From NCBI RefSeq assembly GCF_963853665.1, contig NZ_OY970459.1, positions 4,836,001-4,900,000 of the forward strand: DNA of 64,000 nt, given 5' to 3'. Position numbers and translations under genes: made by a program. Shown one piece after another: positions 1-64,000 of this stretch. The first letter of the stretch is position 1. Each line of letters starts with the position of its first letter. The stretch is from Mycobacterium decipiens. GTDB taxonomy: Bacteria; Actinomycetota; Actinomycetes; Mycobacteriales; Mycobacteriaceae. The notes below the pieces were generated by a model. The model was not told the origin of the DNA and did no database searches. It worked only from the letters and a program-made list of their open reading frames with translations.

Positions 1-1
1 A

Positions 2-316
2 TTCGCCGACCGGGTCGCCGACGCGTGGATCAAGGCGCAGGCTTACCGGCTGCAAACCTTCGGAACGGTAACCAGATTGGCTGCCGGCGGGGAACTGGGT
101 GCGGAATCATCGGTGACCAAGGTGTTCTGGTCCGACCTTGACGTGGAGTTGCACCAGACGGCGCTCGACATTCGCGGCGCCGACGGAGAGCTGGCCGGCC
201 CTTGGATCCAGGGCCTGCTGTTCGCCCTCGGCGGTCCGATCTACGCTGGTACCAACGAAATCCAGCGCAATATAATCTCTGAACGGCTGTTGGGCCTGCC
301 GCGAGAGAAGAAGTGA
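2..316 (+). CDS. fadE31: Acyl-CoA dehydrogenase FadE31, C-terminal fragment (5' end outside window)
   Basis: The frame is open from base 2 to the TGA at 314-316, giving about 104 C-terminal residues. It carries the acyl-CoA dehydrogenase C-terminal signature, a Gly-rich turn followed by TNEIQRN and a terminal ERLLGLPR. The next three genes are fadE32, fadE33 and aspB, which is the M. tuberculosis Rv3562-Rv3565 order, so FadE31 is the natural assignment. In that organism the cluster belongs to the KstR2 regulon for degradation of the steroid C and D rings after side-chain and A/B-ring removal. The stop overlaps the fadE32 start by four bases, implying translational coupling. The N-terminal FAD and substrate regions cannot be inspected here. 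Confidence 0.9.
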   Translation, partial: FADRVADAWIKAQAYRLQTFGTVTRLAAGGELGAESSVTKVFWSDLDVELHQTALDIRGADGELAGPWIQGLLFALGGPIYAGTNEIQRNIISERLLGLPREKK

Positions 317-1254
317 CCGTGGAATTTGCACTAGACGAACAGCAACGCGACTTCGCGGCCAGCATCGACGCGGCGCTGGGCGCCGCGGACCTACCTGGCG
401 CGGTGCGTGCGTGGTCGGTCGGCGATGTCGCGCCCGGCCGCAAGGTATGGCAACAGTTGGCCAACCTCGGCGTCACCGCGCTCGCCGTTCCCGAAAGGTT
501 GGACGGCCTGGCTGCTCATCCCGTCGACCTGATGGTCGCCCTGGAACGCCTTGGGCGTTGGTGTGTGCCTGGCCCGGTCACCGAATCCATCGCCGTTGCA
601 CCGGTCTTACTCGCCGACGACGACCGCTGCGCCGGGTTGGCCTCCGGTGAGCTCATCGCCACCGTTGCGCTGCCGCCGCAGGTGCCGCGTGCGGTCGACG
701 CGGACACCGCCGGGCTGGTGTTGCTTGCCGGTGTCGATGGTGTCACCGCGGCTTCGGTTGGTCAGCGCCACCCATCCGTCGACCCGAGCCGCCGCCTCTA
801 CGACGTGACCGCAGTTGGCGACCCGTGGCAGGCAGACGTCAAGCGCGCCTACGAGTTCGGGGTGCTGGCCACCGCCGCACAGCTGGTCGGTGCCGCGCAG
901 GCGCTGCTGGATGCCGCCGTCGACTATGCCAAGCAGCGCACGCAGTTCGGCCGCGTGATCGGCTCGTATCAGGCGATCAAGCACAAACTCGCCGACGTGC
1001 ACATCGCAATCGAGCTGGCCCGCCCGCTAGTGTATGGCGCGGCATTGTCACTAGAACCGCGCGATGTTAGCGCCGCCAAGGTAGCGGCAGCGGAGGCGGG
1101 CCTGCTGGCAGCGCGCTCGGCATTGCAAACCCACGGCGCCATCGGGTTCACCCAGGAACACGACCTGTCGCTGTGGCTGCTGCGCGTGCAGGCACTGCGG
1201 CCGGCGTGGGGTACGCCGGAGGGACATCGCCGGCGGGTGCTGGAGACGCTATGA
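313..1254 (+). CDS. fadE32: Short acyl-CoA dehydrogenase FadE32 (partner subunit of FadE33)
   Basis: This 313-residue protein starts at a GTG that overlaps the fadE31 stop (GTGA). It has an acyl-CoA dehydrogenase C-terminal domain, with the flavin-contacting motif QRTQFGRVIGSYQAIKH near residue 215 and a THGAIGFT segment near 275. It is about 70 residues shorter than a homotetrameric acyl-CoA dehydrogenase, as expected for the alpha2beta2 enzymes of steroid catabolism in which two unlike subunits share FAD and active sites. FadE32 and FadE33 are believed to form such a heterocomplex (the IpdE1-IpdE2 type) acting on CoA thioesters from the C/D rings. That partnership is family knowledge, and I do not derive the exact substrate from sequence. 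Confidence 0.88.
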   Translation: MTVEFALDEQQRDFAASIDAALGAADLPGAVRAWSVGDVAPGRKVWQQLANLGVTALAVPERLDGLAAHPVDLMVALERLGRWCVPGPVTESIAVAPVLLADDDRCAGLASGELIATVALPPQVPRAVDADTAGLVLLAGVDGVTAASVGQRHPSVDPSRRLYDVTAVGDPWQADVKRAYEFGVLATAAQLVGAAQALLDAAVDYAKQRTQFGRVIGSYQAIKHKLADVHIAIELARPLVYGAALSLEPRDVSAAKVAAAEAGLLAARSALQTHGAIGFTQEHDLSLWLLRVQALRPAWGTPEGHRRRVLETL

Positions 1255-1303
1255 CCCGCGCCGGCGACGATGGGGGGACGAAGCGATGGGGAGGAGCGGC
1301 GCA

Positions 1304-2254
1304 GTGAGTGAGGAACGGGAGATGCTGCGGCAAACCGTTGCCGCTCTCGTGACCAAGCACGCCAGTCCGGCGGCGGTGCGTGCGGCGATGGAATCCGAGC
1401 GCGGCTACGACGAATCACTGTGGCAGCTGTTGTGCGAGCAGGTCGGCGCCGCTGCACTGGTGGTACCCGAGGAGTTCGGTGGCGCTGGGGGCGAACTAGC
1501 CGATGCTGCAGCGGTTTTACAGGAGCTGGGCCGGGCGCTGGTGCCCTCTCCGCTGCTGGGTACGACGCTGGCGGAGCTGGCGCTGCTGGCCGCACCCGAC
1601 CCGGACGCCAAGACGCTGGCGGGGCTCGCTGACGGTCGCTCGATCGGTGCGCTGGTGCTCGACCCCGATTACGTGGTCAACGGGGATATCGCCGATGTCG
1701 TCATTGCCGTAGACGACGGCCAGCTGAGCAGGTGGACCCGATTCAGCGCACGGCCCGTCGCCACCATGGACCCCACCCGCAGGCTGGCCCGTGTGCAGCC
1801 CGAAGAGACCGAGCCGCTGGGCACCGACCGCGGCATTGGCGACACCGCGGCCATCCTGTTGGCTGCCGAGCAGATCGGCGCCGCCGAACGCTGTCTGGAG
1901 CTGACCGTTGAATACGCAAAGAATCGCGTGCAGTTCGGCCGCCCGATCGGCAGCTTCCAGGCACTCAAGCATCGGATGGCCGACCTGTATGTCGCAGTCG
2001 CCGCAGCCCGCGCCCTGGTCGCCGATGCCTGCAAAGAGCCGACGGCCACCGGCGCCGCCACCGCACGCCTGGCCGCCAGCGAGGCGCTGAGCAACGTGGC
2101 GGCCGAGGGCATCCAGCTGCACGGCGGTATCGCGATTACGTGGGAACACGACATGCACCTGTACTTCAAACGGGCGCATGGCAGCGCGCACCTGCTCGGC
2201 TCGCTGCGCAAGTTGCTGCGCCGACTGGAATGCGAGGTGTTCCCATCGCCGTGA
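1304..2254 (+). CDS. fadE33: Short acyl-CoA dehydrogenase FadE33
   Basis: I place the start at the GTG at 1304 because a strong GGGAGGAG ribosome-binding site lies about nine bases before it. An in-frame ATG at 1286 overlaps that site and would add six residues. The 316-residue product resembles FadE32: a helical N-terminal domain, then the flavin-binding QFGRPIGSFQALKHR motif near residue 212, and a QLHGGIAITWEHD segment near 275. It lies about 50 bp after fadE32, and its stop overlaps the aspB GTG by four bases. The probable role is the partner subunit of FadE32 in C/D-ring acyl-CoA dehydrogenation. Its length matches the roughly 318 residues of Rv3564. Confidence 0.88.
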   Translation: MSEEREMLRQTVAALVTKHASPAAVRAAMESERGYDESLWQLLCEQVGAAALVVPEEFGGAGGELADAAAVLQELGRALVPSPLLGTTLAELALLAAPDPDAKTLAGLADGRSIGALVLDPDYVVNGDIADVVIAVDDGQLSRWTRFSARPVATMDPTRRLARVQPEETEPLGTDRGIGDTAAILLAAEQIGAAERCLELTVEYAKNRVQFGRPIGSFQALKHRMADLYVAVAAARALVADACKEPTATGAATARLAASEALSNVAAEGIQLHGGIAITWEHDMHLYFKRAHGSAHLLGSLRKLLRRLECEVFPSP

Positions 2255-3414
2255 ACGAACGCGTCGCACTGCGCGCCGGCATCCCACCGTTCTATGTGAT
2301 GGATGTCTGGCTGGCAGCCGCCGAGCGCCAGCGCACCCACGGCGATCTGGTGAACCTGTCGGCGGGCCAGCCCAGCGTGGGAGCGCCGGAGCCGGTGCGT
2401 GCAGCCGCGGCCGCCGCCTTGCGTAGCAACCAGCTCGGTTACTCCGTGGCGCTGGGGATTCCAGAGCTGCGTGTGGCGATTGCGGCGGATTATCAACGCC
2501 AGCACGGACTCACCGTCGAACCCGATGCGGTCGTGGTCACCACGGGTTCGTCGGGTGGCTTCTTGCTCGCGTTTCTGGCGTGCTTCGACGTGGGCGACCG
2601 AGTTGCGCTGGCCAGCCCCGGCTACCCGTGCTACCGAAACATCCTGTCCGCGTTGGGCTGTGAGGTGGTCGAGATCCCCTGCGGGCCCCAGACCCGGTTC
2701 CAACCCACCGCGCAGATGCTCGCCGACCTCGACCCCCCGCTGCAAGGCGTCATCGTTGCCAGCCCCGCCAATCCCACCGGGACGGTGATACCTCCCACGG
2801 AGCTAGCGGCGATCGCGTCGTGGTGCGACGGCGCGGGGGTGCGACTGATCAGCGATGAGGTATACCACGGCCTGGTGTACGCGGGAGCACCGCAGACCAG
2901 CTGCGCCTGGCAAACCTCACGAGAAGCGGTGGTAGTCAACAGCTTTTCCAAGTACTACGCGATGACGGGCTGGCGGCTGGGCTGGCTGCTGGTGCCGGAC
3001 CAGCTACGCCGCGCGGTGGACCGCCTGACCGGCAATTTCACCATCTGCCCGCCGGTGTTGCCACAGATCGCCGCGGTGTCGGCGTTTACCCCCGAGGCCA
3101 CCGCGGAAGCCGACAGCCATCTGCACCATTACGCGATCAACCGCTCGCTGCTGCTCGACGGTCTGCGTCGCATCGGAATCGACCGGCTGGCACCAACCGA
3201 CGGCGCGTTCTACGTCTACGCCGACGTCTCGGACTTCACCGACGACTCGCTCGAGTTCTGCTCAAAGTTGCTGGCCGACACCGGTGTTGCGATCGCGCCG
3301 GGCATCGACTTCGACCCCGCACGCGGCAGTTGCTTCGTCAGACTGTCGTTCGCCGGGCCAACCAGCGACATCGAAGAGTGCCTGCGGCGAATCGGACCCT
3401 GGCTACCGCGATAG
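2251..3414 (+). CDS. aspB: Fold-type I PLP aminotransferase AspB
   Basis: This is a 387-residue class I/II aminotransferase. Visible motifs are the substrate/PLP segment SPANPTGT near 170, SDEVYHG near 210, and the PLP-lysine loop NSFSKYYAMTGWRLGW near 230, whose lysine forms the Schiff base. The GTG start overlaps the fadE33 stop (GTGA), and the next upstream Met (2140) lies inside fadE33 and is rejected. It is the orthologue of Rv3565, annotated as an aspartate aminotransferase but sitting in the KstR2 steroid cluster, so its real amino donor and acceptor are uncertain. It ends five bases before the converging nat gene, with no obvious terminator between them. Confidence 0.9.
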   Translation: MNERVALRAGIPPFYVMDVWLAAAERQRTHGDLVNLSAGQPSVGAPEPVRAAAAAALRSNQLGYSVALGIPELRVAIAADYQRQHGLTVEPDAVVVTTGSSGGFLLAFLACFDVGDRVALASPGYPCYRNILSALGCEVVEIPCGPQTRFQPTAQMLADLDPPLQGVIVASPANPTGTVIPPTELAAIASWCDGAGVRLISDEVYHGLVYAGAPQTSCAWQTSREAVVVNSFSKYYAMTGWRLGWLLVPDQLRRAVDRLTGNFTICPPVLPQIAAVSAFTPEATAEADSHLHHYAINRSLLLDGLRRIGIDRLAPTDGAFYVYADVSDFTDDSLEFCSKLLADTGVAIAPGIDFDPARGSCFVRLSFAGPTSDIEECLRRIGPWLPR

Positions 3415-3418
3415 GCAA

Positions 3419-4243
3419 TCAACTCGTCTGGTCGATGCGTGCGGCGAGCGCGTCGCGCTCTCCGACATCTGCCACGTTGATCCCGAACCGCTCGCTGAGG
3501 GCGTCCACGACCGCCGCGGCGTCGTCAAGGCGGATCTTTTCGGTCCCGTCGGCGCGGTGAATGGAGAGGTTGCGGCCAGCCAGGTTCCACCGGGCATCAT
3601 CGGTGACCGTCGCGGCCGTCAGGCCGGTCACGAACCGCGAAGTGGGGTGCGTCGAGACGAACCAACTGCCCACTTTCAGATCGATCAGCGGCCGAGTTTG
3701 CGTGCTGAATTCGTAGAGTGCCTGCCACTCGTCACGGACCAGGGCCTGCAAAACCAGCCCGTCGCCGCGGTCTTCAAGCCGGTACGGTTCGTGGGTCGTC
3801 TCTTGGACGCCGCCCGTCTCCAGGCGAATGGGCGACGTCGGCGTCTGGCCACCGAACCCCACGTCGACCAGATACGACCCCGGTGAGCCGGGAAAGGTTA
3901 CCGCCAGCACGGTGTGGGTCTGGGCGGGGGGCAGCGCGTCCGGCGGAACCATCCAGACCACCCGGCCGGTTAGTCGCCGCACCCGATAGCCGAGTTCCGC
4001 CAGCACATAGCCCATCAGCCCGTTGTGCTCGTAGCAGTAGCCGCCGCGGCGCCGGTGAACCAGCTTGTCGGTCAGGGCCTCCGGACTCAGATCATCGACC
4101 GGCACTCCCATGAGTGGATCGAGGTTTTCGAACGGGATCGTTCGAGTGTGTGCAGTCACCAGATCCTGCAGTACGTCCAGGGTGGGGTCGGTAGCGCCGC
4201 GATAGTCGATGCGCTCGAAGTATCCGCTTAGATCCAGTGCCAT
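3419..4243 (-). CDS. nat: Arylamine N-acetyltransferase
   Basis: This 274-residue NAT family enzyme transfers acetyl or propionyl groups from CoA to arylamines and hydrazines, including isoniazid. The catalytic triad is complete: Cys70 in RGGYCYEHN, a His near 110 in QTHTVLAV and an Asp near 127 in LVDVGFG. It is the last gene of the hsaA-hsaD-hsaC-hsaB-nat run, starting 77 bp after hsaB stops, so it probably belongs to the KstR-controlled cholesterol operon. In M. tuberculosis it has been linked to consumption of propionyl-CoA from cholesterol. The start at 4243 gives the typical NAT N-terminus; the longer frame to 4378 runs back toward the end of hsaB and is not needed. Confidence 0.93.
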   Translation of the reverse strand: MALDLSGYFERIDYRGATDPTLDVLQDLVTAHTRTIPFENLDPLMGVPVDDLSPEALTDKLVHRRRGGYCYEHNGLMGYVLAELGYRVRRLTGRVVWMVPPDALPPAQTHTVLAVTFPGSPGSYLVDVGFGGQTPTSPIRLETGGVQETTHEPYRLEDRGDGLVLQALVRDEWQALYEFSTQTRPLIDLKVGSWFVSTHPTSRFVTGLTAATVTDDARWNLAGRNLSIHRADGTEKIRLDDAAAVVDALSERFGINVADVGERDALAARIDQTS

Positions 4244-4320
4244 AGAGACATTCTGGCCCCAGCGCCCCCGCGCCGTTCGCCGAGCCTGCAAAACGCCTGA
4301 TCGTCGCTCGCGGTCGAGAC

Positions 4321-4887
4321 CTAAAGCCAGGTGTCCTGGGTGGTGGTAGTGAGGAATGCTTCCAGGTCGTCGCGCCATCGGGCTGGCGTGGTCTTGTCCG
4401 GCTCGATACCGGTGTAGTCGCCGCGATAGAACAGCAGCGGCCGCGGCTTGACCTTGGCAACCTCCGACAGCGAATCAACGGCGCCGAATACCACGAAGTG
4501 ATCGCCGCCGTCATGTACCGATGCCACCGTGCAGTCGATGTAGGCCAGCGACCCGTCGATGATCGGCGAACCAAGTCGCGAAGGGTGCCAGTCGATTCCG
4601 GAGAACTTGTCCGGTTCCTTGGATCCGAATCGCGCCGAGACGTCTTTCTGCTGTTCGGTCAGCACATTGACACAAAACCGGCCGCTGGCCTCGATGGCCT
4701 TCCAGGATCGCGACACCTTGGTCGGGCAGAACAGCACCAGCGGCGGGTCCAGCGACAAGGCAGCGAACGACTGGCAAGCGAAGCCGATCGGCACCTCATC
4801 GTGCAAGGTGGTGATGATGGTGATCCCGGTGCAGAACTGACCCAGCACGGTGCGGAACGTGCGCGAATCGATCGGCGCAGCGGTCAT
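4321..4887 (-). CDS. hsaB: Flavin reductase HsaB, partner of the HsaA monooxygenase
   Basis: HsaB supplies reduced flavin (FMNH2, using NADH) to HsaA for 4-hydroxylation of 3-HSA in the cholesterol A-ring pathway. The 188-residue protein is a flavin reductase domain from end to end: a TVLGQFCTGITIITT start near residue 10, ACQSFAALSLDPPLV near 40 and a characteristic GDHFVVFGAV near 130. The C-terminus QDTWL matches M. tuberculosis HsaB. The ATG at 4887 lies one base after the hsaC stop, and the extra upstream codons overlap hsaC. The gene is part of the hsaADCB operon. Confidence 0.93.
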   Translation of the reverse strand: MTAAPIDSRTFRTVLGQFCTGITIITTLHDEVPIGFACQSFAALSLDPPLVLFCPTKVSRSWKAIEASGRFCVNVLTEQQKDVSARFGSKEPDKFSGIDWHPSRLGSPIIDGSLAYIDCTVASVHDGGDHFVVFGAVDSLSEVAKVKPRPLLFYRGDYTGIEPDKTTPARWRDDLEAFLTTTTQDTWL

Positions 4888-4888
4888 G

Positions 4889-7865
<2,977 letters not shown>

Positions 7866-7928
7866 TTACGTTTGCCTCCCGGGAGTGCGGATTGATTTCG
7901 GAGACCGATCGAAACCTAGAAAAAGACT

Positions 7929-7942
7929 AGAACACGTTCCGA
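7929..7942. promoter_or_regulatory. KstR box 1 (hsaA side)
   Basis: TAGAACACGTTCCG matches the KstR consensus TnnAACnnGTTnnA except at the last base. It lies 64 bp upstream of the hsaA GTG, where it could block the hsaADCB promoter. Confidence 0.75.
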
Positions 7943-7995
7943 TTTGTGTCGAGCTAGGTATTCCTGCGGCTGGTAGCGATACCAATCATGTTTTC

Positions 7996-8009
7996 TGTAA
8001 CATGTTCTA
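7996..8009. promoter_or_regulatory. KstR box 2 (kshB side)
   Basis: TGTAACATGTTCTA matches TnnAACnnGTTnnA fully. It ends 25 bp before the kshB TTG start. Its right half is identical to the right arm of the fadE34/kstR palindrome in this window. Confidence 0.78.
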
Positions 8010-8034
8010 GTTATGACGGAAGAGAGGGCGGGTC

Positions 8035-9111
8035 TTGACCGAGGCGATTCCCGACGAACCACTCGGCGACCACGTTCTTGAGCTGCAGATCGCCGAGGTC
8101 GTCGACGAAACCGACGAGGCGCGGTCGCTGGTCTTCGCGGTGCCGGATGGACCCGACGAACCAGCCATCCCCCCGGAGCGGCTGCGCTACGCGCCCGGCC
8201 AGTTCCTGACGCTGCGCGTGCCCAGCGACCGCACCGGTTCGGTCGCGCGGTGCTACTCGCTGTGCAGCTCCCCGTTCACCGACGGCGCCCTGACGGTTAC
8301 GGTCAAACGAACCGCGGACGGATACGCGTCCAACTGGTTATGCGACAACGCCCACAAGGGCATGCGCGTCCACGTGCTGGCCCCGTCGGGCAACTTCGTG
8401 CCCAAGACACTCGACGACAACTTCCTGTTGCTGGCCGCGGGTAGCGGGATCACCCCGATCATGTCGATCTGCAAGTCGGCGCTGGCCGAAGGTGGTGGGC
8501 AGGTGACATTGGTCTACGCCAACCGCGACGACCGCTCGGTGATCTTCCGCGATGCGCTGCGCGAGCTGGCCGCCAAGTATCCCGACCGGCTCACGGTGGT
8601 GCACTGGCTGGAATCGCTGCAGGGCCTGCCGAGCGCGACCGCGCTGGCGAAGCTGGCCGCCCCGTTTACCGACCGGCCCGCGTTCATCTGTGGGCCCGGT
8701 CCGTTCATGCAGGCGGCACGGGACGCCCTGGCAGCGTTGAAAGTACCGGCCGAGCAAGTGCGCATCGAGGTGTTCAAGTCACTGGATTCAGATCCGTTCG
8801 CAGCGGTGAAGATCGAGGACTCTTCCGACGAGCCGCCGGCCACGGCGGTGGTGGACCTCGACGGGGAAACCCATACCGTGTCGTGGCCACGGAACGCCAA
8901 GCTGCTCGACGTGCTGCTCGATGCGGGGCTCGACGCACCGTTCTCATGCCGGGAAGGCCACTGCGGCGCGTGTGCCTGCACGCTGCGCAGCGGCAAAGTG
9001 AATATGGAAGTCAACGACGTGCTGGAGCAGCAGGATCTCGACGACGGGCTTATTTTGGCCTGTCAATCTCGCCCGGAATCTGATTCGGTGGAAGTGACCT
9101 ACGACGAGTAG
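8035..9111 (+). CDS. kshB: KshB, reductase of 3-ketosteroid 9a-hydroxylase
   Basis: KshB passes electrons from NADH through FAD and a plant-type [2Fe-2S] cluster to the Rieske oxygenase KshA, which begins opening of the steroid B ring. The 358-residue protein has an FAD domain with RCYSLCSSP near residue 70, an NAD domain with GSGITPIMSI near 136 and CGPGPFM near 220, and a C-terminal ferredoxin domain with CREGHCGACAC near 305 and a fourth Cys near 345. The start codon is TTG at 8035 after an AGAGAGGG ribosome-binding site. Length and sequence match Rv3571. It diverges from hsaA across the two KstR boxes. Confidence 0.93.
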   Translation: MTEAIPDEPLGDHVLELQIAEVVDETDEARSLVFAVPDGPDEPAIPPERLRYAPGQFLTLRVPSDRTGSVARCYSLCSSPFTDGALTVTVKRTADGYASNWLCDNAHKGMRVHVLAPSGNFVPKTLDDNFLLLAAGSGITPIMSICKSALAEGGGQVTLVYANRDDRSVIFRDALRELAAKYPDRLTVVHWLESLQGLPSATALAKLAAPFTDRPAFICGPGPFMQAARDALAALKVPAEQVRIEVFKSLDSDPFAAVKIEDSSDEPPATAVVDLDGETHTVSWPRNAKLLDVLLDAGLDAPFSCREGHCGACACTLRSGKVNMEVNDVLEQQDLDDGLILACQSRPESDSVEVTYDE

Positions 9112-9129
9112 TCCGCGAAGGGGTGCGCG

Positions 9130-9672
9130 ATGAAGTGGCTGATACCGGGCCTTCCCGCGGTCGCAGTGATCGTCGGACTGATGGTGACGTTCCTGCCCGG
9201 CCCGGTTGCCCGCGCCGGCAGCAACACCGCCACCACGCTGTTCCCCGTCGACGACGTCACCCAGCTCGAGACGCACACCTTCGTCGACTGCCACTCCAAC
9301 GGCAGCTGCGACTTCACCGCGGGTGCCAACTTGCGCACACCCGACGGCCCCACCGGGTTCCCGCCGGGACTGTGGGCCCGGCAGACCACCGAGATCCGCT
9401 CGTCGAGCCGGTTGGCCTACCTGGATGCCCATGCCACCAGCCAGTTCGAGCGGGTCATGAAAGCGGGCGGCTCCGACGTGATTACCACCATCTATTTCGG
9501 CGAAGGCCCGCCCGAGAAGTACCAGACGACCGGCGTCATCGACTCGACCAGTTGGTCGACCGGCCAGCCGATGACCAACGTGAACGTCATCGTCTGCACA
9601 CACATTCAGGTCGTCTACCCCGGGGTCAACCTGACCTCGCCGAGCACCTGCGCGCAGACGACATTCGCTTAA
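9130..9672 (+). CDS. Small secreted or membrane-anchored protein (Rv3572-like)
   Basis: This 180-residue protein starts 19 bp after kshB and is probably cotranscribed with it. Residues 1-29 form a signal sequence with a hydrophobic core and an ARAG cleavage-like end. The rest is a mature domain rich in Thr, Ser and Asp with cysteines near 57, 62, 157 and 175 that may form disulfides outside the cytoplasm. It occupies the position of M. tuberculosis Rv3572, which has no known function. The conserved link to kshB and the KstR region suggests a role related to steroid use, but nothing in the sequence shows an activity. Confidence 0.85.
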   Translation: MKWLIPGLPAVAVIVGLMVTFLPGPVARAGSNTATTLFPVDDVTQLETHTFVDCHSNGSCDFTAGANLRTPDGPTGFPPGLWARQTTEIRSSSRLAYLDAHATSQFERVMKAGGSDVITTIYFGEGPPEKYQTTGVIDSTSWSTGQPMTNVNVIVCTHIQVVYPGVNLTSPSTCAQTTFA

Positions 9673-9748
9673 TGCGTAGCGCGGTTATCCGGCGCACTTG
9701 GCGCCCGTCGGGTAGACCGCCCAAGGGTTCTGCGTTCCGCAGCACAGG

Positions 9749-9754
9749 TACGGT
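9749..9754 (+). promoter_or_regulatory. Putative -10 element of a leaderless iclR transcript
   Basis: TACGGT (TAnnnT) is followed by seven bases and then the iclR ATG at 9762, so transcription could begin at or next to the start codon. No good ribosome-binding site lies in this gap. Confidence 0.45.
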
Positions 9755-9761
9755 ATCTGGT

Positions 9762-10571
9762 ATGCAGAAACAGCGATCGCGTCGCGTTGCCGCGCGTGGC
9801 GGTGTGAAAGATCCGCTGGCACCGCAATATCCGATCGAGTCGGTGGACAGGGCGTTGCAGCTGATCTTGCTGTTTGGCGAACAGCCCGAGATCCGGTTGA
9901 CCGAGGCAACCCGGTATCTCGGTGTCGCCTCGTCGACCGCGCATCGGCTGCTCGCGATGCTGCAGTATCGCGGGTTTGTTCGGCAAGACGCGATGTCGAA
10001 GGCCTACTACCCTGGCCCCGCGCTAACCGATGTGGCGTTCTCAATATTCCGCCGAATCGACGTGGAGGGAACGGCAAGACCCGTTATGCGTCGGCTCTGC
10101 GAACGTCTTAGGGAGTCCGTGCACGTGGGCATGTTGGACGGAGCTATCGTTCGCTTCATCGCCGGCGCGGAGGGGCCAACAACAGTCCGCGTGGGGTTGC
10201 GAGTTGGGCGCACCATGCCGGCGCACTGCACCTCGACGGGCAAGGCGATGCTCGCCCAACTGTCCGACACGCAAGTCAGCCAGCTTTATCCGGATGAAGA
10301 CCTCGAGTGCATCACCCCACATTCGATCGCAAGCAGAACCGACTTGCTCAAAGAGCTTTCCCGCATCCGTCGGCGGGGTTACGCCACTAGCCGCGGAGAG
10401 AGTGAGGAAGACGTTGCCTCAGTTGCCGTGCCGATCCGCACGCAGGCACCCGGTCTGCGCTTGGCTCTCAACGCCGCCGCCCCGACCAACCGGCTGAGCT
10501 CGTCGCAGTATCGGTTTGTGGCGGCGTTGCTGGTGGAGGGCGCCAAGGAGATTGGCGATCACCTCACATAG
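9762..10571 (+). CDS. IclR-family transcriptional regulator of the aromatic island
   Basis: This 269-residue IclR protein has an N-terminal winged helix (about residues 25-90: ESVDRALQLILLFG, then the recognition region LGVASSTAHRLLAML) and a C-terminal effector domain (about 105-265). That domain includes the family-typical AHCTSTGKAMLAQL near 155 and a late segment with the regularly placed AVPI motif. IclR proteins such as PcaR and PcaU regulate protocatechuate and other aromatic-acid pathways. The gene lies at the far end of the seven-gene dioxygenase operon, converging with it and overlapping its last gene by 13 bp. Likely targets are the four ACAGA/TCTGT palindromes at 15974-16121. The start is chosen by family length and by the upstream TACGGT. 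Confidence 0.88.
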   Translation: MQKQRSRRVAARGGVKDPLAPQYPIESVDRALQLILLFGEQPEIRLTEATRYLGVASSTAHRLLAMLQYRGFVRQDAMSKAYYPGPALTDVAFSIFRRIDVEGTARPVMRRLCERLRESVHVGMLDGAIVRFIAGAEGPTTVRVGLRVGRTMPAHCTSTGKAMLAQLSDTQVSQLYPDEDLECITPHSIASRTDLLKELSRIRRRGYATSRGESEEDVASVAVPIRTQAPGLRLALNAAAPTNRLSSSQYRFVAALLVEGAKEIGDHLT

Positions 10572-11311
10572 TCCGTCGGCGGCCGCTGCGTGATGCGAGC
10601 AAGTTCGTTGCGCCAGGCGGCGTCGACGGTGAGACTTGGCCTGAGATCGGGCAGGTCGGCCCAATCTTGTTCGTCAATCTCGCGCAATGTTCCGCCGGCG
10701 GAGACCACTCGCAACGACATGCGTGCGATTCGGTCGAGGCTAATCCCTTGTAACACCGCCTGCTGTACCGTGCCCGCGGCACTGACGATTCCGTGGCCAC
10801 GGCAGATCAGCAGCGACCGGCCTGCCATCGCCGCCACCATCTCCCTGCCCAGCTGAGTGTTGCGGATAAGTACCGAGCGCTGATAGACCGGCACCCCGGC
10901 GCGTGCGTGCCACGCGCCCGGGATATCGAATGCGCCGTAGATCGGCCGGATGGTGATTCCAGCGAGATCGACCGCCACCACGGCAGGCGGGTGCAGATGT
11001 GCGACCGCCCGGTGTCGCGGGTTTGACAGCATGGTCTCGGCGTGGATCGGGAACTCGTTGGGCACCTGGTAGCCGTCGAGCTCGCCTGCCGCACCGGCGG
11101 TTCCGTCGAAGCAGACGAGCCGGACGTCATCGGCGCCAGTGCAGGCCAGTCCGGTGTCGCTGTCGCTGCGGCAGCGGATCAGCAGGTGTCGCTCATCAAT
11201 TCGGAGGCTGATATGGCCAAGGGTGCCGTCGACCAGCCCACGCGAAGCCGCAACTCGGCACGCCTGCGCGACCAGCAGGCGTTGCTGTGCAAGGTCATCC
11301 GTCCGGATCAT
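10559..11311 (-). CDS. Class II aldolase/adducin-fold protein, probable aromatic decarboxylase
   Basis: This 250-residue protein has the class II aldolase layout: GHIS near residue 32 (phosphate-loop equivalent), an acidic FPIHAETM near 88, the metal-binding AHLHPPAVV near 105 and the third histidine in ICRGHGIVS near 170. Family members include fuculose aldolases and aromatic decarboxylases such as 3,4-dihydroxyphthalate 2-decarboxylase (PhtC) and the p-cumate enzyme CmtD. As the last gene of a ring-hydroxylating dioxygenase operon facing protocatechuate genes, the PhtC role (giving protocatechuate) fits best. It overlaps the reductase stop by four bases. Substrate is inference; a sugar aldolase is unlikely in this context. 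Confidence 0.82.
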   Translation of the reverse strand: MIRTDDLAQQRLLVAQACRVAASRGLVDGTLGHISLRIDERHLLIRCRSDSDTGLACTGADDVRLVCFDGTAGAAGELDGYQVPNEFPIHAETMLSNPRHRAVAHLHPPAVVAVDLAGITIRPIYGAFDIPGAWHARAGVPVYQRSVLIRNTQLGREMVAAMAGRSLLICRGHGIVSAAGTVQQAVLQGISLDRIARMSLRVVSAGGTLREIDEQDWADLPDLRPSLTVDAAWRNELARITQRPPTDYVR

Positions 11312-12552
11312 CTGGCCCCCGTGGCAGTCGGGTACCGGGCCTCAGCAAGCTGTGCCAAAGCGCGTCTGATCACCGGATATGGTGTTCGCTCAGTGAGTGC
11401 TTTGCGTCCCGCAATCAGTGCGCGCGGCCAGTTGACGACGACTATCCCGGCGAATGTGCGACCGTCGGGACTGTACAGTCCGGCGAATCGGCCGGCGTTG
11501 TCCCCGATCACCTCGACGTGTCGGCCGTCGGCAAGGCACGCCACGCCCGCGATCCTGATCTTCCAGTCGTATTGATCGCTCCAGACGTATTCGACCGGGT
11601 CATAGGCAACCGGGTCGCTCGGTTGGGTGATGTTGTGCGCTACGGCCGCGGCCTGATCGACGGCGTTTGTCCAGTGTTCGATGCGGGTGAGTCGGTCGTG
11701 TCGCGGGTTCTGCCAGCGGCAGACATCCCCTACGGCGAACACATCTGGGGCATCCACCGCGCGTAGGTACTTGTCGCATATCACACCGTTGTCGATATGC
11801 AGACCGGAGGAGGCTAGCCACTCATCATTGGGAATCGCGCCGATTCCGACGACGATGCAGTCGGCATGCAGGATGCGACCGTTGGTCAGCTCCACACGGA
11901 ACCGCCCGCGATGTCCGTCGATGCCTCCAACCCCGATTCCGAAATACGTTGTGACACCTTTGCTTTCGTGCAATTGCAGAAATCGTTCGCCGATTTCGGG
12001 TCCGAGCACGCGTTCCATCGGCACCCGACAGGGGTCAACGAGGGTGACGGTCAGGCCCATCGATCTCGCCGTCGCGGCGGTTTCGGCGCCGATAAAGCCA
12101 CCACCGATTACCACCAGCCGGCCACCTCGCTCGAGGTCCGCGCGCAGTCGCTTCGAGTCATCGAGGGTGCGCAGCAGGTGAACTCCGTCGGGTTGGCCCC
12201 ACGGTGACGGCCGGGCTCGCGCTCCGGTCGCGATGACCAGATGGCGAAATGCCAGTCGCTCACCAGATTTCAGCTTCACCTCATTGTGCGCCAGATGCAG
12301 TTCAGTTACCCGGCACCCGAGCCGCATCTCGATCCCCAGTCGATCGGCGTCCGCATGCCCCAGCAGGGTCACGTCATCGGCGGTCACGCCGCCGGCGAGG
12401 AACCCCTTTGACAGCGGTGGCTTGTCGTAGGGCGTCACCGGTTCGTCGCTGAAGAGCACGATCCGTCCGCGGTAGTCTGCGGCACGCAGCGCCTGCGCGG
12501 TGCGAACACCACCGACTGACGCACCTACGATGACTACCGCCTCGCGGTTCAT
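11308..12552 (-). CDS. Ferredoxin reductase of the ring-hydroxylating dioxygenase
   Basis: This 414-residue FAD/NAD(P)H oxidoreductase has the rubredoxin/ferredoxin reductase layout. The N-terminal FAD-binding GASVGGVRTA sits near residue 8, a PPLSKGFL segment near 45, the NAD-binding GGGFIGAETA near 150, and the second FAD motif FAVGDVCRW near 265, followed by a C-terminal domain. It would pass electrons from NAD(P)H to the [3Fe-4S] ferredoxin encoded immediately upstream. The ATG at 12552 overlaps the ferredoxin stop (TGATG); a GTG three bases earlier is possible. It is the PhtAd-type component of the operon. Confidence 0.9.
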   Translation of the reverse strand: MNREAVVIVGASVGGVRTAQALRAADYRGRIVLFSDEPVTPYDKPPLSKGFLAGGVTADDVTLLGHADADRLGIEMRLGCRVTELHLAHNEVKLKSGERLAFRHLVIATGARARPSPWGQPDGVHLLRTLDDSKRLRADLERGGRLVVIGGGFIGAETAATARSMGLTVTLVDPCRVPMERVLGPEIGERFLQLHESKGVTTYFGIGVGGIDGHRGRFRVELTNGRILHADCIVVGIGAIPNDEWLASSGLHIDNGVICDKYLRAVDAPDVFAVGDVCRWQNPRHDRLTRIEHWTNAVDQAAAVAHNITQPSDPVAYDPVEYVWSDQYDWKIRIAGVACLADGRHVEVIGDNAGRFAGLYSPDGRTFAGIVVVNWPRALIAGRKALTERTPYPVIRRALAQLAEARYPTATGAR

Positions 12553-12746
12553 CACTCCACCACCCGCAAAGCCGAGACCGGGCAGCTTCGCACCGCTTGC
12601 TCGACGCGGGCGCGCTCAGATTCGGCAATGTCCGTCTGCAGCAAGACCACGACACCGTCGTCGTCGATATCGAAGTAGTCATCTGCGGCGGCCACACAGT
12701 TCGCGTAGCCCTGGCAAGTTCCGGTGTCGGATTCGACCGTTGCCAT
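12552..12746 (-). CDS. [3Fe-4S]-type ferredoxin of the dioxygenase system
   Basis: This 64-residue ferredoxin has only three cysteines, Cys11, Cys17 and Cys55, in the pattern CQGYANC ... SCPVSAL. That is the [3Fe-4S] arrangement seen in actinobacterial P450 and dioxygenase ferredoxins, with no fourth Cys for a [4Fe-4S] cluster and no Rieske CxH motif. It lies between the dehydrogenase and the reductase genes and so is the electron shuttle to the dioxygenase. Actinobacterial phthalate and polycyclic aromatic dioxygenases often use this type, whereas most proteobacterial systems use Rieske or plant-type ferredoxins. The product is acidic, as expected for a redox shuttle. Confidence 0.92.
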   Translation of the reverse strand: MATVESDTGTCQGYANCVAAADDYFDIDDDGVVVLLQTDIAESERARVEQAVRSCPVSALRVVE

Positions 12747-12764
12747 GCTTGTTGTTCCTTCCTG

Positions 12765-13574
12765 TCAACTAGTCTGCACGTGTTTGGGCGCGCCCATGCT
12801 GGCTCCGCCGTCGGGGTGTGTGGTGCTACCCGTGATGCCTCGGGATCGGTCGGACGCAAGAAATACAAAGCTCCAGGCGTGATCTTCGCCGGAGAGCGCG
12901 ACATTGAGCCGAGTTCGCCCAGCGAGCTCGCACGCCCGGTCGGTCTTCGCATCAAGTCGGATGTCGTTCTGAGACAGGCTCTTCAAACCACGAAGGTCGG
13001 TGTTCAGCGTCCCGCCAGGCGCCACACCATTCACTCGAACGTGTGGCGCCAGTTCGTAGGCCAGCGTGGTGACCAGGCCGCGCACCGCGAATTTCGAAGA
13101 TACGTACAGCACTCCTCCGCGACCCGGATAAAACGACGATGTCGACTCGGCGAGCACAATAGAAGCTCCCCCCTGAGACGCAAGCTCGGACACCGCGGCC
13201 TTGACAGACTGAAGATGGCTCAGCACATTGGTCCGGAACATCTCGTCGAATGCATCGCTAAGGTCGTCGCCGTCGATCTCGGTAATCCCCTTGTAGAAGT
13301 CGAAGACACCGACACAGTTGACCAGTGTGTCCAACCCGCCAAAGGCGTCCACCGCGGCGGCGACCCCGCGATCGTTGGCTTCGCGAGTAGTCGCATCCCC
13401 CTCAACCACAGGCACGTCGGGCAGTTGATCGCGCAGCGTCGCGCATTTGCCGCGGTCGCGTTCCAGCACGGCTACCTGCGCACCTTCGGCGCGGAATGCA
13501 TCAACGACCGCCCTACCGATTCCGGAGCCCCCACCCACGACCAGAGCGCGCTTGCCGGCAAGCCATCCACTCAT
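12765..13574 (-). CDS. SDR-family dihydrodiol dehydrogenase
   Basis: This 269-residue short-chain dehydrogenase has the nucleotide-binding GGGSGIGRAVV near residue 13, NCVGVFDFY near 85, a catalytic Ser in LAESTSS near 140 and the YVSSK Tyr-Lys pair near 157. A C-terminal loop lies near 180-215. It most resembles the cis-dihydrodiol dehydrogenases of the BphB type, which rearomatise the dioxygenase product to a catechol with NAD+. In this operon the product would be a dihydroxy aromatic acid such as 3,4-dihydroxyphthalate. The ATG at 13574 overlaps the stop of the small upstream gene by four bases; the longer frame to 13688 overlaps that gene and is rejected. Confidence 0.88.
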   Translation of the reverse strand: MSGWLAGKRALVVGGGSGIGRAVVDAFRAEGAQVAVLERDRGKCATLRDQLPDVPVVEGDATTREANDRGVAAAVDAFGGLDTLVNCVGVFDFYKGITEIDGDDLSDAFDEMFRTNVLSHLQSVKAAVSELASQGGASIVLAESTSSFYPGRGGVLYVSSKFAVRGLVTTLAYELAPHVRVNGVAPGGTLNTDLRGLKSLSQNDIRLDAKTDRACELAGRTRLNVALSGEDHAWSFVFLASDRSRGITGSTTHPDGGASMGAPKHVQTS

Positions 13575-13882
13575 CGCGGGCCCTCCTCGGGAATCAGCGG
13601 GGCGTACATGTTGCCCACCATCGCCGCGAGAGTGTGGGTATTCTGCCAGGTCAACGCCTCGACTTCGAGCGCATCGAGGGTGATCCACTGTCCGGACTTG
13701 GGCGATGTGATCAGCAGTCGTGATCCGTTACGGGTGTCAACACGCCGCACCACGACCTCGGTGAATTCGTTTGCGATCGTCACTGCTTCACCGACTGCAC
13801 GTGTTTCAAGTTCGCCGAGTTCTCGTGCGGCCCGTCGTGCCGCTTCGGCGTCTGCACGCTCGCCTTCCCACTCGAGAGTCAT
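13571..13882 (-). CDS. Small conserved-looking protein of dioxygenase operon, function unknown
   Basis: This 103-residue protein has no signal peptide, no membrane segment and no cysteine. The N-terminal third is Ala/Glu/Arg-rich and probably helical. The central part (about 40-75) is a beta-rich core, with VVVRRVDTRNG, LLITSPKSGQW and LDALEVEALTW. Small proteins with a similar ITSPK...LE.LTWQ core occur in other actinobacterial ring-hydroxylating dioxygenase clusters, sometimes loosely labelled dihydrodiol dehydrogenase, though they lack any dehydrogenase motif. It overlaps the beta subunit and the dehydrogenase by four bases on each side, so it is a true operon member. I infer an accessory or assembly role; no activity can be read from the sequence. 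Confidence 0.8.
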   Translation of the reverse strand: MTLEWEGERADAEAARRAARELGELETRAVGEAVTIANEFTEVVVRRVDTRNGSRLLITSPKSGQWITLDALEVEALTWQNTHTLAAMVGNMYAPLIPEEGPR

Positions 13883-14505
13883 AGGAACAGCGCCAGGTTC
13901 TGCATCCGGATGACCGACTCATCGATCAAGATGGTGCGCCGCGCCAACTGCCACCGCTGGCCGTTGAAGCGCAATAGGTCTTCGCGGCCGCACGAAACCA
14001 AGGCACCTTCGTTGACATCGCCCCGGCTGCGGAAGAGCAATTCGGCCGATTCGACGACCACGTGTGCGTCGACTTCGGTGGCGAAGGTACGAACGTTCGT
14101 GATGTAGTGCCGCAGTCTCGACGGCGGATCCTCGGTCCAGGCATGCTCGGTGCAAAACCGCGCCACCCGTCGGCTTAGCGAGTACTTGTTCTCGTCGAAA
14201 TGGGCCATGCCCGGCGAGGTGTCGAAACCGGCGCCGAGTGCGGTGGTGACCCGCACCGGCATGAGGTAGTGGATGTCATCGGTCAGCAGATCCAACCATT
14301 CACGATACCGCTGTGCGTCAAGCAGATACGCTTCATCGACCAGGAACTTATGTGCCTGAAGGTGCCGATCATCGTTGAATAGCAATGATTGCGCCATCCG
14401 TTGCAGGCGTGGCGCATGACCGCCGAGGACCGCCCGCTCCGAATGGGTCTCTATCGGACGTCCCCGGCGGAATCCGGCGGGGGCCGACTGTTGGGTACTC
14501 GTCAT
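13879..14505 (-). CDS. Ring-hydroxylating dioxygenase beta subunit
   Basis: This 208-residue small subunit belongs to the SnoaL/NTF2-like fold family. Typical segments are the helical FLVDEAYLLDAQRYREWL near residue 55, DDIHYLMPVR near 76 and the C-terminal AREDL-like stretch ending in RRTILIDESVIRMQNLALFL. It is about 25 residues longer at the N-terminus than common beta subunits. Beta subunits are structural in alpha3beta3 oxygenases. It overlaps the alpha gene and the small protein gene by four bases each. In a phthalate-type pathway it would be PhtAb. Confidence 0.9.
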   Translation of the reverse strand: MTSTQQSAPAGFRRGRPIETHSERAVLGGHAPRLQRMAQSLLFNDDRHLQAHKFLVDEAYLLDAQRYREWLDLLTDDIHYLMPVRVTTALGAGFDTSPGMAHFDENKYSLSRRVARFCTEHAWTEDPPSRLRHYITNVRTFATEVDAHVVVESAELLFRSRGDVNEGALVSCGREDLLRFNGQRWQLARRTILIDESVIRMQNLALFL

Positions 14506-15953
14506 GGCAGCCTCACCGGCTCTTCGTTGTTGCTCTGGTGTGCCGACTTTGCCCGGTTGGTCTGTGCGAGCGGGGTGATTCCGTCGGGGTTGTAGGTGCC
14601 GATGTCGGTCCGGCGGCTTGGCGCTGGCGGCGACTCAAGATGGTCGGCCCACAACCCGAGCAGCGATCGCTGATTGTGTTCGTTGTAACCGACGTGTGCC
14701 ACCCCGGGCCCGTGGAACTGTTGTGGCGGTAGCGGTTCGACGACCGGGCGGCCATCGGCGAGCAGGCCCATCCGACTATTCAGGCGCAGTCGACGTGCCA
14801 TCGAACCTGCGGCCGTATTGGTGAGCGAGACCCAGTTCTCCACATCGTCCTGCTCGAACATCCCGGTCGAGCCGAAACACATGAGATAGGCCCTATAGGA
14901 ATCCCTTTTGTACGCTTCGGGTGCGGCCGAATCGACCGCGAACCACGAATAGACCTCGGTCTCGTGCTCGTCGATTGGCTGCCACATCCGGATCGAGATG
15001 AACGGCAACACGTCACTGCCGTCTTCAACCTTGGGCCAATTGTGCACGAAGCTCAGGTTCGGAAAGCACGATGCCGCCGAGATCATGAAGCCGTCGTCAC
15101 CGACCAATTTTTGCTGCTCGGGCGTCCAAACACCCTTGATCCGGTTGATCATATCGTCGGGGTACCCGACGTAGCGCAACCGTTCTTCGAACGTCCCCGG
15201 CGGAAGCTTGTACGTGGTTCCACCACCCTTGTGCGCCCAGTACGTCGCTCCGTGCTTGCGCTTCTCGGCCTTGGGTTCGCGGAACAAGCCGATCTCCACG
15301 ACAGAGGCGTGAGTCTGAGGCGTGTGGTACATATCGCCGGCGAAGTTCTCGACGCCGATCTTCCAATTCGCTTTAATGCGCCAGCGTTGTGGTCCATGCA
15401 CTTCCAGCCCGTGGCCGCTCTGCTTGGTGTAGAAGTCAAGGTAGAACTTGAAGTCCCCCAGGAATTCCCCGAGCGGCTCAGCATCCGGATCCATGCTGAT
15501 GAAGATCAGACCGTTGTAGCTAGCCAGGCTGGGCGCCGGCAATAGCGTCTGGCCCTTCTTCCGGAACCCGTCCTCCCCGCCGTAGGCGTCGTGATGGAAG
15601 GGCAGACCGATGATCCGGCCGTCATTGCGGTAGGACCACCCGTGGTAGGGGCAACGAAAGTTTGAGGCATTGCCCATCTCGGCGCGGCATACCTGCATAC
15701 CGCGGTGCAGGCACATGTTGAACATCGCCCGGATCTCGCCCTGCGAATCACGGGCAATGATGAACGAGTCGTCGAGGATCCGTCGGACGACGTAGTCGCC
15801 ATCCTGCGGGATCTCGGACTCGTGCGCGACAAACAGCCAGGCACGACTGAACAGCCGTTCCTTCTCGAGTTCGAAGAGTTCGGGGTCGTTGTAGATATGC
15901 GCGGGAATCATGCCGCGGCGAACGTCGTCGAAGACTTGGCGGTGATTGACCAT
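14502..15953 (-). CDS. Ring-hydroxylating dioxygenase alpha subunit (phthalate/aromatic acid type)
   Basis: This is the catalytic large subunit, 483 residues. The Rieske [2Fe-2S] motif is CLHRG ... CPYHGW (C-x-H-x17-C-x2-H) near residues 83-105. The mononuclear iron site is in ENFAGDMYHTPQTH near 210, with the two histidines, and a later Asp in the EQDDVENW region near 380. It inserts two oxygen atoms into an aromatic ring to give a cis-dihydrodiol, fed by the operon's ferredoxin and reductase. The ATG at 15953 follows a GGGAGA ribosome-binding site. The gene heads the operon next to operator-like palindromes. Phthalate is the favoured substrate by context (decarboxylase plus protocatechuate genes); p-cumate, isophthalate or another aromatic acid remains possible. 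Confidence 0.92.
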   Translation of the reverse strand: MVNHRQVFDDVRRGMIPAHIYNDPELFELEKERLFSRAWLFVAHESEIPQDGDYVVRRILDDSFIIARDSQGEIRAMFNMCLHRGMQVCRAEMGNASNFRCPYHGWSYRNDGRIIGLPFHHDAYGGEDGFRKKGQTLLPAPSLASYNGLIFISMDPDAEPLGEFLGDFKFYLDFYTKQSGHGLEVHGPQRWRIKANWKIGVENFAGDMYHTPQTHASVVEIGLFREPKAEKRKHGATYWAHKGGGTTYKLPPGTFEERLRYVGYPDDMINRIKGVWTPEQQKLVGDDGFMISAASCFPNLSFVHNWPKVEDGSDVLPFISIRMWQPIDEHETEVYSWFAVDSAAPEAYKRDSYRAYLMCFGSTGMFEQDDVENWVSLTNTAAGSMARRLRLNSRMGLLADGRPVVEPLPPQQFHGPGVAHVGYNEHNQRSLLGLWADHLESPPAPSRRTDIGTYNPDGITPLAQTNRAKSAHQSNNEEPVRLP

Positions 15954-15973
15954 ACAAATATCTCCCGTAGCGT

Positions 15974-16121
15974 GTTCTGTATAACAGAGAACCAATTCTG
16001 TTCTATAGACAGATACTGATTGAGCAAGGAACCGCCGTCAACAGTTCTCTGCATGACAGAGACGGGTTGACGCCTTGCCAAGGCCTGGTTCACTCTCTAA
16101 CAGACAGACTGTTTATCTGTT
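15974..16121. promoter_or_regulatory. Divergent operator region with four ACAGA/TCTGT palindromes
   Basis: Between the dioxygenase operon and pcaH are four inverted repeats sharing ACAGA/TCTGT half-sites. They are GTTCTGT..ACAGAGAAC at 15974-15992, TCTGT..ACAGA at 15997-16013, TCTCTG..CAGAGA at 16046-16062 and AACAGA..TCTGTT at 16099-16121. Two lie near each start. They are the likely binding sites of the IclR regulator encoded at 9762, coordinating both operons. The regulator-site link is inference. Confidence 0.65.
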
Positions 16122-16154
16122 GAACAGAGCACCCGGGGGAGGTGGAAACGCAAG

Positions 16155-16958
16155 ATGTTCACGTCGGACGCGCACATGAAGACAGGAAGCCACATCGTGA
16201 ACTCTATGAAGGCAGCCGGAAGTCAGGCCGAGGTCACCGCGCAGATGGCGATGATCGAAGCTAGCTACCACCGGACCTCCATCGAGGAGACCCAGCCACG
16301 GCTGAACTATCCGCCCTACCGCGGCAGCCAGTTTCGGCACCCCACCAAGGAACTCCACGACGTGGATCCGGAAGCAATTGAGTTGTCCGCGCCGTGTTTT
16401 GGCGAACGCGACGTCCACCCGCTGGAATCGGATCTGACCAGCCAGCACGGCGGTCAGCCGATCGGCGAACGCATCGTCGTTTCAGGGCAGCTCTTGGATA
16501 GCCTGGGCCGCCCGGTGCGCGGTCAACTCATCGAGATCTGGCAAGCAAACGCCGGCGGGCGTTACGCCCACAAGCGCGATCAGCATGCGGCCCCGCTGGA
16601 CCCGAACTTCACCGGTGTCGGCCGCTGCCTGACCGACTACCACGGCGGCTACCGCTTCACCACGATCAAGCCGGGCCCCTATCCATGGCGGAATCATCAC
16701 AACGCATGGCGGCCGGCGCACATCCATTTCTCAGTGTTTGGACACAGTTTCACGCAGCGGATGATCACCCAGATGTACTTCCCGAACGACCCGTTGCTCG
16801 CTCTCGACCCCATCTACCAGTCCGTCACCGACCCGAAAGCCCGGGCTCGGCTGGTGGCCGCCTACGACCACGACCTCAGCATCCATGAGTGGGCCACCGG
16901 CTACCGATGGGACATCGTGCTGACCGGCAACACCCGCACCCCCATGGAGTCCCGATGA
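16155..16958 (+). CDS. pcaH: Protocatechuate 3,4-dioxygenase beta subunit
   Basis: PcaH with PcaG cleaves protocatechuate between its two hydroxyls to 3-carboxy-cis,cis-muconate. This 267-residue subunit carries the Fe(III) ligands: Tyr in GGRYAHKRD near 137, Tyr in GPYPWRNHHN near 176, and both His in RPAHIHFSVFG near 190-193. The QLIEIWQANAGG segment near 125 is the family signature. The N-terminus is about 30 residues longer than many PcaH proteins, and Met codons at about residues 32 and 34 could be alternative starts. I keep 16155 because a GGGGGAGGTGG ribosome-binding site precedes it. First gene of pcaHGBLIJ. Confidence 0.94.
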   Translation: MFTSDAHMKTGSHIVNSMKAAGSQAEVTAQMAMIEASYHRTSIEETQPRLNYPPYRGSQFRHPTKELHDVDPEAIELSAPCFGERDVHPLESDLTSQHGGQPIGERIVVSGQLLDSLGRPVRGQLIEIWQANAGGRYAHKRDQHAAPLDPNFTGVGRCLTDYHGGYRFTTIKPGPYPWRNHHNAWRPAHIHFSVFGHSFTQRMITQMYFPNDPLLALDPIYQSVTDPKARARLVAAYDHDLSIHEWATGYRWDIVLTGNTRTPMESR

Positions 16959-17515
16959 CCACGGCACTCACCGCCACTCCGGGCCAGACCGCGGGCCCAT
17001 TCTTCGGTTGCGCGCTGCCCTTCGAGCGCGGCAACGAGCTGGTGCCGCCCGGAGCGCCCGGGGCCATCCGACTACACGGCGTGGTTATGGACGGTGCGGG
17101 CACACCCGTTCCAGACGCACTCATCGAGATCTGGCAGGCCGACGCCGACGGTGTGATCCCGGCCGCCACCGGCTCGCTGCGCCGAGACGGCTGGACCTTC
17201 ACCGGCTGGGGCCGCGCTGGCACCGACGACACCGGTCACTACAGCTTCACCACGGTGAAACCTGGTGGATTGCATGAGAATCCCGCACCGTTCATCGCGG
17301 TGACCGTGTTTGCCCGAGGGCTACTGAACCGACTGTTCACCCGCGCCTACCTGCCCGGCGATCGACTGGGGGACGACAAGCTGATCACATCGCTGCCCGC
17401 CGAGCGCCGCTACACCCTGATCGCTGTGCCCGACGAGCACGGCTTCCGCTTCGACATCAAGCTGCATGGCGACAACGAGACAGTATTTCTGCGCTACCCG
17501 GGACATCGGCGATGA
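16955..17515 (+). CDS. pcaG: Protocatechuate 3,4-dioxygenase alpha subunit
   Basis: This 186-residue partner of PcaH keeps the shared fold: TPGQTAGPFFG at the N-terminus, DALIEIWQADADG near 55, GHYSFTTVKPG near 95, and APFIAVTVFARGLLNRLFTR near 110, but without the His-x-His iron site. This is usual for the alpha subunit, which shapes the substrate pocket. The ATG at 16955 overlaps the pcaH stop by four bases, and the pcaB start overlaps its own stop by four bases. The longer frame from 16889 lies inside pcaH and is rejected. Confidence 0.93.
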   Translation: MTTALTATPGQTAGPFFGCALPFERGNELVPPGAPGAIRLHGVVMDGAGTPVPDALIEIWQADADGVIPAATGSLRRDGWTFTGWGRAGTDDTGHYSFTTVKPGGLHENPAPFIAVTVFARGLLNRLFTRAYLPGDRLGDDKLITSLPAERRYTLIAVPDEHGFRFDIKLHGDNETVFLRYPGHRR

Positions 17516-18711
17516 CCGACTTGCTCTGGCCGGGCGATCAGCGCGCCGGCGATCTAATGAACGATTCGGCGTTTCTTGCCGCCATGCTAACTGTCGAAAC
17601 TGCCTGGCTGACTGGGCTTGTCGACGCCGGTGTGGCACCACAGGCCGCTCGTGCGGACCTGACCGGACTGGTATCAGATAGCGATGCCGAGGCGCTTGCC
17701 GTGCATGCGGAACGAGACGGCAGTCCGGTGATCGGTCTGGTGGGCCTACTCAGACAACGCAGCGGTGCCGAGACCGCCCGATGGTTGCACCGCGGACTGA
17801 CGAGCCAGGACGTCATCGACTCCGCACTGATGATGTGCGTGCGCGATGCGCTGTCGGCAATCCGAGCCCAAATCACGCAGCAGGTAAGCACTCTCGCCGA
17901 GCTGGCCGAGACGCACCACACGCCGGTCCTGGCCCGCACGCTGACGCAGCCGGCATTGCCAAGCACTGTCGGAGCCCTGCTGGCGAATTGGCTGTCGGGG
18001 GTGCTGGACGCCGCCGGAACCCTCGCGGCCCTGCCCGCGCTGCCCGTGCAGGCTGGCGGTGCCACCGGGACCCTCGCCGCAGCGACCGAACTGACCGGGT
18101 CGGCCGAGGTAGCTCTCGCGCTGGCCGCCCGGCTGGCGTTCGCACTTGGCTTGGCCGCCGCGCCGCCATGGCACACCACCCGGACGGTAATCACCCGGGT
18201 TGGCGACGCGCTGGTCACCTGCTGTGATGCCTGGGCGCACATCGCCAACGATGTCGCGACCCGCAGCCGTCCCGAAATCGGCGAGCTGGCCGAGGGCAAC
18301 GGCGGCCGCTCGTCGACCCTGCCGCACAAGAGCAATCCGATCCTCTCGGTGCTGATCCGCCGGGCCGCGTTGTCGGCTCCACCGCTGGCCGCGACTCTGC
18401 ACGCGGCATCGGCAGCCAGTGTCGACGAACGCTCCGACGGTGGGTGGCACGCGGAGTGGGCGACCCTGCGCACCCTCACGCGCCGCACGGTTGTTGCCGG
18501 GGCGCAGGCTAGTGAACTGCTGGCCGGGCTAACAATCGACGCCGAACGGGCCGCCACGAATCTCGCTGCAGCCGGCGATGTGCTCGCCGAGCAACGGTCC
18601 ATGACCGAATTGAGCAGGCAGTCAGCACTTTCCGGCTATACCGGCGCGGCAGATCGCCTCATCGACGTCGTGTTGCAGCGCGCCCGTCACCACATCGCGG
18701 AGACGAAGTGA
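17512..18711 (+). CDS. pcaB: 3-carboxy-cis,cis-muconate cycloisomerase
   Basis: PcaB converts 3-carboxymuconate to 4-carboxymuconolactone. It is a fumarase/aspartase superfamily protein with the TSQDVIDSAL segment near residue 98 and the flexible signature loop SSTLPHKSNPI near 265, whose serine is the probable catalytic base. At 399 residues it is shorter than the roughly 450-residue PcaB proteins of proteobacteria; the missing part is at the C-terminus. It overlaps pcaG and pcaL by four bases each. Confidence 0.92.
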   Translation: MTDLLWPGDQRAGDLMNDSAFLAAMLTVETAWLTGLVDAGVAPQAARADLTGLVSDSDAEALAVHAERDGSPVIGLVGLLRQRSGAETARWLHRGLTSQDVIDSALMMCVRDALSAIRAQITQQVSTLAELAETHHTPVLARTLTQPALPSTVGALLANWLSGVLDAAGTLAALPALPVQAGGATGTLAAATELTGSAEVALALAARLAFALGLAAAPPWHTTRTVITRVGDALVTCCDAWAHIANDVATRSRPEIGELAEGNGGRSSTLPHKSNPILSVLIRRAALSAPPLAATLHAASAASVDERSDGGWHAEWATLRTLTRRTVVAGAQASELLAGLTIDAERAATNLAAAGDVLAEQRSMTELSRQSALSGYTGAADRLIDVVLQRARHHIAETK

Positions 18712-19871
18712 CCGTCCCGCGCCTGGTCGGCACCGACTTCGGCGGACCAGCGGAAGCCGACGTGCTACTTCTGGGCCCGTCACTTGGCACCTGCGCAAAG
18801 ACACTGTGGGCGGCCACCGCCGAACGGCTTGGGAAGCAGGTGCGCGTCGTGGGCTGGGACTTGCCCGGACATGGCGGAAGCCCTGCTGCAGCATCGCCAT
18901 TCACTATCGCCGAGCTGGCGGCCGCCGTGTTGGCGCTGGCCGATGACGTCACCCGGGCAGGGCAGTTTCACTACGCCGGCGTTTCCGTCGGTGGCGCGGT
19001 CGGATTGCAACTGATGCTTGATGCGCCGGATAGGCTGGCGTCGGCAGCCCTGCTGGGCACCGGCGCGGTGATTGGCAGTCCCCAAGAATGGACCACTCGT
19101 GCGGCGGCGGTGCGGGCAGGGGGCACCAAGGCACTGGCGGACATTGCGGCTGAGCGCTGGTTCGCCGCGGGGTTTGTCGACCGCCAACCAGCGGTCGCCG
19201 CGGCGCTGCTCGACGCGTTGCGTGTCACCGACCACCAGTCATACGCACAGGTATGTGCGGCACTGGCGGAATTCGATGTCACCGACCGGCTCGTCGAGAT
19301 CACCACGCCCGTCCTGGCGGTCGCTGGCGCCGAGGACCGCGCCACCCCTCCGGAATGCTTGCGGCAGATCGCAAACGGGGTCCATGCTGGTCGGCTGGTG
19401 GTGCTCGGTGGAACGGGACATCTAGCTCCCGCGGAGGTGCCCGAGCGAGTCGCCGACCTCATCCTCGGCCAGCTCGGAGCCCGGAACACAGCGTATGCCG
19501 CCGGGTTCGCGGTGCGGCGCGAGGTACTCGGCGAGGACCATGTCGACCGCGCCGTCGCCGCGAAGACCGCATTCACCGCCGACTTCCAAGACATGATTGT
19601 CCGCTACGCATGGGGCAGCATCTGGACCCGTCCCGGGCTGGACCGGCGGAGCCGGTCGCTGATCACGCTGACCGCGCTGGTCGCCCGCGGCCACCGCGAC
19701 GAGCTGGCCATGCATCTGCGTGCCGCACGACGCAACGGGCTGACCAACGACGAGATCAAAGAGCTGCTGTTGCAGACGGCGATATACTGCGGTGTGCCCG
19801 AAGCGAATTCGGCGTTTCGCATTGCCAACCAGGTGCTCGCCGACTACGACGAACGGAAGGCATCGCGATGA
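18708..19871 (+). CDS. pcaL: PcaL fusion: 3-oxoadipate enol-lactonase plus 4-carboxymuconolactone decarboxylase
   Basis: This 387-residue fusion carries out two consecutive steps. Residues 1-255 form the PcaD-type alpha/beta hydrolase with nucleophile Ser93 in YAGVSVGGAVG, a DLPGHG loop near 52 and a late GTGHLAPAE His near 239. Residues about 265-385 form the PcaC-type carboxymuconolactone decarboxylase domain, with WTRPGLDRRSRSLITLTALV and GHRDELAMHLRAARRNGLT, both family signatures. The same D-C fusion is known from Rhodococcus and other actinobacteria. Together the domains turn 4-carboxymuconolactone into 3-oxoadipate. It is coupled to pcaB and pcaI by four-base overlaps. Confidence 0.94.
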   Translation: MTVPRLVGTDFGGPAEADVLLLGPSLGTCAKTLWAATAERLGKQVRVVGWDLPGHGGSPAAASPFTIAELAAAVLALADDVTRAGQFHYAGVSVGGAVGLQLMLDAPDRLASAALLGTGAVIGSPQEWTTRAAAVRAGGTKALADIAAERWFAAGFVDRQPAVAAALLDALRVTDHQSYAQVCAALAEFDVTDRLVEITTPVLAVAGAEDRATPPECLRQIANGVHAGRLVVLGGTGHLAPAEVPERVADLILGQLGARNTAYAAGFAVRREVLGEDHVDRAVAAKTAFTADFQDMIVRYAWGSIWTRPGLDRRSRSLITLTALVARGHRDELAMHLRAARRNGLTNDEIKELLLQTAIYCGVPEANSAFRIANQVLADYDERKASR

Positions 19872-20530
19872 GCCGTGCGGTAGTTTGCGATGCGGCCGCC
19901 GACGCGGTCTCGGGAACATCGGATGGGGCAACGATTCTAGTCGGCGGCTTTGGTTTGGCCGGCATGCCGAACCTGCTGATCGATGCGTTAATCGAGCAAG
20001 GCGCTACCGACCTGACCATTGTCAGCAACAACGCCGGCAACGGTGACAGCGGGTTGGCCGCGTTGCTGGCCGCCGGTCGAGTGCGCAAGGTGATCTGCTC
20101 GTTTCCCCGCCAGCCGGATTCGTATGTGTTCAACGGGCTGTATCGAGCCGGCAACATCGCCCTGGAACTCGTGCCTCAGGGCAATCTCGCCGAGCGCATC
20201 CGTGCTGCGGGTGCGGGCATCGGAGCCTTCTTCTGCCCCACCGGGGTCGGTACCGCACTGGCCGAAGGCAGAGAAACACGCACGATTGATGGCCGCAACT
20301 ATGTGCTCGAGTACCCCATCCACGGTGACGTCGCGCTGATCGGTGCGCACATCGCGGACCGGGCCGGAAACCTGGTGTACCGCAAGACCGCCCGCAACTT
20401 CGGGCCCGTGATGGCCACGGCCGCCACGCTAACGGTCGCCGAAGTCTCCCGCATCGTCGAAGTCGGCCAGCTCAACCCAGAGAGCGTCGTCACACCCTGC
20501 ATTTTCGTCGACCGCATCATCCAGAGGTGA
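19868..20530 (+). CDS. pcaI: 3-oxoadipate CoA-transferase subunit A
   Basis: This 220-residue subunit of a class I CoA-transferase has the CoA-binding ILVGGFGLAGMPNLLIDAL motif near residue 24 and the NNAGNGDSGLAALL segment near 55. A C-terminal region with DVALIGAHIADRAGNLVYRK follows near 155. With PcaJ it moves CoA from succinyl-CoA to 3-oxoadipate. It overlaps pcaL by four bases and is followed four bases later by pcaJ. SCOT-type acetoacetate transferases share the fold, but the pca context decides the call. Confidence 0.92.
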   Translation: MSRAVVCDAAADAVSGTSDGATILVGGFGLAGMPNLLIDALIEQGATDLTIVSNNAGNGDSGLAALLAAGRVRKVICSFPRQPDSYVFNGLYRAGNIALELVPQGNLAERIRAAGAGIGAFFCPTGVGTALAEGRETRTIDGRNYVLEYPIHGDVALIGAHIADRAGNLVYRKTARNFGPVMATAATLTVAEVSRIVEVGQLNPESVVTPCIFVDRIIQR

Positions 20531-20534
20531 CCAA

Positions 20535-21215
20535 ATGACCACCACAACAACTACCTCCGAGCGGGTTGAGCACGGCGACGGCGGGCCACTGAACCGCGAC
20601 GAGCTTGCCGCGATCATCGCTCGCGACATCCCCGCGGGGTCCTACGTCAACCTCGGCATCGGAGCGCCCACCCGCATCGCCGACCACCTGTCGCCGCAGG
20701 CCGGCGTGATGCTGCACACCGAGAACGGCATGCTTGGCATGGGAGCGGCCGCCAACGGCAATGACGTCGATCCGGATCTGGTCAATGCCGGCAAGCTCCC
20801 GGTCACCGAGGCACCCGGGGCGTCCTATTTTCACCATGCCGATTCGTTCGCCATGATGCGCGGTGGTCACCTGGACATCTGCGTACTGGGTGCGTTCCAG
20901 GTCAGTCAGCACGGCGATCTGGCCAATTGGCACACCGGTGCGCCGGATGCGATTCCCGCCGTAGGAGGCGCGATGGATCTTGCGATCGGCGCCAAACGGG
21001 TGTACGTGATGATGAACCTGTTCACCAAGTTCGGAGCCGCCAAGCTGGTGCCGGCATGCACGCTGCCACTAACCGGGTTGCGTTGTGTCAGCCGCGTATA
21101 CACCAACCATGCGGTGTTCGACATCGACCGCGACACCGGTGCGGTTCGGGTCCGAGAAACCTTCGGAATCACTATGGCCGATCTCGCCTCGCGGATGGCG
21201 GTTACCCTCTGCTAG
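20535..21215 (+). CDS. pcaJ: 3-oxoadipate CoA-transferase subunit B
   Basis: This 226-residue catalytic subunit has the class I CoA-transferase motif HTENGMLGMG near residue 60, whose Glu forms the covalent CoA thioester. Further family segments are YVNLGIGAPT near 37 and GGAMDLAIGAKRVYVMM near 145. It is the last gene of the operon. A 3-oxoadipyl-CoA thiolase (pcaF) would be needed next but is not in the window; general steroid or fatty-acid thiolases may fill in. It converges with fadE34, 43 bp away. Confidence 0.92.
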   Translation: MTTTTTTSERVEHGDGGPLNRDELAAIIARDIPAGSYVNLGIGAPTRIADHLSPQAGVMLHTENGMLGMGAAANGNDVDPDLVNAGKLPVTEAPGASYFHHADSFAMMRGGHLDICVLGAFQVSQHGDLANWHTGAPDAIPAVGGAMDLAIGAKRVYVMMNLFTKFGAAKLVPACTLPLTGLRCVSRVYTNHAVFDIDRDTGAVRVRETFGITMADLASRMAVTLC

Positions 21216-21258
21216 CCCGAGTCAGATGGCCCGCCTCTGGTCAGCATCGCGCGACCGG

Positions 21259-23400
21259 CTAACGCGGCAAGCCCAGCAGGCGCTCGGCGGCTACCGTGAG
21301 CAGAATCTGCTCGGTGCCGCCGGCGATGGTGAGGCAGCGGGTGTTGAGGAAGTCGTGGACCGCGCCGTTCTCCACCAGACCACCGCCGTCGGACACGTCC
21401 ATCATGTATTCGGCCAGGGCCTGCCGGTAGCGCACGCCAATGAGTTTGCGCACGCTGGACTGCGCACCCGGATCTCGGCCGCCCACCGCCAGCTGGGCGA
21501 TGCGCTGATCCAGGAGGGAACCGGTAGCGGCGGTGACGATCAACGTCGCCAGCCGGTCCTGCGCGGCGGCGTCGAGTTCGAGTTGGGCCAATACGTTGAG
21601 CAGTTCTTCCATCGGGTTACCCAGCGCAGTCCCGGTGGCCATCGCGATCCGTTCATTGGCCAGGGTGGTGCGGGCCAGCCGCCAGCCATCGTTGACCGTG
21701 CCGACGACCAGCTCGTCGGGGACGAACACGTTGTCCAGGAAGACCTCGTTGAACAGCGCGGCGCCGGTGATCTCGCGCAGCGGCCGGATGTCGATGCCCG
21801 GTGCGGTCATGTCCACCAGAAAGTAGGTGATGCCCTTATGTTTTGGAGCGTCCGGATCGGTACGGGCCAGGCATACGCCCCACTTCGCCAGGTGTGCTTT
21901 GGATGTCCACACCTTCTGCCCGGTGAGCAGCCAGCCACCGTCGGCCCGCACCGCCTTGGTGCGCAACGCCGCCAGATCCGAGCCGGCTCCCGGCTCAGAA
22001 AACAGCTGACACCAAAGGAATTCACCACGCAGCGTGGCGGGCACAAAGCGCGCCACCTGTTCCGGCGTGCCGTGCTCGAGGATGGTCGGCGTCGCCCACC
22101 AGCCAATCACCAGGTCTGGCCGCACCACCCCAGCCGCTGCCATTTCCTGATCGATCAACAGCTGCTCGGCCGCCGAAGCGCCGCGCCCATACGGCGCCGG
22201 CCAGTGTGGCGCCAGCAACCCCGCCTCGGCCAGCGCCACCTGGCGCTTCTCCTCCGGCAGCGCCGCGACCTCGGCGACGGCGGCGGCGATCTCCGGTCGC
22301 AAGCCGACGTCGGATAGCCCCGAAAGGTCCAAGCCCAAGCGCCGGCGGACACCGGCCTGGGTCAGCGCCGCAACGCGGCGCAGCCAGCGCTCGGATCCAC
22401 CCAGGAACCCTCCGATGCCGTGGGCCCGGCGCAGGTACAGATGCGCGTCGTGCTCCCAGGTGCAACCGATGCCGCCGAGCACCTGGATGCAGTCCTTGAC
22501 GTTGGCCTTGGCCGCGGCGATGCCGATGCTGGCGGCCACCGCCGCGGCGATCGACAGTTGAGCGGCATCGGAATCCGCAGCGGCGCGCGCGGCATCGGCC
22601 GCAGCCACGTCGGCCTGCTCGGTGCGGCACAGCATCTCCGCGCACAGATGCTTGACGGCCTGAAAGCTGCCAATCGGCTTGCCGAACTGCTCCCGCACCT
22701 TGGCATAGCCGACCGCGGTGTCCAGCGCCCATCGGGTCACCCCGGCAGCCTCGGCTGCCAGCACGGTCGCCGTCAGGTCCTCGACCCGCTGACCCGACTC
22801 CCCCAGCGCTACGACCGGTGCTGAGGTCAGCACCACCCGAGCCAGCGGCACCGAAAAGTCGGTGGCGGGCAACGGCTCCACTCGAACCCCGTCGCGAAGG
22901 GTGTCGACCAGCAGCCAATTCCCGCCGGCCGGCAGCAACACGACGCCACCGGGTGCGCCGCCCAGCACAAGGCCCACGGTGCCCGACGCTCGCGCGGTTT
23001 CGGTGTCAACCTGCACACGTGCGTCGAGCGCCACCCCGGCGAAGCGTTCACCTGAAGCCAAGGCGCTGCGCAGTTCGGGATCGGGGACGATCAGGGTGGC
23101 CAACGCGGTGGTTGCGACCGGTCCCGGCACCAGCGCTCTGGCCGCCTCGGCGACCATCGCGCACAGGTCCTCGACGGTGCCGCCGGCCCCACCGCGGTCC
23201 TCCGCGACGGCGACGCCAAACAGGCCCAGGTCCGCCAGGCCGGCGAACACCGGCCGCCACGCATCGGCGTTTCTTTCCTCGACGCCAGTGTCCATCTCGC
23301 GGACCGCTGCGGTCGCGGCCGCGCCCGAGGCCGCGGTGCGGGCCCAGTCTCGCACCAACTCCCGGGCCGCGAACTGTTCGTCGGTGACGGTCGCTACCAC
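21259..23400 (-). CDS. fadE34: FadE34, fused two-domain acyl-CoA dehydrogenase
   Basis: FadE34 is a 713-residue protein made of two acyl-CoA dehydrogenase modules in tandem. The first (about 1-345) contains QFGKPIGSFQAVKHLCAEML near 235 and LGGIGCTWEHDAHLYLRRAH near 310. The second (about 360-713) contains LFSEPGAGSDLAAL near 465, GWLLTGQKVWTSKA near 490 and the terminal TEQILLTVAAERLLGLPR. It corresponds to Rv3573c, a KstR-controlled enzyme acting on steroid side-chain CoA esters. The start is a GTG at 23400 with a GGAGG site upstream. It diverges from kstR across a perfect KstR palindrome. Confidence 0.93.
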   Translation of the reverse strand: MVATVTDEQFAARELVRDWARTAASGAAATAAVREMDTGVEERNADAWRPVFAGLADLGLFGVAVAEDRGGAGGTVEDLCAMVAEAARALVPGPVATTALATLIVPDPELRSALASGERFAGVALDARVQVDTETARASGTVGLVLGGAPGGVVLLPAGGNWLLVDTLRDGVRVEPLPATDFSVPLARVVLTSAPVVALGESGQRVEDLTATVLAAEAAGVTRWALDTAVGYAKVREQFGKPIGSFQAVKHLCAEMLCRTEQADVAAADAARAAADSDAAQLSIAAAVAASIGIAAAKANVKDCIQVLGGIGCTWEHDAHLYLRRAHGIGGFLGGSERWLRRVAALTQAGVRRRLGLDLSGLSDVGLRPEIAAAVAEVAALPEEKRQVALAEAGLLAPHWPAPYGRGASAAEQLLIDQEMAAAGVVRPDLVIGWWATPTILEHGTPEQVARFVPATLRGEFLWCQLFSEPGAGSDLAALRTKAVRADGGWLLTGQKVWTSKAHLAKWGVCLARTDPDAPKHKGITYFLVDMTAPGIDIRPLREITGAALFNEVFLDNVFVPDELVVGTVNDGWRLARTTLANERIAMATGTALGNPMEELLNVLAQLELDAAAQDRLATLIVTAATGSLLDQRIAQLAVGGRDPGAQSSVRKLIGVRYRQALAEYMMDVSDGGGLVENGAVHDFLNTRCLTIAGGTEQILLTVAAERLLGLPR

Positions 23401-23453
23401 CTGCAGACCTCCACGTCGTCAATTTCACATGACAAGGAACGATTCCTATCCAC

Positions 23454-23467
23454 TAGAACGTGTTCTA
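23454..23467. promoter_or_regulatory. KstR operator, perfect palindrome
   Basis: TAGAACGTGTTCTA is a perfect 14-bp palindrome matching TnnAACnnGTTnnA. It lies 54 bp before fadE34 and about 140 bp before kstR, so it can mediate both repression of fadE34 and autoregulation of kstR. Confidence 0.85.
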
Positions 23468-23608
23468 ATAGTGCTAGCGATCGACCGTCAAGTCCAATGC
23501 CATAACTCCAGCACACGTCGTCGTCCCGGCCGCCGGGAGGTGGGAAATTTACACACAGCATGCGTATCGTTTGCAAGCGAACCGCCCGGGAGAGGAGCTG
23601 CCCGCTAC

Positions 23609-24271
23609 ATGTCGCCAGCGAACACGAACACGGGCCGGGTTGCCGACACACCACCTCGCGAGGTCATGAAAGTGGCGGTACTTGCTGAGTCCGAGCTCGG
23701 ATCGGAGGCGCAGCGGGAGCGCCGCAAGCGCATCTTGGACGCCACCATGGCAATCGCGTCCAAGGGCGGCTACGAGGCAGTTCAGATGCGCGCCGTGGCG
23801 GACCGGGCGGACGTCGCGGTTGGCACGTTGTACCGATACTTCCCGTCGAAGGTGCATCTGCTGGTGTCGGCGCTGGGCCGGGAGTTCAGCCGGATCGACG
23901 CGAAGACCGATCGTTCCGCGGTCGCCGGGGGCACCCCTTTCCAGCGGCTGAACTTCATGGTCGGCAAGCTCAACCGGGCGATGCAGCGCAATCCGCTGCT
24001 CACCGAGGCGATGACGCGCGCCTACGTGTTCGCCGACGCCTCGGCGGCCAGCGAGGTCGACCAGGTCGAGAAGCTCATCGATTCCATGTTCGCGCGCGCC
24101 ATGGCCGACGGCGAACCGACCGAGGACCAATACCACATCGCGCGGGTGATCTCGGACGTGTGGTTGTCGAACCTGCTCGCGTGGCTTACCCGGCGGGCCT
24201 CGGCGACCGATGTCAGCAAGCGGCTAGACCTAGCTGTGCGGCTGCTGATCGGCGACTCCGAGGGAACCTAG
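23609..24271 (+). CDS. kstR: KstR, TetR-family repressor of cholesterol catabolism
   Basis: KstR represses the upper cholesterol regulon and is released by 3-oxo-cholestenoyl-CoA type ligands. The sequence shows the TetR helix-turn-helix (about residues 35-80, with ILDATMAIASKGGYEAVQM and VAVGTLYRYFPSKVHL) and an all-helical ligand domain. From the ATG at 23609 the product has 220 residues and follows an AGAGGAG ribosome-binding site. An internal ATG at 23666 would give 201 residues starting MKVAVLAESE. Neighbours and operator match M. tuberculosis Rv3574. Confidence 0.94.
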   Translation: MSPANTNTGRVADTPPREVMKVAVLAESELGSEAQRERRKRILDATMAIASKGGYEAVQMRAVADRADVAVGTLYRYFPSKVHLLVSALGREFSRIDAKTDRSAVAGGTPFQRLNFMVGKLNRAMQRNPLLTEAMTRAYVFADASAASEVDQVEKLIDSMFARAMADGEPTEDQYHIARVISDVWLSNLLAWLTRRASATDVSKRLDLAVRLLIGDSEGT

Positions 24272-25180
24272 GATCGCGCCGCCGATAGGATGGAGCGTCT
24301 CGGACGAGCCGGAAGGCGATGCCGGCCCGCCGATACGGGCTAACCGTGCTCTCCACGGTAATGCCCACGCTCTGCAAGGCTTGCAACAGCCGTTCGTGGC
24401 GAGTCGGGCACTTATCGGCAAGCGACGTCGGGGAAGATGGCACGCGGATGTGACCTCGGGTTCGGATGGTTGGTTTCGCAATCAAACCCAAGCCCGTTGG
24501 CCACATCCGCCACAGCAGCCACGCCGATCGCACGCCGGTAGATTTCCAGGTCACAGCGCCGTGCACCAAAGATCCAATGTCCCGGCGCGGGTGTCGAATT
24601 GGCGATGCCGGTAGCCGTTGCGGGAGTTCGTGCGCTCGCTGCTGCGCTGACCGTAGCCCGCCCCGCACAAGGCGTCGGCCTCAGCGCCCATCAAGGCATG
24701 GATAAACGTGGCCAACAGTTCGCGCAGTACATCGGGGTTGGGTGGTGGTGAGTCGCTCGGCCAGCAGTGCCGGCAGGTCGATATCGTGGGTGGCGGTCAT
24801 CGCGTTGATTCCTTTGCTCGCGTGACTTTGGTCGGTCTCTCGAAGAATCACGCTATGACCCTCATCTACTCGGCTGCGACACGCCGGTCCTCAACTCACG
24901 GCCCGACTCGTACACCACCTTGGTGGACGCAACCCCCAACAGCCTCCGGGCGGGCGGGTGCCGTGTCGGCGGCGGCTCCGCGGAAGGGGCAGGTCGTAGT
25001 CATCGACGACGCCCAGGATAGGCGATGTGACTTGCATCGCATTCTTGCCGCCACCCAGCATGTCGGGACCCTGCCGGATGTATGTTTACTTAGGCAATGA
25101 ATGTAACGTATTCGGCTTAGCTTTTATTCTCCCCTGAATACGGAACTTCGCTATTCCCTTTTTGAAAGGAACTCATCAGC
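24272..25180. other. Non-coding stretch with mobile-element debris
   Basis: No intact gene is visible between kstR and the secreted protein. Part of it (24573-24800) is an IS256-type transposase remnant, and its upstream flank (to about 24960) looks like the element's left end. Before it (24272-24570) minus-strand reading gives only broken frames. The last 100 bases are distinctly AT-rich and probably hold the promoter of the 25181 gene. Confidence 0.6.
24573..24800 (-). pseudogene. IS256-family transposase, N-terminal remnant with frameshift
   Basis: Reading the minus strand from the ATG at 24800 gives MTATHDIDLPALLAERLTTT. After a +1 shift it continues as ATFIHALMGAEADALCG, ERTNSRNGYRHRQFDTRAGT, the conserved N-terminal block of mycobacterial IS256-type transposases such as IS1081. 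The match ends abruptly after about 75 residues where unrelated sequence begins. One extra base in a run of C near residue 21 breaks the frame. The catalytic DDE region is missing, so the copy is dead. Confidence 0.7.
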
Positions 25181-25585
25181 ATGGCAATCACAAGAAGATC
25201 AAAAGCTGTTGCTAGACTCGGTGCGATCGCGGTCGGCCTCGGGGCCGGTCTAGGACTGGCCACCACTGCTTCGGTGGCGCACGCCGATGGGCCAGCCGAA
25301 CCCAATAACGACAACTTTGCGCAGGTCCCCGGGCCACCGCCCCTTGAGCCCAATATGGAAATTAACCCTGATTTTGTTGATGGTGGCGTCGAGAATGGTC
25401 CGCTGTTTCCTCCCGAGGTGTTAAATGACAATAACTTAAATGACAATAACAACGTCGCCGTTCCGCCCCCGGCGGCGGAGGTCCATGACCTTCGAGGCGA
25501 TTATCCGGAGTTATTTGTGCCCGGGCCGAACGACATCCCTCCCTTTCAGGATGGCGCGCCCGGGCCGAACGATGGGGACAACTAA
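25181..25585 (+). CDS. Secreted Asn/Asp/Pro-rich protein of unknown function
   Basis: This 134-residue product has a clear signal peptide: positively charged MAITRRSKAVAR, a Gly/Ala/Leu core, and a SVAHA cleavage site near residue 35. The mature part is about 100 residues, acidic, without cysteine and low in complexity. It is rich in Asn, Asp, Pro and Gly, with two LNDNN copies near 85-94 and two PGPND copies near 117 and 129. A GAAAGGA ribosome-binding site precedes the ATG. The gene is AT-richer than its neighbours. It is probably an extracellular, intrinsically disordered protein. I recognise no family. It sits in an islet flanked by transposase and integrase remnants, near two asparagine-synthetase-like genes. 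Confidence 0.75.
   Translation: MAITRRSKAVARLGAIAVGLGAGLGLATTASVAHADGPAEPNNDNFAQVPGPPPLEPNMEINPDFVDGGVENGPLFPPEVLNDNNLNDNNNVAVPPPAAEVHDLRGDYPELFVPGPNDIPPFQDGAPGPNDGDN
25421..25450. repeat. Perfect 15-bp tandem duplication inside the secreted-protein gene
   Basis: TTAAATGACAATAAC occurs twice back to back, encoding LNDNN twice. It is AT-rich against a GC-rich background and typical of slippage. Confidence 0.9.
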
Positions 25586-25609
25586 TTGCGAGTCGGAGGT
25601 GATTTGAAT

Positions 25610-25640
25610 CCGACTTCGGCTCTAGTTCAGTCGAAGTCGG
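25610..25640. repeat. Hairpin after the secreted-protein gene, 9-bp stem
   Basis: CCGACTTCG at 25610-25618 pairs with CGAAGTCGG at 25632-25640 around a 13-base loop, 25 bp after the stop at 25585. Confidence 0.6.
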
Positions 25641-25656
25641 TCCCGTAAAGGGCTGT

Positions 25657-25695
25657 TCCGACGGTAGTGGGTCGCACTGTCCCACTACCGTCGGA
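25657..25695. terminator. Strong hairpin, 14-15-bp perfect stem, putative terminator
   Basis: CCGACGGTAGTGGG at 25658-25671 pairs perfectly with CCCACTACCGTCGG at 25681-25694 around a nine-base loop, with one extra T-A pair outside. There is no T-tract on either side, as is common for mycobacterial intrinsic terminators. It probably ends the 25181 transcript and lies before the integrase remnant. Confidence 0.65.
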
Positions 25696-25742
25696 GACCT
25701 CAAGCGCTTAAAGCGGCTCTACCGACTTGATGGGGGTCTGGT

Positions 25743-26102
25743 GTGACCGATTCCGATCGTGTCGGTGACAGTGATCCGCTGGAAATTGTCTCTACGAAGT
25801 CGGCTCAGCTATGGGCGGCGCTGTGCCGGGCCTACCAGCTACTCGGTTTCGATACGGCCACCGGTGGCAATGGGGATCACCTACCCAAGGTCACTCCGAT
25901 CAGCTGGTCGCACGAAGCTTCGAGGCTAGGTCGCACGGATATGCCGGATGTTATTCCGAACGATTATCCCAGCCGCACCAAGCGGTCGGCCTATCGTGTC
26001 CACGGCCAGGCCACCTGCGAGCGCCTGAGCTCCCCAACCGTCGACCATCGTGGTGAAGACCGCCTCGTCAGCTCGAAGCAGCCGGACGTCGTCGACCTTT
26101 AG
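25743..26102 (+). CDS. Possible small hypothetical protein (doubtful)
   Basis: An open frame of 119 codons starts at a GTG. The first 50 residues look protein-like (SAQLWAALCRAYQLLGFDTA). The second half lies antisense to a tyrosine-recombinase remnant read on the other strand, so it may not be real coding sequence. No signal peptide or known domain is visible. It could be a truncated gene running into foreign DNA. Confidence 0.25.
   Translation: MTDSDRVGDSDPLEIVSTKSAQLWAALCRAYQLLGFDTATGGNGDHLPKVTPISWSHEASRLGRTDMPDVIPNDYPSRTKRSAYRVHGQATCERLSSPTVDHRGEDRLVSSKQPDVVDL
25975..26098 (-). pseudogene. Tyrosine recombinase (integrase) N-terminal remnant
   Basis: Directly after the MFS gene stop, the minus strand reads VDDVRLLRADEAVFTTMVDG followed by W, AQALAGGLAVDTI. 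This resembles the SAM-like N-terminal domain of actinobacterial XerD-type integrases. Similarity stops after about 40 residues and no catalytic Arg/His/Tyr region follows. It marks the left edge of the MFS-AsnB operon. Confidence 0.45.
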
Positions 26103-27370
26103 ATGTTCCCCGATTGGCAACGGTCTGGCTCGTTCTCCATTGGCTGCCCCTCCAAATGAGGCCTTCTTTGCGCATGGCGTACAACGGCGATCACCACCGA
26201 GATTGTCAGCAGGACAGTTGATGTCGCCACTACTGCGGTCGTCCGTGCGGTGCCGAAGCTCATTGCCCAGACGCCGAAGGCCGCGGCGGCGTAGAGCACC
26301 GACAGGTTCCAGGCCATCGCCACTGTGGTGAAACCGGGCGATGAACCTGCGATGAGTGTCTGCTGGTTTGTGTCGAAGGCGCCCGCGGCGAAGAACCAGA
26401 CGGGAATTAGTGACAGGCTGAGCCACAACCACTGGCTGCAGAACACCGTCGCGACGGTGACACCGACGATGATGAGCCACGCCGGCAAGACGAGATGTTG
26501 GCTGCCGCTGCGCGCATGCACCCGATCCAGGATCCGGCCTGCAACCAGAGATCCAATGCACATACCGGCGCCGCTGAGCGCGCCGATGTAGCCGAGTTGT
26601 GCGACGTCGAGGTGGTATTTGTGAGCCAGTACGTCAAAAAGGTAGGTGAATGCGCCGAGGTTGGCAGCGTGGAAACCGAAGGTGATGACAAGTGTCCACC
26701 GGGTCGGGCCAGGGAGCCAGGCTCGAAATAGCTCGCGAAGCTGACCAGCGAGACCGAGCGCTGTCCGGCGTTGGGGTCGGGCGTGCCCCAAGATCTGGTA
26801 CAGCGCGGGTACTGCTAGCGCGACCGCGACGGCCATCGCGCCGAAGGACCACCGCCACCCAAACTGGCTCGCGATGAGTCCGCCGATGGGCACGCCGAAT
26901 ACCTGGCCGGCAGCGAATCCTCCCATGCCAGCCCCGATCGCTGTGCTGCGCAGCGTGATCGGGGCTGTGTGGGCGATCCATGACCAAATCGCTGGTCCTG
27001 CGGATGAAACACCGAGTCCGGCCATTGCACGTGAGGCCAGGAGCCATCCAAAACCTGGTGACAGGGCTGCTATTACGTTACCGGCCGCAAATAGGGCCGC
27101 ACCGCCAACGATCATCCACCGCGCGCCCAACCTCGGGTATGCCAGGCCCTGGAGGGGGCTGGCGACGGCTTGCACGGCGACATAGATGCTGACCAGGGCC
27201 GCGGCGGTGGTTGTGGCAACCCCGTACTCGTAGCTGAGGGTGGGTAGCAGTGGGGCGACCAGGTACATCTCGGCGCCGAACATGAATAGCAACGCGTAGA
27301 GCAGGCCGTATCGTCGGAGCAGTTCTGCTGTGCCTGAACGCGTTTCGGGGGCCGCAGCGTCAACGCTCAT
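26099..27370 (-). CDS. MFS transporter, DHA1-like exporter
   Basis: This 423-residue integral membrane protein has about twelve hydrophobic segments. The first starts at YGLLYALLFMFGAEMYLVAP near residue 20, and the loop 2-3 region near 75 carries RLGARWMIVGG. It contains GRILDRVHAR near 285, the second-half equivalent of the MFS motif A. The protein resembles drug or sugar-efflux DHA1 transporters. It starts with a four-base overlap on the second AsnB gene, so it is the last member of the operon and most likely exports the operon's product. The C-terminal tail is hydrophilic. Substrate is unknown. Confidence 0.88.
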   Translation of the reverse strand: MSVDAAAPETRSGTAELLRRYGLLYALLFMFGAEMYLVAPLLPTLSYEYGVATTTAAALVSIYVAVQAVASPLQGLAYPRLGARWMIVGGAALFAAGNVIAALSPGFGWLLASRAMAGLGVSSAGPAIWSWIAHTAPITLRSTAIGAGMGGFAAGQVFGVPIGGLIASQFGWRWSFGAMAVAVALAVPALYQILGHARPQRRTALGLAGQLRELFRAWLPGPTRWTLVITFGFHAANLGAFTYLFDVLAHKYHLDVAQLGYIGALSGAGMCIGSLVAGRILDRVHARSGSQHLVLPAWLIIVGVTVATVFCSQWLWLSLSLIPVWFFAAGAFDTNQQTLIAGSSPGFTTVAMAWNLSVLYAAAAFGVWAMSFGTARTTAVVATSTVLLTISVVIAVVRHAQRRPHLEGQPMENEPDRCQSGNI

Positions 27371-29220
27371 AGCGCCAGAACCGGGTCGTAGGTGCGCAGC
27401 CAGTCGTCGAAGTTCAGAGCGAGTTCAGCCTCCACATTGCTGATCAACGCACCGGGTGCGGTGGCGGGCTGCACCGCCCGCTGCAATGCACGCGGATCGA
27501 ACAACTCGGTTAGGCGGCAATCTGGCTCTGCCAGTCGATCCGCGAGCTGACGGCTAGTCTCAGCCGAATAGTCGGGATCGGCGACCGATGGATAAGGCGA
27601 CTTGCGGCGTGCGGCGACAGCACGCGGAATAATGTCGGATACCGCCTGGCGCAGCACGCTTTTTTCCTGTCCGTCCCCGGTTCGAAGGGACCATGCCAGC
27701 GGTGCGACGTATTCCACCAGCCTGTGGTCGCAGAACGGCACCCGAAGCTCTATTCCGGCAGCCATGCTCAGCCTGTCCTTTCGATCCAACAGTGTCGGCA
27801 GGAATCGGCTCAGACCGAGGTAGGTGAGTTCACGCATTCGTTGCTCTTGAGGGCCGCCGCCTGTGGGGGTCAGTTCGGCGAGCGCGGTGCGGTATTGGTC
27901 AGCGACGTAGTCGTCGAGCTGCAGCTTGGCGCGCAGTTCAGGCCGAAACGATGTGGCGATTCGGTGGTGGAGGCGGCCGTGGGCGGGACTGTCGGACATC
28001 CAGGGAAAAGTGTCGGCCATGACCGCGTCGTCGCGGTGGAACCACAGGTAGCCGCCGAAGACTTCATCGGCCGATTCCCCGGACAGTGCGACCGTCGAGT
28101 GCTCCTTGATGGTGGCGCACATTAGGTACAGACTCATGTCAAGATCGCCGATCCCAAGTGGCAGGTCGCGCGATCGGACGCAGGCGCTGCGGGTGTCGCG
28201 GTTAGCCAGAGTCGCCCCGTCAAGGATGATACTGCGGTGGTTGGAGCCGATGAATTGGGCTGCGGCGCTGGCATATTCGGAATCGACGTTGGGGTTGACC
28301 TGCGAGTTGTGGACTGGTGCCGAGAAGTCGATGGAGACCGACCGTATAGGTGCACCATGGCGGCGGGCGTTGGCAAGTGCGGTGATGGCGGTTGAGTCGA
28401 GTCCGCCAGAGAGCAGTGTGCACAACGGCACGTCGGCAACCAGCTGTCGTTGCACGGTGTCGTCCAAAATTGTTCGAACGGTGTGGGCTGCCTCGGCCAG
28501 ACTGGTTGTGCGAGGTGGGCAGGTCAGTGCCTCGTCGAGGGTCCAGTATCGCCGGCGGACAAGTCCGCGGGCCGAGAAGGTGGCGATTTCACCGGGCCGT
28601 ACCTCATCGATGTCGCTGTAGGGCGAACGACCGGGAATTTTGAGCAGTGGAAGCATCAGAGCGACGATGCCTTCCTCGTCGACTTCGGGGCGGCGGGCAT
28701 CGTGCGTCAGGATCGCCTTGGGTTCGGATCCGAAAACCAGCGACGATTCCGTATGGCGGAAGTAGAGGGGCTTGACGCCGAGTCGGTCCCGTACCAGAGT
28801 CAGGGTGCGCTCACGACTGTCCCACACGCCAAACGCGTACATGCCGTTGATCCTGCTGACCGCGGCCGGACCCCACTCGGCCCAGGCCTTGAGGAGCACT
28901 TCGGTATCGCTTGATGTGGTGAAGCTGTGACCGCGTTCAACCAGGGCGACCCGCAATTCGCGATAGTTGTACACCTCGCCGCTGTAGGTGAGGACCAGAT
29001 CGACATTGCCGGTGCTGGGATGGTTATGGGTCATGGGTTGGGCGCCACCGTCTGGGTCGATGATTGCCAGTCGGCGATGACCGAGTCCAGCGATGTCGCA
29101 TCGCCAGATGCCGGCGCCGTTCGGTCCGCGCGGGGCCATGGTGTCCGTCATCCGTGTCAGCACGGTGTCGGCGGTTGGCCCCAGGCCGTGGTAGTCAACC
29201 CATCCAGTGATACCGCACAT
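27367..29220 (-). CDS. AsnB-type glutamine-dependent amidotransferase/synthetase (copy 2)
   Basis: This 617-residue enzyme has a class II glutaminase domain beginning MCGITGWVDYHG, in which Cys2 becomes the N-terminal nucleophile. It has GHRRLAII near 50, SGEVYNYREL near 80 and RDRLGVKPLYFR near 145. The C-terminal synthetase domain (from about 230) has the ATP-pyrophosphatase loop LLSGGLDSTAI near 262 and LSGESADEVFGGYLW near 375. The motif set is complete, so both half-reactions should work. I place the start at the ATG giving Cys2; the longer frame to 29280 would bury the nucleophile. It may make asparagine or, in this operon, an amide on another carboxylate. Copy 1 ends 26 bp upstream. 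Confidence 0.88.
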   Translation of the reverse strand: MCGITGWVDYHGLGPTADTVLTRMTDTMAPRGPNGAGIWRCDIAGLGHRRLAIIDPDGGAQPMTHNHPSTGNVDLVLTYSGEVYNYRELRVALVERGHSFTTSSDTEVLLKAWAEWGPAAVSRINGMYAFGVWDSRERTLTLVRDRLGVKPLYFRHTESSLVFGSEPKAILTHDARRPEVDEEGIVALMLPLLKIPGRSPYSDIDEVRPGEIATFSARGLVRRRYWTLDEALTCPPRTTSLAEAAHTVRTILDDTVQRQLVADVPLCTLLSGGLDSTAITALANARRHGAPIRSVSIDFSAPVHNSQVNPNVDSEYASAAAQFIGSNHRSIILDGATLANRDTRSACVRSRDLPLGIGDLDMSLYLMCATIKEHSTVALSGESADEVFGGYLWFHRDDAVMADTFPWMSDSPAHGRLHHRIATSFRPELRAKLQLDDYVADQYRTALAELTPTGGGPQEQRMRELTYLGLSRFLPTLLDRKDRLSMAAGIELRVPFCDHRLVEYVAPLAWSLRTGDGQEKSVLRQAVSDIIPRAVAARRKSPYPSVADPDYSAETSRQLADRLAEPDCRLTELFDPRALQRAVQPATAPGALISNVEAELALNFDDWLRTYDPVLAL

Positions 29221-29246
29221 CGATTTTTTCCCTTTCAGGTGTGACG

Positions 29247-31076
29247 TCAGCGGATTCGCACGCGATAGTCGGTGAGCCATGTGTTGAGGTTGAGCAGAAA
29301 GCTCAGCCCCGCTGTGGTCGACGATGCAGCGCGTGGGCTCGGCAGCGCCCTATCCATGCCGAATCGTTCCGCGACGGTGCGATGGTCAACGAGATCGAAC
29401 ACCGGTGCCTGGGGCGCGGCGAGTAAATCGCGCACACGGACCTGCAGCGCGTGCAGGTAATTCGGGTCGGGGTTGGGCGGGAAACCGCTCTTACGCCGCC
29501 GCAGCACCTCGTCGGGGAGCAGGTCGGCGACGGCGAGACGAAGCAGCCCCTTTTCCTGGCTGCCCGCAGTCTTGATGTGCCACGGCACATTCCACACGTA
29601 CTCGATCAACCGGTGGTCACAGAATGGGACGCGCACCTCCAGTCCGGTTGCCATGCTGATCCGATCCTTGCGGTCAAGCAACGCGCCCAGCCAGCGAGTT
29701 AGCGCCAGATAGGAGATTCGCCGCGAGACGACGTCCTCGGAGCTTTCGCCGTCCAGCTGAGGGGTACTGCGCACGGCTTCGTCGTACCGTGCTTTGACAT
29801 AGTCATCTGGAGCGACCACGTCGCGGATCTCGCTGCGCAGCAGTACCGATGGGCCTGTCTTGCCGGCCAGCCAGGGGAACCCGTCGAATTCACGCGCGGT
29901 CGGTGAAGTGAAATAGGGGTATCCACCGAATATTTCATCTGCCGACTCACCAGACAACGCGACGGAAGAGAAGCTTTTCACTTGGTCGAACAGGAGGTAC
30001 AGCGACACATCCATTTCGCCCCAGCCGGGTAGGTCGCGTGCGCGCAGCACCTTTTCGTCGTGGGCAAGGATGTCGGCGGGTTCGACGACCACCGTGGTGT
30101 GTTGAGTGCCGAGGTGAGCACTGACGGCAGCGGCATAGGGTTCGTCGCGGGTGGGATGCCAGGTTGTGCTGCGGAAGGATTCAGATGAGCCCGGGAAGTC
30201 GACTGAGTAGCTGGCGATCTTGCCGTGTCCGTGTTCGCGACGAATGCGGCTTGCGATGGCTGTGATTGCGCTCGAATCCAGCCCACCTGAGAGCAAGGCG
30301 CCGACCGAAACATCGGCGACCAATTGTCGCTGCACGATATCGATGAGCAAATCGCGCACGTGAGCGACGGTGGCGCGGGTGTCATCACGATGATCTACTG
30401 CGGTAAGGCTCCAGTACGCGGTGCTCCGCAATCCGGCGCGGTCAATGGTGAGCACGTGGCCGGGTTTGACCTGATTTAGCCCGCAGAACACGCCGTGGCC
30501 GGGCGTCGGCGCAGTCGCAACCGCGAAAACTTCAGCCAACCCGGAGGCGTCGAGCTCAGGAACGAAGATCGGATTGGCCAGCACCGCTTTGGGTTCCGAT
30601 CCGAAGATCAATCCGCTGCCGTAGTAGTGATAGTACAGCGGTTTGATACCGAGGCGGTCGCGCACAAGCACCAGCCGTTGTGCTGCGTCGTCCCATATCG
30701 CGAAGGCGAACATGCCGTTGAGATGCTCGGCGACTGCCGGACCCCACCGCTTGTATCCTTCGAGGATGACCTCGGTGTCCGAGCGGGTGCGGAACGTGTG
30801 CCCGGCGCCAATCAGTTCCGCACGCAGTTCGCCGAAGTTATACACCTCGCCGCTGTAGGTGATGATCGCTTGGGAGTCGGTGGTGGCCATAGGTTGGACT
30901 CCACCTTCGAGATCGATAATGGACAGTCTGCGGTGGCCGAGGAAGGCGTGGGCAGCCGTCCACGTGCCAGCCGCGTCGGGTCCCCTGAGGCGCATGGTGT
31001 CGGTCATAGCGGTCGTTGTGGCGATCTCGGTGGTTAAGTCACGCTCCCAGTCCACCCATCCGGTGATGCCGCACAT
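29247..31076 (-). CDS. AsnB-type glutamine-dependent amidotransferase/synthetase (copy 1)
   Basis: This 609-residue protein starts MCGITGWVDWER with Cys2 as glutaminase nucleophile. It has GHRRLSIIDLEGG near 48, SGEVYNFGEL near 75 and RDRLGIKPLYYH near 140. The synthetase domain has the PPi loop LLSGGLDSSAI near 260, LSGESADEIFGGYPYF near 370 and RVPFCDHRLIEYVW near 480. It is clearly paralogous to the downstream gene but diverges in several synthetase-domain stretches, which suggests two different acceptor substrates. A GAAAGGAG ribosome-binding site precedes the ATG. It lies 24 bp after the unknown 31101-31817 gene. An ordinary asparagine role would not need two adjacent copies. Confidence 0.88.
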   Translation of the reverse strand: MCGITGWVDWERDLTTEIATTTAMTDTMRLRGPDAAGTWTAAHAFLGHRRLSIIDLEGGVQPMATTDSQAIITYSGEVYNFGELRAELIGAGHTFRTRSDTEVILEGYKRWGPAVAEHLNGMFAFAIWDDAAQRLVLVRDRLGIKPLYYHYYGSGLIFGSEPKAVLANPIFVPELDASGLAEVFAVATAPTPGHGVFCGLNQVKPGHVLTIDRAGLRSTAYWSLTAVDHRDDTRATVAHVRDLLIDIVQRQLVADVSVGALLSGGLDSSAITAIASRIRREHGHGKIASYSVDFPGSSESFRSTTWHPTRDEPYAAAVSAHLGTQHTTVVVEPADILAHDEKVLRARDLPGWGEMDVSLYLLFDQVKSFSSVALSGESADEIFGGYPYFTSPTAREFDGFPWLAGKTGPSVLLRSEIRDVVAPDDYVKARYDEAVRSTPQLDGESSEDVVSRRISYLALTRWLGALLDRKDRISMATGLEVRVPFCDHRLIEYVWNVPWHIKTAGSQEKGLLRLAVADLLPDEVLRRRKSGFPPNPDPNYLHALQVRVRDLLAAPQAPVFDLVDHRTVAERFGMDRALPSPRAASSTTAGLSFLLNLNTWLTDYRVRIR

Positions 31077-31100
31077 CGCGGGCTCCTTTCGGTGATGGAG

Positions 31101-31817
31101 TCAGCGCTGATGTGTCGGGTCAGGCGTGCGCAGCGTCCAACGGCAGCCTCGGGCCGCCTCGCTTGTCAGCTGATATGAGCTGTCATAGCCTTTGGCCGCG
31201 AAATTCGCGGCGGTGGCTTTCGTGCAGTATTCACAGGGCGAAGCCAGAGTGATCGGCACCCCTTGCGCTCGGGCCTGTTCACGGTATTGCCAGATGCCGC
31301 ATCGAATGACGGTGATGACGGTCTCCTCGGCGGCCTGATCAACGTCGGTATGGGAGTCGTAGTTGGCGAGTTGGCGCACGAAACGATCAGCGACCGAGCG
31401 TCGGCAGGTGGAACCTGTGGTCGTCGTTGCGTACACGTACGCGTTGGACCGTGCCCAATCAGCCATACGGTCGTGCCCGAAGTGCGCCACGATAAACTGC
31501 TCCATCAGTGCTTGGGCACGGAAAAATACGCGTTTCCAGGCTTCTTCACCCATAGCGAGAGAAGCGTCGGGCAGCCCCTCGAAGATTCTGCTTTTGACTT
31601 GGATCCATTCGTCGATGAGCCCAGGCGCGTTTTCATCGACGAAAAAGCGGGTCATCCCCGACTCCGCCTCGAAGAATCGGCGTTGCCATAACCGGGCGCG
31701 GGCCGCCACATCGTCAGAAACAGCGCCGTCGAATACGTCAGTAACAGCAACCTCGCGCGCCATCGTCATTGTCCGACCGGATCGGCCTCGTACAACGCTA
31801 GACGAGAAACCACTCAT
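31101..31817 (-). CDS. Unknown protein with C-terminal CxxC region, first gene of the AsnB operon
   Basis: I take the ATG at 31817, giving 238 residues; an ATG at 31883 would add 22. The protein is soluble, without a signal peptide. It is helical in the middle (WIQVKSRIFEGLPDASLAMG near 70, FRAQALMEQFIVAHFGHDRM near 100). The C-terminal quarter has a paired-cysteine stretch PCEYCTKATAANFAAKGYDS near 200 and ends with GCRWTLRT. A late Cys-rich segment closing with G-C-x-W-x-L faintly recalls V4R or 2-aminothiazoline-carboxylate-hydrolase-like proteins, but I cannot assign a family. The cysteines could bind metal. It heads the operon with two AsnB enzymes and an exporter, so a substrate-forming or tailoring step is plausible. 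Confidence 0.75.
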   Translation of the reverse strand: MSGFSSSVVRGRSGRTMTMAREVAVTDVFDGAVSDDVAARARLWQRRFFEAESGMTRFFVDENAPGLIDEWIQVKSRIFEGLPDASLAMGEEAWKRVFFRAQALMEQFIVAHFGHDRMADWARSNAYVYATTTTGSTCRRSVADRFVRQLANYDSHTDVDQAAEETVITVIRCGIWQYREQARAQGVPITLASPCEYCTKATAANFAAKGYDSSYQLTSEAARGCRWTLRTPDPTHQR

Positions 31818-31933
31818 TTTGTTACATCCCCCCAGTAAAGATTTGAGCCATTCATTAATAACGGCGACGGCGGTGCCGCTCAAAAAATAGAGTCGATCGA
31901 GGAAGCAATCGTGCGATGGCTTTGTTGTTGATT

Positions 31934-31962
31934 TGAGACAGGAATTATCAATACCCGTCTCA
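31934..31962. promoter_or_regulatory. Inverted repeat upstream of the AsnB operon
   Basis: TGAGAC at 31934-31939 and GTCTCA at 31957-31962 form an inverted repeat with a 17-base, AT-rich spacer. It lies about 120 bp upstream of the first operon gene and may be an operator or part of the element's edge. Confidence 0.3.
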
Positions 31963-32337
31963 GATCATCCTCCGCAGGGTGCGCCCACTTTCACGCCGCC
32001 TCGCCGAGGGCTCATCCACGGGATCTGATCATTCGCTCACAGACTTGAAGCCAACAACACCTCGGAGATGACCAGCGGCATTTGCGGACATTCCGTTGTC
32101 CAGGTGCGCTGCCTCCCGCGTTTCCCGTGCGGTCGTCGCGTGACCGACGGACGAGGCGGGTCGGCGCCGGCCCTCGGCCGCGAATTGGCGCGGGAAGCAA
32201 CCCCCTTGGTGATATCAAGCCCGTAGGCCATGTCACTAAACCTTCCTGTCGCTCGCCGCGGTGACGGTACCACCGGGTTTGGTCGCCTGTTGAATGGTCA
32301 GTGTTCCGGCGTGTTGAGTGGTCCTAGTTGCGGCGTG
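31963..32337. other. Region without a supported gene; element-end repeats near its right side
   Basis: Only short overlapping frames are present. A 64-codon minus-strand frame (MAYGLDITKGVAS...) ends at 32037 and shows no known feature. Near 32288-32341 are repeated CGGCGTGTTGA units (32307-32317 and 32331-32341) and a related TGTTGAATGG, which look like the terminal repeats of an insertion element. Confidence 0.5.
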
Positions 32338-32420
32338 TTGATAACAGCAGCGTGCACGCGGCCCGTGCTGACCAGCCGTGCGCGAGCGCGTGGTCGATCA
32401 GATTCAATACCCCGGCCCTG
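32338..32420 (-). pseudogene. Transposase N-terminal remnant
   Basis: The minus strand reads VLNLIDHALAHGWSARAACT, the helix-turn-helix opening of actinobacterial integrase-core transposases that travel with an AAA ATPase gene. Nothing of the catalytic core follows; the frame runs into the repeat cluster at 32307-32341. Confidence 0.5.
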
Positions 32421-32508
32421 ACTGTTGGCCGGCATTCAGGATGAGCATGGTGGCGGCATTGGCGGTGAGGCTGTGGGGGCGGTGGTGTTCAGGGTGTCGC
32501 GGTGATGT

Positions 32509-32890
32509 TCACTCTGCGGCGACTTCGGCGATGGCTGTGCGAGTGGAGGATTCGTCGACGACGGCCTGGTTGGCGGCGAACGCGGCGACGAGGGCTTGTA
32601 GTACGAGGTTGTTGACCGCGCGGGGGTAGCCACGGCTGGTTTGGTGGATTATCCCGACGGCGTCGTCGGAGAACAGCGTGTCGTCGCGGCCAACCAGTTT
32701 GAGGTGGTGGTGCAGATTGGTATCAGTCTCCTTGTCGGTCATGGGCGTCATCGTGTAGCGCAGCCCGATGCGTTGATCGGGCGCGGCGCGGACACCGAGT
32801 TTCATTTGCCGCACCGCAGGGTTGGTTGGCCGACAAGCAGGCAGGCGAACGGGCTCGACGAATCGAGATCATGGTTGGTGAGCAAGCGGA
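32509..32890 (-). pseudogene. IS-associated AAA ATPase (ExeA/TniB-like), C-terminal remnant
   Basis: From about 32890 the minus strand reads LLTNHDLDSSSPFACLLVGQ followed by PTLR. After a frameshift near 32815 it continues with KLGVRAAPDQRIGLRYTM and TSRGYPRAVNNLVLQALVAA to a stop at 32509. This is the sensor-2 and C-terminal part of the transposition helper ATPases paired with integrase-type transposases. The Walker A and B half is missing, so the gene is dead. It abuts a broken LysR gene, suggesting that the element inserted there. Confidence 0.65.
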
Positions 32891-32894
32891 TGGC

Positions 32895-33150
32895 CGACTA
32901 CGGCATGCGCGTAACGCGTATCACCGGCGCCGGTTCGCACGATGGCGATATCGCATGCCCCTTCGGCAAGGCCCGCGGTGGCGGTATTGGTGCGGATAAG
33001 CCGAATCTCGACGCCGGGATGACGCCGCGCCCAACGACGCTAGAACTCGGGCGCGTGGCGACCCTGCGCAGACCAAGCGTGACCGACGCGCACCCGCTTG
33101 TGCCCACCAGCACGAGATTGTCGGCTTCGGTCAGGATGCGCCGAGCGCGT
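32895..33150 (-). pseudogene. LysR-family regulator remnant, frameshifted and truncated
   Basis: The minus strand gives ARRILTEADNLVLVG, the end of the LysR linker helix. In another frame it gives RVRVGHAWSAQGRHAPEF, a stop, then RRWARRHPGVEIRLIRT and TAGLAEGACDIAIVRTG, the start of the substrate-binding domain. The helix-turn-helix and the rest of the domain are gone, cut at about 32895 by the ATPase remnant. It diverges from the EamA transporter gene, the usual LysR-target layout, so it was probably that gene's regulator. Confidence 0.65.
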
Positions 33151-33191
33151 GCATTTTGCAGATCCGCCCCCGATGGCGCAACGTGTCCGTC

Positions 33192-34136
33192 ATGGCGAGT
33201 TCGACTGTGGTCGCTGACCTTGGTGACCGGCCCGCCGATGTGCGGGCGAGGAATCGGCTCGGCGGCCTCGCGTTGATGTTGACCAGTGGATTGTCCAACC
33301 AACTCGGCGCAGCCGCGGGCGCCCATGCGTTCGGGGTGGTCGGCCCGATCGGTGTGGTCGCGGTGCGCCAGTGGATCGCCGGTCTGGTGCTGCTGCTGTG
33401 TGCGCGGCCACGGTTGCACACCCTCAGCGCCAAGCAGTGGCGACCGGTCATCGGTCTCGCTGCGGCGTGGGCGGTCATGAATACCACCCTGTATGTGGCC
33501 GTGGACCGGATTGGTCTCGGGCTGGCGGTGACGCTCGAGTTCCTCGGGCCCCTGGCCGTGGCGTTAGCCTCGTCGCGGCGATTGGTCACGGTTGGCTGCG
33601 CCGCCGTCATCGGCGCCGCGGTGCTCGCGTTGGCCCGGCCGCAGCCGTCCACGGACTACGTCGGTATCGCCTCGGGGTTGGCGGCGGCGGGCTGCTGGGC
33701 GTCCTACATATTGCTCAATCGCACGATAGGGCAACGCATTCCAGGCTCACTTGGCTTGGCGGCAGCGGTTCTGATGTCGTCGTTGGCCTATGTACCGGTA
33801 GGCGTGGTAGTGCTGCTGCACCATAAGCCGACCGTTGCGGCGGCGGGCTACGCGGTGGCGGCGGGCCTGCTCGCCTCGGTGGTGCCGATAGTGACGGACT
33901 TATTGGCGCTGCGGCGCGTGGACGTGCACACCTTCGGCCTATTCATGAGCTTTCAGCCGGTGTTGGCCGCTCTGGTCGGCTTGGTCCTGCTCGGCCAGGC
34001 TCTCGATGGCATCCATTGGGCCGCGATCATCGCCATCGTGGCGGCCAATTGCGCGGCCGCGTTCGCGTCTGGCCGGACCCAGTCCGGTACTCCGCCAGTC
34101 CGAAAGGAGCGTCATGACAACCACCCGTTCGGTTGA
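33192..34136 (+). CDS. EamA/DMT-family permease (RhtA-like metabolite exporter)
   Basis: This 314-residue protein starts at the ATG at 33192 and has ten predicted membrane segments in two EamA repeats (about 20-155 and 165-300). AVRQWIAGLVLLL near 55 and LGLAVTLEFLGPLAVAL near 115 are typical of the first repeat; FGLFMSFQPVLAALVGLVLL near 255 is typical of the second. RhtA-like members export threonine, homoserine and other amino acids. Its last 23 bases overlap the following ornithine-cyclodeaminase-family gene, so the two are coexpressed. The upstream start at 33156 lies in the LysR remnant and is not favoured. Confidence 0.88.
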   Translation: MASSTVVADLGDRPADVRARNRLGGLALMLTSGLSNQLGAAAGAHAFGVVGPIGVVAVRQWIAGLVLLLCARPRLHTLSAKQWRPVIGLAAAWAVMNTTLYVAVDRIGLGLAVTLEFLGPLAVALASSRRLVTVGCAAVIGAAVLALARPQPSTDYVGIASGLAAAGCWASYILLNRTIGQRIPGSLGLAAAVLMSSLAYVPVGVVVLLHHKPTVAAAGYAVAAGLLASVVPIVTDLLALRRVDVHTFGLFMSFQPVLAALVGLVLLGQALDGIHWAAIIAIVAANCAAAFASGRTQSGTPPVRKERHDNHPFG

Positions 34137-35067
34137 CTTCATCTCTGCTCAAGCGGTTTCGGCGGCGCTGACCCCCGCCCGGGCCGTGCAGGCCATCGAG
34201 GATGCACTGCGGGCGGGACTCGATCCGGCTGGAGACTTCCAGCGCACCGTCCTCGACGTAGCCCACGGCCAGTTGCTGGTGATGCCGTCGCAGTCGTCGT
34301 CCAGCGTCGGCGTCAAGGTCGCCACCGTCGCACCCGCCAATCCCGGGCGCGACCTGCCCCTCGTCCAAGCGATATACATCCTGTTCGACGGAAACACGCT
34401 AAGCCCGCGGGTGTTCATCGACGGCGCCGCCCTCACTACGCTGCGCACCCCCGCCGTATCGATCGCCGCTGTCAAGCCTGCGCTGCTACGCGCCAGCACC
34501 CCGTTGCACGTGACGGTGTTTGGCGCCGGCCCACAGGGCGTCGCCCATGTTGACACCATCGCCGACGTGGTGGGGCAGACTCGCCAGATCGCATCGACGA
34601 CCTACGTCGTGCGCCACCCCGACATCGCGCGCCTGCCACCGCAGGCTCACGTCGTTCACGCGCAGTCGCCCGAGGCGATCAGTGCCGTGGAGCGCGCCGA
34701 CGTAATCGTCTGTGCCACCGGGTCTGCGGTGCCGGTGTTCGATTCCCGTGTGGCGAAACGCGACGTCATCGTTATGGCGGTCGGATCACACCGCCCCGAC
34801 CGGCGCGAGGTGGACAGCGCACTCTGCGCCCGCGCCCAGGTCATAGTCGAGGACCCACAGACCGCGCTACGCGAAGGCGGGGACGTGGTCCTGGCCATCG
34901 CCGAATCAGGTTTGACCGCAGGGCAGCTCATCCCGATGAAAGACGTCGTCACCGGCACTTCACCCTTGCACGCCGACCGCGCAGTTTTCTTCAAGAGCAC
35001 CGGCATGGGCTGGGAAGATGCTGTTGTCGCCGAGGCGATCGTCAGCGGGACACTAGATGCCACCTAG
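34114..35067 (+). CDS. Ornithine cyclodeaminase/mu-crystallin family dehydrogenase
   Basis: This 317-residue enzyme starts at the ATG at 34114 after a perfect GAAAGGAG ribosome-binding site; the longer frame from 34006 lies inside the exporter gene. It has the family's substrate region (MPSQSSSSVGVKVATV near 50), the FIDGAALTTLRTPAVSIAAV stretch near 100 and the NAD-binding VTVFGAGPQGVAHVDTI near 130. Family members include ornithine cyclodeaminase, alanine dehydrogenase, ketimine reductases and opine-like synthases, so the substrate is open. The overlapping exporter suggests that an amino acid or imino acid is made or cleared and then exported. It converges with the LacI gene, six bases away. 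Confidence 0.86.
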   Translation: MTTTRSVDFISAQAVSAALTPARAVQAIEDALRAGLDPAGDFQRTVLDVAHGQLLVMPSQSSSSVGVKVATVAPANPGRDLPLVQAIYILFDGNTLSPRVFIDGAALTTLRTPAVSIAAVKPALLRASTPLHVTVFGAGPQGVAHVDTIADVVGQTRQIASTTYVVRHPDIARLPPQAHVVHAQSPEAISAVERADVIVCATGSAVPVFDSRVAKRDVIVMAVGSHRPDRREVDSALCARAQVIVEDPQTALREGGDVVLAIAESGLTAGQLIPMKDVVTGTSPLHADRAVFFKSTGMGWEDAVVAEAIVSGTLDAT

Positions 35068-35073
35068 CATCGA

Positions 35074-36153
35074 CTACGCCGGCGGGCCCGCGGTGCGGCC
35101 CCGGATCAGCTCGGTACCGAGCACCTCGACGACGGGTAGTCCGGACCGCGGCGGCTTCAGCAGCAGCTCGCCCGCCCGGCGCCCCTTCTGCAGGCTCGGC
35201 TGCGCGACCGTCGTCAGCCCTCTGCTTAGTGCCTCTGGCACGCCGTCAAACCCCGTGACGCTCATCTGACCCGGTACGTAAATCCCATGTGCCCGCAGGT
35301 AATCCATGGCTGAGAGGGCCAGTATGTCGGCGGTGCACATCAGCGCGGTGATCCGCGGATTGGCCTCGCACGCCACCTTGGCGGCCGCCCCGCCGGACGT
35401 CGGGAGGTGCTCGTAGCTTTCCACCACGGTCAGCGAATCCGGGTCGACGCCGGCGGCCGTCATCGCTTCCCATACACCGGCGATGCGTTCGCGCTGCACA
35501 TCGAAGGTCGGCGACCCCAGCCTGTCGGCGTCCACCAGGTCTTGCCGGCGGTCCCGCCCCAGCCGCATGGTCAGTAGCCCGAGCTCGCGATGCCCCAACC
35601 CGAGCACGTAGTCGGCAAGCTCGCGCATCGCCGCCCGGTCGTCGATGCCGACCCGCGACACGCCGGAAAGGTCTTTGGGCTGGTCGACCACCACCACCGG
35701 CAGCCGGCGCTGCAGCACCACCTGCAGGTAGGGATCGTCGTCGCATACCGAGTACACCACGAAGCCGTCCACCCCGGCGGCGAGCACCGCGGCGGTGCCG
35801 TCCGCGAGGCTCCGACTGGGGCCGACGGCAACCAGCAACAGTCCCTGTCCCAGCCCTTCGCACGATTGCGCCACTCCCGCAACGAAATCCCGCGCCGCCG
35901 GGTCACTGAAGAAGTAGGTCAGCGGTTCGGCCATCACCAAACCAACCGCGCCGGCTTTGCGGGTCCGCAGCGATCGCGCCACCGGGTCTGGTCCGGCGTA
36001 GCCCATTCGCTTGGCCGTGGCAAGCACCCGCTCACGAAGGTCGGTAGAAAGCTGATCCGGTCTGTTGAAGGCATTCGAGATGGTGGTACGCGACACCTTG
36101 AGCTCGGCTGCCAACGACGCCAGAGTCGCCCGCCTACGCGGTGTGGGACTCAC
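35074..36153 (-). CDS. LacI-family transcriptional regulator
   Basis: The 359-residue protein has an N-terminal LacI helix-turn-helix (ATLASLAAELKVSRTTISNA at about residues 9-28, RPDQLSTDLRERVLATAKRM after it) and a periplasmic-binding-protein-like effector domain from about 60 to 345. The hinge region is at about 45-60. It has the same length and position as M. tuberculosis Rv3575c. The start is a GTG at 36153, eight bases after a TACCCT -10-like hexamer, so the mRNA may be leaderless. Ligand is not known. It diverges from the Zn/Mn ABC transporter operon, but that operon carries its own Zur box. Confidence 0.9.
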   Translation of the reverse strand: MSPTPRRRATLASLAAELKVSRTTISNAFNRPDQLSTDLRERVLATAKRMGYAGPDPVARSLRTRKAGAVGLVMAEPLTYFFSDPAARDFVAGVAQSCEGLGQGLLLVAVGPSRSLADGTAAVLAAGVDGFVVYSVCDDDPYLQVVLQRRLPVVVVDQPKDLSGVSRVGIDDRAAMRELADYVLGLGHRELGLLTMRLGRDRRQDLVDADRLGSPTFDVQRERIAGVWEAMTAAGVDPDSLTVVESYEHLPTSGGAAAKVACEANPRITALMCTADILALSAMDYLRAHGIYVPGQMSVTGFDGVPEALSRGLTTVAQPSLQKGRRAGELLLKPPRSGLPVVEVLGTELIRGRTAGPPA

Positions 36154-36161
36154 GTTCGGTG

Positions 36162-36167
36162 AGGGTA
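36162..36167 (-). promoter_or_regulatory. Putative -10 element of leaderless LacI transcript
   Basis: On the minus strand TACCCT (TAnnnT) precedes the GTG start at 36153 by eight bases, the same spacing as at cysS and lysS. Confidence 0.45.
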
Positions 36168-36214
36168 CAGCGGCCCGACGTGTGGGGGTAGGAGGCGGCG
36201 CTGCACAAATTTGT

Positions 36215-36233
36215 AATGGAAACGATTTTCATT
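36215..36233. promoter_or_regulatory. Zur box before the metal ABC transporter
   Basis: AATGGAAACGATTTTCATT is a near-perfect inverted repeat of the form AATGrAAA-n3-TTTyCATT, closely matching Zur operators of mycobacteria. It lies 38 bp before the binding-protein ATG at 36271. It indicates zinc-responsive repression of the operon. Confidence 0.8.
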
Positions 36234-36270
36234 AGGATTAGCGGGCGGCTGGGCGGCCGCACGAAAGGAA

Positions 36271-37194
36271 ATGGACGTGCGACGGACGCTAAACCGGGTG
36301 GCGAGCCGGCTGCCGGCCATCCTCGTCTGCCTGGTCGGTTCGACCGCGCTGACGGGCTGTGGAACCGATGGCGCGGCGCACCCGGGCGCGGTTGACGTGG
36401 TGGCCTCCACCGACGTGTGGGGCAGCGTGGCACGCGCCGTCACCGGCAGCCACCTGAGTGTGAAGTCCATCCTCACCGGGGCGGATGCCGACCCACATTC
36501 GTATCAGGCCAGTCCCGCGGACGCCGCCGCGATCGTCGACGCAGAGCTGGTGATCTATAACGGCGGCGGCTACGACTCCTGGGTGGACCGGGTGTTGGCC
36601 GCCCATCCCGCCATCCAGTCCGTCGCCGCCTACTCGCTGCTGGACGCCACGAACGACGAAAAAATGCGCAACGAACACGTCTTCTACGACCTGAATGTCG
36701 CGAAGTCGGTCGCGGCAACCATCGCGGACCGGTTGGCGGTCCTCGACCCGGCCAATGCCGGGGACTACCGAGACAACGCCGCGGAGTTCGGCCGCGGCGC
36801 CGACGCGATCGCAAGTTCCGAGCACGCGATCGCGGTCAGCTACCCCGCCGCCGCTGTCCTCGCGACCGAACCCGTCGTGCACTATCTGCTGGCGGCGTCC
36901 GGCCTGAACAATCGCACCCCGGCTACCTTCATCGCGGCGAACGAAAACGACAACGACCCCTCCCCGGCCGACATGGCGGCCGTCCTCGACCTGATCGCCC
37001 GCCGTGAGGTCGCGGCGTTGCTGGTCAATCCGCAGACGCCCACCGCCGCCACCAACGGCCTGCAGGCGGCCGCCCGCCGCGCTGGGGTGCCGATCGCCGA
37101 GGTGACCGAGACCTTGCCCAGCGGAACCGACTACCTGACCTGGCAGCGCGACACCGTCAACCAACTGACGGCCGCGTTGCGGTCGGGCCGCTAG
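36271..37194 (+). CDS. Zn/Mn ABC transporter substrate-binding lipoprotein (ZnuA-like)
   Basis: This 307-residue lipoprotein has a signal sequence ending in the lipobox LTGC near residue 29, which would anchor it outside the membrane. It belongs to the cluster A-I (ZnuA/TroA) binding proteins. Candidate metal ligands are His in ADPHSYQ near 75, His in RNEHVFYD near 134 and later acidic or His residues (EPVVHYLL near 205, NENDNDPS near 225). There is no His-rich loop of the kind seen in some zinc-specific ZnuA proteins. The Zur box points to zinc. An ATG with GAAAGGA in front is used. The operon continues with ATPase and permease genes. Confidence 0.88.
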   Translation: MDVRRTLNRVASRLPAILVCLVGSTALTGCGTDGAAHPGAVDVVASTDVWGSVARAVTGSHLSVKSILTGADADPHSYQASPADAAAIVDAELVIYNGGGYDSWVDRVLAAHPAIQSVAAYSLLDATNDEKMRNEHVFYDLNVAKSVAATIADRLAVLDPANAGDYRDNAAEFGRGADAIASSEHAIAVSYPAAAVLATEPVVHYLLAASGLNNRTPATFIAANENDNDPSPADMAAVLDLIARREVAALLVNPQTPTAATNGLQAAARRAGVPIAEVTETLPSGTDYLTWQRDTVNQLTAALRSGR

Positions 37195-37203
37195 TCCCGG
37201 CCA

Positions 37204-38007
37204 GTGTCTCAGCCAGCGGTTGCACTAACCGGCGCCCGGCTGGCGTTCGGCGATCGTGTGCTCTGGGACCACCTCGACCTGTCGGTGACGCCCGGTGAGT
37301 TCATCGTGGTGCTGGGTCCCAACGGCACCGGAAAGACGTCGCTGCTCAAGGTGCTGCTCGGACAGCTGCCGCTCAGTGCCGGCGCCGCGCTGCTGAACGG
37401 CAAGCCGATCACCGCCGGCAGCGCGCGCATCGGCTATGTGCCGCAACACCATCCGATCGACCCGGAAGTGCTGCTGCGGGGGCGTGACCTGGTTGCCCTC
37501 GGCGTCGACGGACGCCGCTGGGGCCCTATGCCGCTTTCGTCCGCGGGCCGGGCTCACCGCCGCGAGGCGGTGCGGCGGGCGCTGCAACAGGTCAATGGTG
37601 AACGGCTGGCCGATGTCCGGGTCGGGCTGATGTCCGGCGGTGAGTTGCAGCGGGTACGCATCGCCCAGGCGCTGGCCAGCGACCCTACGCTGATGCTCTG
37701 CGATGAGCCGCTGCTGGCGTTGGATCCGGCCAACGCCAAGCTGGTGTCGGAGCTGATCGACCGGCGCCGCAAGGAAGCTGGAACCGCCGTCATCGTCGTC
37801 ACCCACGAGGTCAACCCGATGCTGCCGTACGTGGACCGGGTGCTTTATCTGGTCGATGGGAGATTCCTGATCGGCACCGTCGAGCAGGTCATGACCACCG
37901 AGACATTGTCGGCGCTGTACCGGGCCGACATGCAGGTAGTGAAAGTCGGCAACGGACGCGACGTCCGCTACGTGGTGATCGGCGAGCCGGAAGGACAGGC
38001 CCGATGA
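37204..38007 (+). CDS. Zn/Mn ABC transporter ATPase (ZnuC-like)
   Basis: This 267-residue ATPase starts with GTG nine bases after the binding-protein gene. Walker A is GPNGTGKTS near residue 38, the Q-loop is in GYVPQHHP near 80, the ABC signature is LMSGGELQRVRIAQAL near 142, Walker B is LMLCDEPLLALD near 162, and the switch His is in VIVVTHEV near 200. The signature begins LMSGG instead of LSGGQ, a usual variant in this subfamily. Its stop overlaps the permease start by four bases. Confidence 0.9.
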   Translation: MSQPAVALTGARLAFGDRVLWDHLDLSVTPGEFIVVLGPNGTGKTSLLKVLLGQLPLSAGAALLNGKPITAGSARIGYVPQHHPIDPEVLLRGRDLVALGVDGRRWGPMPLSSAGRAHRREAVRRALQQVNGERLADVRVGLMSGGELQRVRIAQALASDPTLMLCDEPLLALDPANAKLVSELIDRRRKEAGTAVIVVTHEVNPMLPYVDRVLYLVDGRFLIGTVEQVMTTETLSALYRADMQVVKVGNGRDVRYVVIGEPEGQAR

Positions 38008-38852
38008 ACGACCGGCTCACCGACATGTTGGACCATCTGTTCTCCTTCGAGATCACCGCCCACCTGCTCCAGCACGACTTCGTGCAACAGGCTCTGGTCG
38101 CAGCGGCGCTACTCGGACTGGTAGCCGGGCTGATCGGGCCGTTCATCGTGATGCGCCAGATGTCGTTCGCCGTGCACGGCTCCAGCGAATTGTCGCTGAC
38201 CGGAGCCGCATTCGCTCTGCTGGCCGGGTTCGAGGTGGGGGTGGGCGCGCTGGTCGGCAGCGCTATCGCCGCGGCACTGTTCGGAATCCTGGGGCAGCGA
38301 GCGCGGGAGCGCGACTCGGTAATCGGCGTGGTGCTGGCATTCGGGCTCGGCCTAGCGGTCTTGTTCATCCATCTCTACCCGGGACGGACCGGCGCCAGTT
38401 TCGCGCTGCTGACCGGTCAGATCGTCGGGGTGGGCTACTCCGGGCTGGCCATGCTGACCCTGGTTTGCCTGCTCGTCATCGCCGTACTGGTGATCTGTTA
38501 CCGACCGCTGCTGTTTGCCAGCGCCGACCCGGAGGTCGCGGCCGCCCGCGGTGTGCCGGTGCGCGCCATGACCGTCGTGTTCGCCGCACTGGTCGGTGTG
38601 GTGGCCGCCCAGGCGGTCCAGATCGTCGGGGCGCTCCTGGTCATGTCGTTGTTGATCACCCCGGCGGCTGCGGCCGCGCGGCTGGTCGCCACGCCGGCCG
38701 CGGCGATCGCGACCTCGGTGGTCTTCGCCGAGGTGTCCGCTGTCGGGGGCATCGTGCTGTCATTGGCGCCCGGAGTCCCGGTCTCGGTGTTGGTGGCCAC
38801 CATCTCGTTCGTGATCTACCTGATTTGCTGGTTGCTCGGGCGGCGTCGGTAG
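38004..38852 (+). CDS. Zn/Mn ABC transporter permease (ZnuB-like)
   Basis: This 282-residue membrane protein belongs to the ABC-3 (ZnuB/TroC/MntB) family, with about eight membrane segments. GPFIVMRQMSFAVHGSSELS near 48 is the characteristic early loop. ARGVPVRAMTVVFAALVGVV near 180 and GALLVMSLLITPAAAAARL near 210 are the conserved coupling region and following helices. It completes a three-gene uptake system. The organism's other zinc importers are outside this window. Confidence 0.9.
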   Translation: MNDRLTDMLDHLFSFEITAHLLQHDFVQQALVAAALLGLVAGLIGPFIVMRQMSFAVHGSSELSLTGAAFALLAGFEVGVGALVGSAIAAALFGILGQRARERDSVIGVVLAFGLGLAVLFIHLYPGRTGASFALLTGQIVGVGYSGLAMLTLVCLLVIAVLVICYRPLLFASADPEVAAARGVPVRAMTVVFAALVGVVAAQAVQIVGALLVMSLLITPAAAAARLVATPAAAIATSVVFAEVSAVGGIVLSLAPGVPVSVLVATISFVIYLICWLLGRRR

Positions 38853-38898
38853 TGCTGCGCTTAAGCTTGTCGCACACGGTGCCGGTTGGGGAGGAACA

Positions 38899-39612
38899 GT
38901 GCGCAAGCAGATCGCCGCTCTCGCGGCGTTGGCTGGTGCGTGCCTGCTCGCAGCCGGATGCACCAACGTTGTCGACGGGAATGCGGTGGCCGCCGACGAG
39001 GCCGGGCCGCTGAGTCAGGACCCGATACCCGTTGCAGCGCTCGACGGGCTGCTGCTCGACCTAAGCCAGATCAACAGCGCGCTGGGTGCGACGTCGATGA
39101 AGGTGTGGTTCAACGCCAAGGGGATGTGGGACTGGAGTAAGAGCGTGCCCGACAAGAATTGCTTGGCCATCGACGGTCCGGCACAAGAGACGGTCTACGC
39201 CGGTACCGGGTGGACCGCCATGCGCGGCGAGCGCCTCGACGACAGCATCGACGACTCCAAGAAGCGCAAGCACTACGCCATTCAGGCCGTCGTCGCCTTC
39301 CCGACCGCGCGCGATGCCGGGGAGTTCTACAACTCCTCGGTGCAGAGCTGGAGCAGGTGTTCGAATCGCCGGTTTATCGATGTCAACCCGGGCCAGGCGG
39401 ACACCGTGTGGACGGTGGCCGAAGTTGTCAACGACGACGGCACACTCAGCAGCTCACAGGTCCAGGAAGGCGGCGACGGATGGACCTGCCAGCGCGCCCT
39501 GACCGCGCGAAACAACATCGCCATCGACGTTGTCACGTGCGCCTATAGCCAATCGGGTTCGGTGGCGATCGGCATCGCAACCCAAATCGCGGCCAAGGTG
39601 GCTAAGCAGTAG
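38899..39612 (+). CDS. PknH-sensor-like lipoprotein (LppH type), copy 1
   Basis: This 237-residue lipoprotein starts at GTG with GAGGAA in front. A lipobox AAGC lies near residue 18. The rest is a PknH extracellular-sensor-like domain: the conserved LDGLLLDLSQINSALGATSM near 45, a GWTAMRGE segment near 100, FPTARDAGEFYNSSVQSWSR near 132 and paired cysteines near 87, 153, 199 and 213. Such domains occur on mycobacterial Ser/Thr kinases and in free lipoproteins such as LppH (Rv3576), whose genomic place this is. Their ligand is not established. Two paralogues follow directly. Confidence 0.85.
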   Translation: MRKQIAALAALAGACLLAAGCTNVVDGNAVAADEAGPLSQDPIPVAALDGLLLDLSQINSALGATSMKVWFNAKGMWDWSKSVPDKNCLAIDGPAQETVYAGTGWTAMRGERLDDSIDDSKKRKHYAIQAVVAFPTARDAGEFYNSSVQSWSRCSNRRFIDVNPGQADTVWTVAEVVNDDGTLSSSQVQEGGDGWTCQRALTARNNIAIDVVTCAYSQSGSVAIGIATQIAAKVAKQ

Positions 39613-39626
39613 GCAGGAACCAGGCA

Positions 39627-40343
39627 ATGCACCGGGCAACTCGATGGCCGACCACGCTGCTCGCCACGGCCTGGGTTGTTGGCGGATGCGCCTCCACCGT
39701 TGCGGGAAACCCACAAGCCGGTGCCGACCGCGGCCCACTCAGCTGGGGACCTGATCTCACCGAGGCACAACTGGCCGGCGTGCTGCTCGACGAACCGCAG
39801 ATCAACCAGATCATGGGCAGCGACGCGATGACGGTCATCAACCGCTACGACCGGACGCCCGACGATGCGGGCGGCACCTATTCCGACCCCACGTGCGCGG
39901 GCGCGGTGTTCAACACGGTCGAGACCGCCTACCAGGGCAGCCGCTACGTCGCGACCAGAGGTTCGGAGTGGAGCGAGCCCGGCGCCCACTTCACCCACTA
40001 CGTCGACCAAGGCGTCGTGTCGTTCCACAGCGGGCAGGACGCCCGCAAGTTCCTTTCCGCCTCGCAGGACGTGTGGCGGCGCTGCGTCGCAAAACACGTC
40101 ACCTACACCCCGAAGGACGGCAAACCCAGTACCTGGACGATTCGTGCGCCGGCCACCAGGGGTGGCGTCACCGCGACGGTGGTCGACAAGGAAGCAGGCG
40201 GCGGCTACACCTGCTCGCACGGGATCACCGCCAAATCCAACGTGGTGATCGATGTTTCGGCGTGCAGCTACCGCGTCGCCGATCAGGGCGTCGCCACGGT
40301 GAGCTCGGTCGTCAACGCCATCGCCGGAAAGTTCCCGACATGA
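39627..40343 (+). CDS. PknH-sensor-like lipoprotein, copy 2
   Basis: The 238-residue product begins 14 bp after copy 1. It has a signal sequence with lipobox VGGC near residue 17 and the same domain: LAGVLLDEPQINQIMGSDAM near 50, SRYVATRGSEWSE near 108, FHSGQDARKFLSASQDVWRR near 135 and the C-terminal YTCSHGITAKSNVVIDVSAC near 192. Sequence identity to copy 1 is moderate, so the duplication is not recent. It is coupled to copy 3 by a four-base overlap. Confidence 0.85.
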   Translation: MHRATRWPTTLLATAWVVGGCASTVAGNPQAGADRGPLSWGPDLTEAQLAGVLLDEPQINQIMGSDAMTVINRYDRTPDDAGGTYSDPTCAGAVFNTVETAYQGSRYVATRGSEWSEPGAHFTHYVDQGVVSFHSGQDARKFLSASQDVWRRCVAKHVTYTPKDGKPSTWTIRAPATRGGVTATVVDKEAGGGYTCSHGITAKSNVVIDVSACSYRVADQGVATVSSVVNAIAGKFPT

Positions 40344-41071
40344 CCCCCAAACGGGCTGTCCTAGCGGCGATCTGGGTAACCACCGTGGCCCTGACCGCCG
40401 CCGGCTGCACCACCGCGGTCGAGGGAATGGCGCTACCCGCCGAGCCCCGCGGCCCCACCACCGCGACGACACCTACCAGCGCAGCACCCAGCGTCGTTTC
40501 GGCGACGGTGCTCGAAGGGCTGCTGCTGACCCCCGAGCAGATCGTCGCCCTGGTGGGTGGCACGGTCATGGCGCCGGTCGGCACGATCGCCGGCACGTCG
40601 GACTCAGCCGAAGTCATCGACGATCGCACCTGCGTGGGTCTCGGGTCGCTGGGGGACGTGGCGATCTACTCCAACAGCGGGTGGGTCGCGATGCGCGGCA
40701 ACCAGTTGACCAGCCCCGACGCCGTCCAAGCCGATGTCACGCAGCTCGTCACATCGTTTACCACGACCGCAGACGCCGCGGCCTTGCTGCAGCGCGCACG
40801 TCGGGATTGGCAAGGCTGCGCGAATCGGCGATACGGCTTTGACTCCTCGAACGGCAACCACAGCTACTTCGACACGGGACCCGTGAACGGCAGCGGCTCG
40901 CGCATCGAGGTGTTGCTGCGCCAAGAGGAAGATCCCCGATGGGCGTGTTCGCACGCGATGGCCGTCCAGAAGAGCATCGTCGCAGAGGGGCGGGTCTGCC
41001 TGCTCAACAGGGACACCACCGCGGCGGTCAACAACCTGCTTGACCAAGTGGTCGCCAGGATCCCGCAGTGA
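40340..41071 (+). CDS. PknH-sensor-like lipoprotein, copy 3
   Basis: The 243-residue lipoprotein starts at the ATG at 40340, overlapping the copy 2 stop (ATGA). The longer frame from 39893 is a shadow of copy 2. Lipobox AAGC lies near residue 23, followed by a Thr/Pro-rich linker (about 36-52) not seen in the other copies. The sensor-like domain has VLEGLLLTPEQIVALVGGTV near 56, GWVAMRGNQL near 115 and the usual cysteines near 97, 160, 202 and 220. It ends 21 bp before the oxoprolinase-subunit gene. Confidence 0.83.
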   Translation: MTPKRAVLAAIWVTTVALTAAGCTTAVEGMALPAEPRGPTTATTPTSAAPSVVSATVLEGLLLTPEQIVALVGGTVMAPVGTIAGTSDSAEVIDDRTCVGLGSLGDVAIYSNSGWVAMRGNQLTSPDAVQADVTQLVTSFTTTADAAALLQRARRDWQGCANRRYGFDSSNGNHSYFDTGPVNGSGSRIEVLLRQEEDPRWACSHAMAVQKSIVAEGRVCLLNRDTTAAVNNLLDQVVARIPQ

Positions 41072-41080
41072 GCCAGCTCC

Positions 41081-41086
41081 TAAGCT
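41081..41086 (+). promoter_or_regulatory. Putative -10 element of leaderless pxpA transcript
   Basis: TAAGCT followed by six bases and then the GTG start at 41093, with no ribosome-binding site, fits leaderless expression. The same TAAGCT hexamer serves cysS and lysS. Confidence 0.5.
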
Positions 41087-41092
41087 AGCCAG

Positions 41093-41851
41093 GTGGCCTG
41101 CATCGACCTCAATTCCGACTTGGGCGAGGGATTCGGTGTCTGGCGGCTCGGTGATGACGGCGCCATGCTCGACATCGTCACCAGTGCCAACGTGGCTTGC
41201 GGCTTCCACGCCGGCGACCCGGCCGGTCTGCTGCGAGTATGCCGTTCGGCCAGCGAGCGTGGCGTGCGGATCGGAGCGCAAGTCAGCTACCGCGACCTGG
41301 CCGGGTTCGGCAGACGCTTCATCGACGTCGACGCCGAGGATCTGCTCGCCGATGTCGTGTACCAGATCGGTGCGTTGCAGGCGATCGCACAGGCGTCCGG
41401 CTCGGCGGTCTCGTACGTCAAACCCCATGGCGCCCTGTACAACACGATAGTGACCAACCGTGAGCAGGCCGCCGCTGTCGCTCAGGCGGTACGCATGGTG
41501 GACGCCGCGCTGCCGGTGCTGGGCATGACGGGTTCGGTGTTTTTCGACGAAGCCACCCGCGTTGGCCTGCGCACCGTGGCAGAAGCGTTCGCCGATCGGG
41601 CCTATCGGCCAGACGGACAGCTGGTTTCCCGCCGCGAACCGGGCGCGGTGCTCGACGATCCTGCGGCGATCGCGCAGCGGGTGGTGAAGATGGTGAACAC
41701 CGGCACGGTCATCGCCGTCGATGGCTCCGTCCTTGCCATCACGGTGGAATCGGTTTGCGTACATGGTGATTCGCCGGGCGCGGTGCAGATCGCAACGGCG
41801 GTGCGTGACCAACTGAATGTCACGGGCACCGAGATCCAGGCGTTCTGCTGA
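41093..41851 (+). CDS. pxpA: 5-oxoprolinase subunit A (LamB/YcsF family), without B and C partners
   Basis: The 252-residue protein is a full LamB/YcsF domain. It starts IDLNSDLGEGFG, then MLDIVTSANVACGFHAGDPA near 30, GAQVSYRDLAGFGRR near 68 and SYVKPHGALYN near 110. It ends with the VCVHGDSPGAVQIA stretch near 228. In bacteria PxpA acts with PxpB and PxpC to hydrolyse 5-oxoproline (pyroglutamate) using ATP. No pxpB or pxpC gene is nearby, so partners must be elsewhere or the protein works differently. It is followed by the MBL-fold gene with a one-base overlap. Confidence 0.88.
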   Translation: MACIDLNSDLGEGFGVWRLGDDGAMLDIVTSANVACGFHAGDPAGLLRVCRSASERGVRIGAQVSYRDLAGFGRRFIDVDAEDLLADVVYQIGALQAIAQASGSAVSYVKPHGALYNTIVTNREQAAAVAQAVRMVDAALPVLGMTGSVFFDEATRVGLRTVAEAFADRAYRPDGQLVSRREPGAVLDDPAAIAQRVVKMVNTGTVIAVDGSVLAITVESVCVHGDSPGAVQIATAVRDQLNVTGTEIQAFC

Positions 41852-42780
41852 TGCGCCAGATGCGTCTAAAACTGGGCCGTCCCGATATCGCGCGGTATTC
41901 CAACAGGTTTAGCGTGCCAGCCGCGCAACCCGATACGCCGTTGTCGGTGACGTGGATGGGCGTGGCGACGCTGCTGGTCGACGACGGGGCGGCCGGGGTG
42001 CTGACCGACGGCTACTTCTCCCGGCCCAGCCTGGCCCGGGTGGCGGCCGGAAAGGTGTCGCCGTCACCGGCACGCGTCGACGGTTGCCTGGCCCGGGCCA
42101 GGGTGTCCCGGCTGGCGGCCGTTATCCCGGTGCACACGCACATCGACCACGCGATGGACTCCGCGCTGGTCGCCGACCGCACCGGGGCGCAGCTGGTCGG
42201 GGGCGAGTCGGCGGCTAATGTCGGGCGCGGATACGGGCTGCCGGAGAACCGCATTGTCGTCGCCGTTGCCGGCGAGCCAATTCAAGTGGGCGCCTTCGAC
42301 GTGACGTTGGTGGAATCGCAGCACTGCCCACCCGACCGGTTTCCCGGGGTGATCGACGCACCGCTGACACCGCCGGTGAAGGCGTCGGCCTACCGCTGCG
42401 GTGAGGCGTGGTCGACGTTGGTGCACCACCGGCCGTCGGGCCGGCGGCTGTTGATCCAGGGCAGCGCCGGTTTCGTCAAGGGCGCCCTGGCGCCTCACCG
42501 CGCCGATGCCGTCTACCTCAGCGTCGGCCAGCTGGGCTTGCAACCACGGTCGTACCTGGTCGACTACTGGGCCGAGGTCGTGCGCGCCGTAGGCGCGCGA
42601 CGCGTGGTCCTCATCCATTGGGACGACTTCTTCCGACCCCTGTCAAAGCCGTTGCGGGCCTTACCGTATGCGGCCGACGACCTAGACGTGTCCCTTCGCG
42701 TCCTCGACGAGCTGGCCGTCCAGGACGGTATCGCGCTGCAGATGCCGACGGTGTGGCGGCGCGAGGATCCTTGGCTGTGA
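41851..42780 (+). CDS. Metallo-beta-lactamase-fold hydrolase (Rv3577-like)
   Basis: The 309-residue protein has an MBL fold. The metal motif is VHTHIDHAMD near residue 96 (H-x-H-x-D-H). Further candidate ligands are His in ESQHCPPDR near 155 and the C-terminal LIHWDDFF near 253. A twin DDG segment near 45 is typical of UlaG-like cytosolic members. There is no signal peptide. It matches Rv3577 by position. Its substrate is not known; the coupling to pxpA (TGATG overlap) suggests a shared function. Confidence 0.85.
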   Translation: MRQMRLKLGRPDIARYSNRFSVPAAQPDTPLSVTWMGVATLLVDDGAAGVLTDGYFSRPSLARVAAGKVSPSPARVDGCLARARVSRLAAVIPVHTHIDHAMDSALVADRTGAQLVGGESAANVGRGYGLPENRIVVAVAGEPIQVGAFDVTLVESQHCPPDRFPGVIDAPLTPPVKASAYRCGEAWSTLVHHRPSGRRLLIQGSAGFVKGALAPHRADAVYLSVGQLGLQPRSYLVDYWAEVVRAVGARRVVLIHWDDFFRPLSKPLRALPYAADDLDVSLRVLDELAVQDGIALQMPTVWRREDPWL

Positions 42781-42794
42781 AGCGCTTCTAAACC

Positions 42795-44021
<1,227 letters not shown>

Positions 44022-44036
<15 letters not shown>

Positions 44037-45026
44037 CGCGCGCGGACGACTAGCCGCGGCGTAGGGCGGCGGCAGCGGCATCCCGAGCTCGGCCAGCACG
44101 CCACGCAGCGACGTTGGATAGTCGGTGATGATGCCGTCGACACCCGCGTCGATCTGCTGACGCATCGCGTCGGGGTCGTTCACGGTCCACGGAATGACCT
44201 TGCGCCCCAACGCGTGGGCACGATCGACAAAGGCACTGCCATCGACCAACCCATACCTCGGCGACAGAATGGTCGCGCCCACCATCATCGCCCCGATCAC
44301 CGGATCGCCGACGACTGCGGCGTTGATACCGCCGAGCCAGGGCGAATCCGGTACCCAGGTCTTCTCATCCCACAACGCCGCCAACGGAATCGACGGTTCG
44401 TCCCGGTGCACCATTGGTAGCGTTCGCCAGTCGAAACTCTGAATTTCCACGCGGTCGAGCTTGCCCGCGGATCGGACCGCAGCCAGTATTACATCGACAA
44501 ACTCCTGCGGCTCCGCGGAAGTACCCGGGCGATCGGCTTCCACCTTGGTTTCGATGTTGTAGCGGACATCAGCCCGATACGAGTCGGTGAGTGCGAAGAC
44601 CTCCGGCAACGTCGCTATCTTGTTGCTCCGCACCACTTCAGCGCGGGGGAACTCACTGAGCTGCTTGCCGCAGTCGAGTGTGCGGATCTGCACCAGGGTC
44701 AGGTCGTGCACGAGCTTTCCGACGTAGGGATACTGTGGGTCGCCGACGAACGCCGGTCCGGTGTCGGTGCACTTTTCCGATTGGATCGTCGGGTCGTGCC
44801 ACACCATAGGCTGGCCATCTTTGGTGATGACGATGTCGAATTCGAGTGTGCTGACCCCAAGCTCAAGCGCCTTGGCAAATGCCCGCAGGGATTCCTCGGT
44901 CGCCTCGCCGCGACCGCCACGATGAGCCTGTAGATCGAAGCCGGAAGGTTGGGCGGATGCGTTGGGCAACGGTGCCAGCAGCACAACGGCCAGCAGCAAA
45001 AGTACGGCAACCAGCCGGGCGATCAT
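44022..45026 (-). CDS. Secreted glycerophosphodiester phosphodiesterase
   Basis: The 334-residue protein has a signal peptide (residues 1-25, ending ASA-QP). The GDPD domain then begins DLQAHRGGRGEATEESLRAF, containing the active-site His-Arg and the metal Glu. Further motifs are LEFDIVITKDG near 60 with the second metal pair, VWHDP near 74 with the catalytic His, NIETKVEAD near 155 and the late IPWTVNDPDAMRQQIDAGVD near 290. It should hydrolyse glycerophosphodiesters outside the cytoplasm, in the manner of GlpQ. It lies just upstream of tsnR on the opposite side from arsB2. Confidence 0.9.
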
Positions 45027-45030
45027 CGCG

Positions 45031-45963
45031 TCAACTCCGCCGTTGCCGGGCGATTTCGGCGAGGACCACCCCGGCGGCCACCGACGCGTTCAGTGATTCG
45101 GTCTGACCGGCCATCGGGATGGACACCACCTGGTCGCAGTTCTGCCGCACCAACCGGGACAGCCCCTTGCCTTCCGAGCCGACGACCACCACCAACGAGT
45201 CGGTGCCATCCAGATCGTCGAGCACGGTGTCACCACCAGCATCCAAGCCGACCACCCGCACCCCGCGATCGGCCCAATCCTTCAGTGCCCTGGTGAGATT
45301 GGTGGCCCGTGCCACCGGAATCCGGGCAGCCGCCCCGGCGCTGGTACGCCACGCCACCGCCGTCACCGAGGCGGAACGGCGTTGCGGGATCAGCACACCA
45401 TGGCCACCGAACGCCGCCACCGACCGCACGATCGCACCCAGGTTGCGCGGGTCGGAGATGTTGTCCAAGGCGACCAGCAGCGCCGGCGGTTGGTCGAGGG
45501 CCGCCGCCAGCAGGTCGTCGGGGTGTGCGTAGTGGTACGGCGGCACCTGCAGGGCGATGCCCTGGTGCAGGTGGTTTGCGGTCATCCGATCCAGGTCCCC
45601 ACGCGGCACCTCGAGGATCGAAATCCCCGAATCGGCTGCCCGCGCAACACATTCAGTCAGTCGCTCGTCGGCCTCGGCGCCAAGCGCAACGTATAGCGCG
45701 GTGGCCGGAACACCGGCGCGCAGGCATTCGAGCACCGGATTACGACCCAGCACCGTCTCGGTCTCGTCGGTTCGACCCCGGGCCGGGCGGCGGGGCTGTG
45801 CACGTGCCCGCTTGGCTGCGGGATGGTTGGGCCGCAGGTGCGCCGGCGGTGTCGGCCCACGCCCTTCCAGGCCGCGGCGACGCTGGCCACCCGAGCCGAC
45901 GGTGGGACCTTTCTTGGTGCCGGATTTGCGTACCGCTCCCCGGCGCCGCGAGTTACCGGGCAT
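45031..45963 (-). CDS. tsnR: SpoU/TrmH-family rRNA 2'-O-methyltransferase (RlmB-like)
   Basis: The 310-residue protein starts with a basic Arg/Gly/Pro-rich tail (about 1-65). A SpoU substrate-binding domain follows ([20 protein letters not shown] near 72) and then the SPOUT catalytic domain. The three SPOUT motifs are [19 protein letters not shown] near 170, [13 protein letters not shown] near 260, and [20 protein letters not shown] near 280, which builds the knot that binds S-adenosylmethionine. It corresponds to Rv3579c. The gene begins directly after cysS stops. In Gram-negative bacteria RlmB methylates G2251 of 23S rRNA; the mycobacterial site is assumed to be similar. Confidence 0.9.
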
Positions 45964-47370
45964 CTACTTGCCGTCACCACCCAGCGACCACTGCGGCCCG
46001 TCGGCGGTGTCGGTGACCTCGATGCCGGCTCTTTTCAGGCGACCCCGGATCTCGTCGGCGAGCGCCCAGTTGCGCTGCTCGCGGGCCTTTTCCCGATTCT
46101 CCAGTTCGGCCTGTACCAGCACATCGACGGCGGCCAGGGCGGCCGACGTTTCGTCTCGCGATTCCCAACGCTCGTCGAGGGGGTCGCAACCCAGGATGCC
46201 CATCATCGCCCGAATTTCGCCGGCGCTGCGCAGGGCAACGTCGTGGTCGCCCGCGTCGAGTGCCCGGTTGCCTTCCGCGCGCGTGTGGTGGATCTCGGCG
46301 AGTGCGATCGGGACCGACAGGTCGTCGTCCAGCGCTTCGGCGAACCGCGGGGTCGGATCGCCGGGCAGGACGGCACCCACCCGGGTGCGGACGCGGTGCA
46401 GGAAGTCCTCTAGTCCCAGATAGGCCTTCACCGCGTCCTGCAACGCGGTTTCGGTGAATTCCAGCATGGACCGGTAGTGCGCGCTGCCCAGGTAATAGCG
46501 CAGCTCGGCCGGCCGGACCCGCGCCAACATCGCCGGTATGGACAACACGTTGCCCAACGACTTGCTCATCTTCTCCCCGCCCATCGTCACCCAGCCGTTG
46601 TGCAGCCAGTAGCGGGCGAACCCATCCCCTGCCGCTCGGCTCTGTGCGATCTCGTTCTCATGGTGCGGGAAGATCAAATCCATTCCACCGCAATGGATAT
46701 CGAATTCCGGCCCGAGATAGGTGCGGGCCATCGCCGAGCATTCCAGGTGCCAGCCCGGACGGCCCCGACCCCACGGCGTCGGCCACGACGGCTCGCCAGG
46801 CTTCTCACCCTTCCAGAGGGTGAAGTCGCGCTGGTCACGCTTGCCGGCGGCCACACCCTCGCCCTGATGGACATCGTCGATTCGGTGCCCGGACAGCTGG
46901 CCGTACTCCGGATAGCTGAGCACGTCGAAATACACATCGCCGCCGCCGGTATAGGCATGCCCCGTGTTCATCAGACGCTCGATCAGCTCGACCATCTGAC
47001 TGATGTGCCCGGTGGCTCGGGGCTCTGCCGAGGGCGGTAGGACGTCGAGAGCGTCGTAGGCGGCGGTGAAGGCGCGCTCGTGGGTGGCCGCCCATTCCCA
47101 CCACGGCCGGCCCGCCGCGGCGGCCTTGCTGAGAATCTTGTCTTCGATATCGGTCACGTTGCGAACAAATGCGACGTCGTAGCCGCTTGCGAGCAGCCAT
47201 CGGCGCAAGATGTCGAAGGCGACCCCGCTGCGGACATGTCCGATATGCGGTAGGCCCTGCACCGTGGCGCCGCACAGGTAGATCGAGACGTGCCCAGGCC
47301 GCAGCGGAACAAAATCCCGCACGACACCGGCCGCCGTGTCGTGTAGCCGCAAGCGGGCGCGATCGGTCAC
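45964..47370 (-). CDS. cysS: Cysteinyl-tRNA synthetase
   Basis: The 468-residue class I synthetase starts at GTG 47370, giving the normal N-terminus [11 protein letters not shown]. The zinc and amino-acid site begins at [18 protein letters not shown] near residue 35, which includes the HIGH motif. [15 protein letters not shown] near 232 supplies further zinc ligands. KMSKS appears in [11 protein letters not shown] near 275. It charges tRNA-Cys in the cytoplasm. The much longer frame to 47856 crosses ispF and is rejected. The promoter region is identical over 17 bp to that of lysS. Confidence 0.94.
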
Positions 47371-47384
47371 GACGTGCCAGCTTA
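47368..47384 (-). promoter_or_regulatory. cysS leaderless promoter and start
   Basis: On the minus strand the 17 bases are TAAGCTGGCACGTCGTG: a TAnnnT -10 element (47379-47384), eight bases, then the GTG start codon. The same 17-mer occurs at lysS (63519-63535). There is no room for a ribosome-binding site. Confidence 0.6.
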
Positions 47385-47438
47385 CCTGCCCAATTGCCGC
47401 AACCCGCGGGGCGCGCGTCCCGTCCGGACCGCCACGAG

Positions 47439-47918
47439 CTATCGCAGCGAAACCACCAACGCCGTCGCGATGGCGGCCAAGCCCTCGCCGCGCCCGGTGA
47501 GGCCCAGCCCGTCGGTGGTGGTAGCCGACACCGACACCGGAGCGTTCAGGAGGCGCGAGAGCACCGCCTGCGCCTCGAGACGGCGCCAACCGATCTTTGG
47601 CCGGTTGCCGATCACCTGCACCGCAGCGTTGCCGACCCGATAGCCGTGCTGCGTGATCAGGCCGACGACGTGCCGCAACATATCGGCACCGCTGACGCCT
47701 TGCCAGCGCGGATCGTCGACTCCAAACACGTCGCCAATGTCGCCTAGGCCCGCCGCCGACAACACCGCGTCGCACAACGCGTGCACGGCCACGTCTCCGT
47801 CGGAGTGTCCGGCGCAACCGTCGGCGCTCGGGAATAACAGCCCTACCAGCCAACATGGGCGGCCGGGCTCGATTGGATGCACATCGGTCCCCAAACCGAC
47901 GCGCGGCAGCTGGTTCAC
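47439..47918 (-). CDS. ispF: 2-C-methyl-D-erythritol 2,4-cyclodiphosphate synthase
   Basis: IspF forms the cyclic diphosphate in the non-mevalonate isoprenoid pathway. The 159-residue protein has the zinc ligands Asp and His in GTDVHPIE near residue 10 and His in VAVHALCDA near 44, plus AGHSDGD near 38. The substrate-binding [14 protein letters not shown] lies near 135. The GTG start overlaps the ispD stop by four bases (GTGA), so the two consecutive pathway enzymes are translationally coupled. Confidence 0.94.
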
Positions 47919-48598
47919 CGGCGCACTATAGCTTCGGCCAACAGCAGATCCAGTTTGGTGGTGATCTTGAACGCCAGGGGATCGCCGTCGACCACCTGAA
48001 CCTGGCCGCCGATGTGCTCGACCAGCGAGGCGTCATCGGTGAAGTCGACGGCACCGGCGTGTTGGTATGCCCGCAGCAGCAGTTCGGTGGCGAACCCCTG
48101 CGGGGTCTGCACGGCCCGCAGGCCGGCTCGTTCCGGCGTGCCCAAGACCACCCCGTTGGCATCCACGGCCTTGATGGTGTCGGAAAGCGGCAGCGCGGGA
48201 ACGACCGCGATATGGCCGTCCCGTAACGCGTCGACCACGCGGGCGACCATCGCCGGCGGTGTCAATGCCCGCGCAGCGTCGTGCACCAGCACAAACTCGG
48301 GTTCCGCGGCACCCGCCAGGGCTGTCAGCGCGAGGTTCACGGTTTCGGTGCGGTTCGACCCACCGGCCACGATCATTGCCTTTTGACCGAGGATCAGCTT
48401 CGCCTCATCCGTGCGGTCGGTGGGCACGGCCACGACGACGGTGTCAACAACCCCGGAATCCAGCAGGCCATCGACGGCCCGTTCGACGAGGGTGCACCCT
48501 TCGAAGTGGTAAAACGCCTTAGGCACACCGGCGGCTAATCGCTCCCCCGCCCCTGCAGCCGGGACGATTGCAGCTACCTCGCCCGCTTCCCTGACCAC
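47915..48598 (-). CDS. ispD: 2-C-methyl-D-erythritol 4-phosphate cytidylyltransferase
   Basis: IspD joins CTP and MEP to form CDP-ME. The 227-residue protein has the nucleotidyltransferase loop [19 protein letters not shown] near residue 10, with the catalytic Arg and Lys, [14 protein letters not shown] near 78, [13 protein letters not shown] near 104 and the C-terminal [12 protein letters not shown] near 187. The start is GTG at 48598, 16 bp after the carD stop, so ispD may be cotranscribed with carD. Confidence 0.94.
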
Positions 48599-48614
48599 CA
48601 GAGCCTCAGGGTAG

Positions 48615-49449
<835 letters not shown>

Positions 49450-49998
49450 GTGAACCGCTGCAACATCCGCCTGCGTCTTGCCGGGATGACCGCCCGGGTG
49501 GCCAGCATCGCCCTGCTGGCCACCGCGCTGAGCGGTTGCGGCGCCGGCCAGATCTCCCAGACCGCGAATCAGGAGCCGGCCGTCGACGGCAACAGGCTCA
49601 CCATCAACAACGTGATGCTGCGCGATATCCGCATCCAGGCCGTACAGACCAGTGATTTCATCCAGCCCGGCAAGGCGGTCGATCTGGTGCTGGTGGCCGT
49701 CAACCAATCACCGGATGTTGCGGACCGGCTGGTGGGCGTCACCAGTGATATCGGCACGGTGACGGTGACCGGCGACGCTCGGGTGCCCCCGTCCGGGATG
49801 CTGTTCATCGGTATCCCGGACGGTCAGATCGTGGCGCCGGGGCCCCTGCCGTCCAATGAAGCGGCCAAAGCGACCGTTACCTTGACCAAGCCGATCAGCA
49901 ACGGCCTCACCTACAACTTCACCTTCAAATTCGAGAAGGCCGGACAGGGCAGCGTGCTGGTGCCAATTTCGGCTGGATCTGCCCCGCCGCAAGAATAG
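49450..49998 (+). CDS. lpqE: Lipoprotein LpqE
   Basis: The 182-residue lipoprotein starts at GTG with a strong AGGAGG in front; the frame extending upstream to 49324 would spoil the signal sequence. The lipobox ALSGC ends near residue 34. The mature domain is beta-rich, with NVMLRDIRIQAVQTSDFIQP near 56 and PSGMLFIGIPDGQIVAPGPL near 120, resembling the copper-chaperone-like or DUF461-type folds of secreted proteins. It matches Rv3584. Its role is not firmly known. Confidence 0.9.
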   Translation: MNRCNIRLRLAGMTARVASIALLATALSGCGAGQISQTANQEPAVDGNRLTINNVMLRDIRIQAVQTSDFIQPGKAVDLVLVAVNQSPDVADRLVGVTSDIGTVTVTGDARVPPSGMLFIGIPDGQIVAPGPLPSNEAAKATVTLTKPISNGLTYNFTFKFEKAGQGSVLVPISAGSAPPQE

Positions 49999-50070
49999 GC
50001 GCCCGCGCGGGCACGCACCCGTAGCCCGATTGCCCGCCGCTCGCCCGCTCGGGTTGTCACACCCGCCCGC

Positions 50071-50076
50071 TACGGT
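50071..50076 (+). promoter_or_regulatory. Putative -10 element of leaderless radA transcript
   Basis: TACGGT followed by six bases and the GTG start at 50083; no ribosome-binding site is present. Confidence 0.5.
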
Positions 50077-50082
50077 CACCGC

Positions 50083-52603
<2,521 letters not shown>

Positions 52604-52615
52604 CCCCGGCACCGG

Positions 52616-53422
52616 CTAGCCGCCCGGGCCGGGCGCAGCCGCGGGCGGTGCCTCGGGCGGCGGCGCGAGCGCCGGACCCGGGGCAGGTACCGGCCCGGGC
52701 GGCGGTGGCGGCTGATTGAGGATGAACGGAACCGACAGCGACCGCAGATTGCCCAGCTGTACGACGAGGTTGTAGGTGCCCGGCCCGATCGCCGGCCGCG
52801 GCAATGGACAGCGTGGTGCCGATCCCATCCCGGTCCAGGTCACCGCGGTCGTCACCTGCTCACCCGGGGCAAACGTCTTGACCAGCGTCTCATTTGACGG
52901 TGCACAGTCCAGGTTGGACCACAACCGCTTGTTGTCCAGCGAGTAGACGTAGGCGGCAAGCACCGCCGCCCCGACGTCGCGTTTGCAGGACACCAACCCG
53001 ATGTTGGTGACCACCATGGTGAACTTCGGCTGGTCGCCGATGTAGTACTGCGGCGCGTTGGTCAAACCCTTGACAGCCAGCGTCGAGTCTGGACAGTCAT
53101 CCCCTTCCTTGAGCACCGGAGGCGGTTGGACCGCCGCGGTGGGTGTGGGGGTCTCGGGGTTTTGGCCTTGCGGCGGCGTCCCCGCGGGGTTGCCTTCGGT
53201 CTGCCCGGCCGGCTGGGGTGCTTGGGGCGCCGGCGAAGCATGGCCTTGAGCGGAGGCCGGCTTCTCGGCGCTGGCCGGTTTGGCACCGGCGCTGTTGTCG
53301 ACGAAGGCGACGACGATGGCCACCGCGATCCCGATTACGACCACCGCGACGCCCAGGGCCAGGCCCCTGCGCCGCCAGTAGATCTCGGTGGGTAGCGGGC
53401 CATGCGGTTCCAGATCCAGCAC
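52616..53422 (-). CDS. Membrane-anchored Pro-rich protein (Rv3587c-like)
   Basis: The 268-residue protein has one membrane span (about residues 20-45), then an Ala/Pro/Gln-rich linker (about 48-100). A conserved extracytoplasmic domain follows (about 105-245), with cysteines in DDCPDSTL, VSCKRDVG, NLDCAPSN and PRCPLPRP. A Pro-rich tail ends it. The GTG at 53422 is chosen because TACGGT lies six bases upstream, giving a leaderless start, and because it fits the M. tuberculosis length; an ATG at 53446 would add eight residues. Function is unknown; the layout suggests a cell-envelope protein. Confidence 0.87.
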   Translation of the reverse strand: MLDLEPHGPLPTEIYWRRRGLALGVAVVVIGIAVAIVVAFVDNSAGAKPASAEKPASAQGHASPAPQAPQPAGQTEGNPAGTPPQGQNPETPTPTAAVQPPPVLKEGDDCPDSTLAVKGLTNAPQYYIGDQPKFTMVVTNIGLVSCKRDVGAAVLAAYVYSLDNKRLWSNLDCAPSNETLVKTFAPGEQVTTAVTWTGMGSAPRCPLPRPAIGPGTYNLVVQLGNLRSLSVPFILNQPPPPPGPVPAPGPALAPPPEAPPAAAPGPGG

Positions 53423-53428
53423 ATTTAC

Positions 53429-53434
53429 ACCGTA
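53429..53434 (-). promoter_or_regulatory. Putative -10 element of leaderless Rv3587c-like transcript
   Basis: On the minus strand TACGGT is followed by six bases and the GTG at 53422, the same arrangement as at radA. Confidence 0.45.
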
Positions 53435-53518
53435 GGCGCAGGTCATGCAGACGTGCTTGACCCGCCTCGGCGTGTCGCAAGCTTTGCCGGGCGACTCCCG
53501 TGTTAGTGGCGCCCGAGA

Positions 53519-54151
53519 TCAGACTTGATCGGCGATATCGCCGATATCGCCGACGCGGTCGCGCAACACCGCCTGCCCGTCGGCGATTTGATAGGTCACG
53601 CCCACGATCGCCAGGCTGCCCGCAGCCACCCGGTGGTTGATGGCCGACGAACGCGCCATCAGCTGCGCCACCGTCTCGTGGATGTGCCGCTGCTCGAACT
53701 CGTCGACCCGGGTCAGGCCGTCGCGGCGGCCCAGCAGAATGGATGGCGCCACCCGTTCCACCACATCCCGCACATAGCCACCGGGCAGATTGCCGTCGTT
53801 GAGCGCGGACAGGGCGGCATTGACGGCGCCGCAGCTGTCATGGCCAAGGACGACGATGAGCGGAACGTTGAGGACCGTCACCGCATATTCGATGGAGCCC
53901 AACACCGCCGAGTCGATGACGTGCCCGGCGGTGCGCACCACGAACATGTCGCCGAGGCCCTGGTCAAAGATGATCTCGGCGGCCACCCGACTGTCGGCGC
54001 AGCCAAAGATCACCGCCGTCGGCTTCTGCCCGGCGGCCAGGCTGGCACGATGGTCGACGCTCTGACTGGGATGCTCGGGGCGGCCGGCGACGAATCGCTC
54101 GTTACCCTCTTTGAGTGCTTTCCATGCGGCTATCGGATTGGTATTGGGCAT
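53519..54151 (-). CDS. canB: Beta-class carbonic anhydrase
   Basis: The 210-residue enzyme interconverts CO2 and bicarbonate. The zinc ligands are Cys51 in FGCADSR, His104 and Cys107 in LGHDSCGAV, and the Asp53-Arg55 dyad is intact. Other landmarks are FVVRTAGHV near 70 and the C-terminal GVTYQIADGQAV near 185. The ATG at 54151 is used by match to Rv3588c; two in-frame upstream starts would overlap mutY. The start codon shares three bases of a CATG with the divergent mutY start. The C-terminal tail contains a repeated GDI segment (VGDIGDIADQV). Confidence 0.93.
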   Translation of the reverse strand: MPNTNPIAAWKALKEGNERFVAGRPEHPSQSVDHRASLAAGQKPTAVIFGCADSRVAAEIIFDQGLGDMFVVRTAGHVIDSAVLGSIEYAVTVLNVPLIVVLGHDSCGAVNAALSALNDGNLPGGYVRDVVERVAPSILLGRRDGLTRVDEFEQRHIHETVAQLMARSSAINHRVAAGSLAIVGVTYQIADGQAVLRDRVGDIGDIADQV

Positions 54152-55061
54152 GCCAGACATTGTGCCGGACCCGCGGGTGAAGCGACCCGGACACATAGCA
54201 GTCACTAATCTTCTGGCCTGGTATGAGCGATCGCGCCGCGACTTGCCCTGGCGAGATGCCGGTGTTACCGCATGGCAGATCCTGGTCAGCGAGTTCATGC
54301 TGCAGCAGACGCCGGTAGCCCGGGTGCTGTCGATCTGGCCGGATTGGGTGCGACGATGGCCCACCGCGTCGGCCACCGCCGCCGCCAGCACCGCCGAGGT
54401 GTTGCGCGCCTGGGGCAAGCTGGGCTATCCACGTCGCGCTCTGCGCCTGCACGAATGCGCCACCGTTATTGCGCGGGATCACGGCGATGTGGTTCCCAGC
54501 GATGTCGAGACCCTGCTGAGGCTGCCGGGTGTCGGGAGTTACACCGCGCGAGCGGTGGCGTGTTTCGCGTACCGCCAACGGGTGCCGGTGGTGGACACGA
54601 ACGTGCGTCGCGTGGTTGCTCGTGCCGTGCACGGCCGCGCCGACGCGGGTTCACCGTCGGTGTCGCGGGACCACGCCGACGTCGCGGCGCTTTTGCCCGA
54701 GGACGGCACGGCCCCGCGGTTTTCGGTGGCGCTGATGGAGCTGGGCGCGACGGTGTGCACCGCACGGGCGCCGCGGTGCGGATTGTGCCCGCTGGCCGAA
54801 TGCGCCTGGCGGAGCGCCGATTATCCCCCCGCGGTCGGCCCCGCGCGGCGGGTGCAGCGCTACGCCGGAACCGACCGTCAGGTCCGCGGATGCTTGCTGG
54901 ATGTATTGCGCGCCACTGATTCTCCGGTTACCAGGGCTCAGCTGGACGTCGCCTGGCTGTCCGACACGCGCCAGCGCGACCGGGCACTGGATTCGTTGCT
55001 GGTCGACGGCCTGGTGACCCAGACGGTCGACGGCCGATTCGCGTTGGGCGGCGAGCGGTAG
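54150..55061 (+). CDS. mutY: Adenine DNA glycosylase MutY
   Basis: MutY removes adenine mispaired with 8-oxoguanine. The 303-residue protein has the catalytic Glu48 in ILVSEFMLQQTPV, the helix-hairpin-helix LPGVGSYTARAVACFAY near 125-141, the catalytic Asp149 in VVDTNVRR, and the [4Fe-4S] cysteines in CTARAPRCGLCPLAECAW near 207-224. The C-terminal NUDIX-like domain is short compared with E. coli MutY. The ATG at 54150 matches the N-terminus known from M. tuberculosis (MPHILPEP-type). It overlaps the divergent canB start. Confidence 0.94.
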   Translation: MPDIVPDPRVKRPGHIAVTNLLAWYERSRRDLPWRDAGVTAWQILVSEFMLQQTPVARVLSIWPDWVRRWPTASATAAASTAEVLRAWGKLGYPRRALRLHECATVIARDHGDVVPSDVETLLRLPGVGSYTARAVACFAYRQRVPVVDTNVRRVVARAVHGRADAGSPSVSRDHADVAALLPEDGTAPRFSVALMELGATVCTARAPRCGLCPLAECAWRSADYPPAVGPARRVQRYAGTDRQVRGCLLDVLRATDSPVTRAQLDVAWLSDTRQRDRALDSLLVDGLVTQTVDGRFALGGER

Positions 55062-55072
55062 CTTGGTCCGGA

Positions 55073-55855
55073 TCAGGAGCCGATCGCAACGGAACTCCGA
55101 TACCCCGCCAAGAAGGATTCCACCGCCTGCCGGTATGCCTGCGGCGCCTCGTCGTGCACCAGGTGACCGGCGTCAGGTACGTGCAAATAGGTCGTTGGAC
55201 AATCCCTTTCGGCCATTTGTCGCATCTGGCCCGGCGGCGTCACCGAGTTGCCCGCCTCGATGAGCAGCACCGGCGCTCGCACCACTCGCCATTGCGCCCA
55301 GTAGTCGCGGGTGCCCCATTCGGCGGCGATCTCGATCCATCGTGCGGTATGCCCGTGCAGCCGCCAACCGGTGGCGGTGCGGTCGAAAGAGTCCAGAAAA
55401 TACTGCCCGGCGACCGGCCCGAACTCGGCAAATACTTCCTCGGCAGAACCGAATTCGACCGGAAGCGCATGCAGCCAAGGTTCCCAGGGACCGGTGGTGC
55501 GGCCCCGGAAGTCCGGCGCCATGTCCTCGATCACCAGTGCCGATACCAGGTCGGGACGCGCCGCGGCCAGACACCACGAGTGCAGGGCGCCCATCGAGTG
55601 TCCGACCAGCCGGACCGGTCCCCCCAGCGCGGTCACCGCTTCGCTCAGATCGGCCACGAAGCGTTCGGTGCTGATCGGGTGCGGATCCTCGACATGACGG
55701 CCCCGGTGCCAGGGTGCGTCGTAGGTGTACACGGTGCCCAACCGAGTCAGCCACGGTAGTTGACGGCCCCAGGTGGAGCCCCGGCCCATCAGCCCGTGCA
55801 CCAGGACCAGCGGCTCGCCCTGCCCGCCGCGAGGAGTCAACAGATCGGTCGGCAT
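55073..55855 (-). CDS. Alpha/beta hydrolase (Rv3591c-like)
   Basis: The 260-residue protein has an alpha/beta hydrolase fold: oxyanion region LVLVHGLMGRGSTWGRQL near 17, nucleophile Ser in LVGHSMGALHS near 90, an acid near 200-215 and the catalytic His in DAGHLVHDE near 235. The ATG at 55855 is used; a GTG nine bases upstream is an alternative. It matches Rv3591c. The substrate is unknown. It diverges from mhuD with 23 bp between the starts. Confidence 0.9.
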   Translation of the reverse strand: MPTDLLTPRGGQGEPLVLVHGLMGRGSTWGRQLPWLTRLGTVYTYDAPWHRGRHVEDPHPISTERFVADLSEAVTALGGPVRLVGHSMGALHSWCLAAARPDLVSALVIEDMAPDFRGRTTGPWEPWLHALPVEFGSAEEVFAEFGPVAGQYFLDSFDRTATGWRLHGHTARWIEIAAEWGTRDYWAQWRVVRAPVLLIEAGNSVTPPGQMRQMAERDCPTTYLHVPDAGHLVHDEAPQAYRQAVESFLAGYRSSVAIGS

Positions 55856-55866
55856 GCCGGGCACGG

Positions 55867-55872
55867 TAGCCT
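55867..55872 (+). promoter_or_regulatory. Putative -10 element of leaderless mhuD transcript
   Basis: TAGCCT, six bases, then the ATG at 55879, with no ribosome-binding site, fits a leaderless transcript. The hexamer lies within the 23-bp gap to the divergent gene. Confidence 0.5.
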
Positions 55873-55878
55873 AGCGAC

Positions 55879-56196
55879 ATGCCAGTGGTGAAGATCAACG
55901 CAATCGAGGTGCCCGCGGACGCTGGCCCCGAGCTGGAGAAGCGTTTCGCCCACCGCGCGCATGCGGTCGAGAACTCTCCAGGTTTTCTCGGCTTTCAGCT
56001 ACTGCGTCCGGTCAAGGGCGAAGACCGCTACTTCGTGGTGACGCACTGGGAGTCCGAAGAAGACTTCCAGGCGTGGGCGACTGGACCCGCCATCGAAGCC
56101 CATGCCGGTCACCGGGCCAACCCGGTGGCAACGGGCGCGTCGCTACTGGAATTCGAGGTTGTGATGGATGTCGCCGGCACCGGTAAGGCCGACTAG
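55879..56196 (+). CDS. mhuD: Heme-degrading monooxygenase MhuD
   Basis: The 105-residue IsdG-type protein breaks down heme to mycobilin and iron without releasing carbon monoxide. The key residues Asn7, Trp66 and His75 (the heme ligand) are at exactly the known positions. It matches Rv3592. A 29-base overlap with lpqF links the two genes. No IdeR box is visible in the short upstream region. Confidence 0.95.
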   Translation: MPVVKINAIEVPADAGPELEKRFAHRAHAVENSPGFLGFQLLRPVKGEDRYFVVTHWESEEDFQAWATGPAIEAHAGHRANPVATGASLLEFEVVMDVAGTGKAD

Positions 56197-57547
56197 CCGC
56201 AGCGCGGCGCGGCGCCGTCTGCTGGCCCGGATATTCGCATGGAGCAGCGCCGCTGCGCTGGTCGTCGCGCTGGCTCCGGGTTGCGCATCCTCCCCTGAGT
56301 CGAGTGCGAATGCGGCGAATCCGGGGACCCGGATCGACACCCGAACCCCACCCGGTGTCCGAGCCCAGCAGACCATGGACATGCTCAACTCCGACTGGCC
56401 GATCGGCCCGCTCGGTGTTCGCACCCTGGCCGCGCCCGACCTGGTCGACAAGGTCACGACCACCATGGAAGAGCTGTGGTGGGATCGCCCGTTCGCCTTC
56501 GACGGCGTCGATATCGGCGCCAGTGTGGCCACGCTGCACCTCATCTCCTCCTACGGCGGGCACCAAGACATCCGCATTCATACCGACGACGGCGGCTGGG
56601 TCGACCGGTTCGACGTCGAAACGCAGGCACCGTCGATCACTTCGTGGCGCGACGTCGACGCCGTCCTCAGCAAGACCGGCGCCCGCTACTCATACCAGGT
56701 CGCCAAAGTCGACAACCGTCATTGTGACCCGGTGGCGGGCAGCAACACCGGCGAGTCTTTGCCGTTGGCATCGATTTTCAAGTTGTACGTACTGCATGCG
56801 CTGGCAAGTGCGCTCCGGGACGGAACCGTGACCTGGGATGATCTGTTGACCGTCACCGCCAAGAGTAAAGCCGTGGGCTCCTCGGGCCTGGAGCTGGCAC
56901 CCGGAGCACGGGTTTCGGTTCGCACGGCCGCCGAGAAGATGATCGCCACCAGCGACAACATGGCCACCGACTTGCTGATCGAGAGGTTGGGCACGCACGC
57001 CATCGAGGATGCGCTGGCCACTGCCGGCCATCACGATCCGGCCAGCATGACGCCATTCCCCACGATGTACGAGCTGTTCTCCGTCGGCTGGGGTAAGCCA
57101 GATCTGCGTGAGAAGTGGAAGCATGCGCCCCAACAGGTCCGTGCCCAGATACTGTTGCAGGCCAATTCGACTCCCTACCAACCCGACCCGACACGCGCCC
57201 ACACTCCGGCCTCAAACTACGGCGCGGAATGGTATGGCAGTGCCGAAGATATCTGCCGTGTACACGCGGCCCTGCAAGCCGACGCGGTCGGCCGGGCCGC
57301 ACCCGTCACACAGATCCTGTCCGCTGTCCCGGGTATCGGGTTGAATCGTGACGAATGGCGGTACATCGGCGCGAAGGCCGGTGGCCTACCGGGCGACCTG
57401 ACGTTCAGCTGGTACGCCGTCGACAAGACACAGCAGCCGTGGGTGGTCAGCTTTCAGCTGAACTGGCCCCGCGATCACGGACCTACCGTGACCGGCTGGA
57501 TGCTGCAGGTCGCCAAGCAGGTCTTCGCGCTGATAGCGCCTCGATAG
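56168..57547 (+). CDS. lpqF: Lipoprotein LpqF, beta-lactamase/transpeptidase-like
   Basis: The 459-residue lipoprotein has a lipobox APGC with Cys39, a domain of unknown role (about 60-170), and then a serine beta-lactamase-like domain. SxxK is Ser202-Ile-Phe-Lys205, SDN is at 262-264 in IATSDNMATD, and the third motif appears as KAGG near 408 instead of KTG. A Glu166-type residue of class A lactamases is not obvious. It matches Rv3593. The ATG at 56168 lies inside mhuD. The function could be a peptidase, esterase or beta-lactam-binding protein. Confidence 0.87.
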   Translation: MSPAPVRPTSRSAARRRLLARIFAWSSAAALVVALAPGCASSPESSANAANPGTRIDTRTPPGVRAQQTMDMLNSDWPIGPLGVRTLAAPDLVDKVTTTMEELWWDRPFAFDGVDIGASVATLHLISSYGGHQDIRIHTDDGGWVDRFDVETQAPSITSWRDVDAVLSKTGARYSYQVAKVDNRHCDPVAGSNTGESLPLASIFKLYVLHALASALRDGTVTWDDLLTVTAKSKAVGSSGLELAPGARVSVRTAAEKMIATSDNMATDLLIERLGTHAIEDALATAGHHDPASMTPFPTMYELFSVGWGKPDLREKWKHAPQQVRAQILLQANSTPYQPDPTRAHTPASNYGAEWYGSAEDICRVHAALQADAVGRAAPVTQILSAVPGIGLNRDEWRYIGAKAGGLPGDLTFSWYAVDKTQQPWVVSFQLNWPRDHGPTVTGWMLQVAKQVFALIAPR

Positions 57548-57570
57548 GCGGCTGCGACCCGAGAAGCGGC

Positions 57571-57693
57571 GTGATCGACACACCGCCATGGCTGCCGGGG
57601 CCGATGGCCGCCGTTCGCCACGCGGTGCGTAACGACCGACCGCCCTACCTCGACGAGATCTATGAGACGTTTCGACGCCTGCGCGCTCGATGA
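57571..57693 (+). CDS. Short ORF of 40 residues coupled to the amidase gene
   Basis: A GTG at 57571 opens a 40-codon frame starting with V-I-D-T-P-P-W-L-P-G and ending YETFRRLRAR. The stop overlaps the amidase start by four bases (ATGA), the coupling seen in compact phage and operon genes. The peptide is basic, with the pattern PPYLDEIYETFRRLRAR suggesting a helix, and has no cysteine or signal. It has reading-frame features of a real gene (overlap, amino-acid composition) but no recognised family. It may be a remnant of a longer phage gene or a translation-coupling leader. Confidence 0.45.
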   Translation: MIDTPPWLPGPMAAVRHAVRNDRPPYLDEIYETFRRLRAR

Positions 57694-58607
57694 CCGATTC
57701 GCGCCGGCTCACCGATCGGAGGAGGCGCACCGTGGGATGGACCGGCGACCCGGTTTGGCTCGAGGAGGTGCTGCGGCCAGCGCTCGGCGAGCGCCTGCGG
57801 GTGCTCGACGGCTGGCAGGAACGCGGACACGGGTACTTTCGCGACATCCGTGGCGTGATGTGGCACCACACCGGCAACTCGCGCGAGACCGCGAAAAGCA
57901 TCGCCCGCGGCCGGCCCGACCTGCCCGGCCCGCTGTCCAACCTGCACATCGCGCATAGCGGTGTCGTGACGATCGTCGCGGCAGGTGTGTGCTGGCACGC
58001 CGGCCGCGGCTCCTACCCGTGGTTACCGACCGACAACGCCAACTGGCACATGATTGGCGTCGAGTGCGCGTGGCCAACCATCCGGCGTGACGGCTCCTAC
58101 GATGCCGGTGAGCGTTGGCCGGACGCGCAGATCGTGAGCATGAGAGACGTCGCGGCGGCGCTCACGCTCAGGCTCGGCTACGGGCCCGAGCGCAATATCG
58201 GGCACAAGGAGTATGCCGGGGCGGCCCAAGGCAAATGGGATCCCGGAAACCTGTCGATGGATTGGTTTCGCGCCGAGGTGGCCAAGGACATGCGAGGCGA
58301 GTTCGACCGCGAAGTCATACCGCCGCCGGTGCAGATCGCCCCTCCGCCCACCCTGCCCAAGCCGCGCAACCCGCGCGACGATCGCACCCTCCTCGAGGAG
58401 GTATGGGACCAGCTGCGCGGCATCGAGGGCCGGGGCTGGCCCGTACTCGGTGACAAGACGATCGTCGACTACCTTGCCGAGCTCGGCAGGAAGGTCGACG
58501 CCCTAGCCGCAAAACTCGAGCCAGACCTGACCTCGGCAGCGGCGGTCGCCGACCCGCGCGAGGGCGTCGACCGGGGCGGGCCCAAACGCGACGAGGGCAA
58601 ACGGTAG
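57690..58607 (+). CDS. Phage-like N-acetylmuramoyl-L-alanine amidase (Rv3594-like)
   Basis: The 305-residue protein contains an amidase_2 (T7 lysozyme/PGRP-like) domain. Zinc ligands are His59/60 in GVMWHHTGNSR, His in NIGHKEYAG near 172, and Asp in GKWDPGNL near 184. The C-terminal part (about 215-305) is Pro-rich, then helical and charged, as in mycobacteriophage LysA proteins, where it can bind the cell wall. No signal peptide is present, which fits a phage endolysin origin. It matches Rv3594 in position. The 40-codon ORF directly before it supports a phage origin. Confidence 0.88.
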   Translation: MTDSRRLTDRRRRTVGWTGDPVWLEEVLRPALGERLRVLDGWQERGHGYFRDIRGVMWHHTGNSRETAKSIARGRPDLPGPLSNLHIAHSGVVTIVAAGVCWHAGRGSYPWLPTDNANWHMIGVECAWPTIRRDGSYDAGERWPDAQIVSMRDVAAALTLRLGYGPERNIGHKEYAGAAQGKWDPGNLSMDWFRAEVAKDMRGEFDREVIPPPVQIAPPPTLPKPRNPRDDRTLLEEVWDQLRGIEGRGWPVLGDKTIVDYLAELGRKVDALAAKLEPDLTSAAAVADPREGVDRGGPKRDEGKR

Positions 58608-58709
58608 CGGCACCGCTCAACGCCATTAACCGGGCAGCCGTGAGCCTATCGCCGCAGCGGCCGACGGTCGAGATTGCCGCCCAACCCGACCGACCGGACC
58701 CAGACCGCG

Positions 58710-61256
<2,547 letters not shown>

Positions 61257-61569
61257 CGGTGGTTACCTGCTCTCCCTCACCATTGGGCACTCCGTCCTGC
61301 TAGGACCGTGTCGGCACCGGGGCCGACACCGTGTACCTGCCGTCCACTGTAATGGTCGGCCTGCCAGGGTTCCTAACCTCGCAGTGCCTTCTCAGTTCCG
61401 GACCGCGGGGCCAAACTCTCCGTTGAACGGAACCGCACCTAGATAAACGAGAAAAACCACCGAAGCGTTTCCCGCGTTGACCGGCGATCAGTTCGCCACC
61501 AGCGAACACCGAGAGAAAATGGCAAAGCACCGGCGCCCAGGCTGGAGCCTGGGCGCCGGTTACCGTGCA
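61257..61569. other. Intergenic region clpC1/lsr2 with 5'-UTR hairpin
   Basis: About 310 bp before clpC1 without a gene. A GTGTCGGC/GCCGACAC hairpin lies at 61308-61329, inside the probable clpC1 leader. The lsr2 terminator lies at 61529-61560. I see no clear ClgR or HspR site. Confidence 0.55.
61529..61560 (-). terminator. lsr2 terminator hairpin, 14-bp perfect stem
   Basis: ACCGGCGCCCAGGC at 61529-61542 pairs perfectly with GCCTGGGCGCCGGT at 61547-61560 around a TGGA loop. It begins nine bases after the lsr2 stop. It separates lsr2 from clpC1. No T-tract follows. Confidence 0.8.
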
Positions 61570-61908
61570 TTAGGTCGCAGCGTGGAATGCGTCGATGACG
61601 TCGGCCGGGATACGGCCACGCGTCGATACATTGTGCCCGTTGCGGCGAGCCCATTCACGGATCGCCGCGCTCTGCTCACGGTCGATCGCGCCGCGGCCAC
61701 GTCCGGAGCCGGAGCGCCCGCGCCGGCGCCCGCCGACGCGACGACCGGCTGCCACCCACTGCTTCAGATCGCCGCGCAGTTTCGTGGCATTCTTGGTCGA
61801 AAGGTCAATCTCATAGGTCACCCCGTCAAGCCCAAATTCGACCGTTTCGTCGGCGGCGCCTGAACCGTCGAAATCGTCGACCAAGGTGACGGTTACTTTC
61901 TTCGCCAT
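61570..61908 (-). CDS. lsr2: Lsr2, AT-binding nucleoid protein (H-NS-like silencer)
   Basis: The 112-residue protein has the N-terminal dimerisation domain ([20 protein letters not shown]), the conserved [20 protein letters not shown] segment near 30, a basic linker with [16 protein letters not shown] near 54, and the C-terminal DNA-binding domain with the minor-groove RGRIPADV motif near 98. It matches Rv3597c in length. Lsr2 binds AT-rich foreign DNA, so the AT-rich islet at 25-32 kb in this window would be a natural target. Confidence 0.97.
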
Positions 61909-62006
61909 TCGCTTACCCTCGCGTTTCTTCCTGTGCAGTATGGATAGACTCCCCGGACACTAATCTGCCATAAGTACGCAGAATACTCAATCCAGACACC
62001 CGCAGT

Positions 62007-63521
62007 TCAGTTGGAGTGCGGCCGAACAATCGGGAACAATACAGTCTCCCTAATTGACAACCCAGTCAAAGTCATCAACAGCCGGTCGATACCCATTCCG
62101 GTTCCGGTGCATGGCGGCATCCCGTACTCGAGAGCGGCCAGAAAATCCTCGTCAAGCGCCATCGCTTCGTCATCGCCGGCGGCTGCGGCGCGAGCCTGAT
62201 CCGCGAATCGATCGCGCTGGACTACGGGGTCGTTTAATTCCGAGTACCCGGTGGCCAGTTCGACTCCGCGCAAGTAGAGGTCCCACTTCTCCGTTACGCC
62301 GGGGATACTGCGGTGCTGACGGGTCAAAGGCGTTGTCTCCACCGGAAAATCTTTGACAAATGTGGGTGCGGTCAAGGCCATGCCCACCGTGTGCTCCCAG
62401 AGTTCCTCGACGAGTTTGCCGTGACCTAAGCCACGGTTGTCATGAATCGGTGGGATTTTCTCCAGGCCGAGGTTATCTGCGATCTCACGTAAGCGATCGA
62501 CCGTCGTCTGCGGTGTGATCTCTTCGCCGAGCGCCGCGGACAGTGACGGGTACATTTGTATAGTCGCCCATTCGCCGTCGATGTCGTAGACACTGCCGTC
62601 GGGCAGTGGCAGTTGTCTGGTTCCGATCGCCTCGTCGGCGACCTCTTGAATAAGCTCTCGGGTGACGACTGCCGAATCGTCATAGGTTCCGTAGGTCTGG
62701 TAGGTCTCCAGCATGGAGAATTCCGGGGAATGCGTAGAATCGGCTCCTTCGTTTCGGAACACTCGATTAAGTTCGAAGACCTTGTCGAAACCACCCACGA
62801 TGCAGCGTTTGAGGAACAGTTCCGGCGCGATACGCAGGTAAAGATCGATGTCCAGCGCATTGGAATGAGTGATGAACGGCCGCGCCGCCGCGCCACCGGC
62901 CAACGTCTGCAAGATAGGCGTCTCGACTTCCAAAAACCCGCGGCGTTCCAGCGCCGTCCGTATCGCACGGACGACGGCTATCCGCAGCCGGGCCACACCG
63001 CGCGCCTGCGGGCGAACGATCAGGTCCACGTAGCGCTGCCGAACTCGCGACTCTTCACCCATCTCCTTGTGCGCCACGGGCAGCGGCCGCAGCGACTTGG
63101 CGGCGATCCGCCAGCAGTCCGCCAGGACAGACAGCTCACCACGGCGCGAACTGATCACGGTGCCGTGCACGTAGACGATGTCGCCCAGATCGACGTCGGC
63201 CTTCCACGCGTCGAGTGCCACCTGGCCGACCTTGTCGAGGCCGATCATCACCTGCAGCTGGGCACCATCGCCGTCCTGGAGTGTGGCAAAGCACAACTTT
63301 CCCGAGTTGCGCGCGAAGATCACCCGGCCCGCGACCCCGACGACGTCATCGGTCGCCGAATCGATGGGCAAGTCGGGGTAGGCGGCGCGAATCTCGGCGA
63401 GCGTGTGGGTGCGCTGCACCGCGACGGGGTAAGGGTCACTCCCCTGCGCCAGCAGGCGAGCACGCTTGTCCCGGCGAATCCGGAACTGCTCGGGAAGGTC
63501 TGCTGGGTCGGCGGCACTCAC
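62007..63521 (-). CDS. lysS: Lysyl-tRNA synthetase (class II)
   Basis: The 504-residue protein has an N-terminal OB-fold anticodon domain (about 60-170; [20 protein letters not shown] near 65) and a class II catalytic core. Motif 2 is [18 protein letters not shown] near 260, and motif 3 is GMGIDRLLM near 480. It charges tRNA-Lys. The start is GTG at 63521 with a leaderless promoter identical over 17 bp to that of cysS. The C-terminus ends FPIVRPHSN. Position matches Rv3598c; a second copy (lysX) exists in mycobacteria elsewhere. Confidence 0.95.
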
Positions 63522-63535
63522 GACGTGCCAGCTTA
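63519..63535 (-). promoter_or_regulatory. lysS leaderless promoter and start
   Basis: On the minus strand TAAGCTGGCACGTCGTG: TAAGCT (63530-63535) as -10 element, eight bases, then the GTG start. Identical to the cysS promoter/start at 47368-47384. Confidence 0.6.
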
Positions 63536-63620
63536 AATGAACCGAGGCGGCGCCGAGATCGCGGCACGGTCGGTGGTGCGAATAATCGCTACCACTGCGG
63601 CGATCTCGCTGAAGAACGGC

Positions 63621-64000
63621 TCAGTGCGCTGTCCTGAGCCGGCCGCGCTGGGCGTCCCGGTTGCGCTCGAACACAAGCCGCAGGCCATGCAGGGTCAGGT
63701 GCTGGTCGTAGTGGGCGACGGTGTGCAGTTCCGGCAGCAGCAGCGGCCCGGTGTACCCGGTGGCCACGATCGCGACGTCCCCGCCGGAGAAGCCGTTGAC
63801 GTCCTCGCGGATGCGGCCGACCAAGCCGTCGACCAGTCCGGCGAAGCCGAACACCGCACCGGCCTGCATACATTCGACCGTGTTCTTGCCGACCACCGAA
63901 CGTGGGCGCGCCAACTCGACCCGACGCAGCGCGGCAGAGCGGGCCGCCGCGGCATCGGAAGACACCTGCACCCCAGGCGCGATTGCCCCCCCAAGAAATT
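63621..64000 (-). CDS. coaX: Type III pantothenate kinase CoaX, C-terminal part (5' end outside window)
   Basis: The minus-strand frame is open from the window edge to the TGA at 63621. About 126 residues are visible. They include [20 protein letters not shown], the conserved GKNT segment that binds substrate, followed by [17 protein letters not shown] and the late [20 protein letters not shown], then [17 protein letters not shown]. These are the ASKHA-fold C-terminal landmarks of CoaX. It would phosphorylate pantothenate in CoA synthesis. The place next to lysS matches Rv3600c. The N-terminal ATP-binding part lies beyond the window. Confidence 0.92.

Follow-up and report, generated by a model that had tools for sequence, protein, structure and literature searches.

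A compact mycobacterial operon with two AsnB-type amidotransferases and a four-cysteine protein, a probable specialised-metabolite cassette

What is made by four closely packed genes, two of which encode AsnB-type enzymes, in a 64,000-nucleotide stretch of the Mycobacterium decipiens genome (contig NZ_OY970459.1, positions 4,836,001 to 4,900,000; hereafter the window)? The four open reading frames are uninterrupted, lie on the minus strand in the order C9, A1, A2 and MFS, and are spaced by 24, 26 and −4 bp, in full agreement with the layout given by the first-pass annotation (gaps of 24 and 26 bp, one 4-bp overlap). The features of the operon and its flanks, in window positions, were as follows:

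31927..32011, plus strand: Rfam Ms_AS-8 element (Rfam)
31101..31817, minus strand: C9, 238-aa open reading frame
31224..31235, minus strand: CxxC motif of C9 (C195-E-Y-C198; sequence and family alignment)
29247..31076, minus strand: A1, AsnB-type amidotransferase, 609 aa (Pfam, NCBIfam, tree)
30273..30290, minus strand: SGGLDS pyrophosphatase loop of A1 (sequence)
30003..30038, minus strand: putative acceptor loop of A1, RDLPGWGEMDVS (aligned with TTIRASTP of E. coli AsnB)
27367..29220, minus strand: A2, second AsnB-type amidotransferase, 617 aa (Pfam, NCBIfam, tree)
26099..27370, minus strand: MFS transporter, 423 aa (PF07690), overlapping A2 by 4 bp
25657..25695, no strand: 15-bp perfect inverted repeat with a 9-nt loop, downstream of the operon, missing from the terminator-scan list
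24551..24715, minus strand: Mutator-family transposase fragment, downstream of the operon (PF00872, E 7e-12)

The longest ATG-initiated frame of A2 has 637 aa; the internal ATG at 29220, giving 617 aa and a cysteine at position 2, is the likely start. In Mycobacteroides, the closest relatives of C9 are 213 aa long and lack roughly the first 25 residues of the 238-aa version, and by this comparison the true start of C9 probably lies about 25 residues inside the frame; the protein-database entry P0005, at 184 aa, starts too late, because conserved residues 40-54 would be lost. The GC content of the operon genes (59.8-63.3%, GC3 66-73%) is on average below that of 14 other window genes (60-70%, GC3 64-88%), with overlapping ranges. 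Between 25400 and 32400 no sigma-70-like promoter was found (shuffles, 1.5), and the terminator scan returned two terminator-like sites (shuffles, 4.9).

Both A1 and A2 carry the Pfam domains GATase_6/7 and Asn_synthase, and the residues that characterise the AsnB-type superfamily are present in both: Cys2, the glutaminase Arg/Asp, SGGLDS and the Glu/Asp/Lys of the second domain. Neither protein has lost its catalytic Cys2 or its SGGLDS pyrophosphatase loop, as had been read from the sequence at the outset. The catalytic Cys and Arg were found in all 43 A1/A2 sequences with an N-terminus (two cut ones were left out), and the pyrophosphatase-loop Asp in 45 of 45. The closest solved structure to A1 is TsnB9 (7YLZ, 46% identity; 540 bits, vs 158 bits for E. 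coli AsnB), a match to be read knowing that 7YLZ was the only hydroxyamidotransferase among the seven PDB sequences matched; A2 is 43% identical to A1 and 41.5% to TsnB9. In the tree, A1, A2 and TsnB9 fall in one 30-row clade (100/100), apart from the two further AsnB-type proteins of the same genome (L003 and L004), a separation that supports the first-pass interpretation. TsnB9 is sister to neither protein, and A2 forms a separate orthologous lineage (clade support 100/100). The partner of L003 in the tree is a protein of Streptomyces noursei, and L003 is presumably the housekeeping AsnB of this genome.

The TTxR stretch of E. coli AsnB, which we take to be its acceptor site, is missing in A1 (RDLPGWGEMDVS) and in A2 (RDLPLGIGDLDMS); this loss alone proves little, because the stretch is not intact in L003 (AFRTSF) and L004 (VADPAL) either. 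A DLP-G-G(D/E) loop is common to A1, A2, TsnB9 and the other clade members checked. The donor-site change from NGE to SGE is likewise common to the window A1, A2 and TsnB9; it was dropped as a strict marker of hydroxyamidotransferases because Asn is retained at this position in 22 of 34 A1 sequences, and it is kept in 5 of the 10 readable A2 sequences.

C9, listed as an unknown by the first-pass annotation, does not stand alone. It is a member of a conserved, unnamed family: a protein search gave 132 relatives at E <=0.01, and the structure is confidently predicted (pLDDT 93). Pfam gave no match at E <=0.001 and none above a cut-off at E <=10. Four cysteines (C173, C195, C198 and C225) are invariant in all 41 aligned members. 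The model bears a loose likeness to H-NOX/TRAPP/BcsD/MopR-sensor folds; sequence similarity to the H-NOX, TRAPP-Bet3, BcsD, YslB or MopR aromatic-sensor folds was undetectable, and the C9 profile matched no PDB sequence even at an E-value of 10. In Methylosinus, C9 and a methyltransferase domain form a single fusion protein, and protein database matches place a relative in some Pseudomonas aeruginosa. Three of the relatives listed (P0041, P0077, P0082) bear the submitter-given name ATC hydrolase (L-2-amino-thiazoline-4-carboxylic acid hydrolase, PF14196), whose cysteine spacing is similar by eye. This identity was rejected: PF14196 matched neither C9 nor 24 relatives, and the search of ten C9-carrying genomes produced no PF14196 match in them or anywhere else. 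A thin hhalign comparison, against a template of two sequences, gave a probability of 0.2%. The PF14196 model has matches in 4 of 246 class genomes.

The gene set is not private to the window. The order C9-A1-A2-MFS is repeated in two other mycobacteria (G050 and G220, loci L051 and L052), whose A1 and A2 are 75-78% identical to the window proteins, and in a contig of the Methylocystaceae (L014), a distant family of methane oxidisers; A1-A2-MFS also occurs at L008 and L011. Used by itself to scan the contigs, C9 retrieved no relative; an alignment-based scan found 40 loci. Of the 41 C9 loci (Actinomycetota and Alphaproteobacteria, two phyla), many of them close relatives, 37 have an A1- or A2-type AsnB no more than about 10 kb from C9, and in 30 fewer than 150 bp separate the C9 match from the A1 match, indicating an association beyond chance. 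The association of the four genes is conserved in other genomes. Neither of the outcomes named beforehand as fatal to the first-pass annotation (both AsnB proteins among the housekeeping asparagine synthetases; no conserved association of the four genes) was found, because the tree separates A1 and A2 and the gene set recurs.

The C9 loci (Streptomyces, Kitasatospora, Micromonospora, some mycobacteria, alphaproteobacteria) carry recurrent neighbours: genes for HpaB (28/41), a flavin reductase (30/41), a methyltransferase (28/41), an Opp-type binding protein (30/41) and a class I or II DAHP synthase (10/41), the last also found with C9 on one plasmid each of Rhodococcus and Rhizobium. Two loci combine C9 and HpaB without A1/A2. 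The neighbours at L051 and L052 (DAHP synthase, HpaB, flavin reductase, a SARP regulator and an Opp transporter) are missing at the window locus, and the C9-linked HpaB and DAHP synthase have no match in the window genome. At L014 a TonB-dependent receptor is encoded two genes upstream of C9, with a weak likeness to siderophore receptors (51.9 bits vs a cut-off of 223.5). Ring-hydroxylating dioxygenase genes stand beside C9 in some relatives and are absent from the window operon; the window has its own such dioxygenase at 13.9-16.0 kb, whose co-inheritance with the cassette was judged unlikely, as it is 29-30% identical to C9-linked alpha subunits (L066/L043) that share 41% with each other. 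No AurF-family oxygenase is present inside the window, the family being found at three places above the cut-off and one weak place elsewhere in the genome. No leader protease, recognition protein or NRPS was found among the neighbours scanned in the window and the related loci.

The fourth gene matches PF07690 (MFS_1, 148.8 bits), and its best NCBIfam likeness, far under the cut-off, is to Cmx/CmrA-type efflux proteins; judged from sequence, it is probably an exporter. The Ms_AS-8 element has two other partial copies in the genome: L054, which adjoins a Mutator-family transposase gene, and L055, with no obvious transposase nearby by eye. The regulatory-RNA reading of this element was set aside because of the transposase gene at L054, and it is perhaps an insertion-sequence end. 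The mobile-element remnants adjoining the operon suggest acquisition. The inverted repeat at 25657..25695 is a possible terminator.

We consider the operon to be, with reasonable probability, a horizontally acquired specialised-metabolite cassette composed of two amide-forming AsnB-type enzymes, C9 and an exporter; its product is probably a small metabolite of the amide type that leaves the cell. The original suggestion, two amidation steps plus an exporter pointing to a small secreted metabolite, stays the best reading of the gene content. The extra neighbours in relatives point to a product that would be shikimate-derived, amidated and exported; an aromatic substrate is proposed because related loci add DAHP synthase and oxygenases (HpaB, ring-hydroxylating dioxygenase). 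C9, as a putative four-cysteine small-molecule-binding protein, perhaps with a metal-thiolate, would bind or process a carboxylic acid of aromatic or otherwise shikimate-derived type. A1 and A2 would each use their N-terminal Cys to free a nitrogen nucleophile from glutamine, or possibly from gamma-glutamyl hydroxamate, as the gamma-glutamyl donor; the nucleophile would move through an internal tunnel, and the SGGLDS site would adenylate a carboxylate, so that an amide (or hydroxamate) is formed. A1 and A2 may work in sequence or on different carboxyls, and the MFS protein would export the small product.

Other readings of the locus were weighed against the amide-forming cassette. It is unlikely, though conceivable, that A1 and/or A2 are true hydroxyamidotransferases using gamma-glutamyl hydroxamate, with HpaB, the flavin reductase and C9 standing in for TsnB7/TsnB6 in the wider family and a hydroxamate product that chelates metal or inhibits a metalloenzyme. 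The proximity of A1 to TsnB9, the shared SGE, a Kitasatospora-type cluster (C9, A1, an oxygenase pair and a methyltransferase) that parallels TsnB6/7/8/9, and the receptor at L014 are consistent with it; however, the top score of 7YLZ is unspecific, because it is the sole sequence of its kind among the PDB matches, the Asn retained in many A1 and A2 sequences argues against it, and so do the lack of an AurF-type oxygenase in the window and of an HpaB match in its genome, and the C9-HpaB loci devoid of A1/A2. A broader proposal, which we regard as a long shot, is that the C9 clusters are unrecognised cross-phylum shikimate-linked pathways in which the four-cysteine H-NOX/TRAPP-like protein and, at most loci, the flavin oxygenase HpaB would provide the N-oxygenated nitrogen that one or two hydroxyamidotransferases use. 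The aromatic hydroxamates or bis-amides so formed would be secreted and taken up again as metal chelators, and the window operon would be the minimal two-transferase form.

It is rather improbable that the operon is the non-functional remnant of a larger cluster whose precursor genes have disappeared from this lineage: the missing neighbours, the lower average GC and the surrounding transposase and element remnants would fit, but all four frames are intact, A1 and A2 retain 75-78% identity to the G050/G220 proteins as well as the catalytic residues checked, and L014 has the same bare four-gene order. Ordinary asparagine supply by a redundant synthetase pair with an exporter is very improbable. 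A1 and A2 exceed the TIGR01536 (asn_synth_AEB, NCBIfam) cut-off with 508.8 and 437 bits, and the loss of TTxR counts for little against this reading; but the model does not discriminate, because AsnB-type paralogues of other genomes inside the A1/A2/TsnB9 clade pass it too, L003 and L004 also lie above the cut-off, with L003 pairing with the Streptomyces protein, and a housekeeping asparagine synthetase identity was rejected on the tree, in which A1 and A2 lie in the separate 100/100 clade. That A1 and A2 are macrolactam/lasso cyclases or beta-lactam synthetases with a peptide substrate is hardly credible: the weak matches to the lasso cyclase model NF033535 (209.2 and 192.6 bits) and to beta-lactam synthetase (33 bits) have to be set against a distant NF033535 cut-off of 525, NF033561 scores of 76.9 and 98.0 vs 300, and the lack of a leader protease, recognition protein or NRPS among the neighbours scanned.

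The operon offers two paired, distinct AsnB-type transferases, and in C9 a domain that is a new candidate for a part in the chemistry of amides or hydroxamates. C9 marks a compact pathway family that is likely to be missed by genome mining keyed to NRPS, PKS or RiPP genes.

A literature search that covered few subscription journals found no description of the cassette. The earlier statement that it fits no pathway type was too strong, since AsnB-type enzymes are known that do not follow NRPS, lasso or RiPP logic or that carry out a late amidation step (TsnB9/SaHAT, SidA, FzmA). TsnB6/7/8/9 of trichostatin A are an accessory protein, oxygenase, methyltransferase and transferase, and SaHAT, of the benzohydroxamic acid system SaAmOx-AS/SaAmOx/SaHAT, converts benzoate to benzohydroxamate (other literature: PMC13418202, PMC11160463, PMC5719088, PMC13122635). 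These systems share an AsnB-type transferase with the cassette, theirs taking a free carboxylic acid as acceptor and a gamma-glutamyl compound as donor; many C9 loci resemble TsnB6/7/8/9 in having an oxygenase, a small protein and a methyltransferase beside the transferase, whereas the window lacks the AurF-type TsnB7 and has two tandem transferases. SidA, an AsnB-type enzyme, is required for the carboxamide of siderochelin, a small iron chelator, in a cluster that, as far as described, differs in composition (PMC11481915). In the fosfazinomycin pathway the AsnB homologue FzmA frees hydrazine, an N-X nucleophile, from its glutamyl carrier, and an amidase homologue takes part, as at L008 and L011 (PMC6133997); the acceptor differs, and no glutamine-synthetase-like gene was found among the scanned genes of the C9 loci. 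AsnB-type natural-product amidation is already known, and the cassette would be a variant of that kind.

The first-pass annotation of four minus-strand genes with gaps of 24 bp and 26 bp and a single overlap of 4 bp was borne out, and all four genes are intact: a 238-aa protein of a four-cysteine family (C9), two AsnB-type proteins (A1 and A2) and an MFS transporter. The source genome is one contig of 5.30 Mb. The main features are:

26099-31817, minus strand: C9 (238 aa), A1 (609 aa), A2 (617 aa) and MFS (423 aa), four uninterrupted genes
31927-32011, upstream of the operon: Ms_AS-8 element (Rfam, "Actinobacteria sRNA")
33156-38852, upstream of the operon: genes for an EamA transporter and an ornithine-cyclodeaminase-like protein, followed by those for a LacI-type regulator and a zinc-uptake set (ZnuA/ABC)
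13879-21215, close to the operon: gene island for the breakdown of aromatics (Rieske dioxygenase and protocatechuate 3,4-dioxygenase-type subunits, pcaB-like lyase, CoA-transferase genes, alpha/beta hydrolase and carboxymuconolactone decarboxylase fusion)

Purine-rich, ribosome-binding-like sequences were seen by eye upstream of A1 and of A2. The C9 start codon position is uncertain, since the closest relatives (213 aa) begin about 25 residues further in; in P0005, a 184-aa C9 database entry, the start falls within the conserved region. Mycobacteroides and one Mycobacterium have the closest C9 relatives (73-75% identity).

The cassette is real and conserved. An alignment-based contig scan (one genome per species) gave 40 C9 loci, of which 39 (L047 was excluded, its C9 being broken) were counted together with those of two other mycobacterial genomes, G050 and G220. 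The neighbours of C9 in these 41 loci (tblastn, either strand, any position within the available stretch) were A1 (33), A2 (9), either one (37), MFS (32), flavin reductase (30), Opp-type binding protein (30), HpaB (28), methyltransferase (28) and DAHP synthase (10), counts which are not independent events because many loci come from related Kitasatospora/Streptomyces. The C9-to-A1 match distance was below 150 bp in 30/41; A1 and A2 were both missing from L025, L045, L010, whose contig is 7 kb long, and L041, where C9 sits at the end of its contig. C9 was present in 3/396 genomes (genus search) and 3/394 (class search), the own genome counted, and is thus rare in mycobacteria. Outside the counted loci, L101, from an actinomycete of another family, carries C9 inside a longer 399-aa frame (9645-10844) with adjacent HpaB, MmyB-type regulator and Opp-type binding-protein genes, and neither A1 nor A2 was found in its 20-kb stretch. 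C9 relatives P0124 and P0126 represent hundreds of Pseudomonas aeruginosa-named sequences (clusters of 421 and 241 members); no Pseudomonas was among the 40 scan loci.

The suggested search for the four-gene set elsewhere found the exact order C9-A1-A2-MFS in the G050 and G220 loci (L051, L052) and a Methylocystaceae contig, as in the window. In L051/L052 three more operon genes, for flavin reductase, HpaB and DAHP synthase in that order, stand ahead of C9-A1-A2-MFS, with divergent SARP-type regulator and Opp-type transporter genes. L008 and L011 keep A1-A2-MFS, amidase and FAD oxidoreductase genes separating C9 from A1. A Methylosinus locus has a C9-methyltransferase fusion grouped with Rieske dioxygenase subunits; a Rhodococcus plasmid combines Rieske subunits and a remote relative of C9 with DAHP synthase and MFS; and a Rhizobium plasmid has a C9 fragment, DAHP synthase and an A2-type AsnB (51%). 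The occurrence of both DAHP synthase classes near C9 suggests that shikimate supply was recruited repeatedly. DAHP synthase directly follows C9 in L009, L010, L012, L015 and L016 (Pfam assigns that of L010 to class II), and an A2-type AsnB is present in four of these five loci; the luciferase-like, AMP-binding and aldehyde-dehydrogenase-like genes of L009 are perhaps an aromatic carboxylate reductase. The G220 HpaB and DAHP synthase had no match in the window genome, in a search without positive control whose empty answer alone shows nothing. No AurF-family oxygenase was found inside the window; elsewhere in the genome three scored above the cut-off and one weakly.

The operon was likely acquired horizontally: blastn matches of L051 and L052 to the window are confined to it, and its GC (59.8-63.3%) and GC3 (66-73%) are on average below those of 14 other window genes (60-70% and 64-88%), with overlapping ranges. 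A Mutator transposase fragment lies downstream. Ms_AS-8 has two further partial genomic copies; the copy in L054 adjoins a Mutator-family transposase gene, so this Rfam RNA family may be an insertion-sequence end. A putative truncated recombinase N-terminus immediately past the MFS gene (25926-26110) and a putative decayed transposition-ATPase-like frame upstream (32509-32814) were seen by eye; Pfam confirmed neither.

Both AsnB proteins retain the N-terminal nucleophile (Cys2), as first claimed, with the glutaminase Arg/Asp and the checked synthetase-site residues. Among seven matched PDB sequences, A1 was by a wide margin closest to 7YLZ, named a hydroxyamidotransferase (540 bits; E. coli AsnB, 158 bits), which is TsnB9 of trichostatin biosynthesis according to the available part of PMC13122635. 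Identity to TsnB9 was 46% (A1) and 41.5% (A2), and to the two other AsnB proteins of the genome (L003, L004) 30-36% (A1) and 27-29% (A2). A housekeeping role is unlikely: a 38-row tree, with paralogues from other C9-bearing genomes, placed A1, A2, TsnB9 and eight such paralogues in a 30-row clade (100/100) without L003, whose partner is a Streptomyces noursei protein. The outcome that would have refuted the earlier proposal, both AsnB proteins falling within the housekeeping clade, was thus not seen. A2 orthologues form a separate clade (8 rows, 100/100), grouping with TsnB9 and paralogues (17 rows, 98/100); A1 rows form no single resolved clade. L095 and L004 are on long branches, the tree carries a warning of long branches joining each other, and its outgroup is split. 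The E. coli AsnB stretch TTIRASTP, whose residues help to bind aspartate and pyrophosphate, aligns with RDLPGWGEMDVS in A1, RDLPLGIGDLDMS in A2 and WDLPWGMGDINGS in TsnB9; similar loops occur in the paralogues of the same clade. L003 and L004 have at most part of the E. coli form.

The cassette is probably a new form of AsnB-type amidation in natural-product biosynthesis, with the uncharacterised C9 family as its hallmark. Precedents, as described in the available parts of the sources, are SaHAT, converting benzoate to benzohydroxamate with glutamyl hydroxamate and ATP (PMC13418202), TsnB9 and DnfC (PMC11160463), ActJ/MatC (PMC5719088), Dip5, with a 7YLZ comparison (PMC13122635), SidA (PMC11481915) and FzmA, which frees hydrazine from glutamylhydrazine, onward transfer to arginine not being demonstrated in that part (PMC6133997). 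The donor-site change from NGE to SGE is common to window A1, window A2 and TsnB9; since it is not general in the family, the trichostatin parallel does not fix the donor. The likeness of the C9/oxygenase/methyltransferase/A1 set of the C9 clusters to the TsnB6/7/8/9 set of trichostatin is suggestive.
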